A stretch of DNA of 64,000 nucleotides from Spirodela intermedia (taxonomy: Eukaryota; Streptophyta; Magnoliopsida; Alismatales; Araceae), in assembly GCA_902729315.2 (NCBI GenBank), contig LR746281.1, positions 2,354,501-2,418,500 of the forward strand, written 5' to 3'. Shown in pieces: positions 1 through 64,000 of this stretch; within the stretch, counting starts at the first letter, position 1, and each line of letters opens with the position of its first letter. The notes beneath the pieces were generated by a model that did not search any database, was not told the DNA's origin, and saw nothing but the letters and a program-made list of their open reading frames with translations. Both the position numbers and the translations under genes were made by a program.

Positions 1-1095
1 AATTGGTAGAGGATTGATGATGTGGTCGTTATTTGGTATTTGGTGCTAATAATGGTGATGGATGAGTGTCCACAACTTATTATTTGGTTGGTCAAAGCTA
101 GTAAATATTATAGTATAATGATTGCCTATATAGTAATTTGATTACTTATTTCATGAACAACAAAATAGCTAAAAACCCAAAACATTATCTAGCTCCTTAA
201 GAAATGAATATCTAGATATAATCTTTGTACAAGATTAAGGGACTCAAAGAGTATGACTCTTATGATATTGGATGTAGGTTGGGGTCCAAACCATTCTAAA
301 ATTTGTATGCAAAATTCTCTTATGTTGTTTTCTACACCACAATTATAACATTTGAACTTAGTTATTCTAATTTGCTCAATTATATTACCTATTTGAATTC
401 TATTCTCAATGGTCTACTAAGTATCAATAAGTTGAATCTTGTTTTAACTAAAATTCTAAAATGTCCACATACTTAATTTTGAAGATTAAAAATTATAAAA
501 TTAGAGTCAATATCCAGTGATAAACACAATTAAGTCTATTCACTATTTGTCCTAGAAGACATCCCCTGTCACTAGAAACTTTCTCTATTTATCTATCTAT
601 CAATGGATGTTTCTGCATTAACATGAGCAAAAGATTGAGATTGCAAGTGTGGAAGTCAATGCTTTGCAAGTGCATATGACGCCATGCACACATTAAGTAT
701 CAATGATGCATAGAAACCAAGGTTCAATCATAACAATATGGTATAAAAATTGAGGTTTAACAAAAACTTAGTTGCCTTGTGGGATCTTGAAGAAGATTGT
801 CACATCTTTTTTGGATTTTGAAACTGAGAAAGGGGGAATATGGCAGTAATTGTCTTACATCTTTAGGTGTTGGAGAGCACAACCAACAGGTTTTGTGGAT
901 TATTAATTTAATTAATATTTTTTAAAACATTTTTTAGAGCTACCCTCGATGATACGCTAACTTTGAATTTCAACTCCCTATTCTTATAGTTGACTTTAGA
1001 CAATGAGTCATAAATAAGGGTCACACTCAAGATGTTGAGATGTGGGTACACATGATGCAATGTGCTTTGCTGGACTTTCATATTCACACACAAAA

Positions 1096-1184
<89 letters not shown>

Positions 1185-1420
1185 GATACATCATGTGGGT
1201 GATGGTGAAATAGGAACATAACAAGATGCAGCCTTTCGTCAAACACTATCATAAAATCATATATATCCTTGATAAGTGCCATGGAAGTCAATCTAGTTCA
1301 CTTATGACACAAACACCAAAAACAGAGCACTCTAGACAATACTTATTGACCATCTCATATACAGGTAGTAAGTTCAATGTATATACAAAAAGTAAACTCA
1401 AGATAAATTAATCCAATTTA
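1..1420. repeat. Dispersed repeat R, copy 1 (left end outside window)
   Basis: AT-rich noncoding DNA that is clearly related to 39170-40830 and 50611-53020. Shared landmarks include the stretch around 975-1050 (an 'ataagggt..cactcaagatgttgag' core), the (GA)n tract that follows, and the segment around 1186-1280 with 'gatgcagcc' and 'gataagtgccat'. It has no coding potential beyond translated microsatellite. No LTR or TIR ends were recognised. It lies just upstream of the U-box gene, whereas the other two copies lie between decayed ATPase copies, so it is dispersed rather than part of one gene's flank. Confidence 0.7.
1101..1180. repeat. (GA)40 microsatellite
   Basis: An uninterrupted GA dinucleotide run of 80 bp inside repeat R. 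The other R copies carry GA or GAGT tracts at the corresponding place (around 40300 and 52458-52545), so the microsatellite is an ancestral part of the repeat. It produces an artefactual Ser-Leu repeat ORF on the minus strand. Confidence 0.95.
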
Positions 1421-1896
1421 TTATGAAAATTGGACGAGTCAAGGCTAAAGATCAATTTATAACAGGCTGATAATTATAATTAAAATTATTATACTTATTT
1501 TAGTCATACGGTCACAATTAGACAATGACTTTGAGAATATCTTATTATTATTTCTGCGCTCTTAGGTACATCACAATTGGACTCAGTTTATTAAAACAAG
1601 TTTTATGTAGGGGCTGAAAATAATAAACGTACAATTCACGCTAGTTTTGGGTCCTTCGGTAGATAGATGGGGATCACGCGTCAGACGAAACGCGTCTCCA
1701 CCGACTTCGCCTCAAGAGACCGATGAAAGACAGGTGGCTGATCCTGGCTAAGCTTCTCCGCTACCACAACGGTCGATTTCCCCACTTCTTCCCCCCCTTT
1801 GACCTCTTCCCTCCCAACTCATCTTCTCTGCCCCCCCTCCCCCTTCCCCCTCCATTGCCCCCTTTATCAACAGCCCTTCCCAACAAGAAAGACAGA

Positions 1897-1900
<4 letters not shown>
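1421..1900 (+). promoter_or_regulatory. Upstream region and probable 5' UTR of the U-box gene
   Basis: There is no gene here. The stretch shifts from AT-rich to pyrimidine-rich (C/T tract about 1775-1870, with several runs of five to seven C) before the GA tract and the start codon. I found no convincing TATA box. A TTGACC W-box-like core lies at about 1799. An ATG at 1723 opens an out-of-frame 104-codon ORF overlapping the U-box start, so it would be an inhibitory uORF only if transcription begins upstream of it. The transcription start cannot be placed from sequence. Confidence 0.4.

Positions 1901-1901
<1 letters not shown>

Positions 1902-1947
<46 letters not shown>
1902..1947 (+). repeat. 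(GA)23 tract ending 2 bp before the U-box start codon
   Basis: Twenty-three GA units end at 1947, and the ATG is at 1950. GA/CT tracts in plant 5' leaders are known binding sites for BASIC PENTACYSTEINE (GAGA-binding) factors. Here the tract would also be the last part of the 5' UTR. A regulatory role is inference. Confidence 0.8.
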
Positions 1948-1949
<2 letters not shown>

Positions 1950-3188
1950 ATGGACGGCTCTGAGATACCGCCCTTCTTCGTTTGCCCGATATCGCTGCAG
2001 GTCATGGAGGATCCCGTCACCCTGTGCACCGGCGTGAGTTACGACCGGGAGAGCATAAGCCGGTGGCTGTCGGCGTACAGGCAAGCGACGTGCCCCGTCA
2101 CCAACCAGCCGATAGCCGACAAGACGCTCACGCCGAACACCACCCTCCTCCGCCTCATCCACTCCTGGGCGGCGGCGAAGGCCGCGACCACCCACCGGCT
2201 CCCGCTAGCGGCGGCTCCGCCGAGAGCTGTCGTCGACGTCTCGGCAATCCTCGCTCTGGCCGGCGAGTTGAGGAGGCCGGAGGGGCAGCTCAGTGCCATG
2301 AGGAGGATCAAGGAGCTGGTGCAGGAAAATGGCGAGTACAGGGACTTCATGGAGGAGACCGGCGTCACCTCCCTCGTCTCCCAGCTGGTGACGAAACCTC
2401 CGCCGCCGGAAGGCTGCGGATCCCTCCTCAACAACGCCGTCGCCATTTCCGACGAGGCTACCTCCTTGCTCTACCTAATGAGCCCGCCGGCGGCGATCCT
2501 CAAGAAGCTCTCGGAAATCAGAAACGGCGAACTGATAAGATCGCTCTCGTCGATCTTACAGAGGGGTTCATACCAGGCGCGGGTTCACTCCATCCTCCTC
2601 CTCAGAACCATTTTCATGGCGGTGGACGGCAACTTCAAGGCGGACCTCCAGGCCGACCTCTTCGACGGCGCCGTGGAGATCCTGAAAGACCAGAACTGCG
2701 ACCGCGCAGCATCCGTGGCGGCGCTGTCGGTCCTCGCGGAGGTGGCGCCACACGGGAGGAACCGCGTCAAGGCGGTGGAGAGCGGCGCGGTGGCGGCGCT
2801 GGTGGAGCTGCTGGCGGAGGAGAAGGGGGAGGGGAGGAAGTGCGAGGCCATGCTGGCCCTGCTGGAGCAGCTGTCCCGGCGGGCAGAGGGCAGGGCGGCG
2901 CTGGTGAGCCACGCCGCCGGCGTCGCCGCCGTGGCCGGGAAGCTCCTGTCCGGCTCCGCCGCCGCCGACGGGAAGGCGGTGCGGATCCTGCTGCTCCTCT
3001 GCAGGTCCTGCGGGGGGAGAGCGCTGGTGGAGGAGATGGCGGCGGTGGGGGCCACGGAGAAGCTCGTGGCGCTGGCGAGGCAGCAGGAGGGGAACAGCAA
3101 GACGAGGGAGAAGGCCAAGGAGATCCTCGCCATCAATCTGGACTCCTGGAGGAGATCCCCCTGCTTCCCTGCAAACTTTGTCCCCTGA
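1950..3188 (+). CDS. PUB23-like: U-box E3 ubiquitin ligase with ARM repeats, PUB22/23/24 type
   Basis: A single-exon gene of 412 codons. Residues about 7-80 form the U-box: the opening EIPPFFVCPISLQVMEDPV is the diagnostic start, followed by TGVSYDRESI, the CPVTNQ core, and the LTPNTTLLRLIHSW helix. This RING-like fold recruits a ubiquitin-charged E2. Residues about 105-400 are Leu/Ala-rich helical ARM repeats for substrate binding. The order, length (about 400-440 aa in the family) and lack of introns match Arabidopsis PUB22/23/24, cytosolic ligases that dampen immune and drought signalling; that function is known for the family and not shown here. Codon use is strongly GC-rich, unlike all surrounding DNA and typical of commelinid monocot genes. 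The ATG at 1950 is chosen because the U-box begins within a few residues and the GA tract precedes it. The large ORFs in other frames here are shadows of the GC-rich sequence. The gene is convergent with RPC10. Confidence 0.95.
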   Translation: MDGSEIPPFFVCPISLQVMEDPVTLCTGVSYDRESISRWLSAYRQATCPVTNQPIADKTLTPNTTLLRLIHSWAAAKAATTHRLPLAAAPPRAVVDVSAILALAGELRRPEGQLSAMRRIKELVQENGEYRDFMEETGVTSLVSQLVTKPPPPEGCGSLLNNAVAISDEATSLLYLMSPPAAILKKLSEIRNGELIRSLSSILQRGSYQARVHSILLLRTIFMAVDGNFKADLQADLFDGAVEILKDQNCDRAASVAALSVLAEVAPHGRNRVKAVESGAVAALVELLAEEKGEGRKCEAMLALLEQLSRRAEGRAALVSHAAGVAAVAGKLLSGSAAADGKAVRILLLLCRSCGGRALVEEMAAVGATEKLVALARQQEGNSKTREKAKEILAINLDSWRRSPCFPANFVP

Positions 3189-3309
3189 GAGCATCAGACT
3201 CCACATCTCCATTGTTCTTTCTACGCCATTCTGTGTATTCACAGAATGACAGGGCTGTCAATTTTCTGCTCAGCAACAAAGCCGTTGACCTTAAATTTCA
3301 GAAAATATC

Positions 3310-3315
3310 AATAAA
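3310..3315 (+). terminator. Candidate polyadenylation signal of the U-box gene
   Basis: AATAAA lies 122 bp downstream of the stop codon in a region that turns AT-rich, a normal spacing for a plant 3' UTR. Near-upstream T-rich stretches are present. No other evidence is available. Confidence 0.5.
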
Positions 3316-4205
3316 TAGATATTCCTTTTTTGTAAAAACTAATAATTCGACATTAAATCGATGTTAAATAAGATGAAGGAAAATCAGAAGAATTGGCTTC
3401 CCGGCCGTGGCTTCCCAGGACACTTGAATCGGGTAAGAGATAAAGATAAATAGTACTATCAATTCATATTATTCTTATGTAAACTTATCCAATATTAAAA
3501 TATTTTCACAAAAAAACTACCAGACTTATGTCAGCCCATCATTATGTTTGTTCTTAATTGGGTTGATCTTACGCTCATCGAGCCGCAAGAGCCATTTTTG
3601 TACGAGAATTATCAATATTACACAATAGAATAATAATAAAATAATAACAGTGGGTTTAATCTTTTAATAAAATCACGAATCAGATAAGAGTGGATTCAGA
3701 TGGTAGGGAACATCTGGAGCACCCACTGGAATGCACCGGCCTCAGATTCCTGGGTGCTTTCGAGAAAAAAATGAAAACTTTCTGATCTTATAAAAAATGA
3801 AAACAATATTTTTATAACTGAATTTCTCCGAGTTATAATATTATAAATATATTATTATAACCCCCACCTCGTAATAAATAGGGCTGTCACAGTCACGGGG
3901 CTTCATACCAACGAAGATCCTTCCTCTGTCTCTTTCCAACACTTGTGGGCAAATAAATACATTCCAAAAAAAGACAAAAAAGGAAAATATATTCATAAAA
4001 TATCTGACGCCCAACCCACTTTATCTTGTGAAATGAAATCAATCAATCTATTTAAAAAAACGATATACAGAGAAAAATTACACATTAGTAAAGAATATGA
4101 AAGGAAAATTGGCACCCGGCTCCTCAAATCTCCACGCTGACGTTTCGTATAGAGATACCAAAGAAGAGGCTTTTGGACTTGGGCTTGCCTGGTGAAGAAG
4201 GCCCA
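3316..4205. other. Convergent intergenic DNA between the U-box gene and RPC10
   Basis: AT-rich with no recognisable gene. The short ORF at 3943-4140 has no family features. The 3' UTRs of both neighbours must end here. No transposon ends were seen. Confidence 0.6.
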
Positions 4206-5622
4206 TCAGTCCTCCCGCCACTCGTATCGGCAGCCAGCGTTACAGCACATGTAGAAAGTGGTCATCGGCTCATCAGCAGATCGGATTTGCATCTGTCTGA
4301 AGTATGCTTCTCCACCTTGGCACCTCGGACATGTCACTGCATGGAGAGACAACATAGTGAAGAACACCCATTAAACACCTGCTTTGTCTCTTGGATTCTT
4401 AAGAGAATCATAATTTATATCAATCCAGAAAATACAATTCCTGTCACAGTACAGAAGCTCCAGGGTTTTTATGTTTACCAGAACAAGCAGAGAGCTATTA
4501 GGATTTTCCATTAGCATGTATTTTTCAGTGTGAAGCATTCCAAGTCGGAGCATAGATGTCCAATAAGTTCATATTCGTTTTGGGAAGCCATTAAACAAAC
4601 TTCGATAATGCTCAACCTTTATAATCAAGAGGCTGGTTTTTACATGAGCACGCATAACTAAGGCGTTCAGCAATGATTTCGGTCGCGGATGGTCTCCTGC
4701 AAGAGCCCAGAGATAAAATCACCACCTTTCCTCAACATTGTGTTTTCACCCGCGGAAAGAGGTGACTGGTTGGGTCAGGTCAGGCTTTAAAGTGGCTCCG
4801 CAACTCTGGGACTGTTACTCATGATTCTTCTCCACGTTCCTCTATCATGGAAGGAATAAGGCAAGGATTTCCTCAAAAGGGCAAAAAAAATCTTGAGGCA
4901 GAAAGGGGTTTATCGCTTAAATCCACTCTCTGCGAAATACGCTTTCTCCCCATTTCCAACTCAATAGGCTTCTGAAGCTATAATTAGAACACATTCATAT
5001 TCTTCTCAGCATAACGAGCAAACATTATGAGATGTATCAGAATTCGCAGAAGATATTTTTTCTGTCAAGCTCAGGACACTCCAGGATGAGTGCATCATCA
5101 GAGAAGCAGTCTTGTTCACTACATTATATATCCACGGCTTCCTATTTCTGGCAACCACTGGTATCTCCATTTTCGGGTATTTAAACGGATAAAATCTGAT
5201 GATCAGGAGATTAGCATCCAGGGTTTAGTCGATCGAGGATCATCCAATGGTTGTCCGAACAACTGAGATTTCACGGACGGTGAGGGCAGACAGGAATAGG
5301 GTTCTGGATTTCTCACCCTGAGTCTTGGGAGCGGATCTCATCGCCTCCTCCCAGCTGAAGATGGCCTCCACCTCCTTCTTCTTAGGCAACCTCTGCTTCT
5401 TCACGATCTGAAACCACAATCCAAGATGGGAATCAGGAACCGTCGACAACGAGGAGGATGGACGAACCGGCGGTGCTTGGCGAGTGAGGGAAGACCGCCG
5501 TCGATTACCTTAGCGTTGATGGGGTAGACGTAGGGGCAGGTAGGGCAGAAGAGCCTCGACTTCTTCCCGGACCTCGCCGGCTCGTACTGCAGCAGCATCG
5601 CGCACGTCGGGCAAAACTCCAT
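4206..5622 (-). CDS. RPC10: DNA-directed RNA polymerase III subunit RPC10 (C11, TFIIS-like)
   Basis: Three exons on the minus strand: 5622-5509 (38 codons), 5407-5317 and 4336-4206, giving 111 residues, close to the 105-110 usual for the family. Introns are 101 and 980 bp with GT..AG ends (donors GTAATC and GTGAGA; acceptors TTTCAG and ATGCAG), and phases join without a break. Residues 1-30 form the N-terminal zinc ribbon (Cys4, 7, 26, 29; start MEFCPTC). Residues 70-111 form the TFIIS-type C-terminal ribbon with CPRC at 71-74, the acidic hairpin RSADEPMTTFY (catalytic Asp90-Glu91), Cys99/100 and Cys104, ending in EWRED. In the family this subunit drives RNA cleavage by Pol III and helps termination and re-initiation on tRNA and 5S genes. 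All key residues are present, so it should be functional. The start is fixed by the conserved N-terminus. Confidence 0.96.
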
Positions 5623-5719
5623 GGCGGCGAGGAGAACCACCGCCACCCTACTCCGAACGAGAATGCTCTCCTCTTCCTCCGCCTCTCTTCTCCACCACCG
5701 CTGCTAGCGGCCGAAAACT

Positions 5720-5830
5720 CCTCTTTATAATAGGAGGAAATGCCTAAGTGGGTTGATTGGGAAAAAATGGGCCGGCTCATTAGATATGGAGAAAAGCAGA
5801 GGATTATTGAAGCCCACTAATTATGGCCCA
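5720..5830 (-). promoter_or_regulatory. RPC10 core promoter with TATA box and three site II motifs
   Basis: On the minus strand a TATAAAG box lies at 5729-5723, about 100 bp before the ATG, implying a leader of about 70 nt. Farther upstream are three TGGGCC/T elements (plus-strand positions 5768-5773, 5811-5816 and 5825-5830). Site II elements of this kind are bound by TCP factors and are typical of plant genes for ribosome and polymerase components, so the arrangement suits a housekeeping Pol III subunit. Motif positions are seen; regulation is inferred. Confidence 0.65.
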
Positions 5831-5835
5831 TTAGG

Positions 5836-6440
5836 GGGGATGATCCACTAGAGCATTATAGAAAGTTGACTTTGACCAAGTCCAATTAATGGGTCGGTGA
5901 GACCATCAGGTAAGAGTAGACCCATTAAGGAGTAAGCCTTAGTTATCATCTGCTAGAATCCCCTGACCAGGTTTCCATGCGTTTGGTATTGCTTCCGAAT
6001 GTAAGCCACCTGAATCACTTCTTGAGAAAACACATTAGGCTTTGCAGGATATTTATGCAATAATTTAGTCTGTGATTGTCCACCACTCTTCACAGGATTT
6101 CTATATATTTATTTTTGACATTTTGAACTCATATTATTCAAATATTTGATAATTAAAATATTTCTAATCCATGCCTTTTTTTTACAGAATTATGAGAAGA
6201 GGGTAAAAAATGTTCAGAAATTTGGTAAATTCATACTCTCTCTCTCTCTCCCACACACACACACAACTTTGATGTATCAAAAATAAAAAATATACCTATA
6301 TGTATACATATTTACATCTAGAAAATGCACATTCTTAAAGTATGTATGTAATATAAAACTATATGTGATTCTTGAAGATAGATAGATAAGAGATCAATTG
6401 GCTAGGCCTTATTCTCATGAGATATGATAACATTGAGCAC
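5836..6440. other. Intergenic DNA, no gene seen
   Basis: AT-rich sequence upstream of RPC10. The only notable content is a short (TC)n plus (CA)n tract at about 6235-6264. No ORF with family features. Confidence 0.6.
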
Positions 6441-6479
6441 ACATGTTGTAGAAACAAATGGTCAATTCTATGCTACAAT

Positions 6480-7160
6480 CATCAAGGATTCTTTATTAGC
6501 AGAATTTTCACTAAGTGTTTCATACAATTGATACATCTCTTCCTCAACCTTGCTCATAAATGCCCCATTACAAGTTGCATCAACTAAATTTTTATTTCGT
6601 TCTAAAATTCTGTCATAAAAGATTCAATTAATTTACTATTTAGCCATCCCATGATGAGGGCATTTCTTCAACATGTCATTAAACCTTTTTCATGCTTCAT
6701 GAAAGGTTTCCTTTGGTTTCTATGTAAAATTCAAAATTGATTTCCTCATGGAAATCAATTTACGTAGAAAAACTTGCTCGATCTCTTGCCAATAAGTCAA
6801 CTCTTGATTTAATGAAATCAGCCAATCTCGAGCTTTGTCATGTAAGGAAAAAAGAAATAACTTCATTCAAACAGCCTCCTATGAGATATTGGAAAAATGC
6901 ACCAGATCACAAGCAGATAAGAATTTTTCTATGTGCTGATGCGGCTCTTCATTTGATAAGCCACGAAATGTGGAAAGCATTTGAATCATGCCATGATTGA
7001 TATCAAACTACACATCATGTGCTAACAATATTCTAATTTGTGATGATGGTCGATATAAATTTGTTATGTAATGGCCACACATAGGTCTATAGGTGTAAAA
7101 ATTTTCTAAATTTTGTGGCATATCTTGGTTCCCTAAGTTGGTGGGATGAAACTCTTGTTC
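6480..7160 (-). pseudogene. Ty3/gypsy gag fragment, minus strand
   Basis: Read on the minus strand, the stretch shows a degraded retrotransposon gag. An 'ETF..WERF.D' type motif is followed by 'CPHHG' (reads as NALIMG / CPHHGMA after frame changes), then the region corresponding to LVDATCNG and LYETLSEN. The same landmarks occur in the better preserved gag at 11250-11750, where CPHHA and LYENLSENS are visible. Several stops and frame changes rule out function. The rest of this element was not found; it may continue into 7160-8500. Confidence 0.65.
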
Positions 7161-7448
7161 ATTTTCTCCCCAAAACTCTGTCCTCTCTCCTACAGCTGCT
7201 ATAGCGGCATGTTTAAGGCTTCTTATTCCATCTATATTTTCAGATAATCAGTATATTGTAGAATTTGTATGAAAGTACTAGAGATAGACAACATGTTCAA
7301 TAAACATTTGGGTAAAAATTAACTTGTTGTATGCTATATTAATTCAGTAAAAGATAGTGCTAATAAATCAACTATAGAACAACTAGGACCTAACAAAATT
7401 GATGCCCGCTCAAAATCAAAATGAAATGCAGTACTATGCATAGTTATA

Positions 7449-7482
<34 letters not shown>

Positions 7483-8569
7483 GATAGACTAACAAAGAGT
7501 AATAAAATTCAACTCAATTTAAAATTTGAAATTAATCTTCACTCATGTAAGTTGACAATTTTGAAAAAGATTCTCCTTGACAATAGTGCTAAAAATTGAT
7601 TGATAAAAAATCATTGTTACTAAGATCATTAATTTTACATTTATAAACTGATTTTCAGAGGTTAGTTTTTTCTTTAGAAGATTAGTGGAAAACTAGGTCA
7701 AACTCAAGGAGGATTTGAAATCATGGCATCTACATTAGCACTTCATTAATTCTAGCGGTGATGCTCACTATATGCTTTGTCAAGGGGGATGAATTCAGCC
7801 AATGATGATTTCTATCTCTTGATGATCTTTGTGAATCACAAAAGCTATAGATTAAATCTGATCCTTCGACGAATTGATAGAATCAACTCTCTGAACTAGA
7901 AAGAGGCATAGGGCTCACGAAAATAACATTTGTATTAAATTGAAATCAAAGTTTTCTTACAATGCAAGAAGTAGAATGAAAATAGAAATAAACTTCTAGA
8001 TAAACCTCTAGCTACTCTCTCTTAATCTAATGTCCGAGGAGGAATGACGCCACACGCAGATGGAGAGCTTGATAGACCTTGGCTTGTTGTGCCAAGCGAG
8101 GGTGGTCTTCATGGCTTCGTTACTCTAGGGCTTCTCGTGCAAAGACCTTGAGTGACTTTCGACTTGAATCCACTGACACTATCACTAATCAGTGAGATGG
8201 GGGACTCGAATCCACTGACACTATCACTAACATTGTAGCTCAAGATGAGAACTACACCTAGGGTTGAAAGGGGAAGGAAATCGAAAGTGCCCCCAAATGT
8301 TGTGCCCTCCTTTGCTTAATATATCCATCATTTCTACTTTTCATATTTGCCCTAACAACTATGGATATTAAAAATCAAATATATAAGTGTTAAAGAAAGA
8401 GTCATAAAATTAAATTCATGTCAGACTCTTAAAGATAAAAATAGAAGACAACCATTGATCACCTAACATTATATTACATATAAGTATTAACGTATTTGTG
8501 TTATTTTTGTGTATACCTTATGCTCTACTATTCAATTTGATCTACTTGTGGTGATAATAATTTAGTGAG
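7160..8569. other. Unassigned AT-rich DNA, probably retroelement flank
   Basis: No gene recognised. It contains an (ATT)n microsatellite (7449-7482) and a 28-bp direct repeat around 8163 and 8206 ('aatccactgacactatcact' core). Because a minus-strand gag lies just to the left, 7700-8470 may be the 5' leader or LTR of that element, but I could not define LTR ends. Confidence 0.4.
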
Positions 8570-9306
8570 TTATTAAGCACCCTTTGACTTCATTTGTTGT
8601 GATATTTAGGGCCCTTGTCGTACTTTATTTGTCTTATACCATCACTATTATATTATATTCATGGATGATTACACTTAGATGAGTTAAGTCTATCTTCTCT
8701 AAGATTGTAACCAAGTTCACACCATAATTATTCATTTCATTATCAAGATTATCACTCAATACTCTACTATGTCTAAGATTCTTTGCATCGGCAATACTTT
8801 AGAGTTGGTCTATGACTCACTTAATACATTTTGTGCTGATCATGGTACTCTTTCTTAAACAACATGTCCATACACATCCCAACAAAATAGTGCTGTCAAA
8901 TAAAAATATCACCAACTACTTGACATTATTTGCACACTACTTATTGAGATGAATGTTCCTCGTTATATGTAGTTTGACACTCTTCTAACAACCACATGTC
9001 TCTATAATTGACTTCCTTCCACTCCACTTGGTAAGGTATTCCACTTCATCATCTTTCACTCGATTGTTTCTTTCTTTTTTACCCTCTCGTGTCTTTAGAT
9101 GTACTACTTCCATTCAAGACCACTCTCTTTCTCTTTCTAAACTGGCATCTTATGTTCTCAAAAGAATCTTTGTTGATTACTCATAGATACAAAGAGGTTA
9201 TCAGATCTATTTTCTTGATACTCATCACTATGTAACATCTGTTGAGGTTATTTTTCATGAGGACTCTTCTTTTTTTTCTTTAGCATTGATTTCTTCTCAA
9301 TCTCCT
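8570..9306 (+). pseudogene. Ty1/copia polyprotein remnant, piece 1 (integrase)
   Basis: Plus-strand translation across several frames shows copia integrase features: a 'PFD..CCDI.GPC' start of the core, 'FMDDYT', 'FCADHGT' around the second catalytic Asp, 'PYTSQQN' before the catalytic Glu region, and 'LPSTPLGK'. It is interrupted by many stops. It ends exactly at a CTCCT that is repeated at 22670, where the same reading continues, so it is the left part of a copia element split by the gypsy insertion. Its own 5' part and 5' LTR were not found; the left edge is uncertain. Confidence 0.8.
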
Positions 9307-10739
9307 TGATAAGTCTTCATTATCATGAGTTAATAATTAGTAAATAATATAGTTTTAGCCTTAACTCATGATAAATAGACTTATATTTATGTTAAAGTAT
9401 GATTTGTAGTTTTTAATTGATTAACGTGAATTTTTAGGTAATTATGTGATTTTATACAATTTTTACAATCTTACTTTTAAGATAAATGAAGAAAAAGAAA
9501 TAAAAATAAAAATATTACAAAATGGGGGGACCTGTCGGCTAGTTGGGCCCACAAGTGGGTCGGAAGCGCAGTCAGGGAGTAGCTGCAAGCAGGGGCTCGA
9601 GCAGCTTAGTTTGGACCGATAGGGGCACGTGTGTGCCACTCCCCTTCCATGTCACTAGTGGCCAGCCGATTGTGGGGCAAGAAGTGGTCGTACACATGAG
9701 AGAAGGGACTTTGCTCAAAAAGCTAACATTACTATATATTCATCTGAAAAATTGGCGCACAACTAATGTGGGACTAAACCGTGTCACACCTTCCTCAGAG
9801 GCGGGCGACCAGCGTGGGTTTGAATCCTCCTAGAGTCAAAATTTATATATTTTTATCTGATTCTTGTTGCTTAATCTTTCACTAGTGATCTGTAAGAAAG
9901 TTGCGATAATCAGATAAAAATATATGAATTTTGACTCTGGGAGGATTCGAACCCACGCCGGTCGCCCGCTTTTGAGGAAGGTGTGACGCGGGTTTAATCT
10001 CACATTGGTTGTGCACTGATTTTTTGGACGAATATATAGTAATGTTAGCTTTCTGAGCAAAGTCTCTTCTCTCATGTGTACGACCACTCCTTGCCCGACA
10101 ACCGGCTGGCCACCGGTGACGTGGAAGGGAAGTGGTGACCACGTGCCCCTATCGGTCCAAGCTAAGTTGCTTGAGCCCCAGCTCGCGGCTACTCCCCGAC
10201 TGCACTTCTGACCCGCTTGCGGGCCCGGCTAGCCGGCAGGTCCCCCCATTTTGCAATATTTTTATTTTTATTTCTTGTTCTTCATTTATCTCAAAAGTAA
10301 GACTATAAAAATCATATAAAATCACATAATTACCCAAAAATTCACGTTAATCAATTGAAAACCACAAATCATACTTTAACACAAATATAAGTCTATTTAT
10401 CACGAGTTAAGACTAAAACTATATTATTTACTAATTATTAACTAATTATTAACTCATGATAATGAAGACTTATCACACCCCCCAACTTAAATCATTGCTA
10501 GTCCCTTAGCAATGGAATTACGAAAATAAAATTTTACAAATCTCAAACATCATATTTGAATACAAAAAAAAAATACAATTAGAAATGATGTACCTTTAAA
10601 CACTTTGGATTCTTATATCAAGTATTTAATAATGATGTCAGACACTTAAATGTTTAAACACTCTTTGGAATAACAATCTAGACTTCACTTTTTCTATTCA
10701 CATCTTTATCACTTCTTCACTCATAGATGTATTTAGTCA
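9307..10739. repeat. Chimeric palindromic left LTR
   Basis: Bases 9307-9862 are the first ~556 bp of the LTR in forward orientation. Bases 9863-10475 are ~613 bp of LTR start in reverse, ending TTATCA. Bases 10476-10735 continue as the reverse complement of the polypurine tract and the ~257 bp preceding the right LTR (compare 17515-17772). Only the final GTCA of the normal LTR end remains (10736-10739) before the primer-binding motif. The two arms match at roughly nine bases in ten by eye, so this is a long near-perfect inverted repeat. Confidence 0.85.
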
Positions 10740-10743
10740 AATT

Positions 10744-10761
10744 TTGCACTATTGCTGGGGA
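10744..10761 (+). other. Degenerate primer-binding site
   Basis: TTGCACTATTGCTGGGGA resembles the TGGCGCCGTTGCCGGGGA motif that follows the 5' LTR in Tat/Athila elements (generally assigned to tRNA-Asp). It lies 5 bp after the residual LTR end and before gag, the position expected for minus-strand priming. A better preserved relative is at 32233-32250. Confidence 0.6.
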
Positions 10762-10940
10762 TGTATTGCATAATATTTAGTATTTTTCTATTTTTCTCTT
10801 AGAGTACACAAAAAAACTTAACTCTTGTTTTATTTTCTTTTTGCCAATTTTTATTAGAAAAAGGGAACAAAAAGAAGCACGACAAAGACTGGAGCATCTT
10901 GAAGGAGGGTAACAGTTACTAACTTTTTCCCTCGAATTTA

Positions 10941-12300
10941 TTGATTTTTATGTATGGTAGAAGATCCTTGCATCCAAGGCTAGAAAATCCTTTCATTATT
11001 TCATTCAAAAATAAAAATTCGAAAGAAAAATTAATTTTGATGGATCCTGAAGGAAGTACAGGTCAAACTGAGAACAATCTTATGGCCATGAAAAATCATT
11101 ATATCTCTGATTCATTTCAAAGAGCATCCAATATTAGAGTCCCATTAGCACTCACTGTTAAATTCGAAATAAATCTATGAATTTTTCAAATGCTCCCTAA
11201 TTTTCATGGATTGCCTTTAGAGTAACCTCATCAGCACTTAGAAAAATTTCATATGGTCTATGATTTAGTTAATCTCTCTCAAGTTACACCGAAAATTATT
11301 AAGATGAAATTATTCTCTCATACACTTAGGAACAAAGCTAGTCATTGGCTATCCACATTATATAGAGAATTAACTAGTTGGAAAGATATAGAACAAGTCT
11401 TTCTTCAAAAATTTTATCTCTTAGGAAAAACTCAAAATATAAGAAAACATATATAGAGTTTTTCTCAAAGATCAAGAGAAACTTTGTATAAGACATAGAA
11501 AAAATTCAAAGATTTACTTAGAAAGTGTCCTCATCATGCTATACCCAAGTGGCAACTCAATAGAATTTTTTATGATGGATTATTAGAACAATATAAAAAT
11601 ATGGTTGATTCTATATGTGGAGTAGCTTTTATGGAGAAAACTCTTGATGAGATTTACAATCTTTATGAGAATTTAAGTGAAAATTCTAGAGATCAAGCCT
11701 CTTTTGAATTATATGACAGGGATAAGAAGAGAAGAATTTATGAATTGCATTATGATGATGATTCTAAACTTAGAAATGAGGTTAATCAGATTAATCAAAG
11801 ATTAGAAAAAATTAATTTACTTATTGACAATATTAGGAAGCCTTTTCATCCTCAACTTAATTCGAATAGTACATTTCCTATGTATGGTGAAAATGATTAT
11901 TCTGAATTTCAATGTTATAATTTAGATCAATCATTTCACCCTATGCAAAAACAAGTGCAAGTAACTCACGGTTTTAATAGAAATAGGAAACATTTTTCAA
12001 ATTCTTATAATCCTAATTGGAGGAATAATTTTTCATGGAGAAACTTAAGTAATATTCAAAATCCAGAAGCACTTAGACCCAATTCAAACTCTGAATTTTG
12101 TCCAAAATAAGAAAATAGATTTCAAAAAAATCAATCCTCTCAAACCCAACCTGATACTATGGAAATGATGCAGCAAATGAGCCAAATGATGCAATAAACT
12201 ATGAATTAAATGATGAAACAAACTATGAATCAAATGATGCAGCACTAGAAATAAATTAAAGAGGCCCTTGAGAATAAGAGAGAAGAGGGACAACTACCTA
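10941..12300 (+). pseudogene. gag of the gypsy element
   Basis: Capsid-like gag in several broken frames. It shows a 'FQMLPNFHGLP' motif near 11185-11215, 'MKLFSHTLRNKASHWL' near 11305, 'CPHHAIPKW' near 11530, and 'LYENLSENS' near 11665. These are landmarks of the retrotransposon gag domain. A Gln/Asn/Met-rich C-terminal part follows to about 12250, with repeated ATGATGCA-like codons. Stops at several points show it is dead. Longest open part is 11601-12110. Confidence 0.8.
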
Positions 12301-12639
12301 GTCAGCCCATAGAAAATTTAAAGAACCGCCCAACAATAAGATTTCAGCAAGGGGAGTCTAGTATTATGAATCTAAGAAAAAACTCACGAAATGAAAATGT
12401 TAGGACAGTGAATACATTAAAGAGTGGTAAGATCTTACTTGATCCTTATCCCCAAACATTAGAAGAAAAAGAAAACGTGGACAACCCAAAACAAAATCAA
12501 ATAGGAGTAGAAGAGGATTTTATAGATTCTACCATAGAAATTTCGAAAGAGAGGACAACCATTCCATTTCCTAAAGCTCTAGAGCCTAGACAAAGAAAGA
12601 AAAAGGAACACAATGAAGAAATAAAGAAAATTTTATAAG

Positions 12640-13200
12640 ATGTGCAAATTAGTCTTCCTTTACTCACTGTCATTGAACATATTCCTGAATATGCTAGAAT
12701 TTTGAAAGAAATGTGTACACCAAAAAGGGCACCTAGAGTAGAAAAATTATCTATGCATGCTAGTGTATTATTATTAAATTAATTACCATATAAATTGAGA
12801 GATATAGGTGCCCCTTTAATTTCGTGTGATATTGGTGGATTCATTTTTTAGAATATATTACTTGACATCAGTGCTAGTATTAATTTATTACTTGCAAGTA
12901 TTTGTGATAAATTTAATATTTCTGATCTTAAATCTTCTATTGTTATCTTACAATTTGCTAATAGATCCATAAAACATCCTAAAGGTATTTTAGAAAATAT
13001 GATAGTGACAGTTAAAGGGTGTAAATTTCTAGCTGATTTTGTAGTGTTGGAAATATATTTTAATGGACAATTTTATGATACACCAATTATCCTAGGGAGA
13101 CTATTTTTACATACAACAAAGATGAATATTGATTTTTCCACAAGTATTACGAAAATTTCATGTGGAGATCAATTAGTAGAAATTTAAAATTTTGAGGTAT
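12640..13200 (+). pseudogene. Aspartic protease region of the gypsy element
   Basis: Follows gag in the usual order. 'LPYKLRD.GAPLISCDIGG' type sequence near 12780-12835 precedes a degraded active-site region ('ILLDI.ASINLL', where a D-S/T-G would be expected, near 12850-12885). 'DFVVLEIYFNGQFYDTPIILGRLFLHT' lies near 13035-13110, the flap-to-C-terminal part of retroviral-type proteases. The active-site Gly-containing triad is not intact. Confidence 0.65.
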
Positions 13201-13599
13201 CAAATGATCTTAAGAAATCCTAAGTATATGATTGTCATACTATAGATCTTCTAGATGATTTTGATGATCCAGATGTTATTGATGACTATGTGCTGGAAGA
13301 ATTAGAGGAAATAGAGAATATAAATTTAGAAGAAAAGAAAGAGGAAGATCATCTGAATTTAGAGTTGAAACCTCTTCTCTCTAGTTTAAAATATATATTT
13401 TTAGATGAAAATAATTCATTTCTTGTTATTATTATAACTGATTTGAGTGATGAACAGGAAGAAGAATTATTAGATGTACTTTGAAAAAATAAGAAGGCTA
13501 TGGGCTGGAAAATGAACGATCTAAGGGGCATTGATACGAGTGTATGCATGCATAGTATATATCTAGAGGAGGGGGCTAGAACTAGCAGGGAACCCCAAC

Positions 13600-14890
13600 G
13601 AAGATTAAATCCTAACATGATAGAAATTGTAAAAAAAAGAAATTTTAAAGTGGCTGGCTGCTGATATTATTTATCTTATTTCAGATAGTAAATGGGTTAG
13701 TCCTACACAAGTAGTGCCAAAAAAATTAGGGATCACAGTTATAAAAAACGAAAATGAGGATGAAATACAAACAAAACTAACTATCGGTTGGAGAGTTTGT
13801 ATTTATTATAGAAAATTAAATTCAGTTACTAGAAAGATCATTTTCCCCTACCATTTACTAATCAAATTCTAGAAAAATTAACTAGAAAAAACTTTTTTTG
13901 TTTTCTGGATGGATACTCTGGTTATAATCAAATTTATATAAATCCTTTTGATCAAGAAAAAATAACTTTCACTTGTCTATTTGGTACTTTTGCTTTTAAA
14001 CGTATGTCTTTTGGTCTGTGTAATGCTCCAGCCACATTTCAAAGATGTATGTTGTCTATTTTTTTTGATATGATTGGAAAATATATGGAAATTTTTATGG
14101 ATGGATTTTCTATTTTTGGTGAATCATTTGATGAATGCTTAAATCATTTACAGCATGTACTTGAGAAATGCATAGAGAAAAAATTAGTTTGAGTTAGGAG
14201 AAATCACATTTTATAGTTAAAGAGGGAGTTGTGTTGGGTCATATTGTGAGTGAAAGGGGTTTAGAGGTGGATAAAGCAAAAATTAATATTATATTTAAAA
14301 TGAAACCTCCAAATTCAGTAAAATAGATTAGATCTTTCTTGGGTCATGCAAATTGTTACAGAAAATTTATTCAGAATTTTTCAAAAATTTCTAAACCTCT
14401 CACCATACTATTATCTAAAGATGTGTCTTTTAATTTTGATGAGAAATGTTTTGAGTCTTTTTTCAAAATAAAAAGATTACTTATTGAGGCAGCCATTTTA
14501 CAAGCTCCTGATTGATTCCTTCCCTTTGAAAAAATGTGTGATGCATCGAATTATGCAGTGAGGGCCGTTCTAGGATAAACAAAAGAGTCAAAACCCATAG
14601 TAATTTCATATGCTAGTAAAACTATATCCGATGCTCAATTAAATTATACCACGATTGAAACAGAGTTGTTAGCTGTAGTATTTTCCTTAGAAAGATTTAG
14701 ATCATATATTTTGGAAGCTAAAATTATTATTTATACTGATCATGCAGCATTAAAATATCTATTAAATAAGAAAGATGCAAAGTCACATTTTTAAGATGGA
14801 TTTTATTGTTGTAGGAATTTGACTTAGAGATAAAAGATAAAAAAGGTTTCAAGAATGTTGTTGCTAACCATCTTTCTAGATTAAGTGATA
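13600..14890 (+). pseudogene. Reverse transcriptase and RNase H of the gypsy element
   Basis: 'SDSKWVSPTQVVPKK' (about 13683) begins the RT. 'FCFLDGYSGYNQI' lies near 13900 and 'FKRMSFGLCNAPATFQRCM' near 13998. The catalytic box reads FMDG instead of FMDD near 14093, losing an essential Asp. RNase H begins near 14530 ('MCDASNYAV'), with 'ETELLAVVFSLE' near 14660 and 'IYTDHAALKYLL' near 14730, so its acidic residues are visible. In-frame stops and frame changes recur. Confidence 0.85.
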
Positions 14891-14937
14891 CAAGAACAAA
14901 TGCAACACCTTTACATGATGAATTTTTAGATGAACAA

Positions 14938-16203
14938 TTGATGGCAGCTCAACATCAACCATCACCATGGTATGCACATATTGTTAATTTTCTAGTTTCT
15001 GAAAAAACACCAGAACAGTGGGATAAGAATAGAAAACATCATTTCTTTTCTAAGATTAGAAATTATTTTTGGCATGATCCTGATTTATATTACTTGGGCA
15101 ATGATCAAATTTTAAGGAGATGTGTTCTTGAAGAAGAATATCATAGCATTATTAACATGTGCCATTCATCTAACTGTGGAGAATATTTCTCTGAACGAAA
15201 AATAGCTACAAAATTTTTTTAGTGTGGTTTTTATTGGCTTACAATTAGTAGAGATTCTATAGAATTTAGTAGAACATGTATTTCATGCCAATCTATAGGT
15301 AACATGAGTAAAAAAGATGAAATGCCCATGAGTAACATATTAGTAGTCAAAATTTTTGATGTATGGGGAATAGATTTCATAGGTCCCTACCCATCAGCTG
15401 AAAAATATGAATATATTTTGCTTCCTGTTAATTATGTGTCGAAGTGGGTGGAAGCTATTCCTACTAGAACTAATGATCATAAAATCATGATAAAATTTGT
15501 GCAGGAAAATATTTTTTCGAGATTTCGATGTCCTAGAGTGATTATTAGTGATGGAGGAACACATTTTACAAATAAACATTTCAGGGAACTATTGAAAAAG
15601 AATGGAGTACACCAAGAGTAGCCACTCCATATCATCCTCAAACAAATGGGCAAGCTGAAGTAGCAAATAGGGAAATTCATAGAATTTTGAGAAAAATAGT
15701 TAGACCAGATAGGACAGCTTATAAAAATCCCATAGGTACGTCCCCATTTCATCTCATTTTTGGAAAACCATGTCATCTTCCTGTAGAAATAGAGCATAAA
15801 GTATTATGGGCTATAAAAAATTTATGTATGGATGAGAAATCAGCTGGTGGGTATAGAATTTTTCAACTACATTAACTAGAGGAATGAAGCTTACGAAAAT
15901 TATAGAATATATAAAGAAAAAACTAAAACTTTTCCTGATAAATATATTAGCAGAAAAAAATTTGATGTTGGACAAAAAGTGTAGTTATATGATTCTAGGT
16001 TGAAATTATTCTCAGGAAAATTAAAATCAAAATGGAAAGGGCCTTATGTGGTAGAAGAGACATATGATCATGGGGCTGTAATGATTAAAGATCTTAAAAG
16101 TGATCATAACTTTAAGGTAAATAGACAACGGCTTAAACATTACATAGAACATGAATGCCTTGTAGAAAAAGAAATTTTATTATTAAAAGAAATTCAAGAG
16201 TAA
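14938..16203 (+). pseudogene. Integrase of the gypsy element
   Basis: The zinc-binding H2C2 domain lies around 15140-15300 ('MCHSSNCG' and 'CISCQS'). The catalytic core shows 'VWGIDFIGPYPS' (first Asp), 'VIISDGGTHF' (second Asp) and, after a frameshift near 15605, '[17 protein letters not shown]'-like sequence with the Glu. The C-terminal domain at 16000-16203 ends '[14 protein letters not shown]', the usual integrase tail of this branch, without a chromodomain. It is broken by at least three frame changes. Confidence 0.85.
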
Positions 16204-17757
16204 GATCAAGGAGTCCAACTAGAGAAATTAAATTCAGTGCTGCATGGGAGGCAACCCATGGTTTTTATTTCATTCTGTTTGAATTTTTTTTAAGCTCTAT
16301 TTTTCTTAAAATTTTGTAGTACTTGTTTCTATATTTGTTTTTTTTCAAAAAAATGCAGGAGGAGTGTAAGATGAAGTGGAAAATTAAAAATGAGGTTGAG
16401 GTGATGTCTTTCTGAGCTTCATCATTTATGAAAATATTTTTAATGCTTAACTTTGCAGATGTACATGTTTCACTTGAAAATTATATTTTCTCTATATTCT
16501 GTTTTAATTTTTCTATGTCATTGAGGACAATGTCATTTTTATGTTAGGGGGTGAAGTATTCATTATTAATTTATGCGGTAGGACGATTAAGAACATGTGT
16601 TTGCATTTTATTCAACTTAGAACAGCAACTAAAAAAATTAAAGTAAAATAAAATTCGGAGAAACTGCAACATTTATTTTTTGGTTTTTTATCAGAAACAA
16701 CAGACTATTAAAAATAGCAGACAAAAAATAGCCTGAAATTTGAAATTCTAGAAGATCCTTTTCTCACATTTCAATCCCCTAGATATATATTACTGAAATT
16801 CGAAATTACAACTATAAAGAGGATAGTTTTGATTTATTTTTGACAAATTTATTACAGCTAAAAATAGAACTGAAAATAGAAAACGGAACCATCAAAACTA
16901 TCTAATTTACAAATTCCTTACATCTATTGCATGCATGAAAAATTAAATCAATTAGATTGATTGATACCAAAAGATACTAAGAAGATTATTATTGAGTCAA
17001 AAGAATGATCTTGTAGCATGAAATGTTGGAATACTCCTTGGATACATGATAGATAACATGGATTTGATTTTACAGATTTTCACTTCATGATCTTGATGGA
17101 TAGTATTTACTTGATGTAAAAATTTGATTGATCATGTGAGGAGAAATCATTTATTTCGAAAAAAAAAGAAGAGAGAGCAATGTGAAAAATCTAGAAACGA
17201 AGAGTACACATAGAGGATGTGAGACATCATTCTCATTGTTGAAAATTGTGCATAGAAAAACATTTGCTGAAAAATAAGTGGATAAAGTGAAAGCCCTGAA
17301 AATGAAGAGTACACATGGAGGGTGTGAGACATCATTTTTATTGTCAAAATTTGTCTACAAGAAAAGCTACTTATCCACTATATAAAAAAAAGAAAAAAAA
17401 GAAAAAAAGAAGGAAAAAATTTAGTGCAAACTTCAAAAATCAAGTCATAGAAAAAGGAAAATGTAGAATCAATATCATTCTTGGATGAGTATTGATAATT
17501 GGAACATCTTGTAAATACATCTATCAGTGAAGAAGTGATAAAGATGTGAATAGAAGAAGTGAAGTCTAGATTGTTATTCCAAGGAGTGTTTAAACATTTA
17601 AGTGCTTGACATCATTCTTAAATACTTGATATAAGAATCTAAAGTGTTTAAAGGTGCATCATTTCTAATTGTAATTTTTTTTTTGTATTGAAATATGATG
17701 TTTAAGATTTGTAAAATTTTATTTTCGTAATTCCATTGCTAAGGGACTAGCAATGAT
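16204..17757 (+). other. Long 3' noncoding region of the gypsy element
   Basis: About 1.55 kb between integrase and the polypurine tract with no clear ORF. A segment of about 60 bp is repeated at a spacing of about 102 bp (around 17199-17260 and 17301-17360, core 'gtgagacatcatt'). The last ~257 bp are duplicated in reverse within the left chimeric LTR. Regions of this kind are usual in Tat/Athila elements. Confidence 0.6.
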
Positions 17758-17772
17758 TTAAGTTGGGGGGTG
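17758..17772 (+). other. Polypurine tract before right LTR
   Basis: AAGTTGGGGGGTG immediately precedes the LTR start TGATAAG at 17773 and would prime plus-strand synthesis. The same block occurs in reverse at 10476-10490, showing that the inverted segment in the left LTR came from this end. Confidence 0.8.
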
Positions 17773-18586
17773 TGATAAGTCTTCATTATCATGAGTTAAT
17801 AATTAGTAAATAATATAGTTTTAGCCTTAACTCATGACAAATAGACTTATATTTGTGTTAAAGTATGATTTGTGGTTTTCAGTTGATTAACGTGAATTTT
17901 TGAGTAATTATGTGATTTTATACGATTTTTACAATCTTACTTTTGAGATAAATGAAGAACAAAAAATAAAAATAAAAATATTGCAAAATGGAGGGAACCG
18001 TCGGCCAACCAGGCCCGCAAAGGGGTCGGAAGCATAGTCGGGGAGTAGCCACGAGCAGGGGCTCGAGCAGCTTAGCTTGAATCGATAGGGGCACATGTGC
18101 GCCACTCTCATTCACGTCACTGGTGGCCAGTCGGCTGTGGGGCAAGGAGTGGTCGTACACGCGAGAGAAGGGACTTTGCTCAGAAAGCTAACATTACTAT
18201 ATATTCGTTCGAAAAATCGGTGCACAGCCAATGTGGGACTAAACTCGCATCACACCTTCCTCAGAGGCAGGCGACCGGCATGGGTTTGAATCCTCCTAGA
18301 GTCAAAATTCATATATTTTTATCTGATTATCACGAGTTTCTTGTAGATCACCAGTGAAGGATTAAGCAATGAGAATTGTTGGATCATCGACAAAAATCTC
18401 ATCAACGTAATTCACGGAGCATTGCTACTAAAATTACTGAACGATTCATGATAAAAGGATCACAAATTCATCGAGTAAATCATCTCTGATTGATCGATGA
18501 AAAGGCCATCGTCGGGAAGAAGACGATCCGTCGGGAGACAAGTCGCCACCTCCTAAGAGTGTACCGGATGCGATGAAGAGCCTCCT

Positions 18587-21500
18587 TGATAAGTCTTCAT
18601 TATCATGAGTTAATAGTTAGGAAATAATATAGTTTTAGCCTTAACTCATGATAAATAGACTTATATTTATGTTAAGGTATGATTTGTGGTTTTCAGTTGA
18701 TTAACGTGAATTTTTGGGTAATTATGTGATTTTATACGATTTTTATAGTCTTACTTTTAAGATAAATGAAGAACAAGAAATAAAAATAAAAAATACTGCA
18801 AAATGGGGGGACCTGTCGACCAGCCGGGCCCACAAGTGGGTCGGAAGCACAGTTAGGGAGTAGCCACGAGTAGGGGCTCAAGCAGCTTAGCTTAGACTGA
18901 TAGGGGCATGTGCGCGTCACTCCCCTTCCACGTCACCGGTGGCCAGCCGGCTGTAGGGCAAGGAGTGGTCGTACATGCGAGAGAAGGGACTTTACTTACA
19001 AAGCTAACATTACTATATATTCGCCTGAAAAATCAGCGCACAACCGATGTGGGACTAAACCTGCGTCACACCTTCCTCACAGGCAGGCGACTGGCGCAGG
19101 TTTGAATCCTTCTAGAGTCAAAATTCATATATTTTTATCTGATTATCGCGACTTTCCTGCAGATCGCTGGTGAAGGATTAAGTAATGAGAATCGTTGGAT
19201 CATCGGCAAAAATCTCATCAAGATGATTCGCGGAGCATTGCTACTGAAATTACTGAATGATTTGCGATAAAAGGATCGCGAATCTATCGAGTAAATCATC
19301 TCCAATTGATCGACGAACAAGCCGTTGTCGGGAAGAGGATGATCCGCCGGGAGACGAGTCGCCACCAGATGCGATGAAGAGCCTCCTCTTGTTGCGTGGA
19401 CCTGAGGATGAAGCTCCCTGGCACGTGCCCCACCTCCATCCAGCTCCTCTCCGTCGGGTGATAGCTGCTGGAGAGCCGCAAAGTCACCGTTTTTCTACTC
19501 TGCCGAGTGACAACTGACGTGACTCAGTCGTTGTATGTTAAATCACGCAAATATAAAATTTATAAAACTAGAAAATACGATTTTTTGGATATTTAGAAGT
19601 ATTTCTAAATAAATATATCAATTATAATTCAATAAAAATTCCAAAAAGAACAATAATTTTTCAGGTCGATCACAGGGATGTAATATAATATTTGGTAGTT
19701 ATTTAGAATTTTTCTCAATGATTACAATTTTCTTACGAATTTTATACTAGGAAATAAAAAGGAAATATATTTAAAATTCACGAAAAAAAGAGGAAATAAG
19801 GGTGCGGGCGTCAGGATGACCTCAGCGCCCGGCAAACGCAAATCAAGCGGAAATAGAGTTCCGCCCGACGATTCTTACGTAAGCGATTACAGACGACTTA
19901 ATTAATCAAATTGAGATCTGTAAAAGCCAGAAGAATCATAATTTAATGAAGTATAGTTTGGTAAATTAAAATCAAACAAAGTATCACTAAATAAAGCGTA
20001 AATTAAATTGAAAGCAGGAAAACAGAGTTCCAGCGTCGCGGCGGCAATGCTTCGGCGATGCACCGGAATCCTGAGCGTTCGGGAGGATCGTCGTGCAATG
20101 ACCACGGCCTCGAAGGCTCTCCTTGGACAAAGACGACGTGGGCAATCTCTAGATCTTCTCGCGAAGTCTAGAGATCAATGAAGTGAGTCGTCGAATTGTC
20201 TCCGGCGGCTGTCACCCGGCAGAGCAGAAAAAAACGGCGACTTTGCGGCTCTCCGGCGGTTGTCACCCGACGGAGAGGAGCTGGATGGAGGTGGGGCGCG
20301 TGTTAGGGAGCTTCATCCTTAGGTCTGCGCAGCAAGAGGAGGCTCTTCATCACATCTGCTACGCTCTCAGGAGGTGGCGACTGATCTCCCGGCGGATCGT
20401 CCTCTTCTCGACGACGGCTTGTTCGTCGATCAATCGAAGATGATTTACTCGATGGATTCGTGATCCTTTTATCGCGAATCGTTCAACAATTTTAGTAGCA
20501 ATGCTCTGCGAATCGCGTTGACGAGATTTTCACCGATGATCCAACGATTCTCGTTGCTTAATCCTTCACCGGCGATCTACAGGAAAGTCGCGATAATTAG
20601 ATAAAAATATATGAATTTTGACTCTGAGAGGATTCGAACCCATGCCAGTCGCCCCCGCCTCTTCTGAGGAAGGTGTGGGTTTAGTCCCACATCAGTTGTA
20701 CGCCGAGTTTTCGGGCGAATATATAGTAATGTTAGCTTTGTGAGCAAAGTCCCTTCTCTCGCGTGTACGATCACTCCTTGCCCCACAGCCAGCTGGCCAC
20801 CGGTGACATGGAAGGGGAGTGGCGTACGCGTGCCTGTCGGTCCCAAAGCCAAGCCGCTCGAGCCCCTGCTCGCGGCTTACTCCCCGACTATGCTTCCGAC
20901 CCGCTCGCGGGCACGGCTGGCCGGCGGGTCCCCTCATTTTTGCAATATTTTTATTTTTATTTCTTGTTCTTCATTTATCTCAAAAGTAAGACTGTAAAAA
21001 TTGTATAAAATCACATAATTACCCAAAAATTCACGTTAATCAATTGAAAACCAAAAATCATTCTTTAACACAAATATAAGTCTATTTATCATGAGTTAAG
21101 GCTAAAACTATATTATTTACTAATTATTAACTCATGATAATGAAGACTTATTAATAGTTGTCGAAGATGATTCGATGACCCACTTCATTGATCTCTAGAC
21201 TTCATGAGAAGATCTAGAGATTGCCCATGTCGTCTTTGTCCAAGGAGAGCCTTCGAGGCCGTGGACACTACACGACAATCCTCCCAAATGCTCAGGATTC
21301 TGATGCATCGTCGACACATCGCTGTTGCGACGCCGGAACTCTGTTTTCCTGCTTTCAATTTAATTTACACTTCATTTAGTGATACTTTGTGTGATTTTAA
21401 TTTACCAAACTATACTTTGTTCAATTATGATTCTTCTGGCTTTTACAAATCTTAATTTGATTAATTAAATTGTCTATAATCGCTTATGTAAGAATCGTTG

Positions 21501-21850
21501 GGCGGAACTCTATTTCTACCCGATTCGCGTTCGCCAGGCACTGACATCACCCTGACGTCTGCACCCTTATTTCCTTTTTTTTTCATGAATTTTAATTATA
21601 TTTCCTTTTCATTTCCTAGTATAAAATTCATAGAAAATCGTATTCATTGAGAACAAATCTGAATAATTACAAAATATTATGTTACATCTCTATGATTGAC
21701 CTGGGAAATTATTGCTATTTTTGGAAGTTTTATTGAATTATAATTGATATATTTATTTAGAAATACTTCTAAATATCTGAAAATTCGTATTTTCTAGTTT
21801 TATAAATTTTATATTTGTGTGATTTAATATACAACGACTAAGTCACGTCA
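18587..21850 (+). mobile_element. Solo LTR (LTR_2) inserted in LTR_1
   Basis: Same family and orientation as LTR_1, starting TGATAAG at 18587 and ending GTCACGTCA at 21850. It is flanked by CTCCT (18582-18586 and 21851-21855). Its two parts (18587-19514 and 21154-21850, about 1.62 kb combined) are separated by LTR_3. No internal retroelement sequence is present, so it is a solo LTR formed by unequal recombination. Confidence 0.85.
19515..21153 (-). mobile_element. Solo LTR (LTR_3), reverse orientation, inserted in LTR_2
   Basis: On the plus strand it starts TGACGTGACTCAGTCG and ends GAAGACTTATTA. It is an intact ~1.64 kb copy of the family, the most GC-rich and CpG-rich of those here, suggesting it is the youngest. 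I could not identify a clean target duplication. With LTR_2 it forms large inverted repeats. Confidence 0.8.
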
Positions 21851-22669
21851 CTCCTCTTACTACGCGGACTTGAGGATGAAGCTCCTTGACACACACCCCA
21901 CCTCCATCCAGTTCCTCTCTGTCAAGTGACAGCCGCCGGAGAGCCACAAAGTCGCTATTTTTCCGCTCCACCGGGTGACAGCCGCTGGAGACAATTTGAC
22001 AATCTATTTCATTAATCTCTAGACTTTGCAAGAAGATCTAGAGATTGCCCACATCATCTTTGTCCAAGGAGAGCCTTCGAGGCCATAGACACTACATGAC
22101 GATCCTCCCGAACACTCAAGATTCCGATGTATCGATGACGCATTACCATCATGATGCCGAAATTCTATTTTCCTGATTTCAACTTAATTTACGCTTCATT
22201 TAGTGATAGTTCTTGTGATTTTAATTTACCAAACTATATTTTGTTCTATTACGATTCTTCTAGTTTTTACAGATCTTAATTTGATCAATTAAATCATTTG
22301 TAATCAATTACGTAAGAATCGTTAGGTAGAACTCTATTTCTGCTCAATTTGCATTCGCCAGGCATTGACGTCATCTCGAGTCCACACCCTTATTTCCCTT
22401 TTTTGTGAATTTTAAATATATTTCCTTTTTATTTCCTAGTATAAAATTCATAAAAAATCATTTTCATTGAGAAAAATTCTGAATAATTACCAGATATTAT
22501 ATTACATCTCTGTAATTGACTTAGAAAATTACCGCTATTTTTGGAAGATTTATTGAATTATAATTGATATATTTATTTAGAAATACTTCTAAATATTCAA
22601 AAATTTGTATTTTTAGTTTTATAAATTTAATATTTGTGTGATTTAATATACAATGGCTGAGTCATGTCA

Positions 22670-23971
22670 CTCCTACATCTTCACTACTTAGTTTTCCTCT
22701 TGTGGTGATTATTACAAATCCATCTTCTATTCTTTCTACTTGTCTAATTTTTTCCTCATCAATTCTTCCTTTGACACTTTTGGCTTTGTTGTCATTTAAC
22801 TTCTTTACTCTAGGATCAGATTTGTCTTCATCCTCTGCCAACAAGCCTCCTCTAGTCATCTTTTCTAACACTTAGGTGGATGATCTTTATCTTTCTATTG
22901 CTCTTTGCAAAGGTACACGTGTATGCACCAAACATCTCATTTTCTACTTTGTTCCTACAACTATCTTTTTCCTTCATTTTGTACTTTTGCTATGTTTGTA
23001 ATCTCTAAGTCAATTCCACAATTGTATGTTGAGGTTGTATAGGTACTTGAATGGAAGGCGGCCATAAACTTAGAGGTGGAAGCCTTGATACCTGGGAGAA
23101 CTTGGACACTTGTATCTCGCCCATGTGATGCTAATATCGTCACATACAAGTTGATTTTCACACTCAAGTATAATCTAGATAAATCTATTGTACATCACAA
23201 GACTCACTTAATTGCTAGTGGGTTCACATAGGCTTATGACATTAACTATATTGAGACGTTCTCTCTAGTTGTTCAGCTCAAATTTATTTAAGTGATACTC
23301 TTTTTGGCGGTGAATTAGACATAGTCTTTACATTAGTTGGATATTTCTAACATCTTTCTCTATGGTGACCTTGAAGAGCATGTATTTATGGAGCAACTTC
23401 TTAGATATATTACTCAAGGAGAGTCATTGAAGGTGTATCTTTTACAATGTACCATTTACGGACTTAAGCAAAGTTCACATGTCTAATTTATCAAGTTTAG
23501 TGGTCTTCTAATGTAATGGGATTCTCACCATGTCTTGCAGATGCCACAATACTTACAAAGATTACTGAATTTGGTATTATCATCTTAATTATTTATGTGG
23601 ATGACTTTCTTGTGATAAGAAGTGATGAAGTATACATTCAAGCTATTAAATCATACTTGCAACAACATTTCAGTATACGAGATCTGAGGGTTTCATAATA
23701 CTTTTTGAGATTAAGTTCACCTATCAAGATGACAAACTTACTCTCTTAATGAAGGTATGCTCTTAATATATTTTAAGAGATTGAGTTACTTGGGTGTAAA
23801 CTAGAGTCGTCATCTATAGAGGTATGTCCGCACTTCTGGGATATGTCATCTTCACTCTTAGAGGATGTTAATAGGTATAAACAATTGTTAGGGAAGATGA
23901 TCTACCTCACCATCACTTGTCTTGACTTTGTGTACACAATTAATGTACTTAACTAGTTCATGTAAGAACCT
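22670..23971 (+). pseudogene. Ty1/copia remnant, piece 2 (reverse transcriptase)
   Basis: Continues the copia reading from 9306 after the gypsy insertion. RT features in shifting frames: 'LVGSHRLM' region, 'LDISN..LYGDLEEHVFM'-like near 23330-23395, 'YGLKQSS' near 23458, 'ADATILTKITEFG' near 23540, the catalytic 'IIYVDDFLV' near 23590 (both Asp present), and 'KLTLL.K' near 23730. The remaining sequence up to 23971 corresponds to the end of the RT domain. It is broken by many stops. It ends at AACCT, repeated at 27325 after a solo LTR. Confidence 0.85.
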
Positions 23972-26900
23972 TGACATGATTTAGTCGTTGTATAGTAAAT
24001 CACACAAATTTAAAATTTATAAAACTAGAAAATACTAATTTTTAGATATTTAGAAGTATTTATGAATAAATATATCAATTATAATTTAATAAAACTTCTA
24101 AAAATAGTAGTAATTTTCTACTCGATCATAGGAATATAATATAATATCTGATAATCATTCAAAAATTGTCTCAAAGAATATGATTTATTATGAATTTTAT
24201 ACTAAATATAAAAATAAAATATATTTAAAATTTACAAAAAAGGGAAATAAAGGTATGGACGTCAAGATGATGTCAGCACTTGACAAATGTCAATCAGGTA
24301 GAAATAGAGTTTTGCTTGACAATTCATGCATAAGTGATTACAAATGATTTAAGTGATCAAATTAAGATCTATAAAAGTTAGAAGAATCGTGATAGAATGA
24401 ATTATAACTTGGTAAATTTAAATCACATAAATTATCACTAAATTAAGGTAAAAATTAAGTTGAAAGCAAAAAAATAGAGTTCCAGCATCGTAGTGATGAT
24501 GCGTCGACGATGCACTAGAATCTTGAGCATTCAGGAAGATTGTCGTGTAGTGTCCACAACCTTGAAGATTTTTCTTGGACAAGAATGACGTGGGCATTCT
24601 CTAGATCTCTTTATGAAGTCTAGAGATCAATCAAATGGGTTGTCAAATCATCTTCGACAATTGTCACCCAACAGAGAGGAGTTTGATGGAGGTGGGGCGT
24701 GTGTTAGAGAATTTCATCCTCAGGTCTGTGTAGCAAGAGGAGGCTCTTCATTACATAATATAGTTAATAATGTAAGTCTTCATTATCATGAGTTAATAAT
24801 TAGTAAATAATATAGTTTTAGCCTTAAATCATGATAAATAAACTTATATTTGTGTTAAAGTGTGAAAAGTAATTTTCAATTGATTAACATAAATTTTTAG
24901 GTAATTATGTGATTTTATATAAATTTATATAAATTTTATAGTCTTACTTTTGAGATAAATGAAGAAAAATAAATAAAAATAAAAATAAAATAAAATGAGG
25001 GGGATTTGCCAGCCAGCCAGGCCTGCAAGTAAGTTAGAAGCATAGTCGGGGAGTAGCTACAAGTAGGTGCTCGAGCGGCTTGGACCGATAAGGGCACATG
25101 TGCACCACCACCCTTCCACGTCACTAGTGGCCGGCTGGTTGTGGGGTAAGGAGTAGTCGTACACGTACGAGAAAGGGACTTACTTGTAAATATAATATTA
25201 CTATATATTCACCTTAATTCGGTGCACAAGTAATGTGAGACTAAACCCACCTCACCTTCCCCATAAAGGGTGGGCAACCAGCATAGATTTGAATCCTCCC
25301 AAAGCCAAAACTCATATTTTTTACCTAATTATCGTGACTTTCCTGCAAATCACTGATAAAGGATTAAGCAACTAGAATCGCTGGATCATCGGTGAAAATC
25401 TCATCAACACAATTCACAAAGCATTGTTACTAAAATTGCTAAATGATTCGCGATAAAAAGATTGCAAATCTATCGAGTAAAGTATCTCTAATTGATCGAT
25501 GAACAAGCAGTCATCGAGAAGAGGACAATCCGCCAAGAGATGAGTTGCCACCTCTTGAGAGTGTACTGGATGCGATGAAGAGCCTCCTCTTGCTGCGTGG
25601 ACCTGAGGATGAAGCTCCCTAACATACACCCCACCTCCATCTAACTCCTCTCCATCAGGTGACAGCCACCAGAGAACCGCAAAGTCGTCATTTTTTTGCT
25701 CCATCGGGTGACAACTATCGGAGATGATTCGATGACCCATTTTCTTGATCTCTGACTTTATAAGGAGATCTAGAGATTGCCAACGTCGTCCTTGTCCAAG
25801 GAGAGCCTTCGAAGTTGTGGACACTACATGACGATCCTCCCGAACGTTCAGGATTCTGGTGCATCACTGCCGCGACATTGGAACTCTATTTTCCTACTTT
25901 CAACTTATTTTTTGCTTCATTTAGTAATAATTTATGTGATTTAAATTTATCAATATATACTTCATTCAATTATGATTCTTCTAACTTATACAGATCTTAA
26001 TTTGATCAATTAAATCATCTATAATCACTTACGTAAGAATTGCCAAGTGAAACTCTATTTCTATTCGATTCGCGTTCACTGGGTGTTGATGTCATCCAGA
26101 TGTCTACACCCTTATTTTCCTTTTTTGTGAATTTTAAATATATTATATTTTTATTTCTTAGTAGAAAATTTATAGAAAATAGTATTCTTTGAGGAAAATT
26201 CTGAATAATTACCAGATATTATATTACATCCTTATGATCGACTTAAAAAATTACAACTATTTTTGGAAGTTTTATTGAAATATAATTGATATATTTCTTC
26301 AGAAATACTTCTAAATATCTAAAAAATTATATTTTCTAGTTTTATAAATTTGAAATTTACGTGATTTTATATATAATGAGTGAGTCACGTCAAGGAGGCT
26401 CTTCATTACATTCGGTACGTTTTCAAGAGGTGGCGACTCATCTCCTGGCGGATCGTCTTTTTCTTGACGATGGCTTATTCGTCGATCAATCGGAGATGAT
26501 TTACTTGATAGATTTGCAATCCTTTTATTGCGAATAATTCGGCAATTTTGGTAACAATGTTTTGCGAGTCACGTTGATGAGATTTTCGTTGATGGTCTAG
26601 TGATTTTGACGGTTTGATTCTTTATCGACGATCTGTAGGAAAGTCACGATAATCAAATAAAAATATGAGTTTTAACTTTGGGAGGATTTGAACTTATGTC
26701 GGTTGTCTACCTATATGAGAGAGATTAAAATAAGTACTCTAATACCCTTATCAAGTGACTTCATCATGGTATATCTATGTTATAACTAAAAGGTATTTTA
26801 TGTATTAAAAATCTTTGAAGTCTTTGGGGAGAAGGTATGATATTGATTTAGTCCCACATCACTTGCGTGCCAAAGTTTTAAGTGAATATATAATAATATC

Positions 26901-27324
26901 ATATTTACAAGTAATGAGCTCTTTTCTACCATATGTACGACCACTCCTTATCCCATAGCCAATTAGCCACAGTGACGTAGAAGGAGAGTGGCGCACACAT
27001 GCCCCTATCGATTCTAGTCGCTCGAGCCCCTAATTGTGGCTCCCCCTGATTGTGCTTCTGACCACTTGTAGGCCCCATTGGCTGATGAGTCCCTCATTTT
27101 TGTTATATTTTTATTTTTATTTCTTTTTCTTTATTTATCTCAAAAATAAGACTATAAAAGTTATATAAATTTATAGAAAATCACATAGTGAGTCAAAAAT
27201 TTACATTAATCAATTGGAAAAATACTTTTCATAATTTAACACAAATATAAGTATATTTATCATGAGTTAAGACTAAAACTATATTATTTACTAATTATTA
27301 ACTCATGATAATGAAGACTTATCA
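23972..27324 (-). mobile_element. Solo LTR (LTR_4), reverse orientation, split by LTR_5
   Basis: An exact 5-bp target duplication AACCT (23967-23971 and 27325-27329) flanks the segment. It begins TGACATGATTTAGTCG and ends GACTTATCA, a reversed LTR of the 1.63 kb family. It carries an extra ~120-bp block (about 26710-26835) also present in the LTR at 60173-61895. It is interrupted by a forward LTR at 24771-26392. Confidence 0.85.
24771..26392 (+). mobile_element. Forward LTR (LTR_5) nested in LTR_4
   Basis: Starts TGTAAGTCTTCATTATCATG and ends GTCACGTCA, about 1.62 kb. Instead of a 5-bp duplication, about 18 bp (GGAGGCTCTTCATTACAT) are present on both sides (left about 24740-24757, right about 26394-26411), and about 13 extra AT-rich bases precede the LTR. 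The host site is the same LTR-internal position used by LTR_2. Confidence 0.75.
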
Positions 27325-27912
27325 AACCTCAACAAATTCACTAAGAGGGAGCTTTATAGATTCTAGTATATATCAAAAGAGCTCTTGGGAGAGGACTTAT
27401 CTATCAAAGATATAGACATCTTCAGATTGAAACCTTCTAGAATGTAGGATATACTAGTGACAAGAGAGATTGTAAGTCTATCACTAGTTATTACACATAC
27501 GTGAGTAGCAATCTTATCATGTGATGCTACAAAAAGTAGAAGGTAGTATCTTGCTCTAGTGTTGAGTTTGAGTATTGTGTCATAACTGAGATGATGTGAG
27601 AGATGATGTAGCTAAATTCACTCTTTGAAGAACTTGGCATCCCATCTCTTACGTCAATATCTATGTATTGTGATAATCAAACTGTCATCTTCATTATTAG
27701 GAATCCTAAGTTTCATGAGTAGATGAAACACATCGAGATTAATTGTCATAGCATTCAAGATAAGGTAATGCCATGTGTTATCTTTACTTTGCACGTTGTC
27801 TCATTTCATCAGCTCACAAACATCTTCACCAAAAGTCTTATGAAGATCTCTTATGACGTGATGTGTACCAAAATAGGCATATTTGACTTGTATGCTCCAA
27901 CTTGAGAGAGAG
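27325..27912 (+). pseudogene. Ty1/copia remnant, piece 3 (RNase H)
   Basis: Continues from 23971 across the solo LTR. Copia RNase H landmarks are visible: 'GRGLIYQRYRHLQIE' near 27390, 'KKQKVVSCSSVEFEY' near 27535, 'YCDNQTVIFI' near 27670, 'KHIEINCH' near 27725, 'HQLTNIFTKSL' near 27805, and the polyprotein end 'IFDLYAPT' with its stop near 27900. This end is typical of copia elements and is followed at once by a purine tract and the 3' LTR. Confidence 0.85.
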
Positions 27913-28093
27913 TGTTAAAATAGGCCAATTGGGCCCACTAAATCTATTTTAAACTTATTCTCTTAATGTTTCTATTCTTCTTCCACAATCTCCACTTCTC
28001 CTTCTCTCTCCTTCTTTCCTTATTTTATATAACCTCATGTACTCTTCTTCTTCAATACATCAATTCTAGAGTTTTCTCTTCCTCTTGTCAACA
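27913..28093 (+). repeat. 3' LTR of the copia element
   Basis: A 181-bp segment beginning TGTTAAAATAGG and ending CTTGTCAACA, directly after a GAGAGAGAG polypurine tract and the polyprotein stop. Size and TGTT..AACA ends fit a short copia LTR. No 5' LTR partner was found in the window. It abuts the gypsy LTR at 28094, so the copia element was probably inserted into that LTR. Confidence 0.8.
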
Positions 28094-28528
28094 CCTTAAA
28101 ATATGTTACAAATCATAACAATCAATGTGAACAATATATTAATAATATTATAGAAAAATAAAATTAACTAAGTTAAGGTATATTCCAACACATTATTTAT
28201 GCGTTATCACACTTCTTAATTTTTCTGATTACTAGTCCCTTAACAATAGATTAAAAATGATTGTGTTGCTATGATTTTGTTGTGTTCATCTTCATCATTA
28301 CCTACATAATCATGAACATGTACTTCAGAAAAACTCAATGAAAAACTAACTCATTTCATATTTAGACATCTCTAAGTCTTCATTAGACAGAGATTAGAAT
28401 TTTCATACGTCCATTTCTCACTAATTTATTTTGTCTCAAGACCAGCTTTTGTTCTTTGAATCTTTGTCATGCTTGGCTTAAATGCACAAAAGTTTGACTT
28501 GTAGCTTCAATTCTACCAGCTTGCTTTT

Positions 28529-28780
28529 CTATTTTTTTATCTCATGTAGGTAGCTTTTCCATGACTTTTTTCTTTTTGTCCTAGCCTCACGTGGAATTTC
28601 CACAGGACAATTGAGAAAGCCCTCTTTGTTGTGCATATTTTCGGGCTTCACTCTACATGGTTGAGGAACATGTAAGTATTTTGCAAGCCTTGCTGATTCT
28701 AATCTCACATGTGGAAGCCCCACGGAATCAGTAAAGGTGCTTTCATTAATGTGGCAATCAGCTTTTTTCTTACTTGAATA
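28529..28780 (-). pseudogene. Conserved ORF downstream of integrase (copy 1)
   Basis: Encodes a basic product containing 'INESTFTDSVGLPHVR', 'LHVPQPCRVKP' and 'EARTKRKK', closely matching the ORF at 35655-35963 in the plus-strand element of the same family. I do not recognise the domain. The position, between integrase and 3' LTR, is where Athila-type elements carry an env-like or additional ORF. Function unknown. Confidence 0.55.
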
Positions 28781-29345
28781 GTATTTATCTACTTTCTTGT
28801 TGTGGCAATTTTTCTTTATCTTTGTTTTTTTTAGCTGGTCTAGTCTTCACTATAGTCAAACTTTACATTTTGATGCAGCAATAACTAATGATTCAAAGAT
28901 ACTTTAACTAGCTCTAATGTAGTTTAACTATGTTTTGGTTTGGTAAGAAAGGATACAATTTATTATGTTAAATCTAATATAGAGATATGTCAACATGAAA
29001 TTTTGCTAGTAATCAATGAAATTTGATCCATATGATAATTCATGATCATGGCAGTATTTTTTCTATCTACCAAAATACAAAATTCAAAGTTGTGCTCTAA
29101 TTTAAGGGAGTTTTGAAATATATTAAACATGATAAACTCGTACATTTTCTTACTTTTAGCATTGTGACCTCCCCCTTCCCCCAAGCAAAATCATGTAGTG
29201 TCCTCAATGCATTTTGAAAGAAAGAGAAATAAAATGAGGGGTGAAAGATACAAAACCCATATTGATGGTTGAGGAAGATACACATTAGCTTACTATAGTG
29301 ACATTTGTAAAAGAAAGAAGTAAAAAGAAAACAGCTTAGCAAATG

Positions 29346-30480
29346 CTACATAAGAAAAAGGAAAAATAGAAAGAAACAATCAAAATAAAACACGAAATTT
29401 GTGCTACAATAGTCAGCAGCTGTTGCTAAAATGGAAGGCTGAGAAAGACTCATGGAGATCACAACTTCTGACAAGTTGTGCTCAAGGTATGATTTAAGAT
29501 GCTGGCCATTAACTTTGAAGGTTCTCCCTATTTTAGAATCTGAAATTAAAATAGCTCCATAATTAGAGATCTGCACAATAATTTAGGGGCAATTTCAAAG
29601 AGATTTGAGTTTACTGAAGAATAATTTTAATCGTGAGTTATATAACCAAACCTTTTAATTTTCACAAAATGATTTATGACTTAAGTTCTTTTCATGAAAA
29701 GCTTTGAGTTTGGCTTTGTAAATGTGAGAATTCTTATAGGCTTCATTGCGTAGCTCTTAAAGTTCTTGCATTTTAAGAAAACAATGTTTCCCTACATTGT
29801 CTAAAGACAAATTAAGTTATTTGATAGCCCAATAAGCACATTGTTCAAGTTCAACTGGTAGATGGCAAGATTTACTATAAATAAGACAATAAAGAGACAT
29901 GCCAATAGGGTTTTTATAAACTGTTATATAGGCCCACAATGCATCAAGTAATTTTATTGCCTAATCTTTAAAATCTTTAAAAAAAACAAAAAATCTCCTT
30001 ATTGATGAGTTCTACTTGGTCATTTACTTGGCGGTGATATGGGGTAGTGATCCTATGTTGGACACCATACTTTTTAAGTAAATTCCTAAAATGACTATTA
30101 TTAAAGTGAAACCCCCCATCGCTAATGATGGCATGAGGACAACTAATCGGGAGATTATATTCTGAATAATAAATTTCAGAATAATCTTGTGGTCATTTGT
30201 TCTAGTGGGTATGGCTTCTACTCATTTTGAAACACAGTCCATAGTCAAAGGAATGTATTCATAATCCGTAGAATGAGAAAACAGACCCATAAAATCAATT
30301 TCTCATTAATCAAAAATTTCTACTTCTAGAATTGGCTGAAGTAGCATTGCATCTTTCTTAAAGATGTCCATAGCAGCTTGACATGTTGTACATGACCTAC
30401 ATAAATTATAAGCATCTCAAAAAATAATTGACCAATAAAAGCCTCTCTTTTTTTTTTATTGTAGTAATCTTTTTAGAGGC
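29346..30480 (-). pseudogene. Integrase remnant of the minus-strand gypsy element
   Basis: The C-terminal part (29576-29346) has 'GRTFKVNGQHLKSYLEH', the integrase tail. Farther upstream on the minus strand the core is visible as degraded 'ISDGGFHF'-like and 'PYHRQ.N.QVELIN' stretches near 30000-30120, with the H2C2 region near 30380-30500. It parallels 33890-35080 in the plus copy but has more stops. Confidence 0.7.
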
Positions 30481-30770
30481 AAAATGTCCCCCACATTTAG
30501 AAGAATAGCACATAGTTAAAATGTTAAATTGCTCCTCCTTTTGGACACATATGCAGAGGATTTGATAAGCTCTTAGGCGAAATAAGTGTGGTTCTTCCCA
30601 AAAGTAATACTTCAGCTCACTAAAAACATTTCATTTAATACTTGTAGGTCAATTAGGAGGCAATTACCTTGTTACCAAATAATTAACTATATGCGCATAC
30701 TAAGATATTTTGCATGCATTGTTACCTCCATGTGAAGCCACAAATTTAACTCTTGGACCAAGGCATGAAG

Positions 30771-31019
30771 TTAGTCCTTAGCTTTACCTTTGAGAGTGAA
30801 GGGCAACAATCTCATCTTCACTATCTCAATGGGAATATTGGGATAATGTGAAATCTTATAAACTTGTGAGAAATCTTCTAAATGCTTACATGGCTCCGCA
30901 TGAACCATCCCATGAAAATGTGGTAACATTTGGATAAGGTGATGATCAACTCTAAAGTTGACATAATTCTCCATAGGAGCATTGATTCTATTCACTGGTG
31001 AGATTCTGCTAAGATTCAT
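30771..31019 (-). pseudogene. gag N-terminal fragment of the minus-strand gypsy element
   Basis: 82 codons containing 'HHLIQMLPHFHGM', 'CKHLEDFSQVYK' and 'VKMRLLPFTLKGKAKD', the conserved start of gypsy gag (compare 11185-11350). It is followed within a few hundred bases by integrase sequence, which marks the internal deletion. Confidence 0.8.
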
Positions 31020-32232
31020 CTAGGGAGATGAGTGATCTCTAAGATGGATTCTTCTTTTCCCTTTGGTTCGCTTTCTTTTTATTTATTTTTTCAAGGTCAC
31101 TTTTACTTGTGATGTTTCTTATAACTCTTTTTCTAGTTTGGTGACTATGCTCTACTGGGATCTACATCCTTGCATTCGCTTACTTCTAGTTTTGTTAATT
31201 CATTCTAATCTATCTACCTATCACTATGATAGTCCTATAAAATTCTCGATGATCACAATGAATAAAATGACATGAAAATATTCAAAATTAAATATTTTTA
31301 GAAGATAGATTTAATCTTTACAAGGAATATGAGCTGAGACATAATAGGCAATTTTCATGTATATTGATCATGTGCAAGAACTGGCTAGCATGTAATAACA
31401 ATTTATGTTCTTATTTTCAAGATGCCCTCTTTGATTATTTAGAAAAAAATTGAAACTTACCAGTTCTTTAAAACAGAATCACCAATAGAAAAATTTTAGC
31501 CACCAAAACTAATAGTCATAATTTTAGCCAATTATTCACATTATGCAACAATTATGATTGATCAATTTTTCGGAAAAATCATGTAATGCAAAAAAACAGG
31601 TCAAAATTTAAAGTCGAATTTTGAGATTTCTACTTGTTTTGAGCCTAATTTTTTCAACCTAAGGTTTCCCTTGCCTCACATTCTCACAATACCTAATCAT
31701 GTGACTGTTAATATAAGTGGCAGAACAAAATAGAGGTTAGGCAATTAATTTCAAATATGTTCGTAGATTAATATGCTTAATCAGTCTTACAAGTTAGACT
31801 TCAAATATTTTTAAGCACATGTAGTAACTATTTTGAGAAATTCACTTTTTATAAAAATAAACAAAAAATTAAAATTTCAAATATATTCAATTTATTGTAT
31901 TAAAAAAACTGTATGAAAACTTTTAAATGCTCTTAAAGAGAAACTATTATCTTGAGGTTGATTTTTCTCAAATAAGCCTGCCACATTCAACAAAGAAAGC
32001 TAAATGACATGATTCAATAGATATTGTTCAAGTCAATTTCTCTTAAGTTCGTATAAAATTTGCTCAATATGTCTGCAAAAAAATTCCTCAAGGCTTACTT
32101 ACCTTGTTCTTTAAAATCTCTCTAAGTAATTAACTAGTATCCACATCACCTTGTCTTCTACACATAAAACTCAAAAAGTTAAAAACATATTCATTAAAAA
32201 CAGCATACTTAAAATCATTTAGTTCTCAAAAT

Positions 32233-32250
32233 TCCTCGGCAATGGTGCCA
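32233..32250 (-). other. Primer-binding site of the minus-strand gypsy element
   Basis: On the minus strand, TGGCACCATTGCCGAGGA lies 2 bp after the LTR end ..CTCATCA. It differs at four positions from the TGGCGCCGTTGCCGGGGA motif common in Tat/Athila elements. Confidence 0.7.
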
Positions 32251-32252
32251 TT

Positions 32253-33253
32253 TGATGAGTTTGATTAGCTACAAGTATTGTTAGTTCTCAATCTCCTCAA
32301 TCAAAATATTATGAATTATTTTTTAATTTGATTCATAAAATACTTGTAGATAGAAATGAGCAATCCTAGATTGAAAAGAGAGAAAAAGGGGAGTGATGAA
32401 TCCAGATCTGATTTCTTAGACCTGACAAGCATAAAAATGACAATCAAGTGTTCATGACTTCTACTTCTAAATTTCTAAGTAAAATCTAACATAAAATAAA
32501 TGGGACTTTTCTTATCTCAAAGCTAACCTAGTGTCACCGTTATTTCATCCTTCTGCTAGGAAGAGGCGTTCACTCAAAGTAGTGGGAGAGGCCTCATTCA
32601 AGCAAGATGAGGAGCGCTCTAGATTGACACACCTACATTCACATGATGTGGAGCAAAGAAAATCCTAAACCCTCTAGGCTGGCTGAATCATCAAAAGTTT
32701 CCATAGTCAAAAAGTTGTTCATGACATGAGTTTTCCCTAAAAATATAGGGTGGTGTTCCATCTCTCTCCTCTCTTGCTCACCTCTCGCTTGTGCAAGAGA
32801 AATTGCCCAAAGGTTCTAGTGGCTTCATCCCCCACAAGGCCACACTCCATTAGATTGATGGACTTCCTTCTTGTGTGCTCTATCCTAAGCCATTGGATCC
32901 TTTTCCTACCAGAAGGCTGCCTCCTCACTTCCGTGACTGATGGTTAGGCTGCTGCATTGCAGCTGTTGATGAAGTGCCCATGACTTGAGGGATAAATTCT
33001 TGAAATCACTAGAAAATAATTAGGAAAATCAAAAAATCATATTCAATGTCTATAACAATCATGTTAATAAGCCACCCAAATGTGTAAGAGGAGATTAATC
33101 TCATAAAATTCTAAAAAATATTTAAAATATTAATATACCTTGAAATATATTAAAAATCATAAAGATTGATGTGAACAGCACACTAATTATATCATAGAAA
33201 TGTAAAATTAACTAAGTTGAAGTGTATTCCAACACATTATTCATGTGTTATCA
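32253..33253 (-). repeat. 5' LTR of the minus-strand gypsy element
   Basis: 1001 bp, starting TGATAACACATGAATAATG on the minus strand and ending CTCATCA. It aligns along its length with the LTR at 36312-37315. Its outer edge directly abuts plus-strand pol sequence of the neighbouring element. Confidence 0.8.
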
Positions 33254-33850
33254 AAGGCTTTGTCAATCTTACTAAACCACTAACCAAACTCCTAGCTAAG
33301 GAGCAAAATTTTGTGATAGACGCTGTAGGGAAATCATCCTTCCTCATAACTAAGCAAGCTCTTATCAACGTTTCTATCATCCAAGGTCCTAACTAGACCC
33401 ATCCTTTTAAGTTAATGCTTGATGCTTCTAATTTTACAGTAGGAGCTGTATTGAGCCAATTAATTGACAAGAAATCAGTCGCCATCTATTACGCTAGTAA
33501 AACTCTTGATGACTCTCAATTAAATTACACTACTACTGAAAAACAATTAGCTATTATTTTCACTTTTAAAAAAAATTGGTCTTATATTTTAGGTAGCAAG
33601 GTTACAATTTATATTGATTACTCCACCATTAAATTTTTATTGACAAAAAAAAGGCAAACCTAGATTGATCAGATGGATTTTATTGTTGCATGAGTTTGAT
33701 CTAGATGTCAAAGATAAAAAGGGAAGAGAAAATTTTGTGGCTGATCACTTGTCTCAATTATGTATGCATAATAATCTACTAATTTTAGGTGTTTTTCCTG
33801 ATGAGCATTTACTTACTATTAATGTAACATGGCAATTACCACCTAACTAG
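33254..33850 (+). pseudogene. RT thumb and RNase H of the plus-strand gypsy element
   Basis: 'FVNLTKPLTKLLAKEQNF' near 33257 is the RT thumb. RNase H follows with 'LMLDASNFTVGAVLSQ' (33409), 'TTEKQLAIIFTFKK' and 'TIYIDYSTIKFLL' near 33605. The connecting '[26 protein letters not shown]' stretch is intact near 33690-33765, after one frame break at 33661. Confidence 0.8.
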
Positions 33851-33889
33851 CCTAGAAATATTAAATAAAGTTTTTTTAGTGAGCTGAAG

Positions 33890-35110
33890 TGTTCCTTTTT
33901 GGAAGAATCAGAATTATTTCACTTAAGAGTTAATCAAATCCTTGGCATATGTGTCTCAAAGGATGAGCAATTTAATATTTTAACTATGTGCCATTCTTCT
34001 ACATGTGGGGGACATTTTGTCTCTAAAAAGACTACTGCAAAACATTTTCAAAGGGGTTTATATGTTGGGCAACTATTTTTCGAGATGCTCATAACTTTTA
34101 CAAGTCATGTACAATATGTCAAGCTATTGTGAACATCTCTAAGAGAGACCCAAAGTCACTCCAACCAATTCTAGAGGTCGAAAAAATTTGATTTATGAGA
34201 AAATAATTTTATGGGTTTTTTTCCACCTTCTATAGGTTATGAATATATTATTTTGACTGGGGACTATATTTCAAAATGGGTAGAAGTTATACCCACAAGA
34301 ACAAATGACCACAAAATTATATTGAAATTTATTGTTCAGAATATACTCTCTCGATTTGGCTGTCCTCATGCCATCATTAAAGATCGGAGATCTCACTTTA
34401 ACAATAGTCATTTTAGGAGTTTTCTTAAGAAGTATAGTGTCCAACTTAGGATCATGACCCCATATCATCCCCAAGCTAATGGTCAAGTAGAACTCAACAA
34501 TAAGGAGATTATTTTTTTCTTGAAAAAGATTGTTCAGTATGATGGTAAGGATTTGATAGTAAAATTACTCAATGCATTGTGAGCCTATAGAACAACTTAT
34601 AAAAACCCTATTGGCATGTCTCCTTATTGTCTTATTTATGGTAAATCTTGTCATCTAACTAGTTGAACTTGAGCTCATGCTCATTAGACTATTAAGCAAC
34701 TTATTTTGTCTTTAGGTCATTCAAAAAACATCGTCTGCTTCAAATATAGGAACTTCAAAAACAACGCAATGAAGCCTATGAGAATTCTTGTATTTACAAA
34801 GTCAAATTCAAAGCTTTTCATGACAAGAACTAAAGTTGTAAATCATTTTGTAAAAATTAAAAAGTTTAGCTATATAACTCAGAATTAAAATTATTCTTTG
34901 GAAAACTCAAATATTATTGAGATGGTCCCTACATTATTGTGTAGATCTCTAATTTTAGAGCTGTTTTTAATTTTAAATCTTAAAATAGGGAGAACCTTCA
35001 AGGTTAATGGCCAGCATCTTAAACCATATTTTGAGCATGACCAGCCAGTAGTTGTGATCTCCATGAGTCTTTTCCAGCCTTCTCATCTTAGCAGTAGCTG
35101 TTGACTGTCA
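33890..35110 (+). pseudogene. Integrase of the plus-strand gypsy element
   Basis: H2C2 zinc domain at about 33985-34130 ('MCHSSTCGGHF' and a 'C..C' pair). Core: 'WVEVIPTRTNDHK' near 34280, 'FGCPHAIIKDRRSHFNN' near 34350 (the second Asp is kept but the following Gly changed) and 'MTPYHPQANGQVELNNKEI' near 34455 with the catalytic Glu. The C-terminal tail 'GRTFKVNGQHLKPYFEHD' lies near 34985. Several stops separate these blocks. Confidence 0.8.
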
Positions 35111-35654
35111 CAACAAAAAATTCTTCTTTTACTTTGAATATTTTCTTTCCTCTTTTCCTTTTTCTTATGTAGCATTTCTTGAGCTTCTTTTCACTTCTTT
35201 CTTTTGCAGATGTAGCTATGTTAAACTGAAGTGTATCTTCCTTAACCATCATTATGGGTTTTGTATCCTTCACCCCTTATTCTATTCCTCTTTCTTTCAA
35301 AGTGCATTGAGGAGATTGCATGATTCTACTTGAGGGGGGTGGGTGGGGGCACAAAGGTAAGAAAATGCACAAGCCTTTTATGCTTCATGCATTTCAAAAT
35401 TCCCTTAAATCAGAGCACAAACTTTAAAATTTTTATTTTTGGTGAATATAAAAAATACAGCTATGATCATGAATTATATAGTATAGATTAAGTTTCATTT
35501 ATTACTAGCAAAATTTTATGTTGACATATCTCTATATTAAATTTAGCGCAATAAATTACACCCCTTCTTACCATATCAAAATATAGTCAAACTATTTTAG
35601 AGTTAGCTGAAGTATCTTTGAATCATTACTCATTATTGTATCAAAATGTGAAGT

Positions 35655-35963
35655 TTGACTTTAGTGAAGACTACACCAGCCAAAAAGAAAAAAAAAAGTA
35701 GAGCAAAGCCTCCACAACAAGAGAGTAAAATACTTTTCAAGTTGGAGAAAAGCTTCCTGCCACATATTCATGAAAGCACCTTTATTGATTCTGTGGGGCT
35801 TCCACATGTGAGATCAAAATTATCAAGGCTTGTGAGATACTTACATGTTCCTCAACCATGTAGAGTGAAGCCCAAAAAATATGCACAACAAAGAGGGCTT
35901 TCTCAATTGTCCTGTGGAGATTCCATATGTGAGGCTAGGACAAAAAGAAAAAATGTTGTCTAG
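35655..35963 (+). pseudogene. Conserved ORF downstream of integrase (copy 2)
   Basis: 102 codons, Lys-rich at the start, then 'HESTFIDSVGLPHVR', 'YLHVPQPCRVKP' and 'EARTKRK'. The same frame is recognisable in the minus-strand element (28780-28529). A 1-nt difference after the CRVKP motif shifts the frame for about 25 codons between copies. No known domain recognised. Confidence 0.55.
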
Positions 35964-36311
35964 GAAAAATGTACCTACATGAGATACAAAAATAAAAGAG
36001 CAAGCTGGTTAAACTAGAGCTACAAGTCAAACATTTGTTGCATCTAAGCCAAACATGACAAGGATTGAAAGAGTAGAAGTTGGTCTCAAGGTAAAGTAAA
36101 CTAGTGAGAAATGGAAGTATGGAGGTTCTATTCTTTGTCTAATGAAAACTTACATGTCTAAATATGAAACGAGTTAATTTTTCTTTGAGTTTTGTGAAGT
36201 ACATGCTCATAATTATGCAGTTAATGATTAAGATGAACGTAATGAAATCATAGCAACACGATCATTCTTAATCCATTACTAAGGAACTAGCAATGAGAAA
36301 AGTTGGGGGTA

Positions 36312-37315
36312 TGATAACACATGAATAATGTGTTGGAATACACCTTAACTTAGTTAATTTTATTTTTTATGATATTATTAATGTGTTGTTCACATCAATC
36401 TTTATGAATTTTAACATGTTTCAAAGTATCTTAATGCTTTAAATATTTCTTAAAATTTTATGAGATTAATCTCCTCATACACATTTGGGTGGCTTATTAA
36501 ATAGGATTATGATAGACATTGAATATACTTTCGTGATTTTAAAAATTATTTTCCAGTGATTTTAACATTTTATACCTCAATTTGTGGGCACTTCATCAAC
36601 AGCTGTGATGCAGCAGCCTAACTGTTACTCACAAGAGTGAGGAGTCAGCCTTGTGACAAGAGAAGAATCCAACAGCTTAGGAGAGAGCATAGAAGACCAT
36701 TGATCTAACGGAGTGTGGCCTTGCAAGGGATGAATCCACCAAAACCTTTGAGCAGTTTCTCTCGTGTGAGTGAAAGGTGAGAGAGAGAGGAGAGAGATGG
36801 AACACCACCATATACACTTGAAGAAAACTCATGTCATTATCTGCTTTTTTGATTAAGAAAACCTTTGGCAATTCAGCCAACCTAGAGGGTTTAGGTTTTC
36901 TGAGCTCCACATCATGTGAATGCAAGTGTGTCAATCTGGAGTGCCCCTCATCTTGCTTGAACGAGGTTTCTCTCACTAAGAAAAGTTTCATTTATTTTAT
37001 GTTAGATTTTAGTTAAGAATTTAGGAGTAGAAGTCACGAACACTGGATGGTCGTTTTTATGCCGGTCAGATCTGAGAAATCGGATCTAGACTCATCACCC
37101 CCCTTCTCTCTCTTTCAGTCCATGACCTCTCATTTCCTTTTTAGATATATCCTTCATTAGAACAAGCACGAATCAGTAAGCCCAAATTTCTTAAGGAGAC
37201 GACTTGACTCGTTGCTATCTATGAGTATTTTGTGAATCAAATTACAACATAACTCATAGTATTTTGATGGAGGAGATTAAGGACTAACGACACCAGTAGA
37301 AAATCATACTCATCA
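36312..37315 (+). repeat. 3' LTR of the plus-strand gypsy element
   Basis: Preceded by a polypurine tract (AGTTGGGGGTA). It begins TGATAACACATGAATAATG and ends CTCATCA, about 1.0 kb. It is followed directly by intron sequence of the ATPase copy A, which can be aligned with 54170 onward, so the insertion point is exact. Confidence 0.85.
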
Positions 37316-38467
37316 CCTAGTGAATAAAAAACACATATTCAATGGGCACACTACAAGAGTAAGTTTAAAAAGTTGAGACAAGCCAAAGACTACAATGAAA
37401 TAAGTGTACGAAAAAACCTCATGTAGTAGATGTCAATTTTTCATTCCTGTAGTGTAATTACAAGAGTAGAGAAAACAAAGCGTCAACTATAATAAAATGG
37501 TTATCGCACTTATGGACCATTTCATGAACGTTAATTTTTTATCCAAATTCCATATCAAACTTTTAACTGTTTTTCCCAAATTGCCTTGCTGCAAAATGAC
37601 TCAGCTACAGTTTCTCAAATCAACAATCTGAGCTTAAAATCAATTGTATTTTTAGGATGATAGCCGCGCTGTGGACAAAGCTCTTTTTATCATTTCTGCA
37701 AGGGTGAAAGAGTGAACAACGATGCTTTTTAACGAGGGTCGCCGGCGCCTGCCCGCGCGCGCCACGGGCGGAGCGCGCTCGTGCAGGTTCAGAGCGATGT
37801 TCCCTAGCAGCTTTCACGTGAACCCCATAGCCCCACGCAGCGCAGGGGAGAGCGCGCGCGTCAGCGGGCGAATCCTCCACTTTGAAAGCCCAACGTACAT
37901 AGCAGCGTACACCGTCTATCTGTCTGTTTACGGTATGCAGGAGTTCCTTTTTTTAATATAGTTCATTGAACGTATTCCGCTTCTAATTTTCTAGTTCTTA
38001 TTTATCTTGCTTGACGACTATGTGACAGTATCCACTTCCAAAAAAGGAAAACTTTTAACAGGACCATCTCAAGTGCAGAACTAAATAAGATTTGAACGGA
38101 TAGATGGTGCGAACATCGCGTGGTAACCTGAGTTGAAGGATAACAGCCGAAATCAGCTCGATTGCGAGGGAAAGGGAAGGTACTTTGGTGTGCGGAGGGC
38201 CCCTCAAAGGCATATGAAACTAACTGAGAACGGTAAATGAAGAAGCGGACACTAATAAAACCATGAATTCCTCACCAGGTGCAACACATGTCGAGTGTTG
38301 GAACACAATTCAATCATAATTCGTTGTGAGAACAATCGGAGAGGAGCGGACGGGCAGGCATGAGCTACGCGGTAGACACCTCGTATTAAGTCGGTGTCGA
38401 TCAAGGGGCGGCCGAGGCGTCTGGCTATCTCCTTCTTCTTGGCGACCTTGCTGTTTGACACGCCCAT
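37316..38467 (-). pseudogene. ATAD1/MSP1-like AAA-ATPase copy A: exon 1 and part of intron 1
   Basis: Exon 1 spans 38467-38380 on the minus strand (29 codons plus 1 nt, donor AG|GTGTCT). It begins MGVSNSKV and continues KKKEIARRLGRPLIDTD, the N-terminal signature of plant ATAD1/MSP1-like ATPases, which extract mislocalised tail-anchored proteins from the outer mitochondrial membrane. Between these two blocks the family normally has a hydrophobic membrane anchor and more residues; here it is absent, so even this exon is shortened. The intron sequence 37320-37640 matches 54180-54490 of copy B, but a gypsy LTR cuts it at 37315 and no later exon follows. The donor phase fits the acceptor phase of exon 2 in copy B. 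Confidence 0.8.
37721..37880. other. GC- and CpG-rich block inside copy A intron 1
   Basis: About 160 bp with a very high density of CpG and GCGCGC runs, in sharp contrast to the AT-rich intron around it. It is open on both strands but matches no family I know. It lies between intron parts that align with copy B, where I see no counterpart, so it may be a captured fragment or an old promoter-like island. Confidence 0.5.
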
Positions 38468-38810
38468 GGCCTGCGTTCTTCTCTAACCGCAGCGAGAAGA
38501 AAACAGGGAAGAGAGAGAGAGAGCAAGATTACACGACGATGGCGGTTCCCCTTTATTTCCTCTTTGGTCACGTCGTTGACTCGTGTGAGACGACCAGAGA
38601 TGGACAGGCGTTCTTCGCAAAAGTGTGAACTATATGGCAAACTCTCTTGTTGGATGGCTTCTCCACAAAAACTTCCGTCAGATCGGCTCTATTATAGAAA
38701 ACATTTAAACTAAAACACAAAAAAATCCCGCAGGCTTCTAAAATCACTGCTATTACATATTTTCCTGGTTTCAGATTTCTAATGGATCAAGTTTGATTGA
38801 AATTATGATT
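38468..38810 (-). promoter_or_regulatory. 5' UTR and promoter of ATPase copy A
   Basis: Aligns with 43603-43930 upstream of copy C: the segment next to the ATG ('atggcctgc' on the plus strand), a GA-rich tract, 'gacgatggcggttcccttt', and 'gtgtgagacgaccagagatg'. Conservation of the block between two otherwise rearranged copies marks it as shared upstream sequence. No clear TATA box was identified. Confidence 0.6.
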
Positions 38811-38860
38811 GAAGTCATATTTTGGAAGCCTAAAATTTATTTTTAAAAAAATATTTGTGT

Positions 38861-38959
38861 AAATATATAATTTTAATCCATTTTAAAATACATAAATATA
38901 TAATTTTAATCCATTTTAAAATACATAAATATATAATTTTAATCCATTTTAAAATACAT
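38861..38959. repeat. 33-bp minisatellite, three units
   Basis: Three perfect tandem units of 33 bp (38861-38893, 38894-38926, 38927-38959; unit starts AAATATATAATTTTAATCC). The corresponding place upstream of copy C (around 44005-44050) has only one diverged unit, so the expansion is specific to copy A. Confidence 0.95.
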
Positions 38960-38989
38960 AAATATATATATTTCAAATGCAAAAAAATA

Positions 38990-39190
38990 TTTCTACATAA
39001 ATTCTCATTCTTCAAATAATAAGCAAAAATCTGACACAATTATTGAAATTATTTAAGACTGAAATGTATCACATATATATACGCATACATATCCTTTGTT
39101 AAAGATAATTTCAAATAATTTTGTTAAGGACAAGTACAATGTAATAAAAGCCACGTTGAACTCAATGATTTTGATTGTTATGACTTTCAC
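38990..39190. repeat. Single unit of the ~235-bp repeat upstream of copy A
   Basis: Resembles the monomers at 44215-46600, with landmarks 'atgtatcacatatat', 'aaagataatttcaa', 'aatgtaataaaagccac' and 'ttgttatgactttcacaag'. It links directly to repeat R copy 2, as the array upstream of copy C links to R copy 3. Confidence 0.7.
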
Positions 39191-40830
39191 AAGAAGGTGA
39201 CTTCACCTTATATCAAAAGAAAAGTACAGGGAAAGCCACAATGTCCACATATACCCTAGTTAACATAAGCTTAGAAGTGAATTGAGTGGTCAAAAGGAGA
39301 AAAAAATGAAGTGATGCTCAAGACATCCATGGGGATGTGTCTCCAATACCTAGAGCTGTTGCCCAAACTTCAATAGAGGTATGTACCTAGATATAGTTTT
39401 TGCAGAAGATCAATTAAAACCCAAAGAACATATCTTTTTGGGTAATGGATGTAGGCTGGGTGTCTGAACAACTCTAAAATGTCTGTATGTCATTCTCTTA
39501 TATCATTTTCTACATGATAGTTTTGATCTTTCAAATTAGCTGTTATACTTATCTCAATTCAATTATCTATTCTATTTTATTCTCAATGGTCCACTAAGAT
39601 TAATAAATGTTATTTTAATCATGTTGCAGATAATCTAAAATCAGACCAATGACTACTAATTCCACCTGATTAGAATGTTTAATTCCAAGGATTATAACTT
39701 GTGAAATTTGTGATAAACACGAGTCTATTCACTCCCGTCATATACCACATTAGGCACCCAATAGAAACCTTTGACTTTCTCTATTTACCTATCTATTGGC
39801 ATATATCACGGCATGCAGATAAGCCTAGGATTAGTGGTGCATGTGCACGAGCCAAGGTTTAGTAGTTGAGCATAACGACATGCACATAAGTTATGGTATC
39901 AGCACGCATAGAACCCAAGATTCAATGATGACTTCCGTAAAAGGCTCAACATTCACCAACAGATTAGTCACCTTGTTGGATGTTGAAGAGTGAAAGATGG
40001 AAAAGTGAACTGTGATACTACTGGACTTACATCTCTAGGTGTTGGAGCATACAACCTAGAGATTTTGAGGTAGATTACTAATTGAATTAACATTTTACAG
40101 TGTTTTTTAAAGCTACACTCATTAATACACTATCTACCTTTGACTATCAACTCCCTATCCTTATAGTCGACTTTAGACAATGAGTCATAGATAAGGGTGC
40201 CACTCAAGATGTTGAGGTGTGGAGACATGTGATGCAATAGGCCTCATTTGAATTTCACTTTCACACAAAATAGGGGGGGCGAGTGGGAGGAAGGGAGGAA
40301 GACGGAGAGAGAGAAGATGTATTTATATAAATTGATATGTGCGTGATGGTAAAATAGCAAGTTGCCCGGATGCAGCCTCTGGGTCAAAGCCCATCATAAA
40401 TCATATGGCATAGACAAGTGCCATGTAAGTTACTTTGGTACAATCACGACATGAGACGCCACCAAATCTTCTATAGCACTGTAAATAGCTACCCACTAAT
40501 CATCCAATATATTGTAGTAAGATTATCACATTTCCAAAAAATCTCAACTGCATTATCTCTTCTTTGCCCATTTCATATAATACCAAAACAAAATTCCAAA
40601 CTTTGGTATTTAAGAATCCTAATTCGTACTATCTCTCTCCCCCACATTGTTTGACTCACCCACTTTGGAATTACTTGCATGTTTTGTCAACTTGCATCCA
40701 TTGATAAGTAAAAACATCTATGTAATATATATTCACATGTAGAATATGCATTTCTAGGTGATAATAAAATGACATAGATAGGTAAGAGGACAACCAGGTC
40801 CAATGTGGTTTTTGGGCTTGGTCTAAAAAG
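39170..40830. repeat. Dispersed repeat R, copy 2
   Basis: Aligns with 50611-53020 from 'aaggtgacttcacc' to 'tttttgggcttggtc', and with 1-1420 over its central part. No protein-coding content; the minus ORF at 40671-41024 has no family features. It forms part of the spacer between ATPase copies A and C. Confidence 0.75.
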
Positions 40831-41871
40831 GACAAAAAGAAAAGTTGGCCCACTAGGCCCAAGTCTAGAATTTGATAAGCTTTAGATACCAGGATAGGTT
40901 CCTCATTTTTAACACATGACAGTCCCAAGGTCACCCGTTCAGCCAGTTGGCACCCCAAGGTATAGTCCACCATTAAACACACTGAATGGAACCTTAAAAA
41001 AAGTTTATTAAACAAAAATTCCAAGCTGTATTTCGATTACATATGAACACCCAAGACGCTAGCAAGATGATGAGCGGATGGAAATAATTTCATGCCAAAC
41101 TCTTAAAAATAAAAAAAATCTGATGATGGCATGCACACCGACATAGCTGACCAAGTTGACCGTGATTCTGACCACAATTCATGCTTAAAAGATAATTTAT
41201 ACTTACCAACATTAGCGCCTTCCTCAACCATTGATGGTTAGAACAAGGAAAATTGATCAGACTGATGGCCTGCCTGATCAGCTAAAAATTACATTTTGTT
41301 TAAAAAAGAAGCTAGAAGTCCTCCATGCATCATTGTTGATATAAGAGGATTGATTTCTGCCCGATGATGTTCTTTGGGAAATAGTAGTCCATTAAGCTTC
41401 CTCCCATGAAGCAAAACCGAGGCTCAGAAACCCCCAAAAATATGAAATACAACCTCATTTTCCAACGTCAAAAGTTGATCTCCATAAATATTTTTATCAG
41501 ATTTAGCCTGACGAAATCCAACGGAAAACTTTGAGCTATGCCCAGAGGTAATTAAGAGCATTAATGTTGACCATTTTTTCCTTTCCCTCCTCCCTCTTTT
41601 TACATCATCTGGGTTATTTTATGAGTTTAGGCCTGTTTTTTCACTTGTCTGGACGTGGATTTGTCTGATTTTGTCAATCATTCCTCTTATGGAAAGGTAG
41701 GCCTTCGACTTTAGGTCGTATTGAGATATTATGTGTATATTTCTATTGTTAGGACTACAGGGGCCGGATCAAGGGTAGGCAGCTTCTGGTGGCTGATTGG
41801 CAACGATGCCATTGTTGGATATGCCAGACATGAGCTTACAAATCTCCAAGATGCGCTGGGCCAGACAACTC
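40831..41871. other. 3' flank of ATPase copy C
   Basis: No gene seen. Since the last coding exon of copy C ends at 41872 on the minus strand, its 3' UTR must lie here. The plus-strand ORF at 41721-41903 is a shadow of that exon. Confidence 0.5.
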
Positions 41872-43602
41872 TCATCCTCGCCATGCCTCGACAGTCAAGA
41901 TGAGGTCCCAAAATTGGTAGTTTCTCACCGCCGACTTGGTCCTCTTAGAAGGTAAGATGGCATTCTCTAGATCTCTCTGCGACAGTGCCCTTGGTGTCTA
42001 CAACAACAGAGAGAGAGAGAGAGAGAGAGGATTAGATGTAGAGTTGATAATTCAGTAATCTGAGTACCTAATTAAAAAAAAAAGTGCAATTGATCTGCTT
42101 CAACAAGACCACACTGAACGCACACAAACATATGATGGTAGAGAAATAATTATAAATACTTAAACTAAAATATTTAGGAAGACCTGTGAGAAGCTATTGA
42201 AGCATGAAATGTGTTACCTGGTGAAGATGACCCAAAAATAGCCAGTCACAACACCTGGAGAAAAATGGTATTTTTCCTCTCCCCAGATTATTTAACACCC
42301 TCAGATTTGCTTGGACATCCAACAAGGAACACTGATCCTAGGTATAATCAGATGTGGTCCTCTATAAGTATAATCTAGAGAGAGAAAAGAAAGATTTTTG
42401 TGTCGTTAACAGGGGCTCCTCTCCTGTCCAGGGAAGTGGCTGCTGATTCAAAATTCACTCTAGTTTCCCTCTAAAAAGTAGATGGTAGTGATGCAGGGTA
42501 TATATTTTGGAAGGAGAACTTAGTGAGGGGATCTACCTATGAACTTCAGGCCTTTCTCTCAATTTGCACATCATGGATTACAATCACTCAAGACCTTCAA
42601 AAAAATTCTATGATTAAAGAAGAGCGCATCTTATGGGATTCAACAATCGACCGTCACCTATAAAAAACAACTTATATCCTTGGAATATCGAAAAATAGGC
42701 AACATAATCGAACTCAATCATGGAATAAAGATTTCCTGGGTCTTGAGGCTCCAAGTGGAAATCCTCAAGTCGTTGTTTGCAGAGTGAAGCATTTTGAAAT
42801 ATTTATGCCCACATGTTGAAGTGGTGGTAGAAGTCTAAGCTATACGACTAAAAAAGGGAAAGAAGATGTCAAATGCTACTACAGTCTTATGAACAGTCTC
42901 TTTGAAAGGAATAGGTAGGATTCTTGGGAGAAATCCGATGAATTTGTCAACATCCTCTAGAAACCAATCAAATTTATAATAGAATAGCTGGATCCGGTAC
43001 TGGTATATCAAATCAGATTAGCTTCCCAGGCTTTCCCATGGCAATTCTTTTCAAATTATTTTAACCGAAAATTGTTCTAGTCATGGATAACATAGAAGTA
43101 GGATAGGATATCCGGAAGTTAAAACTTAATTGTGCAGAGGAGGGTCATCAGAAAAACAAAAAAGACAAAAAATCTTGCCACAGCCCTGGACTTATACATC
43201 ATTTGATTCACTTCCCAATTGATACTTGAAGACTCAAGACCAAAATGTTGTCTGCCATCTCCTCACCTCAGCCCACCACCTATCCCACCTCTTAAAAAAA
43301 AAAATCTCTTATTGGATAGTAGTAGTTCTGCCATTGAGAAGACTCCAAGTAAATTCCTTATGTCAAAAAGACCTCGTCTATATAGTTATATCCGCATAAA
43401 AATTGTTTTCAAGCTGCAGTATCCACGCAAATTTCAAAACCAAGTACTACATCAAAGAAAAAGAGGGATGTACTCACGGAGGATTTTTTCCCTTGTTTAT
43501 CTTCGTGCAATAATTCTCTGAGAGGGAAATAGGCAGCTCGCTTGCAGAGTCCAAACAGGTCTGATCCAGTGAACCCTTCACACATGCCGGCTATGTGATC
43601 AT
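41872..43602 (-). pseudogene. ATAD1/MSP1-like ATPase copy C: start codon fused to last two exons
   Basis: The 5' UTR homologous to copy A runs exactly to its ATG (43602), then jumps into the penultimate coding exon. Following ATG-ATC-ACA-TAG, the sequence reads IAGMCEGFTGSDLFGLCKRA and AAYFPLRELL, the C-terminal helical lid of the AAA domain, to a clean donor at 43478 (TCC|GTGAGT). A 1480-bp intron ends in a pyrimidine-rich acceptor (GTTGTTGTAG), and the last exon 41997-41872 reads TPRALSQRDLENAILPSKRT and ends after 41 codons. Phases match. Exons for the membrane anchor, Walker A and Walker B are all missing. An in-frame ATG at 43585 could give a 77-residue product. Confidence 0.85.
42007..42028. 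repeat. (GA)11 tract beside the copy C 3' splice site
   Basis: On the minus strand this is a CT run directly before the acceptor of the last exon of copy C, so it forms its polypyrimidine tract. Confidence 0.85.
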
Positions 43603-43930
43603 GGCCTGCCTCCCTTTCCCTACGCAGCGAGGAGCAAACAGGTTCGCGAGAGAGAGTGAGCGAGACTACTCGACGATGGCGGTTCCCTTTTATTTCATCT
43701 TGATCATGTCATTGACTGGTGTGAGACGACCAGAGATGAACACTTCGCAAGAATGTGAACTTTGGCAAGCTGCTATGCATGCTATCTTTTCCATCAAAAA
43801 CATCGGTCTGACCAGTCTCTCTCACACAACAAATTCAAACTAAAACACCAGACGTATTCTTACCATGAAATTCCACCAGGCTCTTAAAATGACTGCTATT
43901 AAATATTTTCTTACTTTGAGATCTCTAACG
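43603..43930 (-). promoter_or_regulatory. 5' UTR and promoter of ATPase copy C
   Basis: Homologous to 38468-38810 of copy A, including the GA-rich leader and the 'gacgatggcggttccctttt' block. It is now positioned in front of a truncated coding sequence. If still active it would transcribe the fused copy C. Confidence 0.6.
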
Positions 43931-44214
43931 GATTAAATTTTATTTAAATCATCATAAAAATTATATTTTGGATACCTGAAATTTAATCGTAAAACAATAT
44001 AAATGCGTAAATATATCATTTCAATGAATTTATGAATACATAAATATATTTTCCAAAAAATAAAAAAAATCTACTTAAATCCGCGTGCTTCAAATAATGA
44101 GTAAAAATTGGAAACTAAAATATTCAAACAATTTTTAGACCTAAATGTGTCACATATTTATAGCAGACCAATATTTTAGGAAATAATAATTCTAAAGATA
44201 AACACAACGTAATA

Positions 44215-46600
44215 AAATTCACATGAAATTTAAAGAATTTTCTTCTTGTGATTTTTAATAAAGTAACGATTTTTTTCTAAAATCATATCTATGGGATTGA
44301 TATGACAACTATTAGTCTGATTTTCCAACAATTAATAGCCAGAATGCACCGAAAATAAATTATTGAAATAATTTTAAGATCTAGATGTGGCTCATTTATA
44401 AAACCATATCTACACATTGAAATGAATAATTTCAAAGATAGATGTGATGTAATTAAAGTCATGTTGACTTCAAAAATTTTAATTGTTACGACTTTTACAA
44501 GAGGAATTAAAGTCCCTATGACTTTTTCAAGAGTAATGTGATGTGACAACTAACATTTCAATTTTTTAAAAAGGAATGGCCATTGTACCGCAATTCAATT
44601 ATTCAACTAGTTTTCACCCCTAAGTGCATCACATGTGTGTAACCATACAGATACTTTTTTGAAAAGAATAATTTCAAAGATAAACAAGATGTAAGAAAAT
44701 GAGTGTCTAATTACAAGTTTTTAATTCCTATGACTTTCATGAGATTAATAAATGTTCTGTAAGGCAATATCTATGGGATTATTGTGACATATGATAGTCT
44801 GATTTTTAAAAAATCAATAACCATTGCACACACCAAATCAATTATTCAAATAGTTTTTAGGCCCTAAGCATGTCACATATGCATAACCAGACCTATATTT
44901 TTGGAGATTATAATTTAAAAGATAAGCACAATGTAATTTAAGGCACATCAATTTTTTAAAGATTTAAATTTTCACGAATTTATGAGGTTAATGGACGTTT
45001 TACATCGTTATATCTGTGTCTGATGTGACAACTAATTCTATGATTTTTAGCATCAAATAGCCATTGTACACCCTAAAGAAGTTATTTAAACAATTTTAAG
45101 ACCTAAATGTGTCACATGGAAATTTTAATTTTGAAGATAAACATGATGTAATGGAAGGTACATCAAATTCAAATATTTTAATTGTTATAACTTTCATGAT
45201 ATCGATGAATCTTTTTTAAAGTTAAGTATATGAGACTAATATGACTTATAGGAGCCTCATTTCCAGCAATTAATTGTGTAATATATATAACCATTCCATA
45301 CTTTTTGGAGAAATAATAATTTCAAAGATAAAAACCCTGTAATAGAAAGTCACATCAAATTGTTGTATCTTTTACAATTGTTATGACTTTTACAATTGTA
45401 ATTACAGAGTTTATAGAAAACCCTATAAGCATTCCAATTGTTATGACTTTTACGAGATTAATTAATGTTTTTAACGTTATAGTCATAGCAATTAATGGGA
45501 TTGATGTGGTAGCTAATAGTCTGATTTTCAAACAATTAATAGTAATTGTAGATGCCAAATCAATTTTTCAAACAGTAGTAAGATCTAAATGTGTCACGTA
45601 CGCACAACCATACCCATACTCTTCAGAAGGAATAATTTCCAAGATAAATAGGATATAATAAAAGCCATGTTGACTTCAAAGATTTTATTTGCTATGACTT
45701 TTGCAAGAGGTTGTTTTCTGAAGTTATATCTATTGAATTGATGTGATGGCTAACCATCTGATTTTACAGTACACCCCAAATCAACTATTCAAATAATTTT
45801 AAAACCTAAATGTGTCACATATGTATAACCATACCTATACTTTTTGGAAATAATAATTTCAAAGATAAAAATGATGTAGTAAAAGGCATGCCAAATTCAA
45901 AGATATTTACTGCTATGACTTTTATGAGATTAATAAATATTTTATATGATTATATCTATGGGATTGATGTGGCTGCTAATAGTCTGATTTTCCAGCAGCT
46001 AATAGCCATTGTACATCCCCAAATCAATTATTCAAAGAGTTTTAAAATCCAAATTTGTCACATCTATACAACCATATCTAAAGCTTTTAGAAAGCATAAT
46101 TCCAAAGATAAACACGATGGAATTAAAGGCATGTCAACTTCAAATATTTTAATGTGTATGACTTTTACAAGATTAATGAATATTTTTTAAGGTTATATCT
46201 ATTTGATTGATGTGACAACTAATTTGATTTTCTAGTACCTAACAACCATTGTACACCAAAATTATTTATTCAAACAGTTTAAATATCTACGTGTGGCACA
46301 TATCTATTACTATACCTATACTTTTTGAAAAAAATAATTTCAAAGACGAACACAATGTAATAAAAGGCACATCAAAGTTTAAAGATTAATGAACATTTTT
46401 CATAGTTATATCTATGGGTTTGATATGGCAACTAATAGTATGATTTTCTAGTACTAAATAATTATTGTATACCCCAAATCAATTATTAAAGTAATGTTAA
46501 GACATAAATGTGTCAAATACATATAACCATACATATACTTTTTAGAAATTTTAATTTCAAAGATAAACATGACATAATAAATGACAAGTTAACTTCATCG
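44215..46600. repeat. ~235-bp tandem repeat array, about ten degenerate units
   Basis: A recurring block with landmarks 'atgggattgatgtgacaac', 'gattttccaacaattaatagcc', 'cctaaatgtgtcacatatg', 'aataatttcaaagataaac' and 'gttatgacttttac'. The first landmark occurs near 44292, 44536, 44770, 45013, 45228, 45499, 45733, 45958, 46200 and 46411, so spacing is about 210-270 bp. Units are diverged, so the array is old. ORFs here (e.g. 45810-46190) only reflect the repeat. A LINE truncates the array on the right. Confidence 0.9.
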
Positions 46601-49600
46601 AGCCTCCTACTTTTGACAAGGTCTAAATGTGGTGCAACAAGAGATAAAGAACTATAAGGATATATGAGCGCATTGATCGCTACTTCACTAATAACATTAC
46701 ATTAGTACAATGTCCCATATTAGTCGTTCTTACCACACTATAGGTCAAATCATATGTCAATCCTCATTCTCCCTAACTCAAGAGCTAGTATCCCTAGACC
46801 CTTTTTTAGGTTTCAGAATATGTGGACTTGACATGAAGGCTTCTAGAGCTGCATGCAAAGTTATTAGCATATGGATATCTTAGACTCTCTTATAGAAAAC
46901 CTTAATTACAAATTGAGGAATCTCAAACTTCATCTTAAATGGTGGAACCAATATGTATACATGAATATCCACACTCAAGTAGAGGAGCTGAAGAAGGAGC
47001 TAGTTGGGGTCAAGAGACAATTACATGCTTGATGAATTGACAACACTTGGGAGAGACGAGTTTGAGTGAGTGAGAAGCTAGAAGAAGCTGTGCAATGATA
47101 AGAGATATATTATCTCCAAAAATCATGCATCTAGTAGTTACGTGAGGGTGATAAGAACACACATTTTTTTCATACCTTGATCACACACTAATCTCAATTC
47201 GATTATACATCTCTTCTAGAAGTGTATGACCAGAACACATCTCGTATGTAAGAGACAAGAATTACGTACTTTCGTACCCTTCTTGCCTCTCAGTTGATTG
47301 AGATCTCTGAGGATATATTCTCATCAATTCTATTCCTAGTTACCTACTAGGAAATCTCATCCATTATGACCATACCTACTAGGGAGGAGATCTGAGATGT
47401 GGTCTTCTCAATAAGTAGAAATCAAGCACCTAGGCTTGATGATTTTTCAGTGAATTTTTATTCAACATGTTGGGACATCATCAGAACAGATTTAATTCAT
47501 GACATCAAAGAATTCTTTCACCACAAAGTATTCCCACAAAGTTAGAAAGTCACTTTTATTACACTCATACCAAAGGTGGTCAACCCAACTTTTTTTAAAG
47601 ACTTTCGACCCATTAGTCTTTGTAATGTATGTTATAAAATTGTATCCAAGATCATTATAGCATGATTGAGTATTTTTCTTGATAAGCTCATATCTATATA
47701 GTAGTGTGAATTTGTCAAGAGATGGCACATTCATGATAACATCATACTAGTTCACAAACTAGCATAATCCCTTAACTAAGACATGTGGTTTCAACGTCAT
47801 CATCAAACTAGACATGGAAAGGGTTTTTAATAGGATCGAGTAAAATTTTCATACTAAAATACTTTGATGCTTTGGATTCACCGACAAATTCATTGACCTA
47901 ATCAATGCATACGTTAGGGAGAACTATTTCTCCCTATTGGTGAATGACACTTCCACACCTTTCTTCACAACCACACAAGGGTTACGGCAAGGTGATCCCT
48001 ACCACCCACTCTCTTCATATTGGTTGAAGAAGTCCTTAGTTGAACCCTCTCCTAAGCGGTGACACGTGGGCTTATCCAATCATATCATTCAAAGAGGGAT
48101 TGCCCAATCATATCATATTCCTTGTTTGTGTATCATGTAATACTTTTTCTTAATAGATACAAAGTGTCCATTAGGGGACTCACGACTATCATCTCAAGTT
48201 ATGAGCAGGTTGTATGTCAACTCAATAATGCCTCAAAAAGTAGCTTCATGGTGGCATCTTCTATCACTATTAGTACCATACGATACATACAAGACCTAAT
48301 AGGGTTCTCGCGTGGTCATCTACCCTTTAATTACCTTAGATGCCCCATCTTCCTCGGACAAACTCAGGTTCATTACTTTGATTCCCTTTTGTACAAGTTG
48401 AGGAAGAAACTTGATTGATGAAAACTTCAACTTCTATCCCTAAAAGGTTGCATTCAATTGATACACCATGTCCTTATGAGTATGCCCTTATACCTACTTA
48501 CGGTACATGAGGTACCAAACACCGTCTTATAATCTGTGAGGTAGATTTACACTTCTTTCTTATGAGATAGTCAGCTTGACGAGCCTCATCATCAACATCG
48601 AGTTTCTTGGGAGAAAGCATGCCGACTGATGGACGAGGGTGGTCTAAGGATTAGATGCCCTAAGGATATCTTCGACATGCTTCAGAGGAAACTTGTATGA
48701 TGGATGAGGACAATGAGACCAACCCTAAGGACTTTTGTGTTAGCTAAATATAGTGATTAGGCCAACCAATTTGTTGATATAAAAGGAGGGAAGCGATGAG
48801 TAGATTGACAAAGACATTAGTTGTAGATAAGGCTTTTAATTTAGTGGTGAGTGGGACGAAGCACTATTAGTGCTTGGTATGACACTTGGTTTGCGGACAT
48901 TCCCCTAGCCTCCTCTACCCCTTTTATGTTGTCCTGGCCTTATCTCATGGTGGCTCAGCTTCTCGATGGAGATACTAGTGTACTCTTCGAGAGGCACAAA
49001 CTCTCATTAGATTTACTACTAGAGATCTCGTTGATAGAGTTGGGCCCTAGTGATGATCAACCCATGTAGACTCTTACCTTAGATAGAAGTTTTTCTTGTA
49101 GTTCTTCTTAGAATTACTTTAAAAATTATTCTCCAAAGTAGTTTTGGGGATATCTCATTTGACACCCTATTATCGTACCTCGAGTCTCTCTCTTCATATA
49201 GAAATTGATGTACCATGGACTTCTTACGGATGGTCATATGTCCATCACAAGACATAACATTTATTCTAGGTGACATTATTGTCCTATCACTTCGAGTAGT
49301 GAAATTATAGGTGACTTATTTTTTCATAGTGTTGTTGCTACAGAATGTTGAAACTAACTCTTACTAAATTAGTTCCCAACATTTTATCATTCTCCATCTC
49401 TTACACGCCTAGAGATTTTCAAGAGTCTTTGATTCACCGCAAAGTTCTAGAGACAACCCTTACCTATGTATTTCCATAGCATACATGCTATGGGAGATAT
49501 AGATGGGAAGAAATCTCTCTCGTTTTACAAGTCAACAAATGCGTGCCTCAGAGATCATGAGACACATCACACAATGGCTGCGAAGTAGCCATCCTTTGGT

Positions 49601-50515
49601 GTCGCCTATAGTGACATGCTTGGCCTCCATCTGTGAGACCCTTAGGACTTGAGGAGTCCAAGTCATGCGTACGCACATAGAGATCTCCACTCGGGTCGTT
49701 CAATGAAAACTATCACTAGTTGGATGCCTAAAGCTGAACGTCAATGAAGCAGCCCAAGAAAATCCTGGAGCTATAAGAGGAGGAGGCATCCTGTGAGATC
49801 TTACGGGGAGTATTCTCTTTGCCTTCTCTTATTTTTATAACATTCAAACTAACACCGAAGTAGAGGTTACGGCGATACGTGACGGTTTACTCCTTTGTGA
49901 GGAATGTAATCTCCACAATATCGTAGTAGAATCTGACTTACGAGTGCTTGTTCAGATGCTATGTGCATATTCATGTCCCCATTGGCAGCTAAAAAGTACT
50001 TGGACTGACATCATGCATTATAGAGGGAGGATCAAAGTAATTACACACTAATTATGTGAAGGGAATCAAATGACAGACGTGCTCGCTACACATGCAGTAT
50101 GCACCCGTCTATGCTCTGTATTCTCCTCTTAAAAAGAGATGCCAGCCAAAGCTCGAGGTCGACATCATTTGAAGTAGATCGGCATGCCAGCACTTTGTAT
50201 ATGGTGAACACAGATACTTGTTGCCCCCCAACAGTGATAGATCACTTAGGTCAACCTCCAACCAGCACACGACCTAGCGTATGTAGCATCGCCAATACAA
50301 AGTTATTCTCACACTATGAATGGCAAGATTTCCTAACAGTCTCAACCAAGATGATCAACCTCGGTCGCATCTACCACGTCACCTTTCATTTATCACTTTC
50401 CAAAGAGAGCTATGTCTTGTCACCCCCAGTTCCCATGTATGAGACTTGGGGATAAACACTTCATCAACATCAATATTATCTACCCTTAACTACAAAACAA
50501 AACTCTTGTTAAATT
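46601..50515 (+). mobile_element. 5'-truncated L1-type LINE with RT, zinc-knuckle region and RNase H
   Basis: Plus strand, many stops. The end of the endonuclease lies near 46660-46830 ('ERIDRYFTNN..LVQCP' and 'RPFFRFQNMW'). RT motifs follow: '[19 protein letters not shown]' near 47600, 'HDNIILVHKLA' near 47730, 'IKLDMERVFNRIE' near 47805 and 'TTQGLRQGDP' near 47978; the catalytic F/YADD is replaced by 'VYHV' near 48127. 'YLRCPIFLGQ' lies near 48330. The zf-RVT-like part reads 'STISAWYDTWFADIPLA' near 48860. An RNase H domain of the plant L1 type lies about 49750-50090 ('AIRDGLLL', 'VVESDLRVLV', 'EGNQMTDVLA'). It lies within the 235-bp array. No clear poly(A) tail or target duplication found. 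Confidence 0.85.
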
Positions 50516-50610
50516 TTTTTTTTTTTCTAAAGTTAAATCTATCAAATTGATGTTATTGATGTGAATTTGATTTTTCAATAGTTAATAGTCATTTTACAAC
50601 CCAAATCATG
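50516..50610. repeat. Remnant unit of the 235-bp array right of the LINE
   Basis: 'aaagttaaatctatcaaattgatgt' and 'gatttttcaatagttaatagtcatt' match the array monomer, showing that the LINE interrupted the array and that the array once joined repeat R directly, as it does near copy A. Confidence 0.75.
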
Positions 50611-52485
50611 TCATCTAAGGAGGTGACTTCACCTTGTGTCAAAAGAGAAGGAGAGGGAGAGTCACAACATCCACATACATCCTCAAAGTAATTAACACAA
50701 GGTTAAAAGTGAATTGAGTACCTAAAAGGAGAAAAAATAAGTGATACTCAGGACATCCAATAGGGAGGTTATCTTCAATATCCAAAGTGAATTTGTAGTC
50801 AGGTTTAAGTTTTTGGTAGGCTAGAGACATTAAAGCTAATGGGGGTTTGATAGTGTCATCATTAGTATTTGCGTAGTAGGAGGTAGTAAAGACAATGGAT
50901 GAGTGATAATACCTTAACTATTGTTGTGGGCCAAAGCCAAGAAAGATAATAGTGGGGTGATTTCCCTTAAAGTAATATGCTTGGAAGTTTCCTTAGCACT
51001 GGAGTGGATAAAAGTCCAAAAAACTAGTTATCACCAACATAGGTAAGTTTTCTAGATATAATCTTCATGGAAGATTAATGAAAACCCAAAGAGTACAGCC
51101 CTTGGGATAGTGGATAGAGGCTAGGTGGCTAAAGCACCTTAAAATTTATCCATGTAATTCTCTTATGTTGTTTTCTACACAATAGTTGTAGTCTTTGGAA
51201 TTAACTATTCTAATTATCTTGACTAGAAGTTTTAGTTATAAAGATTATATCTCATGAAATTAGTAATAAACATGATTAATTCTTTCAATCCCCCTCCTAC
51301 ACTACATTAGGCACCAATAGAAACCTTCAACTTTCTCTATTGAAACATCTATTGGCATATGATATTGCATGCTTATAAGTCAAGGATCAATGGTACATGT
51401 GCATGAACCAAGGTTAAGTAGGTGATGTAACCCATTTGGATCCCAATTCAAGTGGACCAAAGAGCTAAGAACCATTAAGATACAAGTTGTTTCATTTTTG
51501 GCTTGAATTGGCCTAATAACAAATTCAGACCATAGTAAAACACATCTTAAACATATCCAAATTTCATTTTCTCAATTTTATTTTTTTCTCCCTTTCAACC
51601 ATTTTGAATTTATTTTAATAGACCAAAATTCAAATTTCAGGCACATAATTATAGAACCCCCTATTATTAGGAGCATCCTAATTAATTTCTGGTCTAGTTA
51701 AAGGCTCCCCTTGTATTCTTAGAGTCATTTAAGCAATTATAATATTTTTTTCTACTTCTAGTATATTCTAGCACCCCTTGTGGATTCACATAACCCTTTT
51801 CATCATGTGGACTCAAAATCAAATCCTTGGACTCAAAGGTCAAAGTATTTTCAATGTGTAGATTCAATGTGATATTATCTTCAATAAAATCATATTTCTC
51901 ATGGATTCAAGGATGTTATTTTGACTCCATATGACTAGAGCTGCATCACAACTTCATCAAATCTCCATTTCATCAACTTCCACTATGTCATGAGTGTACA
52001 TGACAGCATCCACAAAAGTTTGGGATCACCATGTGTAAAACCCAAGGTTTAATGATGAAAATATAATGCAAAAATAACATTCATCAACAAATTAGTCACC
52101 TTTTTAGATCTAGAAGAACATTGTCATGTCTTTTTTGGATTTAGAAACCTAGAAAAGTGAACTATGACACTAGTGAACTTACATCTCTATGTGTTGAAGA
52201 ATTGAGGCAAGATATGTTTATGTAGATTAAAATTTTAATTAAGATTTTTTTAACATTTCTTAAATCTACGCTCATTAATAGGCCATGTAAATTTTGAATT
52301 CAACTTCCTATCCTTATAGTTGACTTTAGACAATAGATCATAAACAAGGGTGTCACTCAAGATGTTGAGATGTGGAGCCATATGATGCAATGGGCTTTGG
52401 TTTAATTTTACTTTCACACACTAAATAAAGGGGGAGGGTTGGACGGAGGGAGGTACGGAGAGAGAGAGGGAGTGAGTGAGTGAGT

Positions 52486-52539
<54 letters not shown>

Positions 52540-53020
52540 AAGTGAGAGACATATATATTGGCATGCCATGTGGGAGATGGTAGAATATATGATGTAAGCC
52601 AATTTGGTCAATTAATGACATGACATCCCAACAAATCTTCAAGAGAACTCTTAATGGTTTCCCACTGATCATCTAGGATATGGGTAGTAAGATTAGAACA
52701 TTTACAAAAAAACTCAATTGCATGATCTCTCCTTTTCCCATTTCATATAGCACTGAAACAAAATTACAAGTTTAGTATGTAAGAATCGCAATTCCTCTCT
52801 CTCTCTCTCTTCTCTCTCTCATATAGACGCCAACTTTGGAAATACTTACAGGTTTTGTCAATTAGCGTCCGTCATACATAAAAAAATCTACCTATATGTA
52901 GTACCTATTCACATTGGAAATATGTCTTCATGCTTATAGTTTAAATTCGATTATAATTTGACATAGATAAGAGGGAAATTAGCCCAAATGAGGTTTTTGG
53001 GCTTGGTCCTAAAAAGGATA
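50611..53020. repeat. Dispersed repeat R, copy 3
   Basis: The longest copy. It contains the GA/GAGT microsatellite at about 52458-52545 at the place where R copy 1 has (GA)40. It aligns with R copy 2 from 'aggtgacttcacc' to 'gggcttggtc'. No genes; the Ser-Leu ORFs on the minus strand are translated microsatellite. Confidence 0.75.
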
Positions 53021-53734
53021 CATAATGAACTGACGAGGCTCACCTAACTCACGAAGGTGGACTGCAAACTGAAAATACAGCATAAACAGGATACCATACA
53101 AAATCTACATTGACGTTTCAGCTACTCAATAACTTGAAGGTCATGTTAAAACCACTTTGACAAAATATCTTATGCACTATAACTGAGTTAGTATGAAAAA
53201 CAAGCATAAATTCAATCTGAAAATGTTTCATTCCATTTGGGTCACTAGCTGGATATAAAAATCCGAAAATGCCTGTCAGCAGGCTATGATTCCCCAGCTA
53301 GACTCCCATTTCTGGTCATATCCTTGGTTGAGACAGACTATGGACCCAACATTTACAACTCCATGGCAGGCACAGCAGATATATAATGATGATGAAAATA
53401 CATGAAATTCAAAACAAAAAGATTAAATAAAATACAAAATATAAGAACGGAAGATACATCTTTAATGGACTGCATCGTGTACATGTTTTCAAGAGCAAGA
53501 AAACTTGCAGTGTAATGAATACACAATTAAAAGAGATGAGGAAAACTGATTAGTCTGCTGGAAATCATCAAAATGAGCCCTTGACTGCAAGCTCACTACA
53601 ACCAGAAACCTGCTTCCAGAAATTTTGATATGTAAAAAAACAATGATTGTAATACACATTTAAAAGCCTAAACCATTTAAAGCATCTGGATAATAATTTC
53701 ACCATGATTCTCCCTAATCCATTTACTCATCCAC
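53021..53734. other. Spacer between repeat R and exon 2 of copy B
   Basis: About 0.7 kb without recognisable exons. A complete ATPase copy B would have its later exons here, so they have been deleted. Intron-like sequence may remain. Confidence 0.5.
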
Positions 53735-53976
53735 GTAGATAGCTCCTGATTCTTTTGCTATGGCTTTGACGAGCATTGTCTTCCCCGTCCTGGTGGTCCA
53801 TATGGTAACACAAGCTTTTGTGGACTACGAAGTTTACCATATGCAAAGAGCTCAGGTTTCCGCAAAGGAAGAATAACCAATTGATATATCGATTCCTTAA
53901 TGCCTTCCATACCACCAATAGAGTCCAAACTCCACGGTGACCTGGTCAGAACTAATAGCATCGCATGCGATTATAT
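53735..53976 (-). pseudogene. ATAD1/MSP1-like ATPase copy B: exon 2 fragment with two frameshifts
   Basis: On the minus strand, after an acceptor ..GCAAG|AT at 53976, the sequence reads IIACDAISSDQVTVEF, then (after an extra G) DSIGGMEGIKESIYQLVILP, LRKPELFAYGKL and GPQK-like sequence. It reaches the Walker A region GPPG, where one missing base shifts the frame before TGKT; then AKAIAKES-like sequence (MLVKAIAKESGAIY) follows to a possible donor at 53734. This is the start of the AAA domain of the plant ATAD1/MSP1 family. The two opposite 1-nt shifts, including one inside the nucleotide-binding loop, make it non-functional. No exon 1 lies upstream within the aligned intron. Confidence 0.85.
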
Positions 53977-53978
53977 CT

Positions 53979-54185
53979 TGCCAAAAAAGACCTATGAAAA
54001 GCTGCAAATATATTCCCAGCAAATAAAAATCACATATTCAGCAGATTGTTGCCAAAAAAATCTATGAAAAACTGCAAATATATTCCCAGCCAATAAAAAG
54101 CAAATATTCAGTGGATTGTTGCGAAAAAAAGTCTATGGAAAGCTATAAATATATTCCCAGTGAATAAAAAGCACATATTCAGCGG
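53979..54185. repeat. ~69-bp tandem repeat, three units, in intron 1 of copy B
   Basis: Units start near 53979, 54048 and 54118, each with 'gccaaaaaa..tctatgaaaa', 'gcaaatatattcccag' and 'aataaaaa.cacatattcag'. The gypsy LTR in copy A is inserted in the equivalent of the last unit, so the number of units in copy A is unknown. Confidence 0.85.
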
Positions 54186-54490
54186 GGTACACTGCAGGAC
54201 TAAGTTTCAAAAGTGCATACAAGCAATGGACTTCAATGAAAATAAATATAAGAAAAGATCCCAAGCAGTAGATGTGGGTGAAAAAGGAATAAAACTTTTC
54301 AATCCTACAATGTAATTACAAGAGGAGAGAAAACAAAGAGTCAACTATAATGGAATGGTTTTCCAACTTAGGGACCATTTCATGAATGTCAATTTTTTAC
54401 CCAAGTTCCATATCAAACTTTAACTGTTTTCCCAGATTGCCTTGCTTCAAAATGACTAATTTACAATTCCCCCAATGAATGAACTGAGCT
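54180..54490 (-). pseudogene. Intron 1 sequence of ATPase copy B
   Basis: Aligns with 37320-37640 of copy A over about 310 bp (shared 'gtaattacaagag.agagaaaacaaag', 'ggaccatttcatgaa', 'ccatatcaaact' and 'attgccttgct'). This shared intron ties the isolated exon 2 (copy B) and isolated exon 1 (copy A) to the same ancestral gene structure. Homology stops near 54490, before any exon 1. Confidence 0.8.
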
Positions 54491-55600
54491 CATGAGTCTC
54501 TTTTGACTACTATGTTATCTTTTGATAAAGATTTATTAGTTTGTTACAAGACACTATTTACAACTCCATATTTGGCTACTTAGTATGTAATGTTGAGTCT
54601 CTTTTCAGAAAGATAAATTAACTTTCTACAATACATTGAGACCTCAAGTTATCTATATTATTATTCTCTTCTATATTTTAGGGTTTATAGTTACGATCTA
54701 TATGGATAATAATGACCTTACAGCCTAACCTTGCAATAGTTTTTAGAAGATTAATAAAAAAAATTGAGAAACAAATATTCTTCATTTAGATTGCGGCACC
54801 TCAATACTAAGAAAATATTTTAATTTCTCTACCATCTTAATACCATCTATATTATTACTCCCTTCTATATTTTAGGGTTATAATTACGATCTAAATGGAT
54901 AATAATGACCTTACAGCTTGACCTTGCAATAGTTTTTAGAAGATTAATAATTTTGTTTTTTTGAGAAACAAATATTCTTCATTTAGATTGAGGCACCTCA
55001 ATATTAAGAAAATATTTTAATTTCTCTACCATCTTAATACCAAATTCTTTTAATAAACACACACTTAAATATTATTTTTCTTTCTCATCATTCCATGTCA
55101 CAATTATGTCACATAAAGTAATAGAGTTGTATTTTCCTTGGAAGTGAGTATTTAATAAATAGTGTATGGCCTCCATTACTAGGTATATAACCTATCTCCC
55201 ACATCCCTTTCTTAAATATATCAGATCAAACTCTTAGTGATTGGATGAGTCTACATAAAGTTTCCTTTAATTTGCGCACTATATTACCTTTAGTGCTAGT
55301 TTCATATCCTTGAGGAACATCGAAATAAATTCATTCATTAAGTTCTCTAAGTAAAAAGGCTTTTTTGAAATGAATTGTTGTAAAATGTATCATAATTGAC
55401 TGAAAAAGAAAGTACATAATAATCAATTTTAATACTTTTAACATAATTTAAAAGTATGCTAATGACATTGATATGCTCCTAATAGTTATTTTAAGTCATA
55501 ACAAATTTTAATACTTTTAAAACAAAATTTTAGAAATATGCTAATGACATTTCATTCAAAATACATAATAAATTTGAGTCAATACACAAGAAAAGTTTGG
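54491..55600. other. AT-rich DNA with a ~197-bp direct duplication
   Basis: 54651-54847 and 54848-55042 are near-identical tandem copies ('tctatattttagggtt' and 'gaccttgcaatagtttttagaagatt' in both), differing by scattered substitutions and small indels. No gene was found in the region. Confidence 0.85.
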
Positions 55601-57125
55601 TAATAAGTCTCTATTATGATGAGTTAATAGTTAGTTCAATGATATGTTTTATGAATTAACTCATGATAATAGTTTTATATTTTTCATTAAATTAGGAAAA
55701 AATACACAAATAATCTGAATTTAATTATGTTATTTTATGTGATTTGTATATTTATATTCTCAAGTGAAAATAGAGTGAAATAAAATAAATAAATAATATT
55801 AAAAAAGAGGGGGAACCCACTAGCCAATCAACACTCGACAATCAACTTAGAGGGGTGGAGCTAAGCTAGGTTCAAGTGGCTAAGGACCCACAATTATGTG
55901 TGTGTCACTCCTCTTCCATGCCATTGGGCTGAACTAATTAATGGAACAAGGTATAGTCTCATCACATGTGTTTTGTGTGGGGACAAACTACTTGGTATAA
56001 CATACTCCCTACATAATCCTAACCATTTTTTTATGGGTGAAGAAACTCAAATACATAAGATAGACTATACTTATACAGATCTAAAACTCCCTAAAATAAT
56101 TTTTGTGGGAACTTCTATTTTTAGTCTGCAGTTTTTCTACAAGGAAACAGTCAATGAGAACAATTGAGAAAAATAATTGATTCTCGACATAATCTTTATC
56201 AATAATAATCAAGGATCATCATTAGCAACTGATCAAGGATTTTAGATAGAAAAATGAGAACTTTGTTATAAAATTACCTCTTATTTTTTGACAAATGAGT
56301 TGTTGTTGACGGCAAAGAGATCCACCTAGAGATTCATTACCTGATGTGCAAACATGAAGAAGAAGCTTCTTGAAACATGCTCACCTCCAATGATCTCAAC
56401 TCCATCAAGTGACAGCCACCAAAGACCCATCTTCATCAACTAAGTGATAGCTGGCAAACACACTTCACTGCCACCTATATTTTCTCTCTGAACTTTACAT
56501 AGGAATTCAAAGAGTGCCTACATTGTGCACATCCAATGAGACCCTTCGAGGTTGTGAACATCTATCAGAAACTTTCTGAACATCTAGAATTTTGGCAATC
56601 ACCGTTGTGACATTGAAACTCTATTTTCTTTATTTAAACTCATTTAATATTTAAATTCATGATATTTTTTCTTGATTTTAATTTTTAAAATTCATCTTTA
56701 CTCCATTACAATTTATTAGTCATTTATAGATCTTGATTTCATCCATTAAAGCTTTTGAAATTACTTTTGTAGTAATCTCTAAGCAGATTGTATTTTCACC
56801 TAAATCACTATTCTTTGGGCACTGATATCTACCTTATGTTAGTTTCTATATTTATTTTTCTCTAATGTTAAAAAATACTTTCTTACAATCTTCTGGTCTA
56901 AGAATCATATAAAATCATATTATTTGAGAAAAAATTTAAAATCTTATATGATATATCATACATTCATATGATCAACTTGGAAAATTTTCACTATTGTTAG
57001 ATCTCTTTGTTGATTTAAAATTGATATATTTATATAGAAATAATTTTAAAAATAGAAAAAAAATAGTGTTTTCTAGTCTTATAAATGTTAAATGTGTAAC
57101 TTAATATACAACAATTAAGTCCTCA
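55601..57125 (+). mobile_element. Diverged solo LTR of the 1.63 kb family
   Basis: Begins TAATAAGTCTCTATTATGATG and ends near 'aatatacaacaattaagtcctca', parallel to TGATAAGTCTTCATTATCATG and 'catacaacgactgagtcacgtca' in the family. The internal AT-rich arms and the middle (e.g. 'gagggggaacccactagcc', 'gtgtcactcctcttccatgcc') align but are much changed. About 1.5 kb, without internal element sequence. Probably the oldest full-length member here. Confidence 0.65.
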
Positions 57126-60100
57126 AATTTTGGCACTATTTCCAAAGATGTGATGTGATTTAATATGCTTTTTACATGTAGGCCTTTTGGCCATGATGTT
57201 GACCTTCGTGGCTTTAGAATTTTGCTTTGCTTACAAATAACTATAATTTTGGGATGTTGAGAGTCTCAATAAATCTCAAGCCTGGTTAAAATGTATTATC
57301 ACATGTTATATATCCTTTTCTATGGTGTCAAGGTAAGGGTTAGTACTTCATCTCAAAAATTATGTCTTTGCCTCATTACCTACCATTTTTTGAGTAATTT
57401 TGCCTTTTTCCAAGTGTATGACCATTTTTGAGTAATTTTGCCTTGGAAAACTTTCGTACATTTGTTGAAGATTCGCACTAGTTAGTTCAATGTTCAGAGC
57501 TTCTACGATATTGCATCATAAAAGAGGCTTGCTCTAACTATGAAGTAAACTATAAATTGTATCAGTATTATTTTCACTAACTAGAGCACAAAGAACTATT
57601 ATAAAAAAAACAAATTAAAAGCCAAGTATTACACATCAAAACACTCAAAATACTTTGAAATACCATCATTTTTGTGACAAGCATAAGCATCAACTAGGCC
57701 TGAGACAAAAATTCTGAAAGAGAGAGCTATAAGTCAACTCAAGTGAAACCAAAGCCACTGCACTTTGACATATGGGCCACCAAAGCACAGTCACACCACT
57801 GAACAAGTTGTCACATAGTAGTGGTTGTGAATTTTCCCTCTCAATAATAGACTAGAGCTATCTATATGATAATTTTCTAGTCATTGTAAACTAATCAGTC
57901 TATAGCTATAAAAATGCCTTTGGACAATATGTATATAGCCTTTAATGCACAATGTTTTTTCATGAAATTCCTCAACAGCATGCATTCATTCATCCACGCT
58001 GCAAGTTCGAAAAAACTTAAAACATTTTTGGTGAAATGTATAGAATCCTAGTCACCTTTCTACCTCAACTATGCAAGTAAAAAAATTCACATGGTCAACA
58101 TCTTATACAAATTCCATGCAGAAGGTATCATCTTGAATCCACCTTCCAATTTCCTCAGCCTTTAGACAGATTCTAGTAAAATAAAAATCAATACTCTTGC
58201 TGCCATCTACACTGATTTTTTTCCTTGTGCCTTCAACCTCTAATTCATGGGAGAATGTTCAACCTCATTTGATGTTGATGATTATAACAAAAATGAGGCG
58301 ATTTCAAAGTAATTTCAAATTTTTTGGGTGTAAAATGCACTGCAATGTTTTTAACAATTATATTCATACAAATTTGACAGGGTGAAGTCATCGATATGCC
58401 TACATCAAATATCTCGAGCAGGGTGCAAAGTCAAGTGTGGCGAATGAAGGTGCTGGCACTCTGCTTATGAAAGTGAAGTACCCCCTCTTGCCCTAGTCAA
58501 TCGTTACCTATATTCAAAGTATCAAAGTCTTAGTAAGTATGTTGTCTCAACATGCTAACATTTTAAATGTTCATGGCACACAACTTCATTGTTGAGTCCT
58601 TGTGGAAGCAAGCCCTCTATACACAATTTTTCTTCTCCAAAACTGACAAGTTCTCATTCTATTGATGACTTAGAGGTATTAAATATTTTGAAATATGACT
58701 GACAACATGTATATTCTGAAAAATTATTTGTATCTCCGTTTTCACTTACACTACTTTTTTGAATTATGAAATTTTAAAATAACGTAGTATGTTTGATGTA
58801 GCAAACATGGTTCAAGCTTTCGGTATTGTACACAAACCTTCATGCAGATGTCTTAGACCTCCCAAGGCTTACGGTTTACTTTGTAGTGAGACCCACTGGC
58901 CTATGTAATGCAATCATCTTGAACCGGATATAATAATTTTAATAGTAACATTGCTCCAAATATAGCATTCACTAGTGTGAATCATCAAGAAAGAAATAGA
59001 AGATTTCTTCATGTAAGAATATTTTACAAGTAGAAAGTAAGCAAAGAGTAAATGGTAGATTAATTTAATTTATTCAATAGTTTAGTTTTTATTTAAAAAA
59101 TAAATCAATAAAGCTAAACTACGTAGCTTTCATTCAAGGTAGCTTTGGTCAACTTTCATGCTGAAATGATTGATTTTGATTATTTGACAGATTTATACAA
59201 AAGATTTCATTCAAGTTTCAAACATATGTAAGATGGGTTGGTCAATCTAAAGATTTTATACAAAAGAAAATTTCTTATTTCATGAAAATAAATTATATAT
59301 TTTAAGAAATTTCTTGCATGAAAAGTTGATTAGGGAATTATAAAGTGGATGTTTAGAGAGACACTCTACAATTAATAGAGGAGGGCTAACTTTTGACATA
59401 TCAATAGAGGAATGTTAATTCGGCACAAATAGATTACTTATTTTTTAAGGAGGTGTTTCATTTGCATGAAGTTCTAGAGACTTTTACTTCTAATTAAGAT
59501 AGTTTCCATTGTACTTTTGGCATATTATTTGAAGTAGAGATGATTAATAGTTAAAGTTCAATAACATAAGTCAATCTCAAATAAATGGCCAAACTGACAT
59601 TATAAATAATATGTTCAAAAGTTTGATTTATGTATTTCAATTAATAAACTGAAAATGTGAGACTTGGTGATATGCACTTGTTGTTGTGTTTAACTGTATA
59701 TTATCTAATAATATTTATAATTAAGACTTAATAAAATATTAGCATAGAAGTAAGTCTTAGGTTGAACATAAAGAGATTGATTAATTCATCATGAAAACTA
59801 ATTTAATTTATATATAAAAAGTGATTTAAATATTTTATTAATATTTAATAGAAATAATAAAATAGAAGGGTGAGATGAGAAGAATAAAGGAAGGGAAGTA
59901 GAGAAAGAAAGGAGGAAAAAAGAAAAAGAAGAGAGCTCTCAAGAGGACAAGAGAAGAGATCTCTCACGAAAGAGAGAGAAAGAGAGTAGAAAATCTTATA
60001 TGAGATAGAAAGAGAGAAAAGTTTCACAAGAGAGAGAGGGATAAAGAAGGAGAGAGAGGAAGACAAATTGATGTAGAGAAAGAGAGGGAGATCAATCAAT

Positions 60101-60172
60101 TAAGAGAGAGATCTCACGAGAGACGAAGAGAGAACAAATAGTCTCACAAAAGGGGGAGAGAGAGAAATAAGA
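57126..60172. other. AT-rich DNA without recognised genes
   Basis: No gene or transposon end was identified. A short minus-strand stretch around 58170-58110 reads KAEEIGRWIQDDTFCMEFV before a stop and could be a degraded exon, but I do not recognise it. Bases 59880-60165 are almost pure purine on the plus strand (GA-rich, imperfect), bordering the LTR at 60173. Confidence 0.4.
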
Positions 60173-61895
60173 TGACTTCGTCATTATATAGTAAATCATG
60201 TAAATTTACAATTTATAAAACTAGAAAATACTAATTTTTAGATATTTAAAAATATTTTTGAATAAATAGATCAATTATAATTCAAAAAAAGTTTTAAAAA
60301 TAGTAGGAATTTTTTAAATCTATCACAAGGATGTAATATAATATCAAGTAAATTTTCAGATTTTTTTTAAAATATATTTTTTTATAAATTTTTGATTAAG
60401 AAATAAAAATAAAATATACTTAAAGATTATGAAAAAGAGAAATAAGAGTGCAAACGTCAAGATGATGTTAGCACCCGACGAATGCAAATTAGGTGAAAAT
60501 AAAGTTCTACTTAGCGATTCTTACGTAAGTGATTATAGATGATTTAATTGATCAAATTAAAATATGTAAAAGCCGAAAGAATCATAATTGAATAAAGAAT
60601 AATATGGTAATTTTAAATCACATAAATTACACTAAATAAAATAAAAATTAATTTGAAAGCTGAAAAATAGAGTTCTGACGTAGCGACGATGATGCGTGAG
60701 TGATGCATTAGAATCTTGAGTGTTCGAAAGAATTATCGTGTAGTGTCAATGACCTCAAAGACTTTCCTTAGGCATGAATCTTCTTGCAAAGTCTAGAGAT
60801 CGATGAAATGGGTCGTTGAATCATCTCCAATAGCTGTCACCTAGTGAAGTGAAAAAACAACAACTTTTGTGGCTCTCTAATAACTATCACCCAACAAAGA
60901 GGAGTTGGATTGAGGTGGGGCACATGTTAAGGAGCTTCATCCTCAAGTCCATATAGTAAGAAAAGGCTCTTCATTGTATCTAGTATGCTCTCAAAAGGTG
61001 ATGACTCGTCTCTTGATAGATCGTCCTCTTCTCAACAATGGCTTATTCATGGATCAATTAGAGCTGCCTTACTCAATAGATTTGTGATCCTTTTAGCATA
61101 AATCGTTCAGTAATTTTAGTAACAACGCTCTACGAATTATGTCGATGAGATTTTTATCGATAATCAAATGATTCTGATGACTTAATCCTTCACTAGAGAT
61201 CTACAAGAAAGTCACGATTATACAGATAAAAATATGAGTTTGTAGCTCTAGTAAGATTTGAACCCACACCAGTCATCTGCCTACATGAGATAGATTTAGA
61301 TAAATACTCTAATACCCTTACAAAGTGATGTCATCATGATATATCTTTGTTAGAAATAAGTAGTATTTTATGTATTAAAATAAACAAAATCATTATGAAG
61401 AAGGTGTGATGTGGGTTTAATCCCACATCAATTGTACGTCAAAGTTTTGGACAAATATATAATAATATCAAATTAACAAGTAATGAGTCTCTTTCTTGCA
61501 TGTATGGTTACTCTTTGCTCTACAATCAATTGGCCACTGGTGATGTGGAAGGGGAGTGGCACACATGTGCCCCCATTGGTCCATAGCACCTCAAGCCCCT
61601 GCTCGTGTCTCCTCCTGACTGTGCTTTCGACCTGCTTACAAGCTTGGCTGGTTGGTGGGTCCCCCCCCCCTTTTTCTTTTTCTTTTTTTATTTTCTTTTT
61701 CTTTATTTATCTCAAAAATAAGATTATACAAATCATATAAATTCATATAAAATCACATAATTAGCTAAAAATTCACATTAGTCAATTAAAAATCACTTTT
61801 CATAGTTTGATATAAATATAAGTCTATTTATCATAATTTAAGGCTAAAATTATATTATTTACTAATTATTAACTCATGATAATGAAGACTTATCA
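60173..61895 (-). mobile_element. Solo LTR (LTR_6), reverse orientation
   Basis: About 1.72 kb, from 'tgacttcgtcattatatag' to 'gaagacttatca' on the plus strand. It contains the extra ~120-bp block (about 61285-61400) shared with LTR_4. A C-rich run lies near 61660 in the place of the short G/C run of other copies. No clear target duplication (flanks taaga and atgat). Confidence 0.8.
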
Positions 61896-63055
61896 ATGAT
61901 CAACCCATTTCACGGTGACCATTATTCTCAAATGAATGTTTGCTAGATAATTCACATGCATGACATGAGGTCAGTCATGAATGTCTCCGCATTGTTTAAC
62001 TATTGAACAATCATTAAGTAGCCTTTAAGCTCGCTGATTTTACATTGAAAAATAGAAAAATGTTTGTTATTTGTAAAACATCAAGAATAGAAATACGTCA
62101 AGATTTGATTGTGAAAATCAATAGAAAAAAAGTTAAAAATGATCTTAGCTTAATCTAAGACAAGTTTCAAAGGATTCAAAAGAAGAACAAAGATCATTCA
62201 TCAAGTTTTAAATTAGTTCTACTCATTTTAATTGAAATATATATGAAATAGAGATAACTTGTCATAAAATATAAATAAATAATAAAAGTAGATAAGTAAA
62301 GGTTGAAAGTAGGAAAATAAATCATTGGCCAAGTTCAATTTGCCTCTTGGGTAACTAGAGACACTAGTGTGGCGGCTTGGTTTTATCCGGATGTGTCACA
62401 CCACGTTGAAAGTCTCAAAAATTTTATCCAGAACTATTGTGCTATTGGCCAGAGAGATCCGCCAAAAGGAGGGGTCGGCCATGCTGCCACCGTCATCTAG
62501 GGGGAGAAGGGAAGAGTTGACCATTCGTTGGAGGTCTTGAGTGCAGTCAGGGGAGGAAGGAATGAACTTGCCGATTGTTGGAAATGTTAATCTTGCAAGA
62601 GGAAAGAACAAATTATCGTATTTGCAAACTACTATCAGGATTTTAAAGATAATCAATAATGTCTCTTTTACATGATAATAAATGATTATTATCTTTTTAT
62701 TCCTGATAATGATATGTGCAAGAGCTTAAGTTCCTAGTATCATGGCACATTGTGAGCAGTTGGATCAAAATGTGCTTGGTCACGCGGCACGTTGAGCGAT
62801 GCAAGATCAACCTACCATGAACTACTGTCGATTAGGAACTTAAGTCCTTAAAACCATGGTGACTCCTAAGCCATCAGATCATCCTTTAAGATTACATGCG
62901 TCCTGCGTAGCGTCAGATTCACCAACCGTCGATAGATTACTTTACGCATTTGGTGTCATAGCTGCTCGCCCACCACAAGATCTGACTTAGTTGATGATGT
63001 GGCTCATTGAACACCACTGGATGACATCGGGCTCCAAACAGCTACCTTGAAACAA
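61896..63055. other. Unassigned DNA
   Basis: No gene recognised. Bases 62345-63050 have mixed base composition with a short minus-strand ORF (62656-62396) that matches no family I know; it may be part of an unrecognised retroelement. Confidence 0.4.
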
Positions 63056-63420
63056 GTGAAAAACTTTAGTCTCACATCAAAAATATTTTGGCAACTAAAT
63101 AGAATATAAATCAAAGCTACGTTCTAGCAAATATCCCCTCTCCTGAAATAAAATAATGTCCAAGACCATCTTGAGAAAAGGTAAAAAAATGGTCCACCCT
63201 TGTGCACGCACATGTGTATGACGCTCCTTGCTCCACAACTGATTGGCCACCAAGATGTGGTAGGGGAGTGACACACACATCCACAGAGTTGAGTCCTTTG
63301 TCACTCAAGCCCCAGCTCATAGCTCCCCTAGTCTAGGTCTACCCACTCGATTGCAGCACCCTCTAGATCAATTGTCGAGTGCCAGCTTATCATCAAGTAG
63401 AATTTTTTTTATTATTATCT
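63056..63420 (-). repeat. Faint remnant of a related LTR, reverse orientation
   Basis: 'actccttgctccacaactgattggccacc' style sequence near 63222-63252, 'gtggtaggggagtgacacaca' and 'ctcaagccccagctc' are recognisable, in the same order as the GC-rich middle of the reversed LTRs (compare 20770-20870). The AT-rich ends are not recognisable, so it is an old fragment or a related family. Confidence 0.5.
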
Positions 63421-64000
63421 TTTATATTTATATTTTAAAAAATCAAAAATTATATTATGTATTTTAACTTTAGACTTATAAAATTAATAATATATCCTAT
63501 ATTATTTTCCAAGTTAATAAAATAATAAAACTAATTAAAACACAAAAATCTAACTTTAACACTTGGCCTAAGATTATGTAGAATTTTCATACAATTGTAT
63601 GGGTCAATCACTTTAATCAATCTATATTCTCTATTGTTACTATTTTCCTTCAAAAGTTTATTTAGATTTAGTACATTTATCAAAATAAATAGAGACAAGT
63701 TTTGCAACTACATGAAAATTGATATCAAAGTATTTTCTAAAAGCTTAATTAAATATATATTATATAATTATAAGCTAGCTGATGATAAGAATATTTGAAA
63801 AACTTCTTAAAATATGTGAATTATAATAGTAGTCATGTTGTACTTGTGGATAGAAACATTCCTAATCAATAGTTATAGCAAGCTCATATCAAATAAATGT
63901 ATGGAATTAAAATTTTATAAAAAAATTAATGACAAGACTTATGTTAATAATTTATGAGAATAAAAGTTTATATGTTTCACATTCATTGTCATGAATATTT
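63421..64000. other. AT-rich DNA, nothing recognised
   Basis: Very AT-rich, with short spurious ORFs only. No gene, transposon end or repeat array was identified before the window ends. Confidence 0.5.

Follow-up and report, generated by a model that had tools for sequence, protein, structure and literature searches.

An array of probable duplicated pseudogenes near an intact ATAD1/MSP1-like ATPase gene in Spirodela intermedia

Three segments in a 64,000-nucleotide stretch of Spirodela intermedia DNA (the window, whose numbering is continued here beyond both of its ends) each resemble a different part of an AAA-ATPase gene of the ATAD1/MSP1 type. The question raised by this locus is whether the segments, named A, B and C, are what is left of copies of one gene and, if so, how each copy came to keep the part that it does. 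They very probably form an array of duplicated (unprocessed) pseudogenes derived from an ATAD1/MSP1-like gene, the intact parent of which lies about 25 kb away. The features of the locus are collected in Table 1.

Table 1. Features of the remnant array and of the parent gene, on the scale of the window.
Feature	Position	Strand	Remarks
Spacer S4	about -3757 to -2698		further left copy
Spacer S3	1..1309	+	left end about 56 bp outside the window
Copy A intron 1, 5' part	37316..38379	-	pieces 76-87% to parent 80911-82444
Copy A exon 1 remnant	38380..38467	-	88 nt vs 201 in parent
Copy A 5' flank	38468..38889	-	promoter-like by homology only; three blocks 69-77% to parent, 74% to copy C
Spacer S1	39191..40832	+	between C and A; homologous to S2
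Copy C 3' flank piece	41668..41711	-	91% over 45 columns to parent 76703-76746
Copy C exon 5	41769..41997	-	acceptor AG kept; +1 frameshift
Copy C intron 4	41998..43477	-	two blocks, 73% and 78% to parent
Copy C exon 4, 3' part (AAA lid)	43478..43601	-	86.8% to parent over 43454-43602; donor GT kept
Copy C deletion junction	43600..43602	-	ATG common to parent start codon and mid exon 4
Copy C 5' flank	43603..44049	-	74% to A 38465-38901; 67% to parent 82654-83070
243-bp satellite array	44111..46597	+	upstream of C
Dispersed LINE-like insertion	46600..50460	+	ends approximate; between satellite and S2; LINE by eye
Spacer S2	50617..53018	+	between B and C; homologous to S1
Copy B intron 2	53011..53693	-	runs into S2 about 20-30 bp before expected exon 3 start
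Copy B exon 2 remnant	53694..53977	-	pairwise alignment to parent
Copy B intron 1, 3' part	53978..54490	-	local tandem repeat, 70 bp x 2.9, inside
Parent exon 5	77429-77196	-	read from locus sequence
Parent exon 4	78761-78466	-	read from locus sequence
Parent exon 3	79780-79622	-	read from locus sequence
Parent exon 2	80754-80454	-	read from locus sequence
Parent exon 1	82645-82445	-	read from locus sequence

The intact copy that the original prediction proposed to look for was found on the same contig and the same strand, 23-28 kb to the right of copy B and outside the window. A 396-aa reading frame is open across its five exons, every intron is bounded by GT and AG, and the protein is 100% identical over 396 aa to the annotated S. 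intermedia protein P0004. An AAA domain (PF00004) was identified at residues 123-251, together with an AAA lid (PF17862). With ATAD1/Msp1, an outer mitochondrial membrane AAA-ATPase, the parent shares an N-terminal hydrophobic stretch (a putative membrane helix), a single AAA domain, and the Walker A (GPPGTGKT) and Walker B (IIFIDEVD) motifs, the stretch and the motifs being read in its sequence; the remnants lack most of the ATPase. PDB chains of ATAD1 and Msp1 match the parent protein in one stretch of 255-308 residues (8vxt, 284.5 bits over 35-342; 5w0t, 278.2 bits over 60-314), and p97/CDC48-type entries outrank them by whole score with two stretches each (6chs: 168.7 and 158.3). Relatives among the 120 of 7041 proteins listed include those of Wolffia (92%), Anthurium (87%) and Colocasia (85%), the Anthurium protein being annotated as "ATPase family AAA domain-containing protein 1". 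No second intact ATAD1/MSP1 gene was recognised in a genome-wide protein search with 75 matches, part of which were classified, by eye. Outside the array, and with the parent excluded, identities ranged from 30% to 67%, the highest over about 30-45 residues. The matches on contigs C1 and C9, considered as further copies, were assigned by eye to another AAA subfamily; they include the strongest non-parent match (C9:10528771, 60% over 188 aa).

ATAD1/Msp1 extracts mislocalised tail-anchored proteins. The Arabidopsis genes APP1 (AT5G53540) and ASP1 (AT4G27680) are presumably of the same type. The description of the duplicated gene as one of organelle quality control needs amending, as that function is carried over from yeast and animals. 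According to passages of PMC8644595, the dislocase function had not been found in plants. Passages of PMC5008728 and PMC11174532 treat APP1 and ASP1 as mitochondrial ATPases affecting root ROS, and the term "Msp1" occurs 0 times in the main texts of these two papers.

The three segments correspond to this one parent exon by exon and intron by intron, so that the first refuting outcome named in the original prediction, pieces unrelated to ATAD1/MSP1, did not come about. The best blastn scores against the parent gene were 433 (A), 636 (B) and 312 bits (C), far above the highest scores over 40 dinucleotide shuffles of each (31.0, 35.6 and 30.1 bits, respectively). When the surrounding region was scored as 101 real 1.5-kb tiles, with those starting at 75000-85000 left out, a GA simple repeat at 1886-1938 alone exceeded 40 bits apart from A, B and C themselves. 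Searching the region with the parent gave several blocks for each remnant, corresponding to parent positions 80911-83471 (A), 79801-81134 (B), and 76703-78590 plus 82654-83470 (C). All pieces are on the minus strand, like the parent, and follow its order. Exon pieces of B and C, used as queries, had one clear best non-self match, the parent locus on the same contig, and exon 1 of copy A with its flank matched first copy C and then the parent locus in three pieces. By tblastn with the parent, exon 1 of copy A was 61% identical over 23 residues and exon 5 of copy C 68% over 28. Across the remnants, parts of the parent's 5' flank and of its introns 1, 2 and 4 survive; processed (retro) pseudogenes are ruled out by these introns. 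The intron block said to be shared by A and B is real (37316-37634 and 54156-54490, 78% identical). A DNA search with it returned the query and B but not the block of the parent, which the parent-to-region BLAST had found; statements that a sequence occurs only at this locus therefore hold at the sensitivity of that search tool. Alignments were BLAST blocks and pairwise alignments, except that exon 5 of copy C was read from a whole-length MAFFT alignment, which misplaced blocks around large gaps; other monocots were compared at the protein level.

Copy A had been described as promoter, exon 1 and intron 1; a 5' flank, promoter-like by homology, is present, with exon 1 lacking the part that codes for the membrane helix and intron 1 only partial. 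One extra base stands just before the donor of exon 1, and intron 1 is truncated at the point where an inverted-repeat block ends at the adjoining position 37315. For copy B, part of intron 1 and exon 2 were matched as described, and part of intron 2 is also kept. Exon 2 is broken: the acceptor AG is lost, and there are a +1 indel, a -1 indel in the Walker A region, a 20-bp deletion and more indels near its end. The fit between the donor phase of A and the acceptor phase of B, offered earlier as a tie to one ancestral structure, does not serve as evidence. Intron 1 of the parent is phase 0 on both sides, the donor phase of A is a product of its +1 insertion, and the acceptor of B now reads AA, the usable AG lying one base further along. 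The fit is arithmetically possible and coincidental, being the outcome of two separate lesions, and thus adds nothing to the homology.

Copy C was expected to hold a promoter, an ATG and the last two exons. The 5' flank, the ATG and exon 5 were confirmed; only the 3' part of exon 4 is present, and the ATG is out of frame with it. The 5' flank runs to GGCCATG and then directly into exon 4. In the parent an ATG stands at both corresponding places, about 4.05 kb apart, and three shared bases therefore mark the junction. Since B and C do not overlap along the parent gene, they might be taken for split halves of a single duplicate, only two extra copies having existed. This is very unlikely: C has a 5' flank of its own that runs straight into exon 4, S2 separates B from C as S1 separates C from A, and a position of B 5' of exon 4 would cut across that flank.

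Another reading would make C a functional truncated gene, its 5' flank driving a spliced product of 77 residues that comprises the AAA lid and the C-terminal part. Both splice sites (GT donor, AG acceptor) are indeed kept, as is an in-frame ATG further along the copy at 43585, and together they give a 77-codon ORF spliced over the intron; the exon 4 part is without an indel and is recognised as AAA_lid_3 (PF17862, E=1.1e-9). However, the junction ATG comes first and opens a 3-codon ORF (MIT-stop), exon 5 is frameshifted, so that the 77-codon ORF ends at a stop after the +1 shift, and divergence at codon positions 1, 2 and 3 (0.206, 0.187 and 0.335) is without clear extra constraint. We regard a functional C as highly improbable. 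The stronger statement that C is not dead, a deletion having joined an ATAD1/MSP1-type 5' flank to a spliceable lid and C-terminal ORF for a putative small protein, is judged slightly less probable still; if true, such a protein could modulate the hexamer of the intact neighbour. Truncation and frameshift have disabled the coding sequence in all three copies, B having lost an acceptor as well. The remnants presumably lack function, although C has both splice sites and the spliced ORF.

Copy C is flanked by S1 and S2, and their homology, together with their local occurrence, agrees with the original prediction that the spacers between copies are homologous; the second refuting outcome that it named, dispersed repeats next to independent insertions, did not come about either. 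A search with S1 gave seven matches, itself included, all in this locus; S3 gave eight, five in this locus and three short, weak ones elsewhere. At the sensitivity of the search, the spacers thus match almost only within the locus, which argues against dispersed repeats. All nine matches of a 379-base satellite stretch fell in its own array, and about one 243-bp unit also lies upstream of A (38982-39187). The 235-bp repeat of the original prediction is, at a guess, one of these spacer or satellite repeats. The LINE-like stretch at 47000-49900 had at least 47 matches across the genome, itself included; being dispersed, the insertion between C and S2 was not counted as spacer homology. A fourth remnant was looked for, and no gene piece was found beside S3 or S4, the GA repeat being the only notable match; nor was a spacer copy found beside the parent. 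Spacers without a gene piece and a parent without a spacer indicate that the history of duplication was longer than three units of gene plus spacer, or less regular. A U-box-like ORF (by eye) follows S3 at 1950-3188, and no further pieces of it were found in the 163.5-kb region at E 0.01.

Repeats are dense around the locus, and the truncation of A at the edge of an inverted-repeat block would suit capture or movement of the gene pieces by transposons (Pack-MULE or Helitron-like), with the spacers as transposon sequence. Against this, the pieces retain introns and 5' flank (in C also a piece of 3' flank), all on the strand of the parent, the matches of pieces and spacers outside this locus are weak or short, and the LINE-like piece, the one dispersed element examined, carries no gene fragment. 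Transposon capture is therefore considered extremely unlikely. Duplicated pseudogenes of plant tandem arrays have the same properties as the array described here: introns and flanks are kept, spacers are homologous, the parent is nearby and on the same strand, frameshifts and deletions have accumulated, and spread is local. Nothing categorical differs; the parts that happen to survive in these three remnants largely complement one another.

Under the preferred reading, an ATAD1/MSP1-like gene was copied in tandem, 5' flank and introns included, presumably by unequal exchange, giving at least three extra copies between homologous spacers. These copies then decayed by different deletions, in a conjectural order; the retention of different parts of the parent by A, B and C supports the earlier claim of a different deletion in each. 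Copy C lost everything from exon 1 to mid exon 4 in a single deletion of about 4.05 kb, between two sites that contain ATG. In copy B, a deletion that begins close to the end of intron 2 reaches into the spacer downstream; the 5' flank and exon 1 were also lost, and small indels broke exon 2. Copy A lost the membrane-helix part of exon 1, acquired the +1 shift, and was cut off beyond part of intron 1 at the edge of a repeat. One spacer was stretched by satellite expansion and the LINE-like insertion.

Divergence was estimated as K2P distance. Over the intron block (208 columns) the values were 0.225 (A-B), 0.292 (A-parent) and 0.211 (B-parent), and over the 5' flank (297 columns) 0.286 (A-C), 0.309 (A-parent) and 0.335 (C-parent); the intervals overlap, and the branching order of A, B, C and the parent is not separated. 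Other intron blocks gave 0.179, 0.194 and 0.199 to the parent, and the spacers 0.275-0.355. Distances to the parent depend on the aligner (0.18-0.20 in one, 0.21-0.34 in another; overall 0.18-0.34). Codon positions 1, 2 and 3, pooled over A, B and C, differed by 0.195, 0.159 and 0.288, compared with 0.219 for noncoding sequence; third positions exceed the noncoding value, which counts against the preferred reading. With a constrained parent and free copies, roughly half the noncoding value (0.109) is expected at constrained positions. Positions 1 and 2 lie above it, so no constraint on the copies is visible; the codon test is indicative, and nothing in it points to selection on the remnants.

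At six sites S. intermedia has a state of its own, distinct from that in Wolffia, Colocasia and Anthurium. Five are covered by copies, which keep the older state at three (B 135; C 328 and 357), the Spirodela state at one (C 355) and neither state at one (C 389). Spirodela and Wolffia agree against both aroids at 18 sites. Of the nine that the copies cover, five show the duckweed state, none the aroid state and four another state; three of the nine are in the doubtful start of copy A exon 1. Polarity is clear from other plants only at some sites (140, 383, 395). Based on these few sites, the duplications probably postdate the divergence from the aroid lineage and predate most Spirodela-specific changes. 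The rise of Spirodela is placed at 63.4 MYA in a passage of PMC12707978.

No literature on this array was found at the level of titles and abstract starts. The remnants could be mistaken for genes by gene finders. As a case of duplicate-gene decay the array is ordinary but unusually clear, and no general view is changed by it. It lets one read how an apparently single-copy, mitochondrial-type ATPase gene loses its tandem duplicates in a small plant genome, with the parent, the spacers and one clean deletion junction all visible at one locus.

The stretch carrying the remnants of the ATAD1/MSP1-like gene contains several other features (table below; negative positions lie left of the window).

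Of two large inverted-repeat pairs, the second ends at 37315, the position at which remnant A is cut off. An ORF at 34211-34582 was judged by eye to be Ty3/gypsy integrase-like. The tandem repeat of remnant B has a single matching stretch in the intron of the parent, the intact gene to the right of B. The sequence that separates spacer S1 from the 3' flank piece in remnant C (40833-41667) matched only itself when the 163.5-kb region (window plus surrounding DNA) was searched.

Features located in the window
Feature	Position	Strand	Remarks
C/D-box snoRNA snoR71 (plant; RF00097)	6646-6752	+	Rfam, 49 bits
412-aa ORF, U-box protein-like	1950-3188	+	judged by eye
Tandem repeat, 70-bp x 2.9	53978-54183		within intron 1 of remnant B
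Large inverted-repeat pair 1	28093-30698 with 33801-36427		~81-83% (range for both pairs)
Large inverted-repeat pair 2	32253-33253 with 36312-37315		~81-83% (range for both pairs)

SnoR71 was the sole Rfam match reaching the gathering threshold. The U-box-like ORF is located a short way after S3, one of the homologous spacers, and no related pieces were found elsewhere in the 163.5-kb region.

One repeat family is present as nested copies in both orientations at 9302-10475, 17512-22669, 23969-27333, 55600-57121 and 60172-61904, and one ~1.17-kb unit, at 9307-10475, is near-palindromic (86.5%). An additional copy (~-1837 to -200) lies left of the window, between spacers S4 and S3. The sequence at 46600-50460 and its genome copies are LINE-like, with a reverse-transcriptase-like frame judged by eye. 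In the genome search 24 of the 47 rows listed begin no more than 70 kb from the first base of a contig, and these copies may be enriched near contig ends.

Four proteins listed in the search with the parent protein (P0001, P0002, P0003 and P0005, from Macleaya, Heracleum and Apium) are ATAD1-like, 649-674 aa long, and scored higher than or close to the self-match. Two of them carry neighbouring Heracleum numbers (POM88_011234/011235). They may represent tandem duplicates of the ATAD1-like gene in other plants, either fused or mis-joined.
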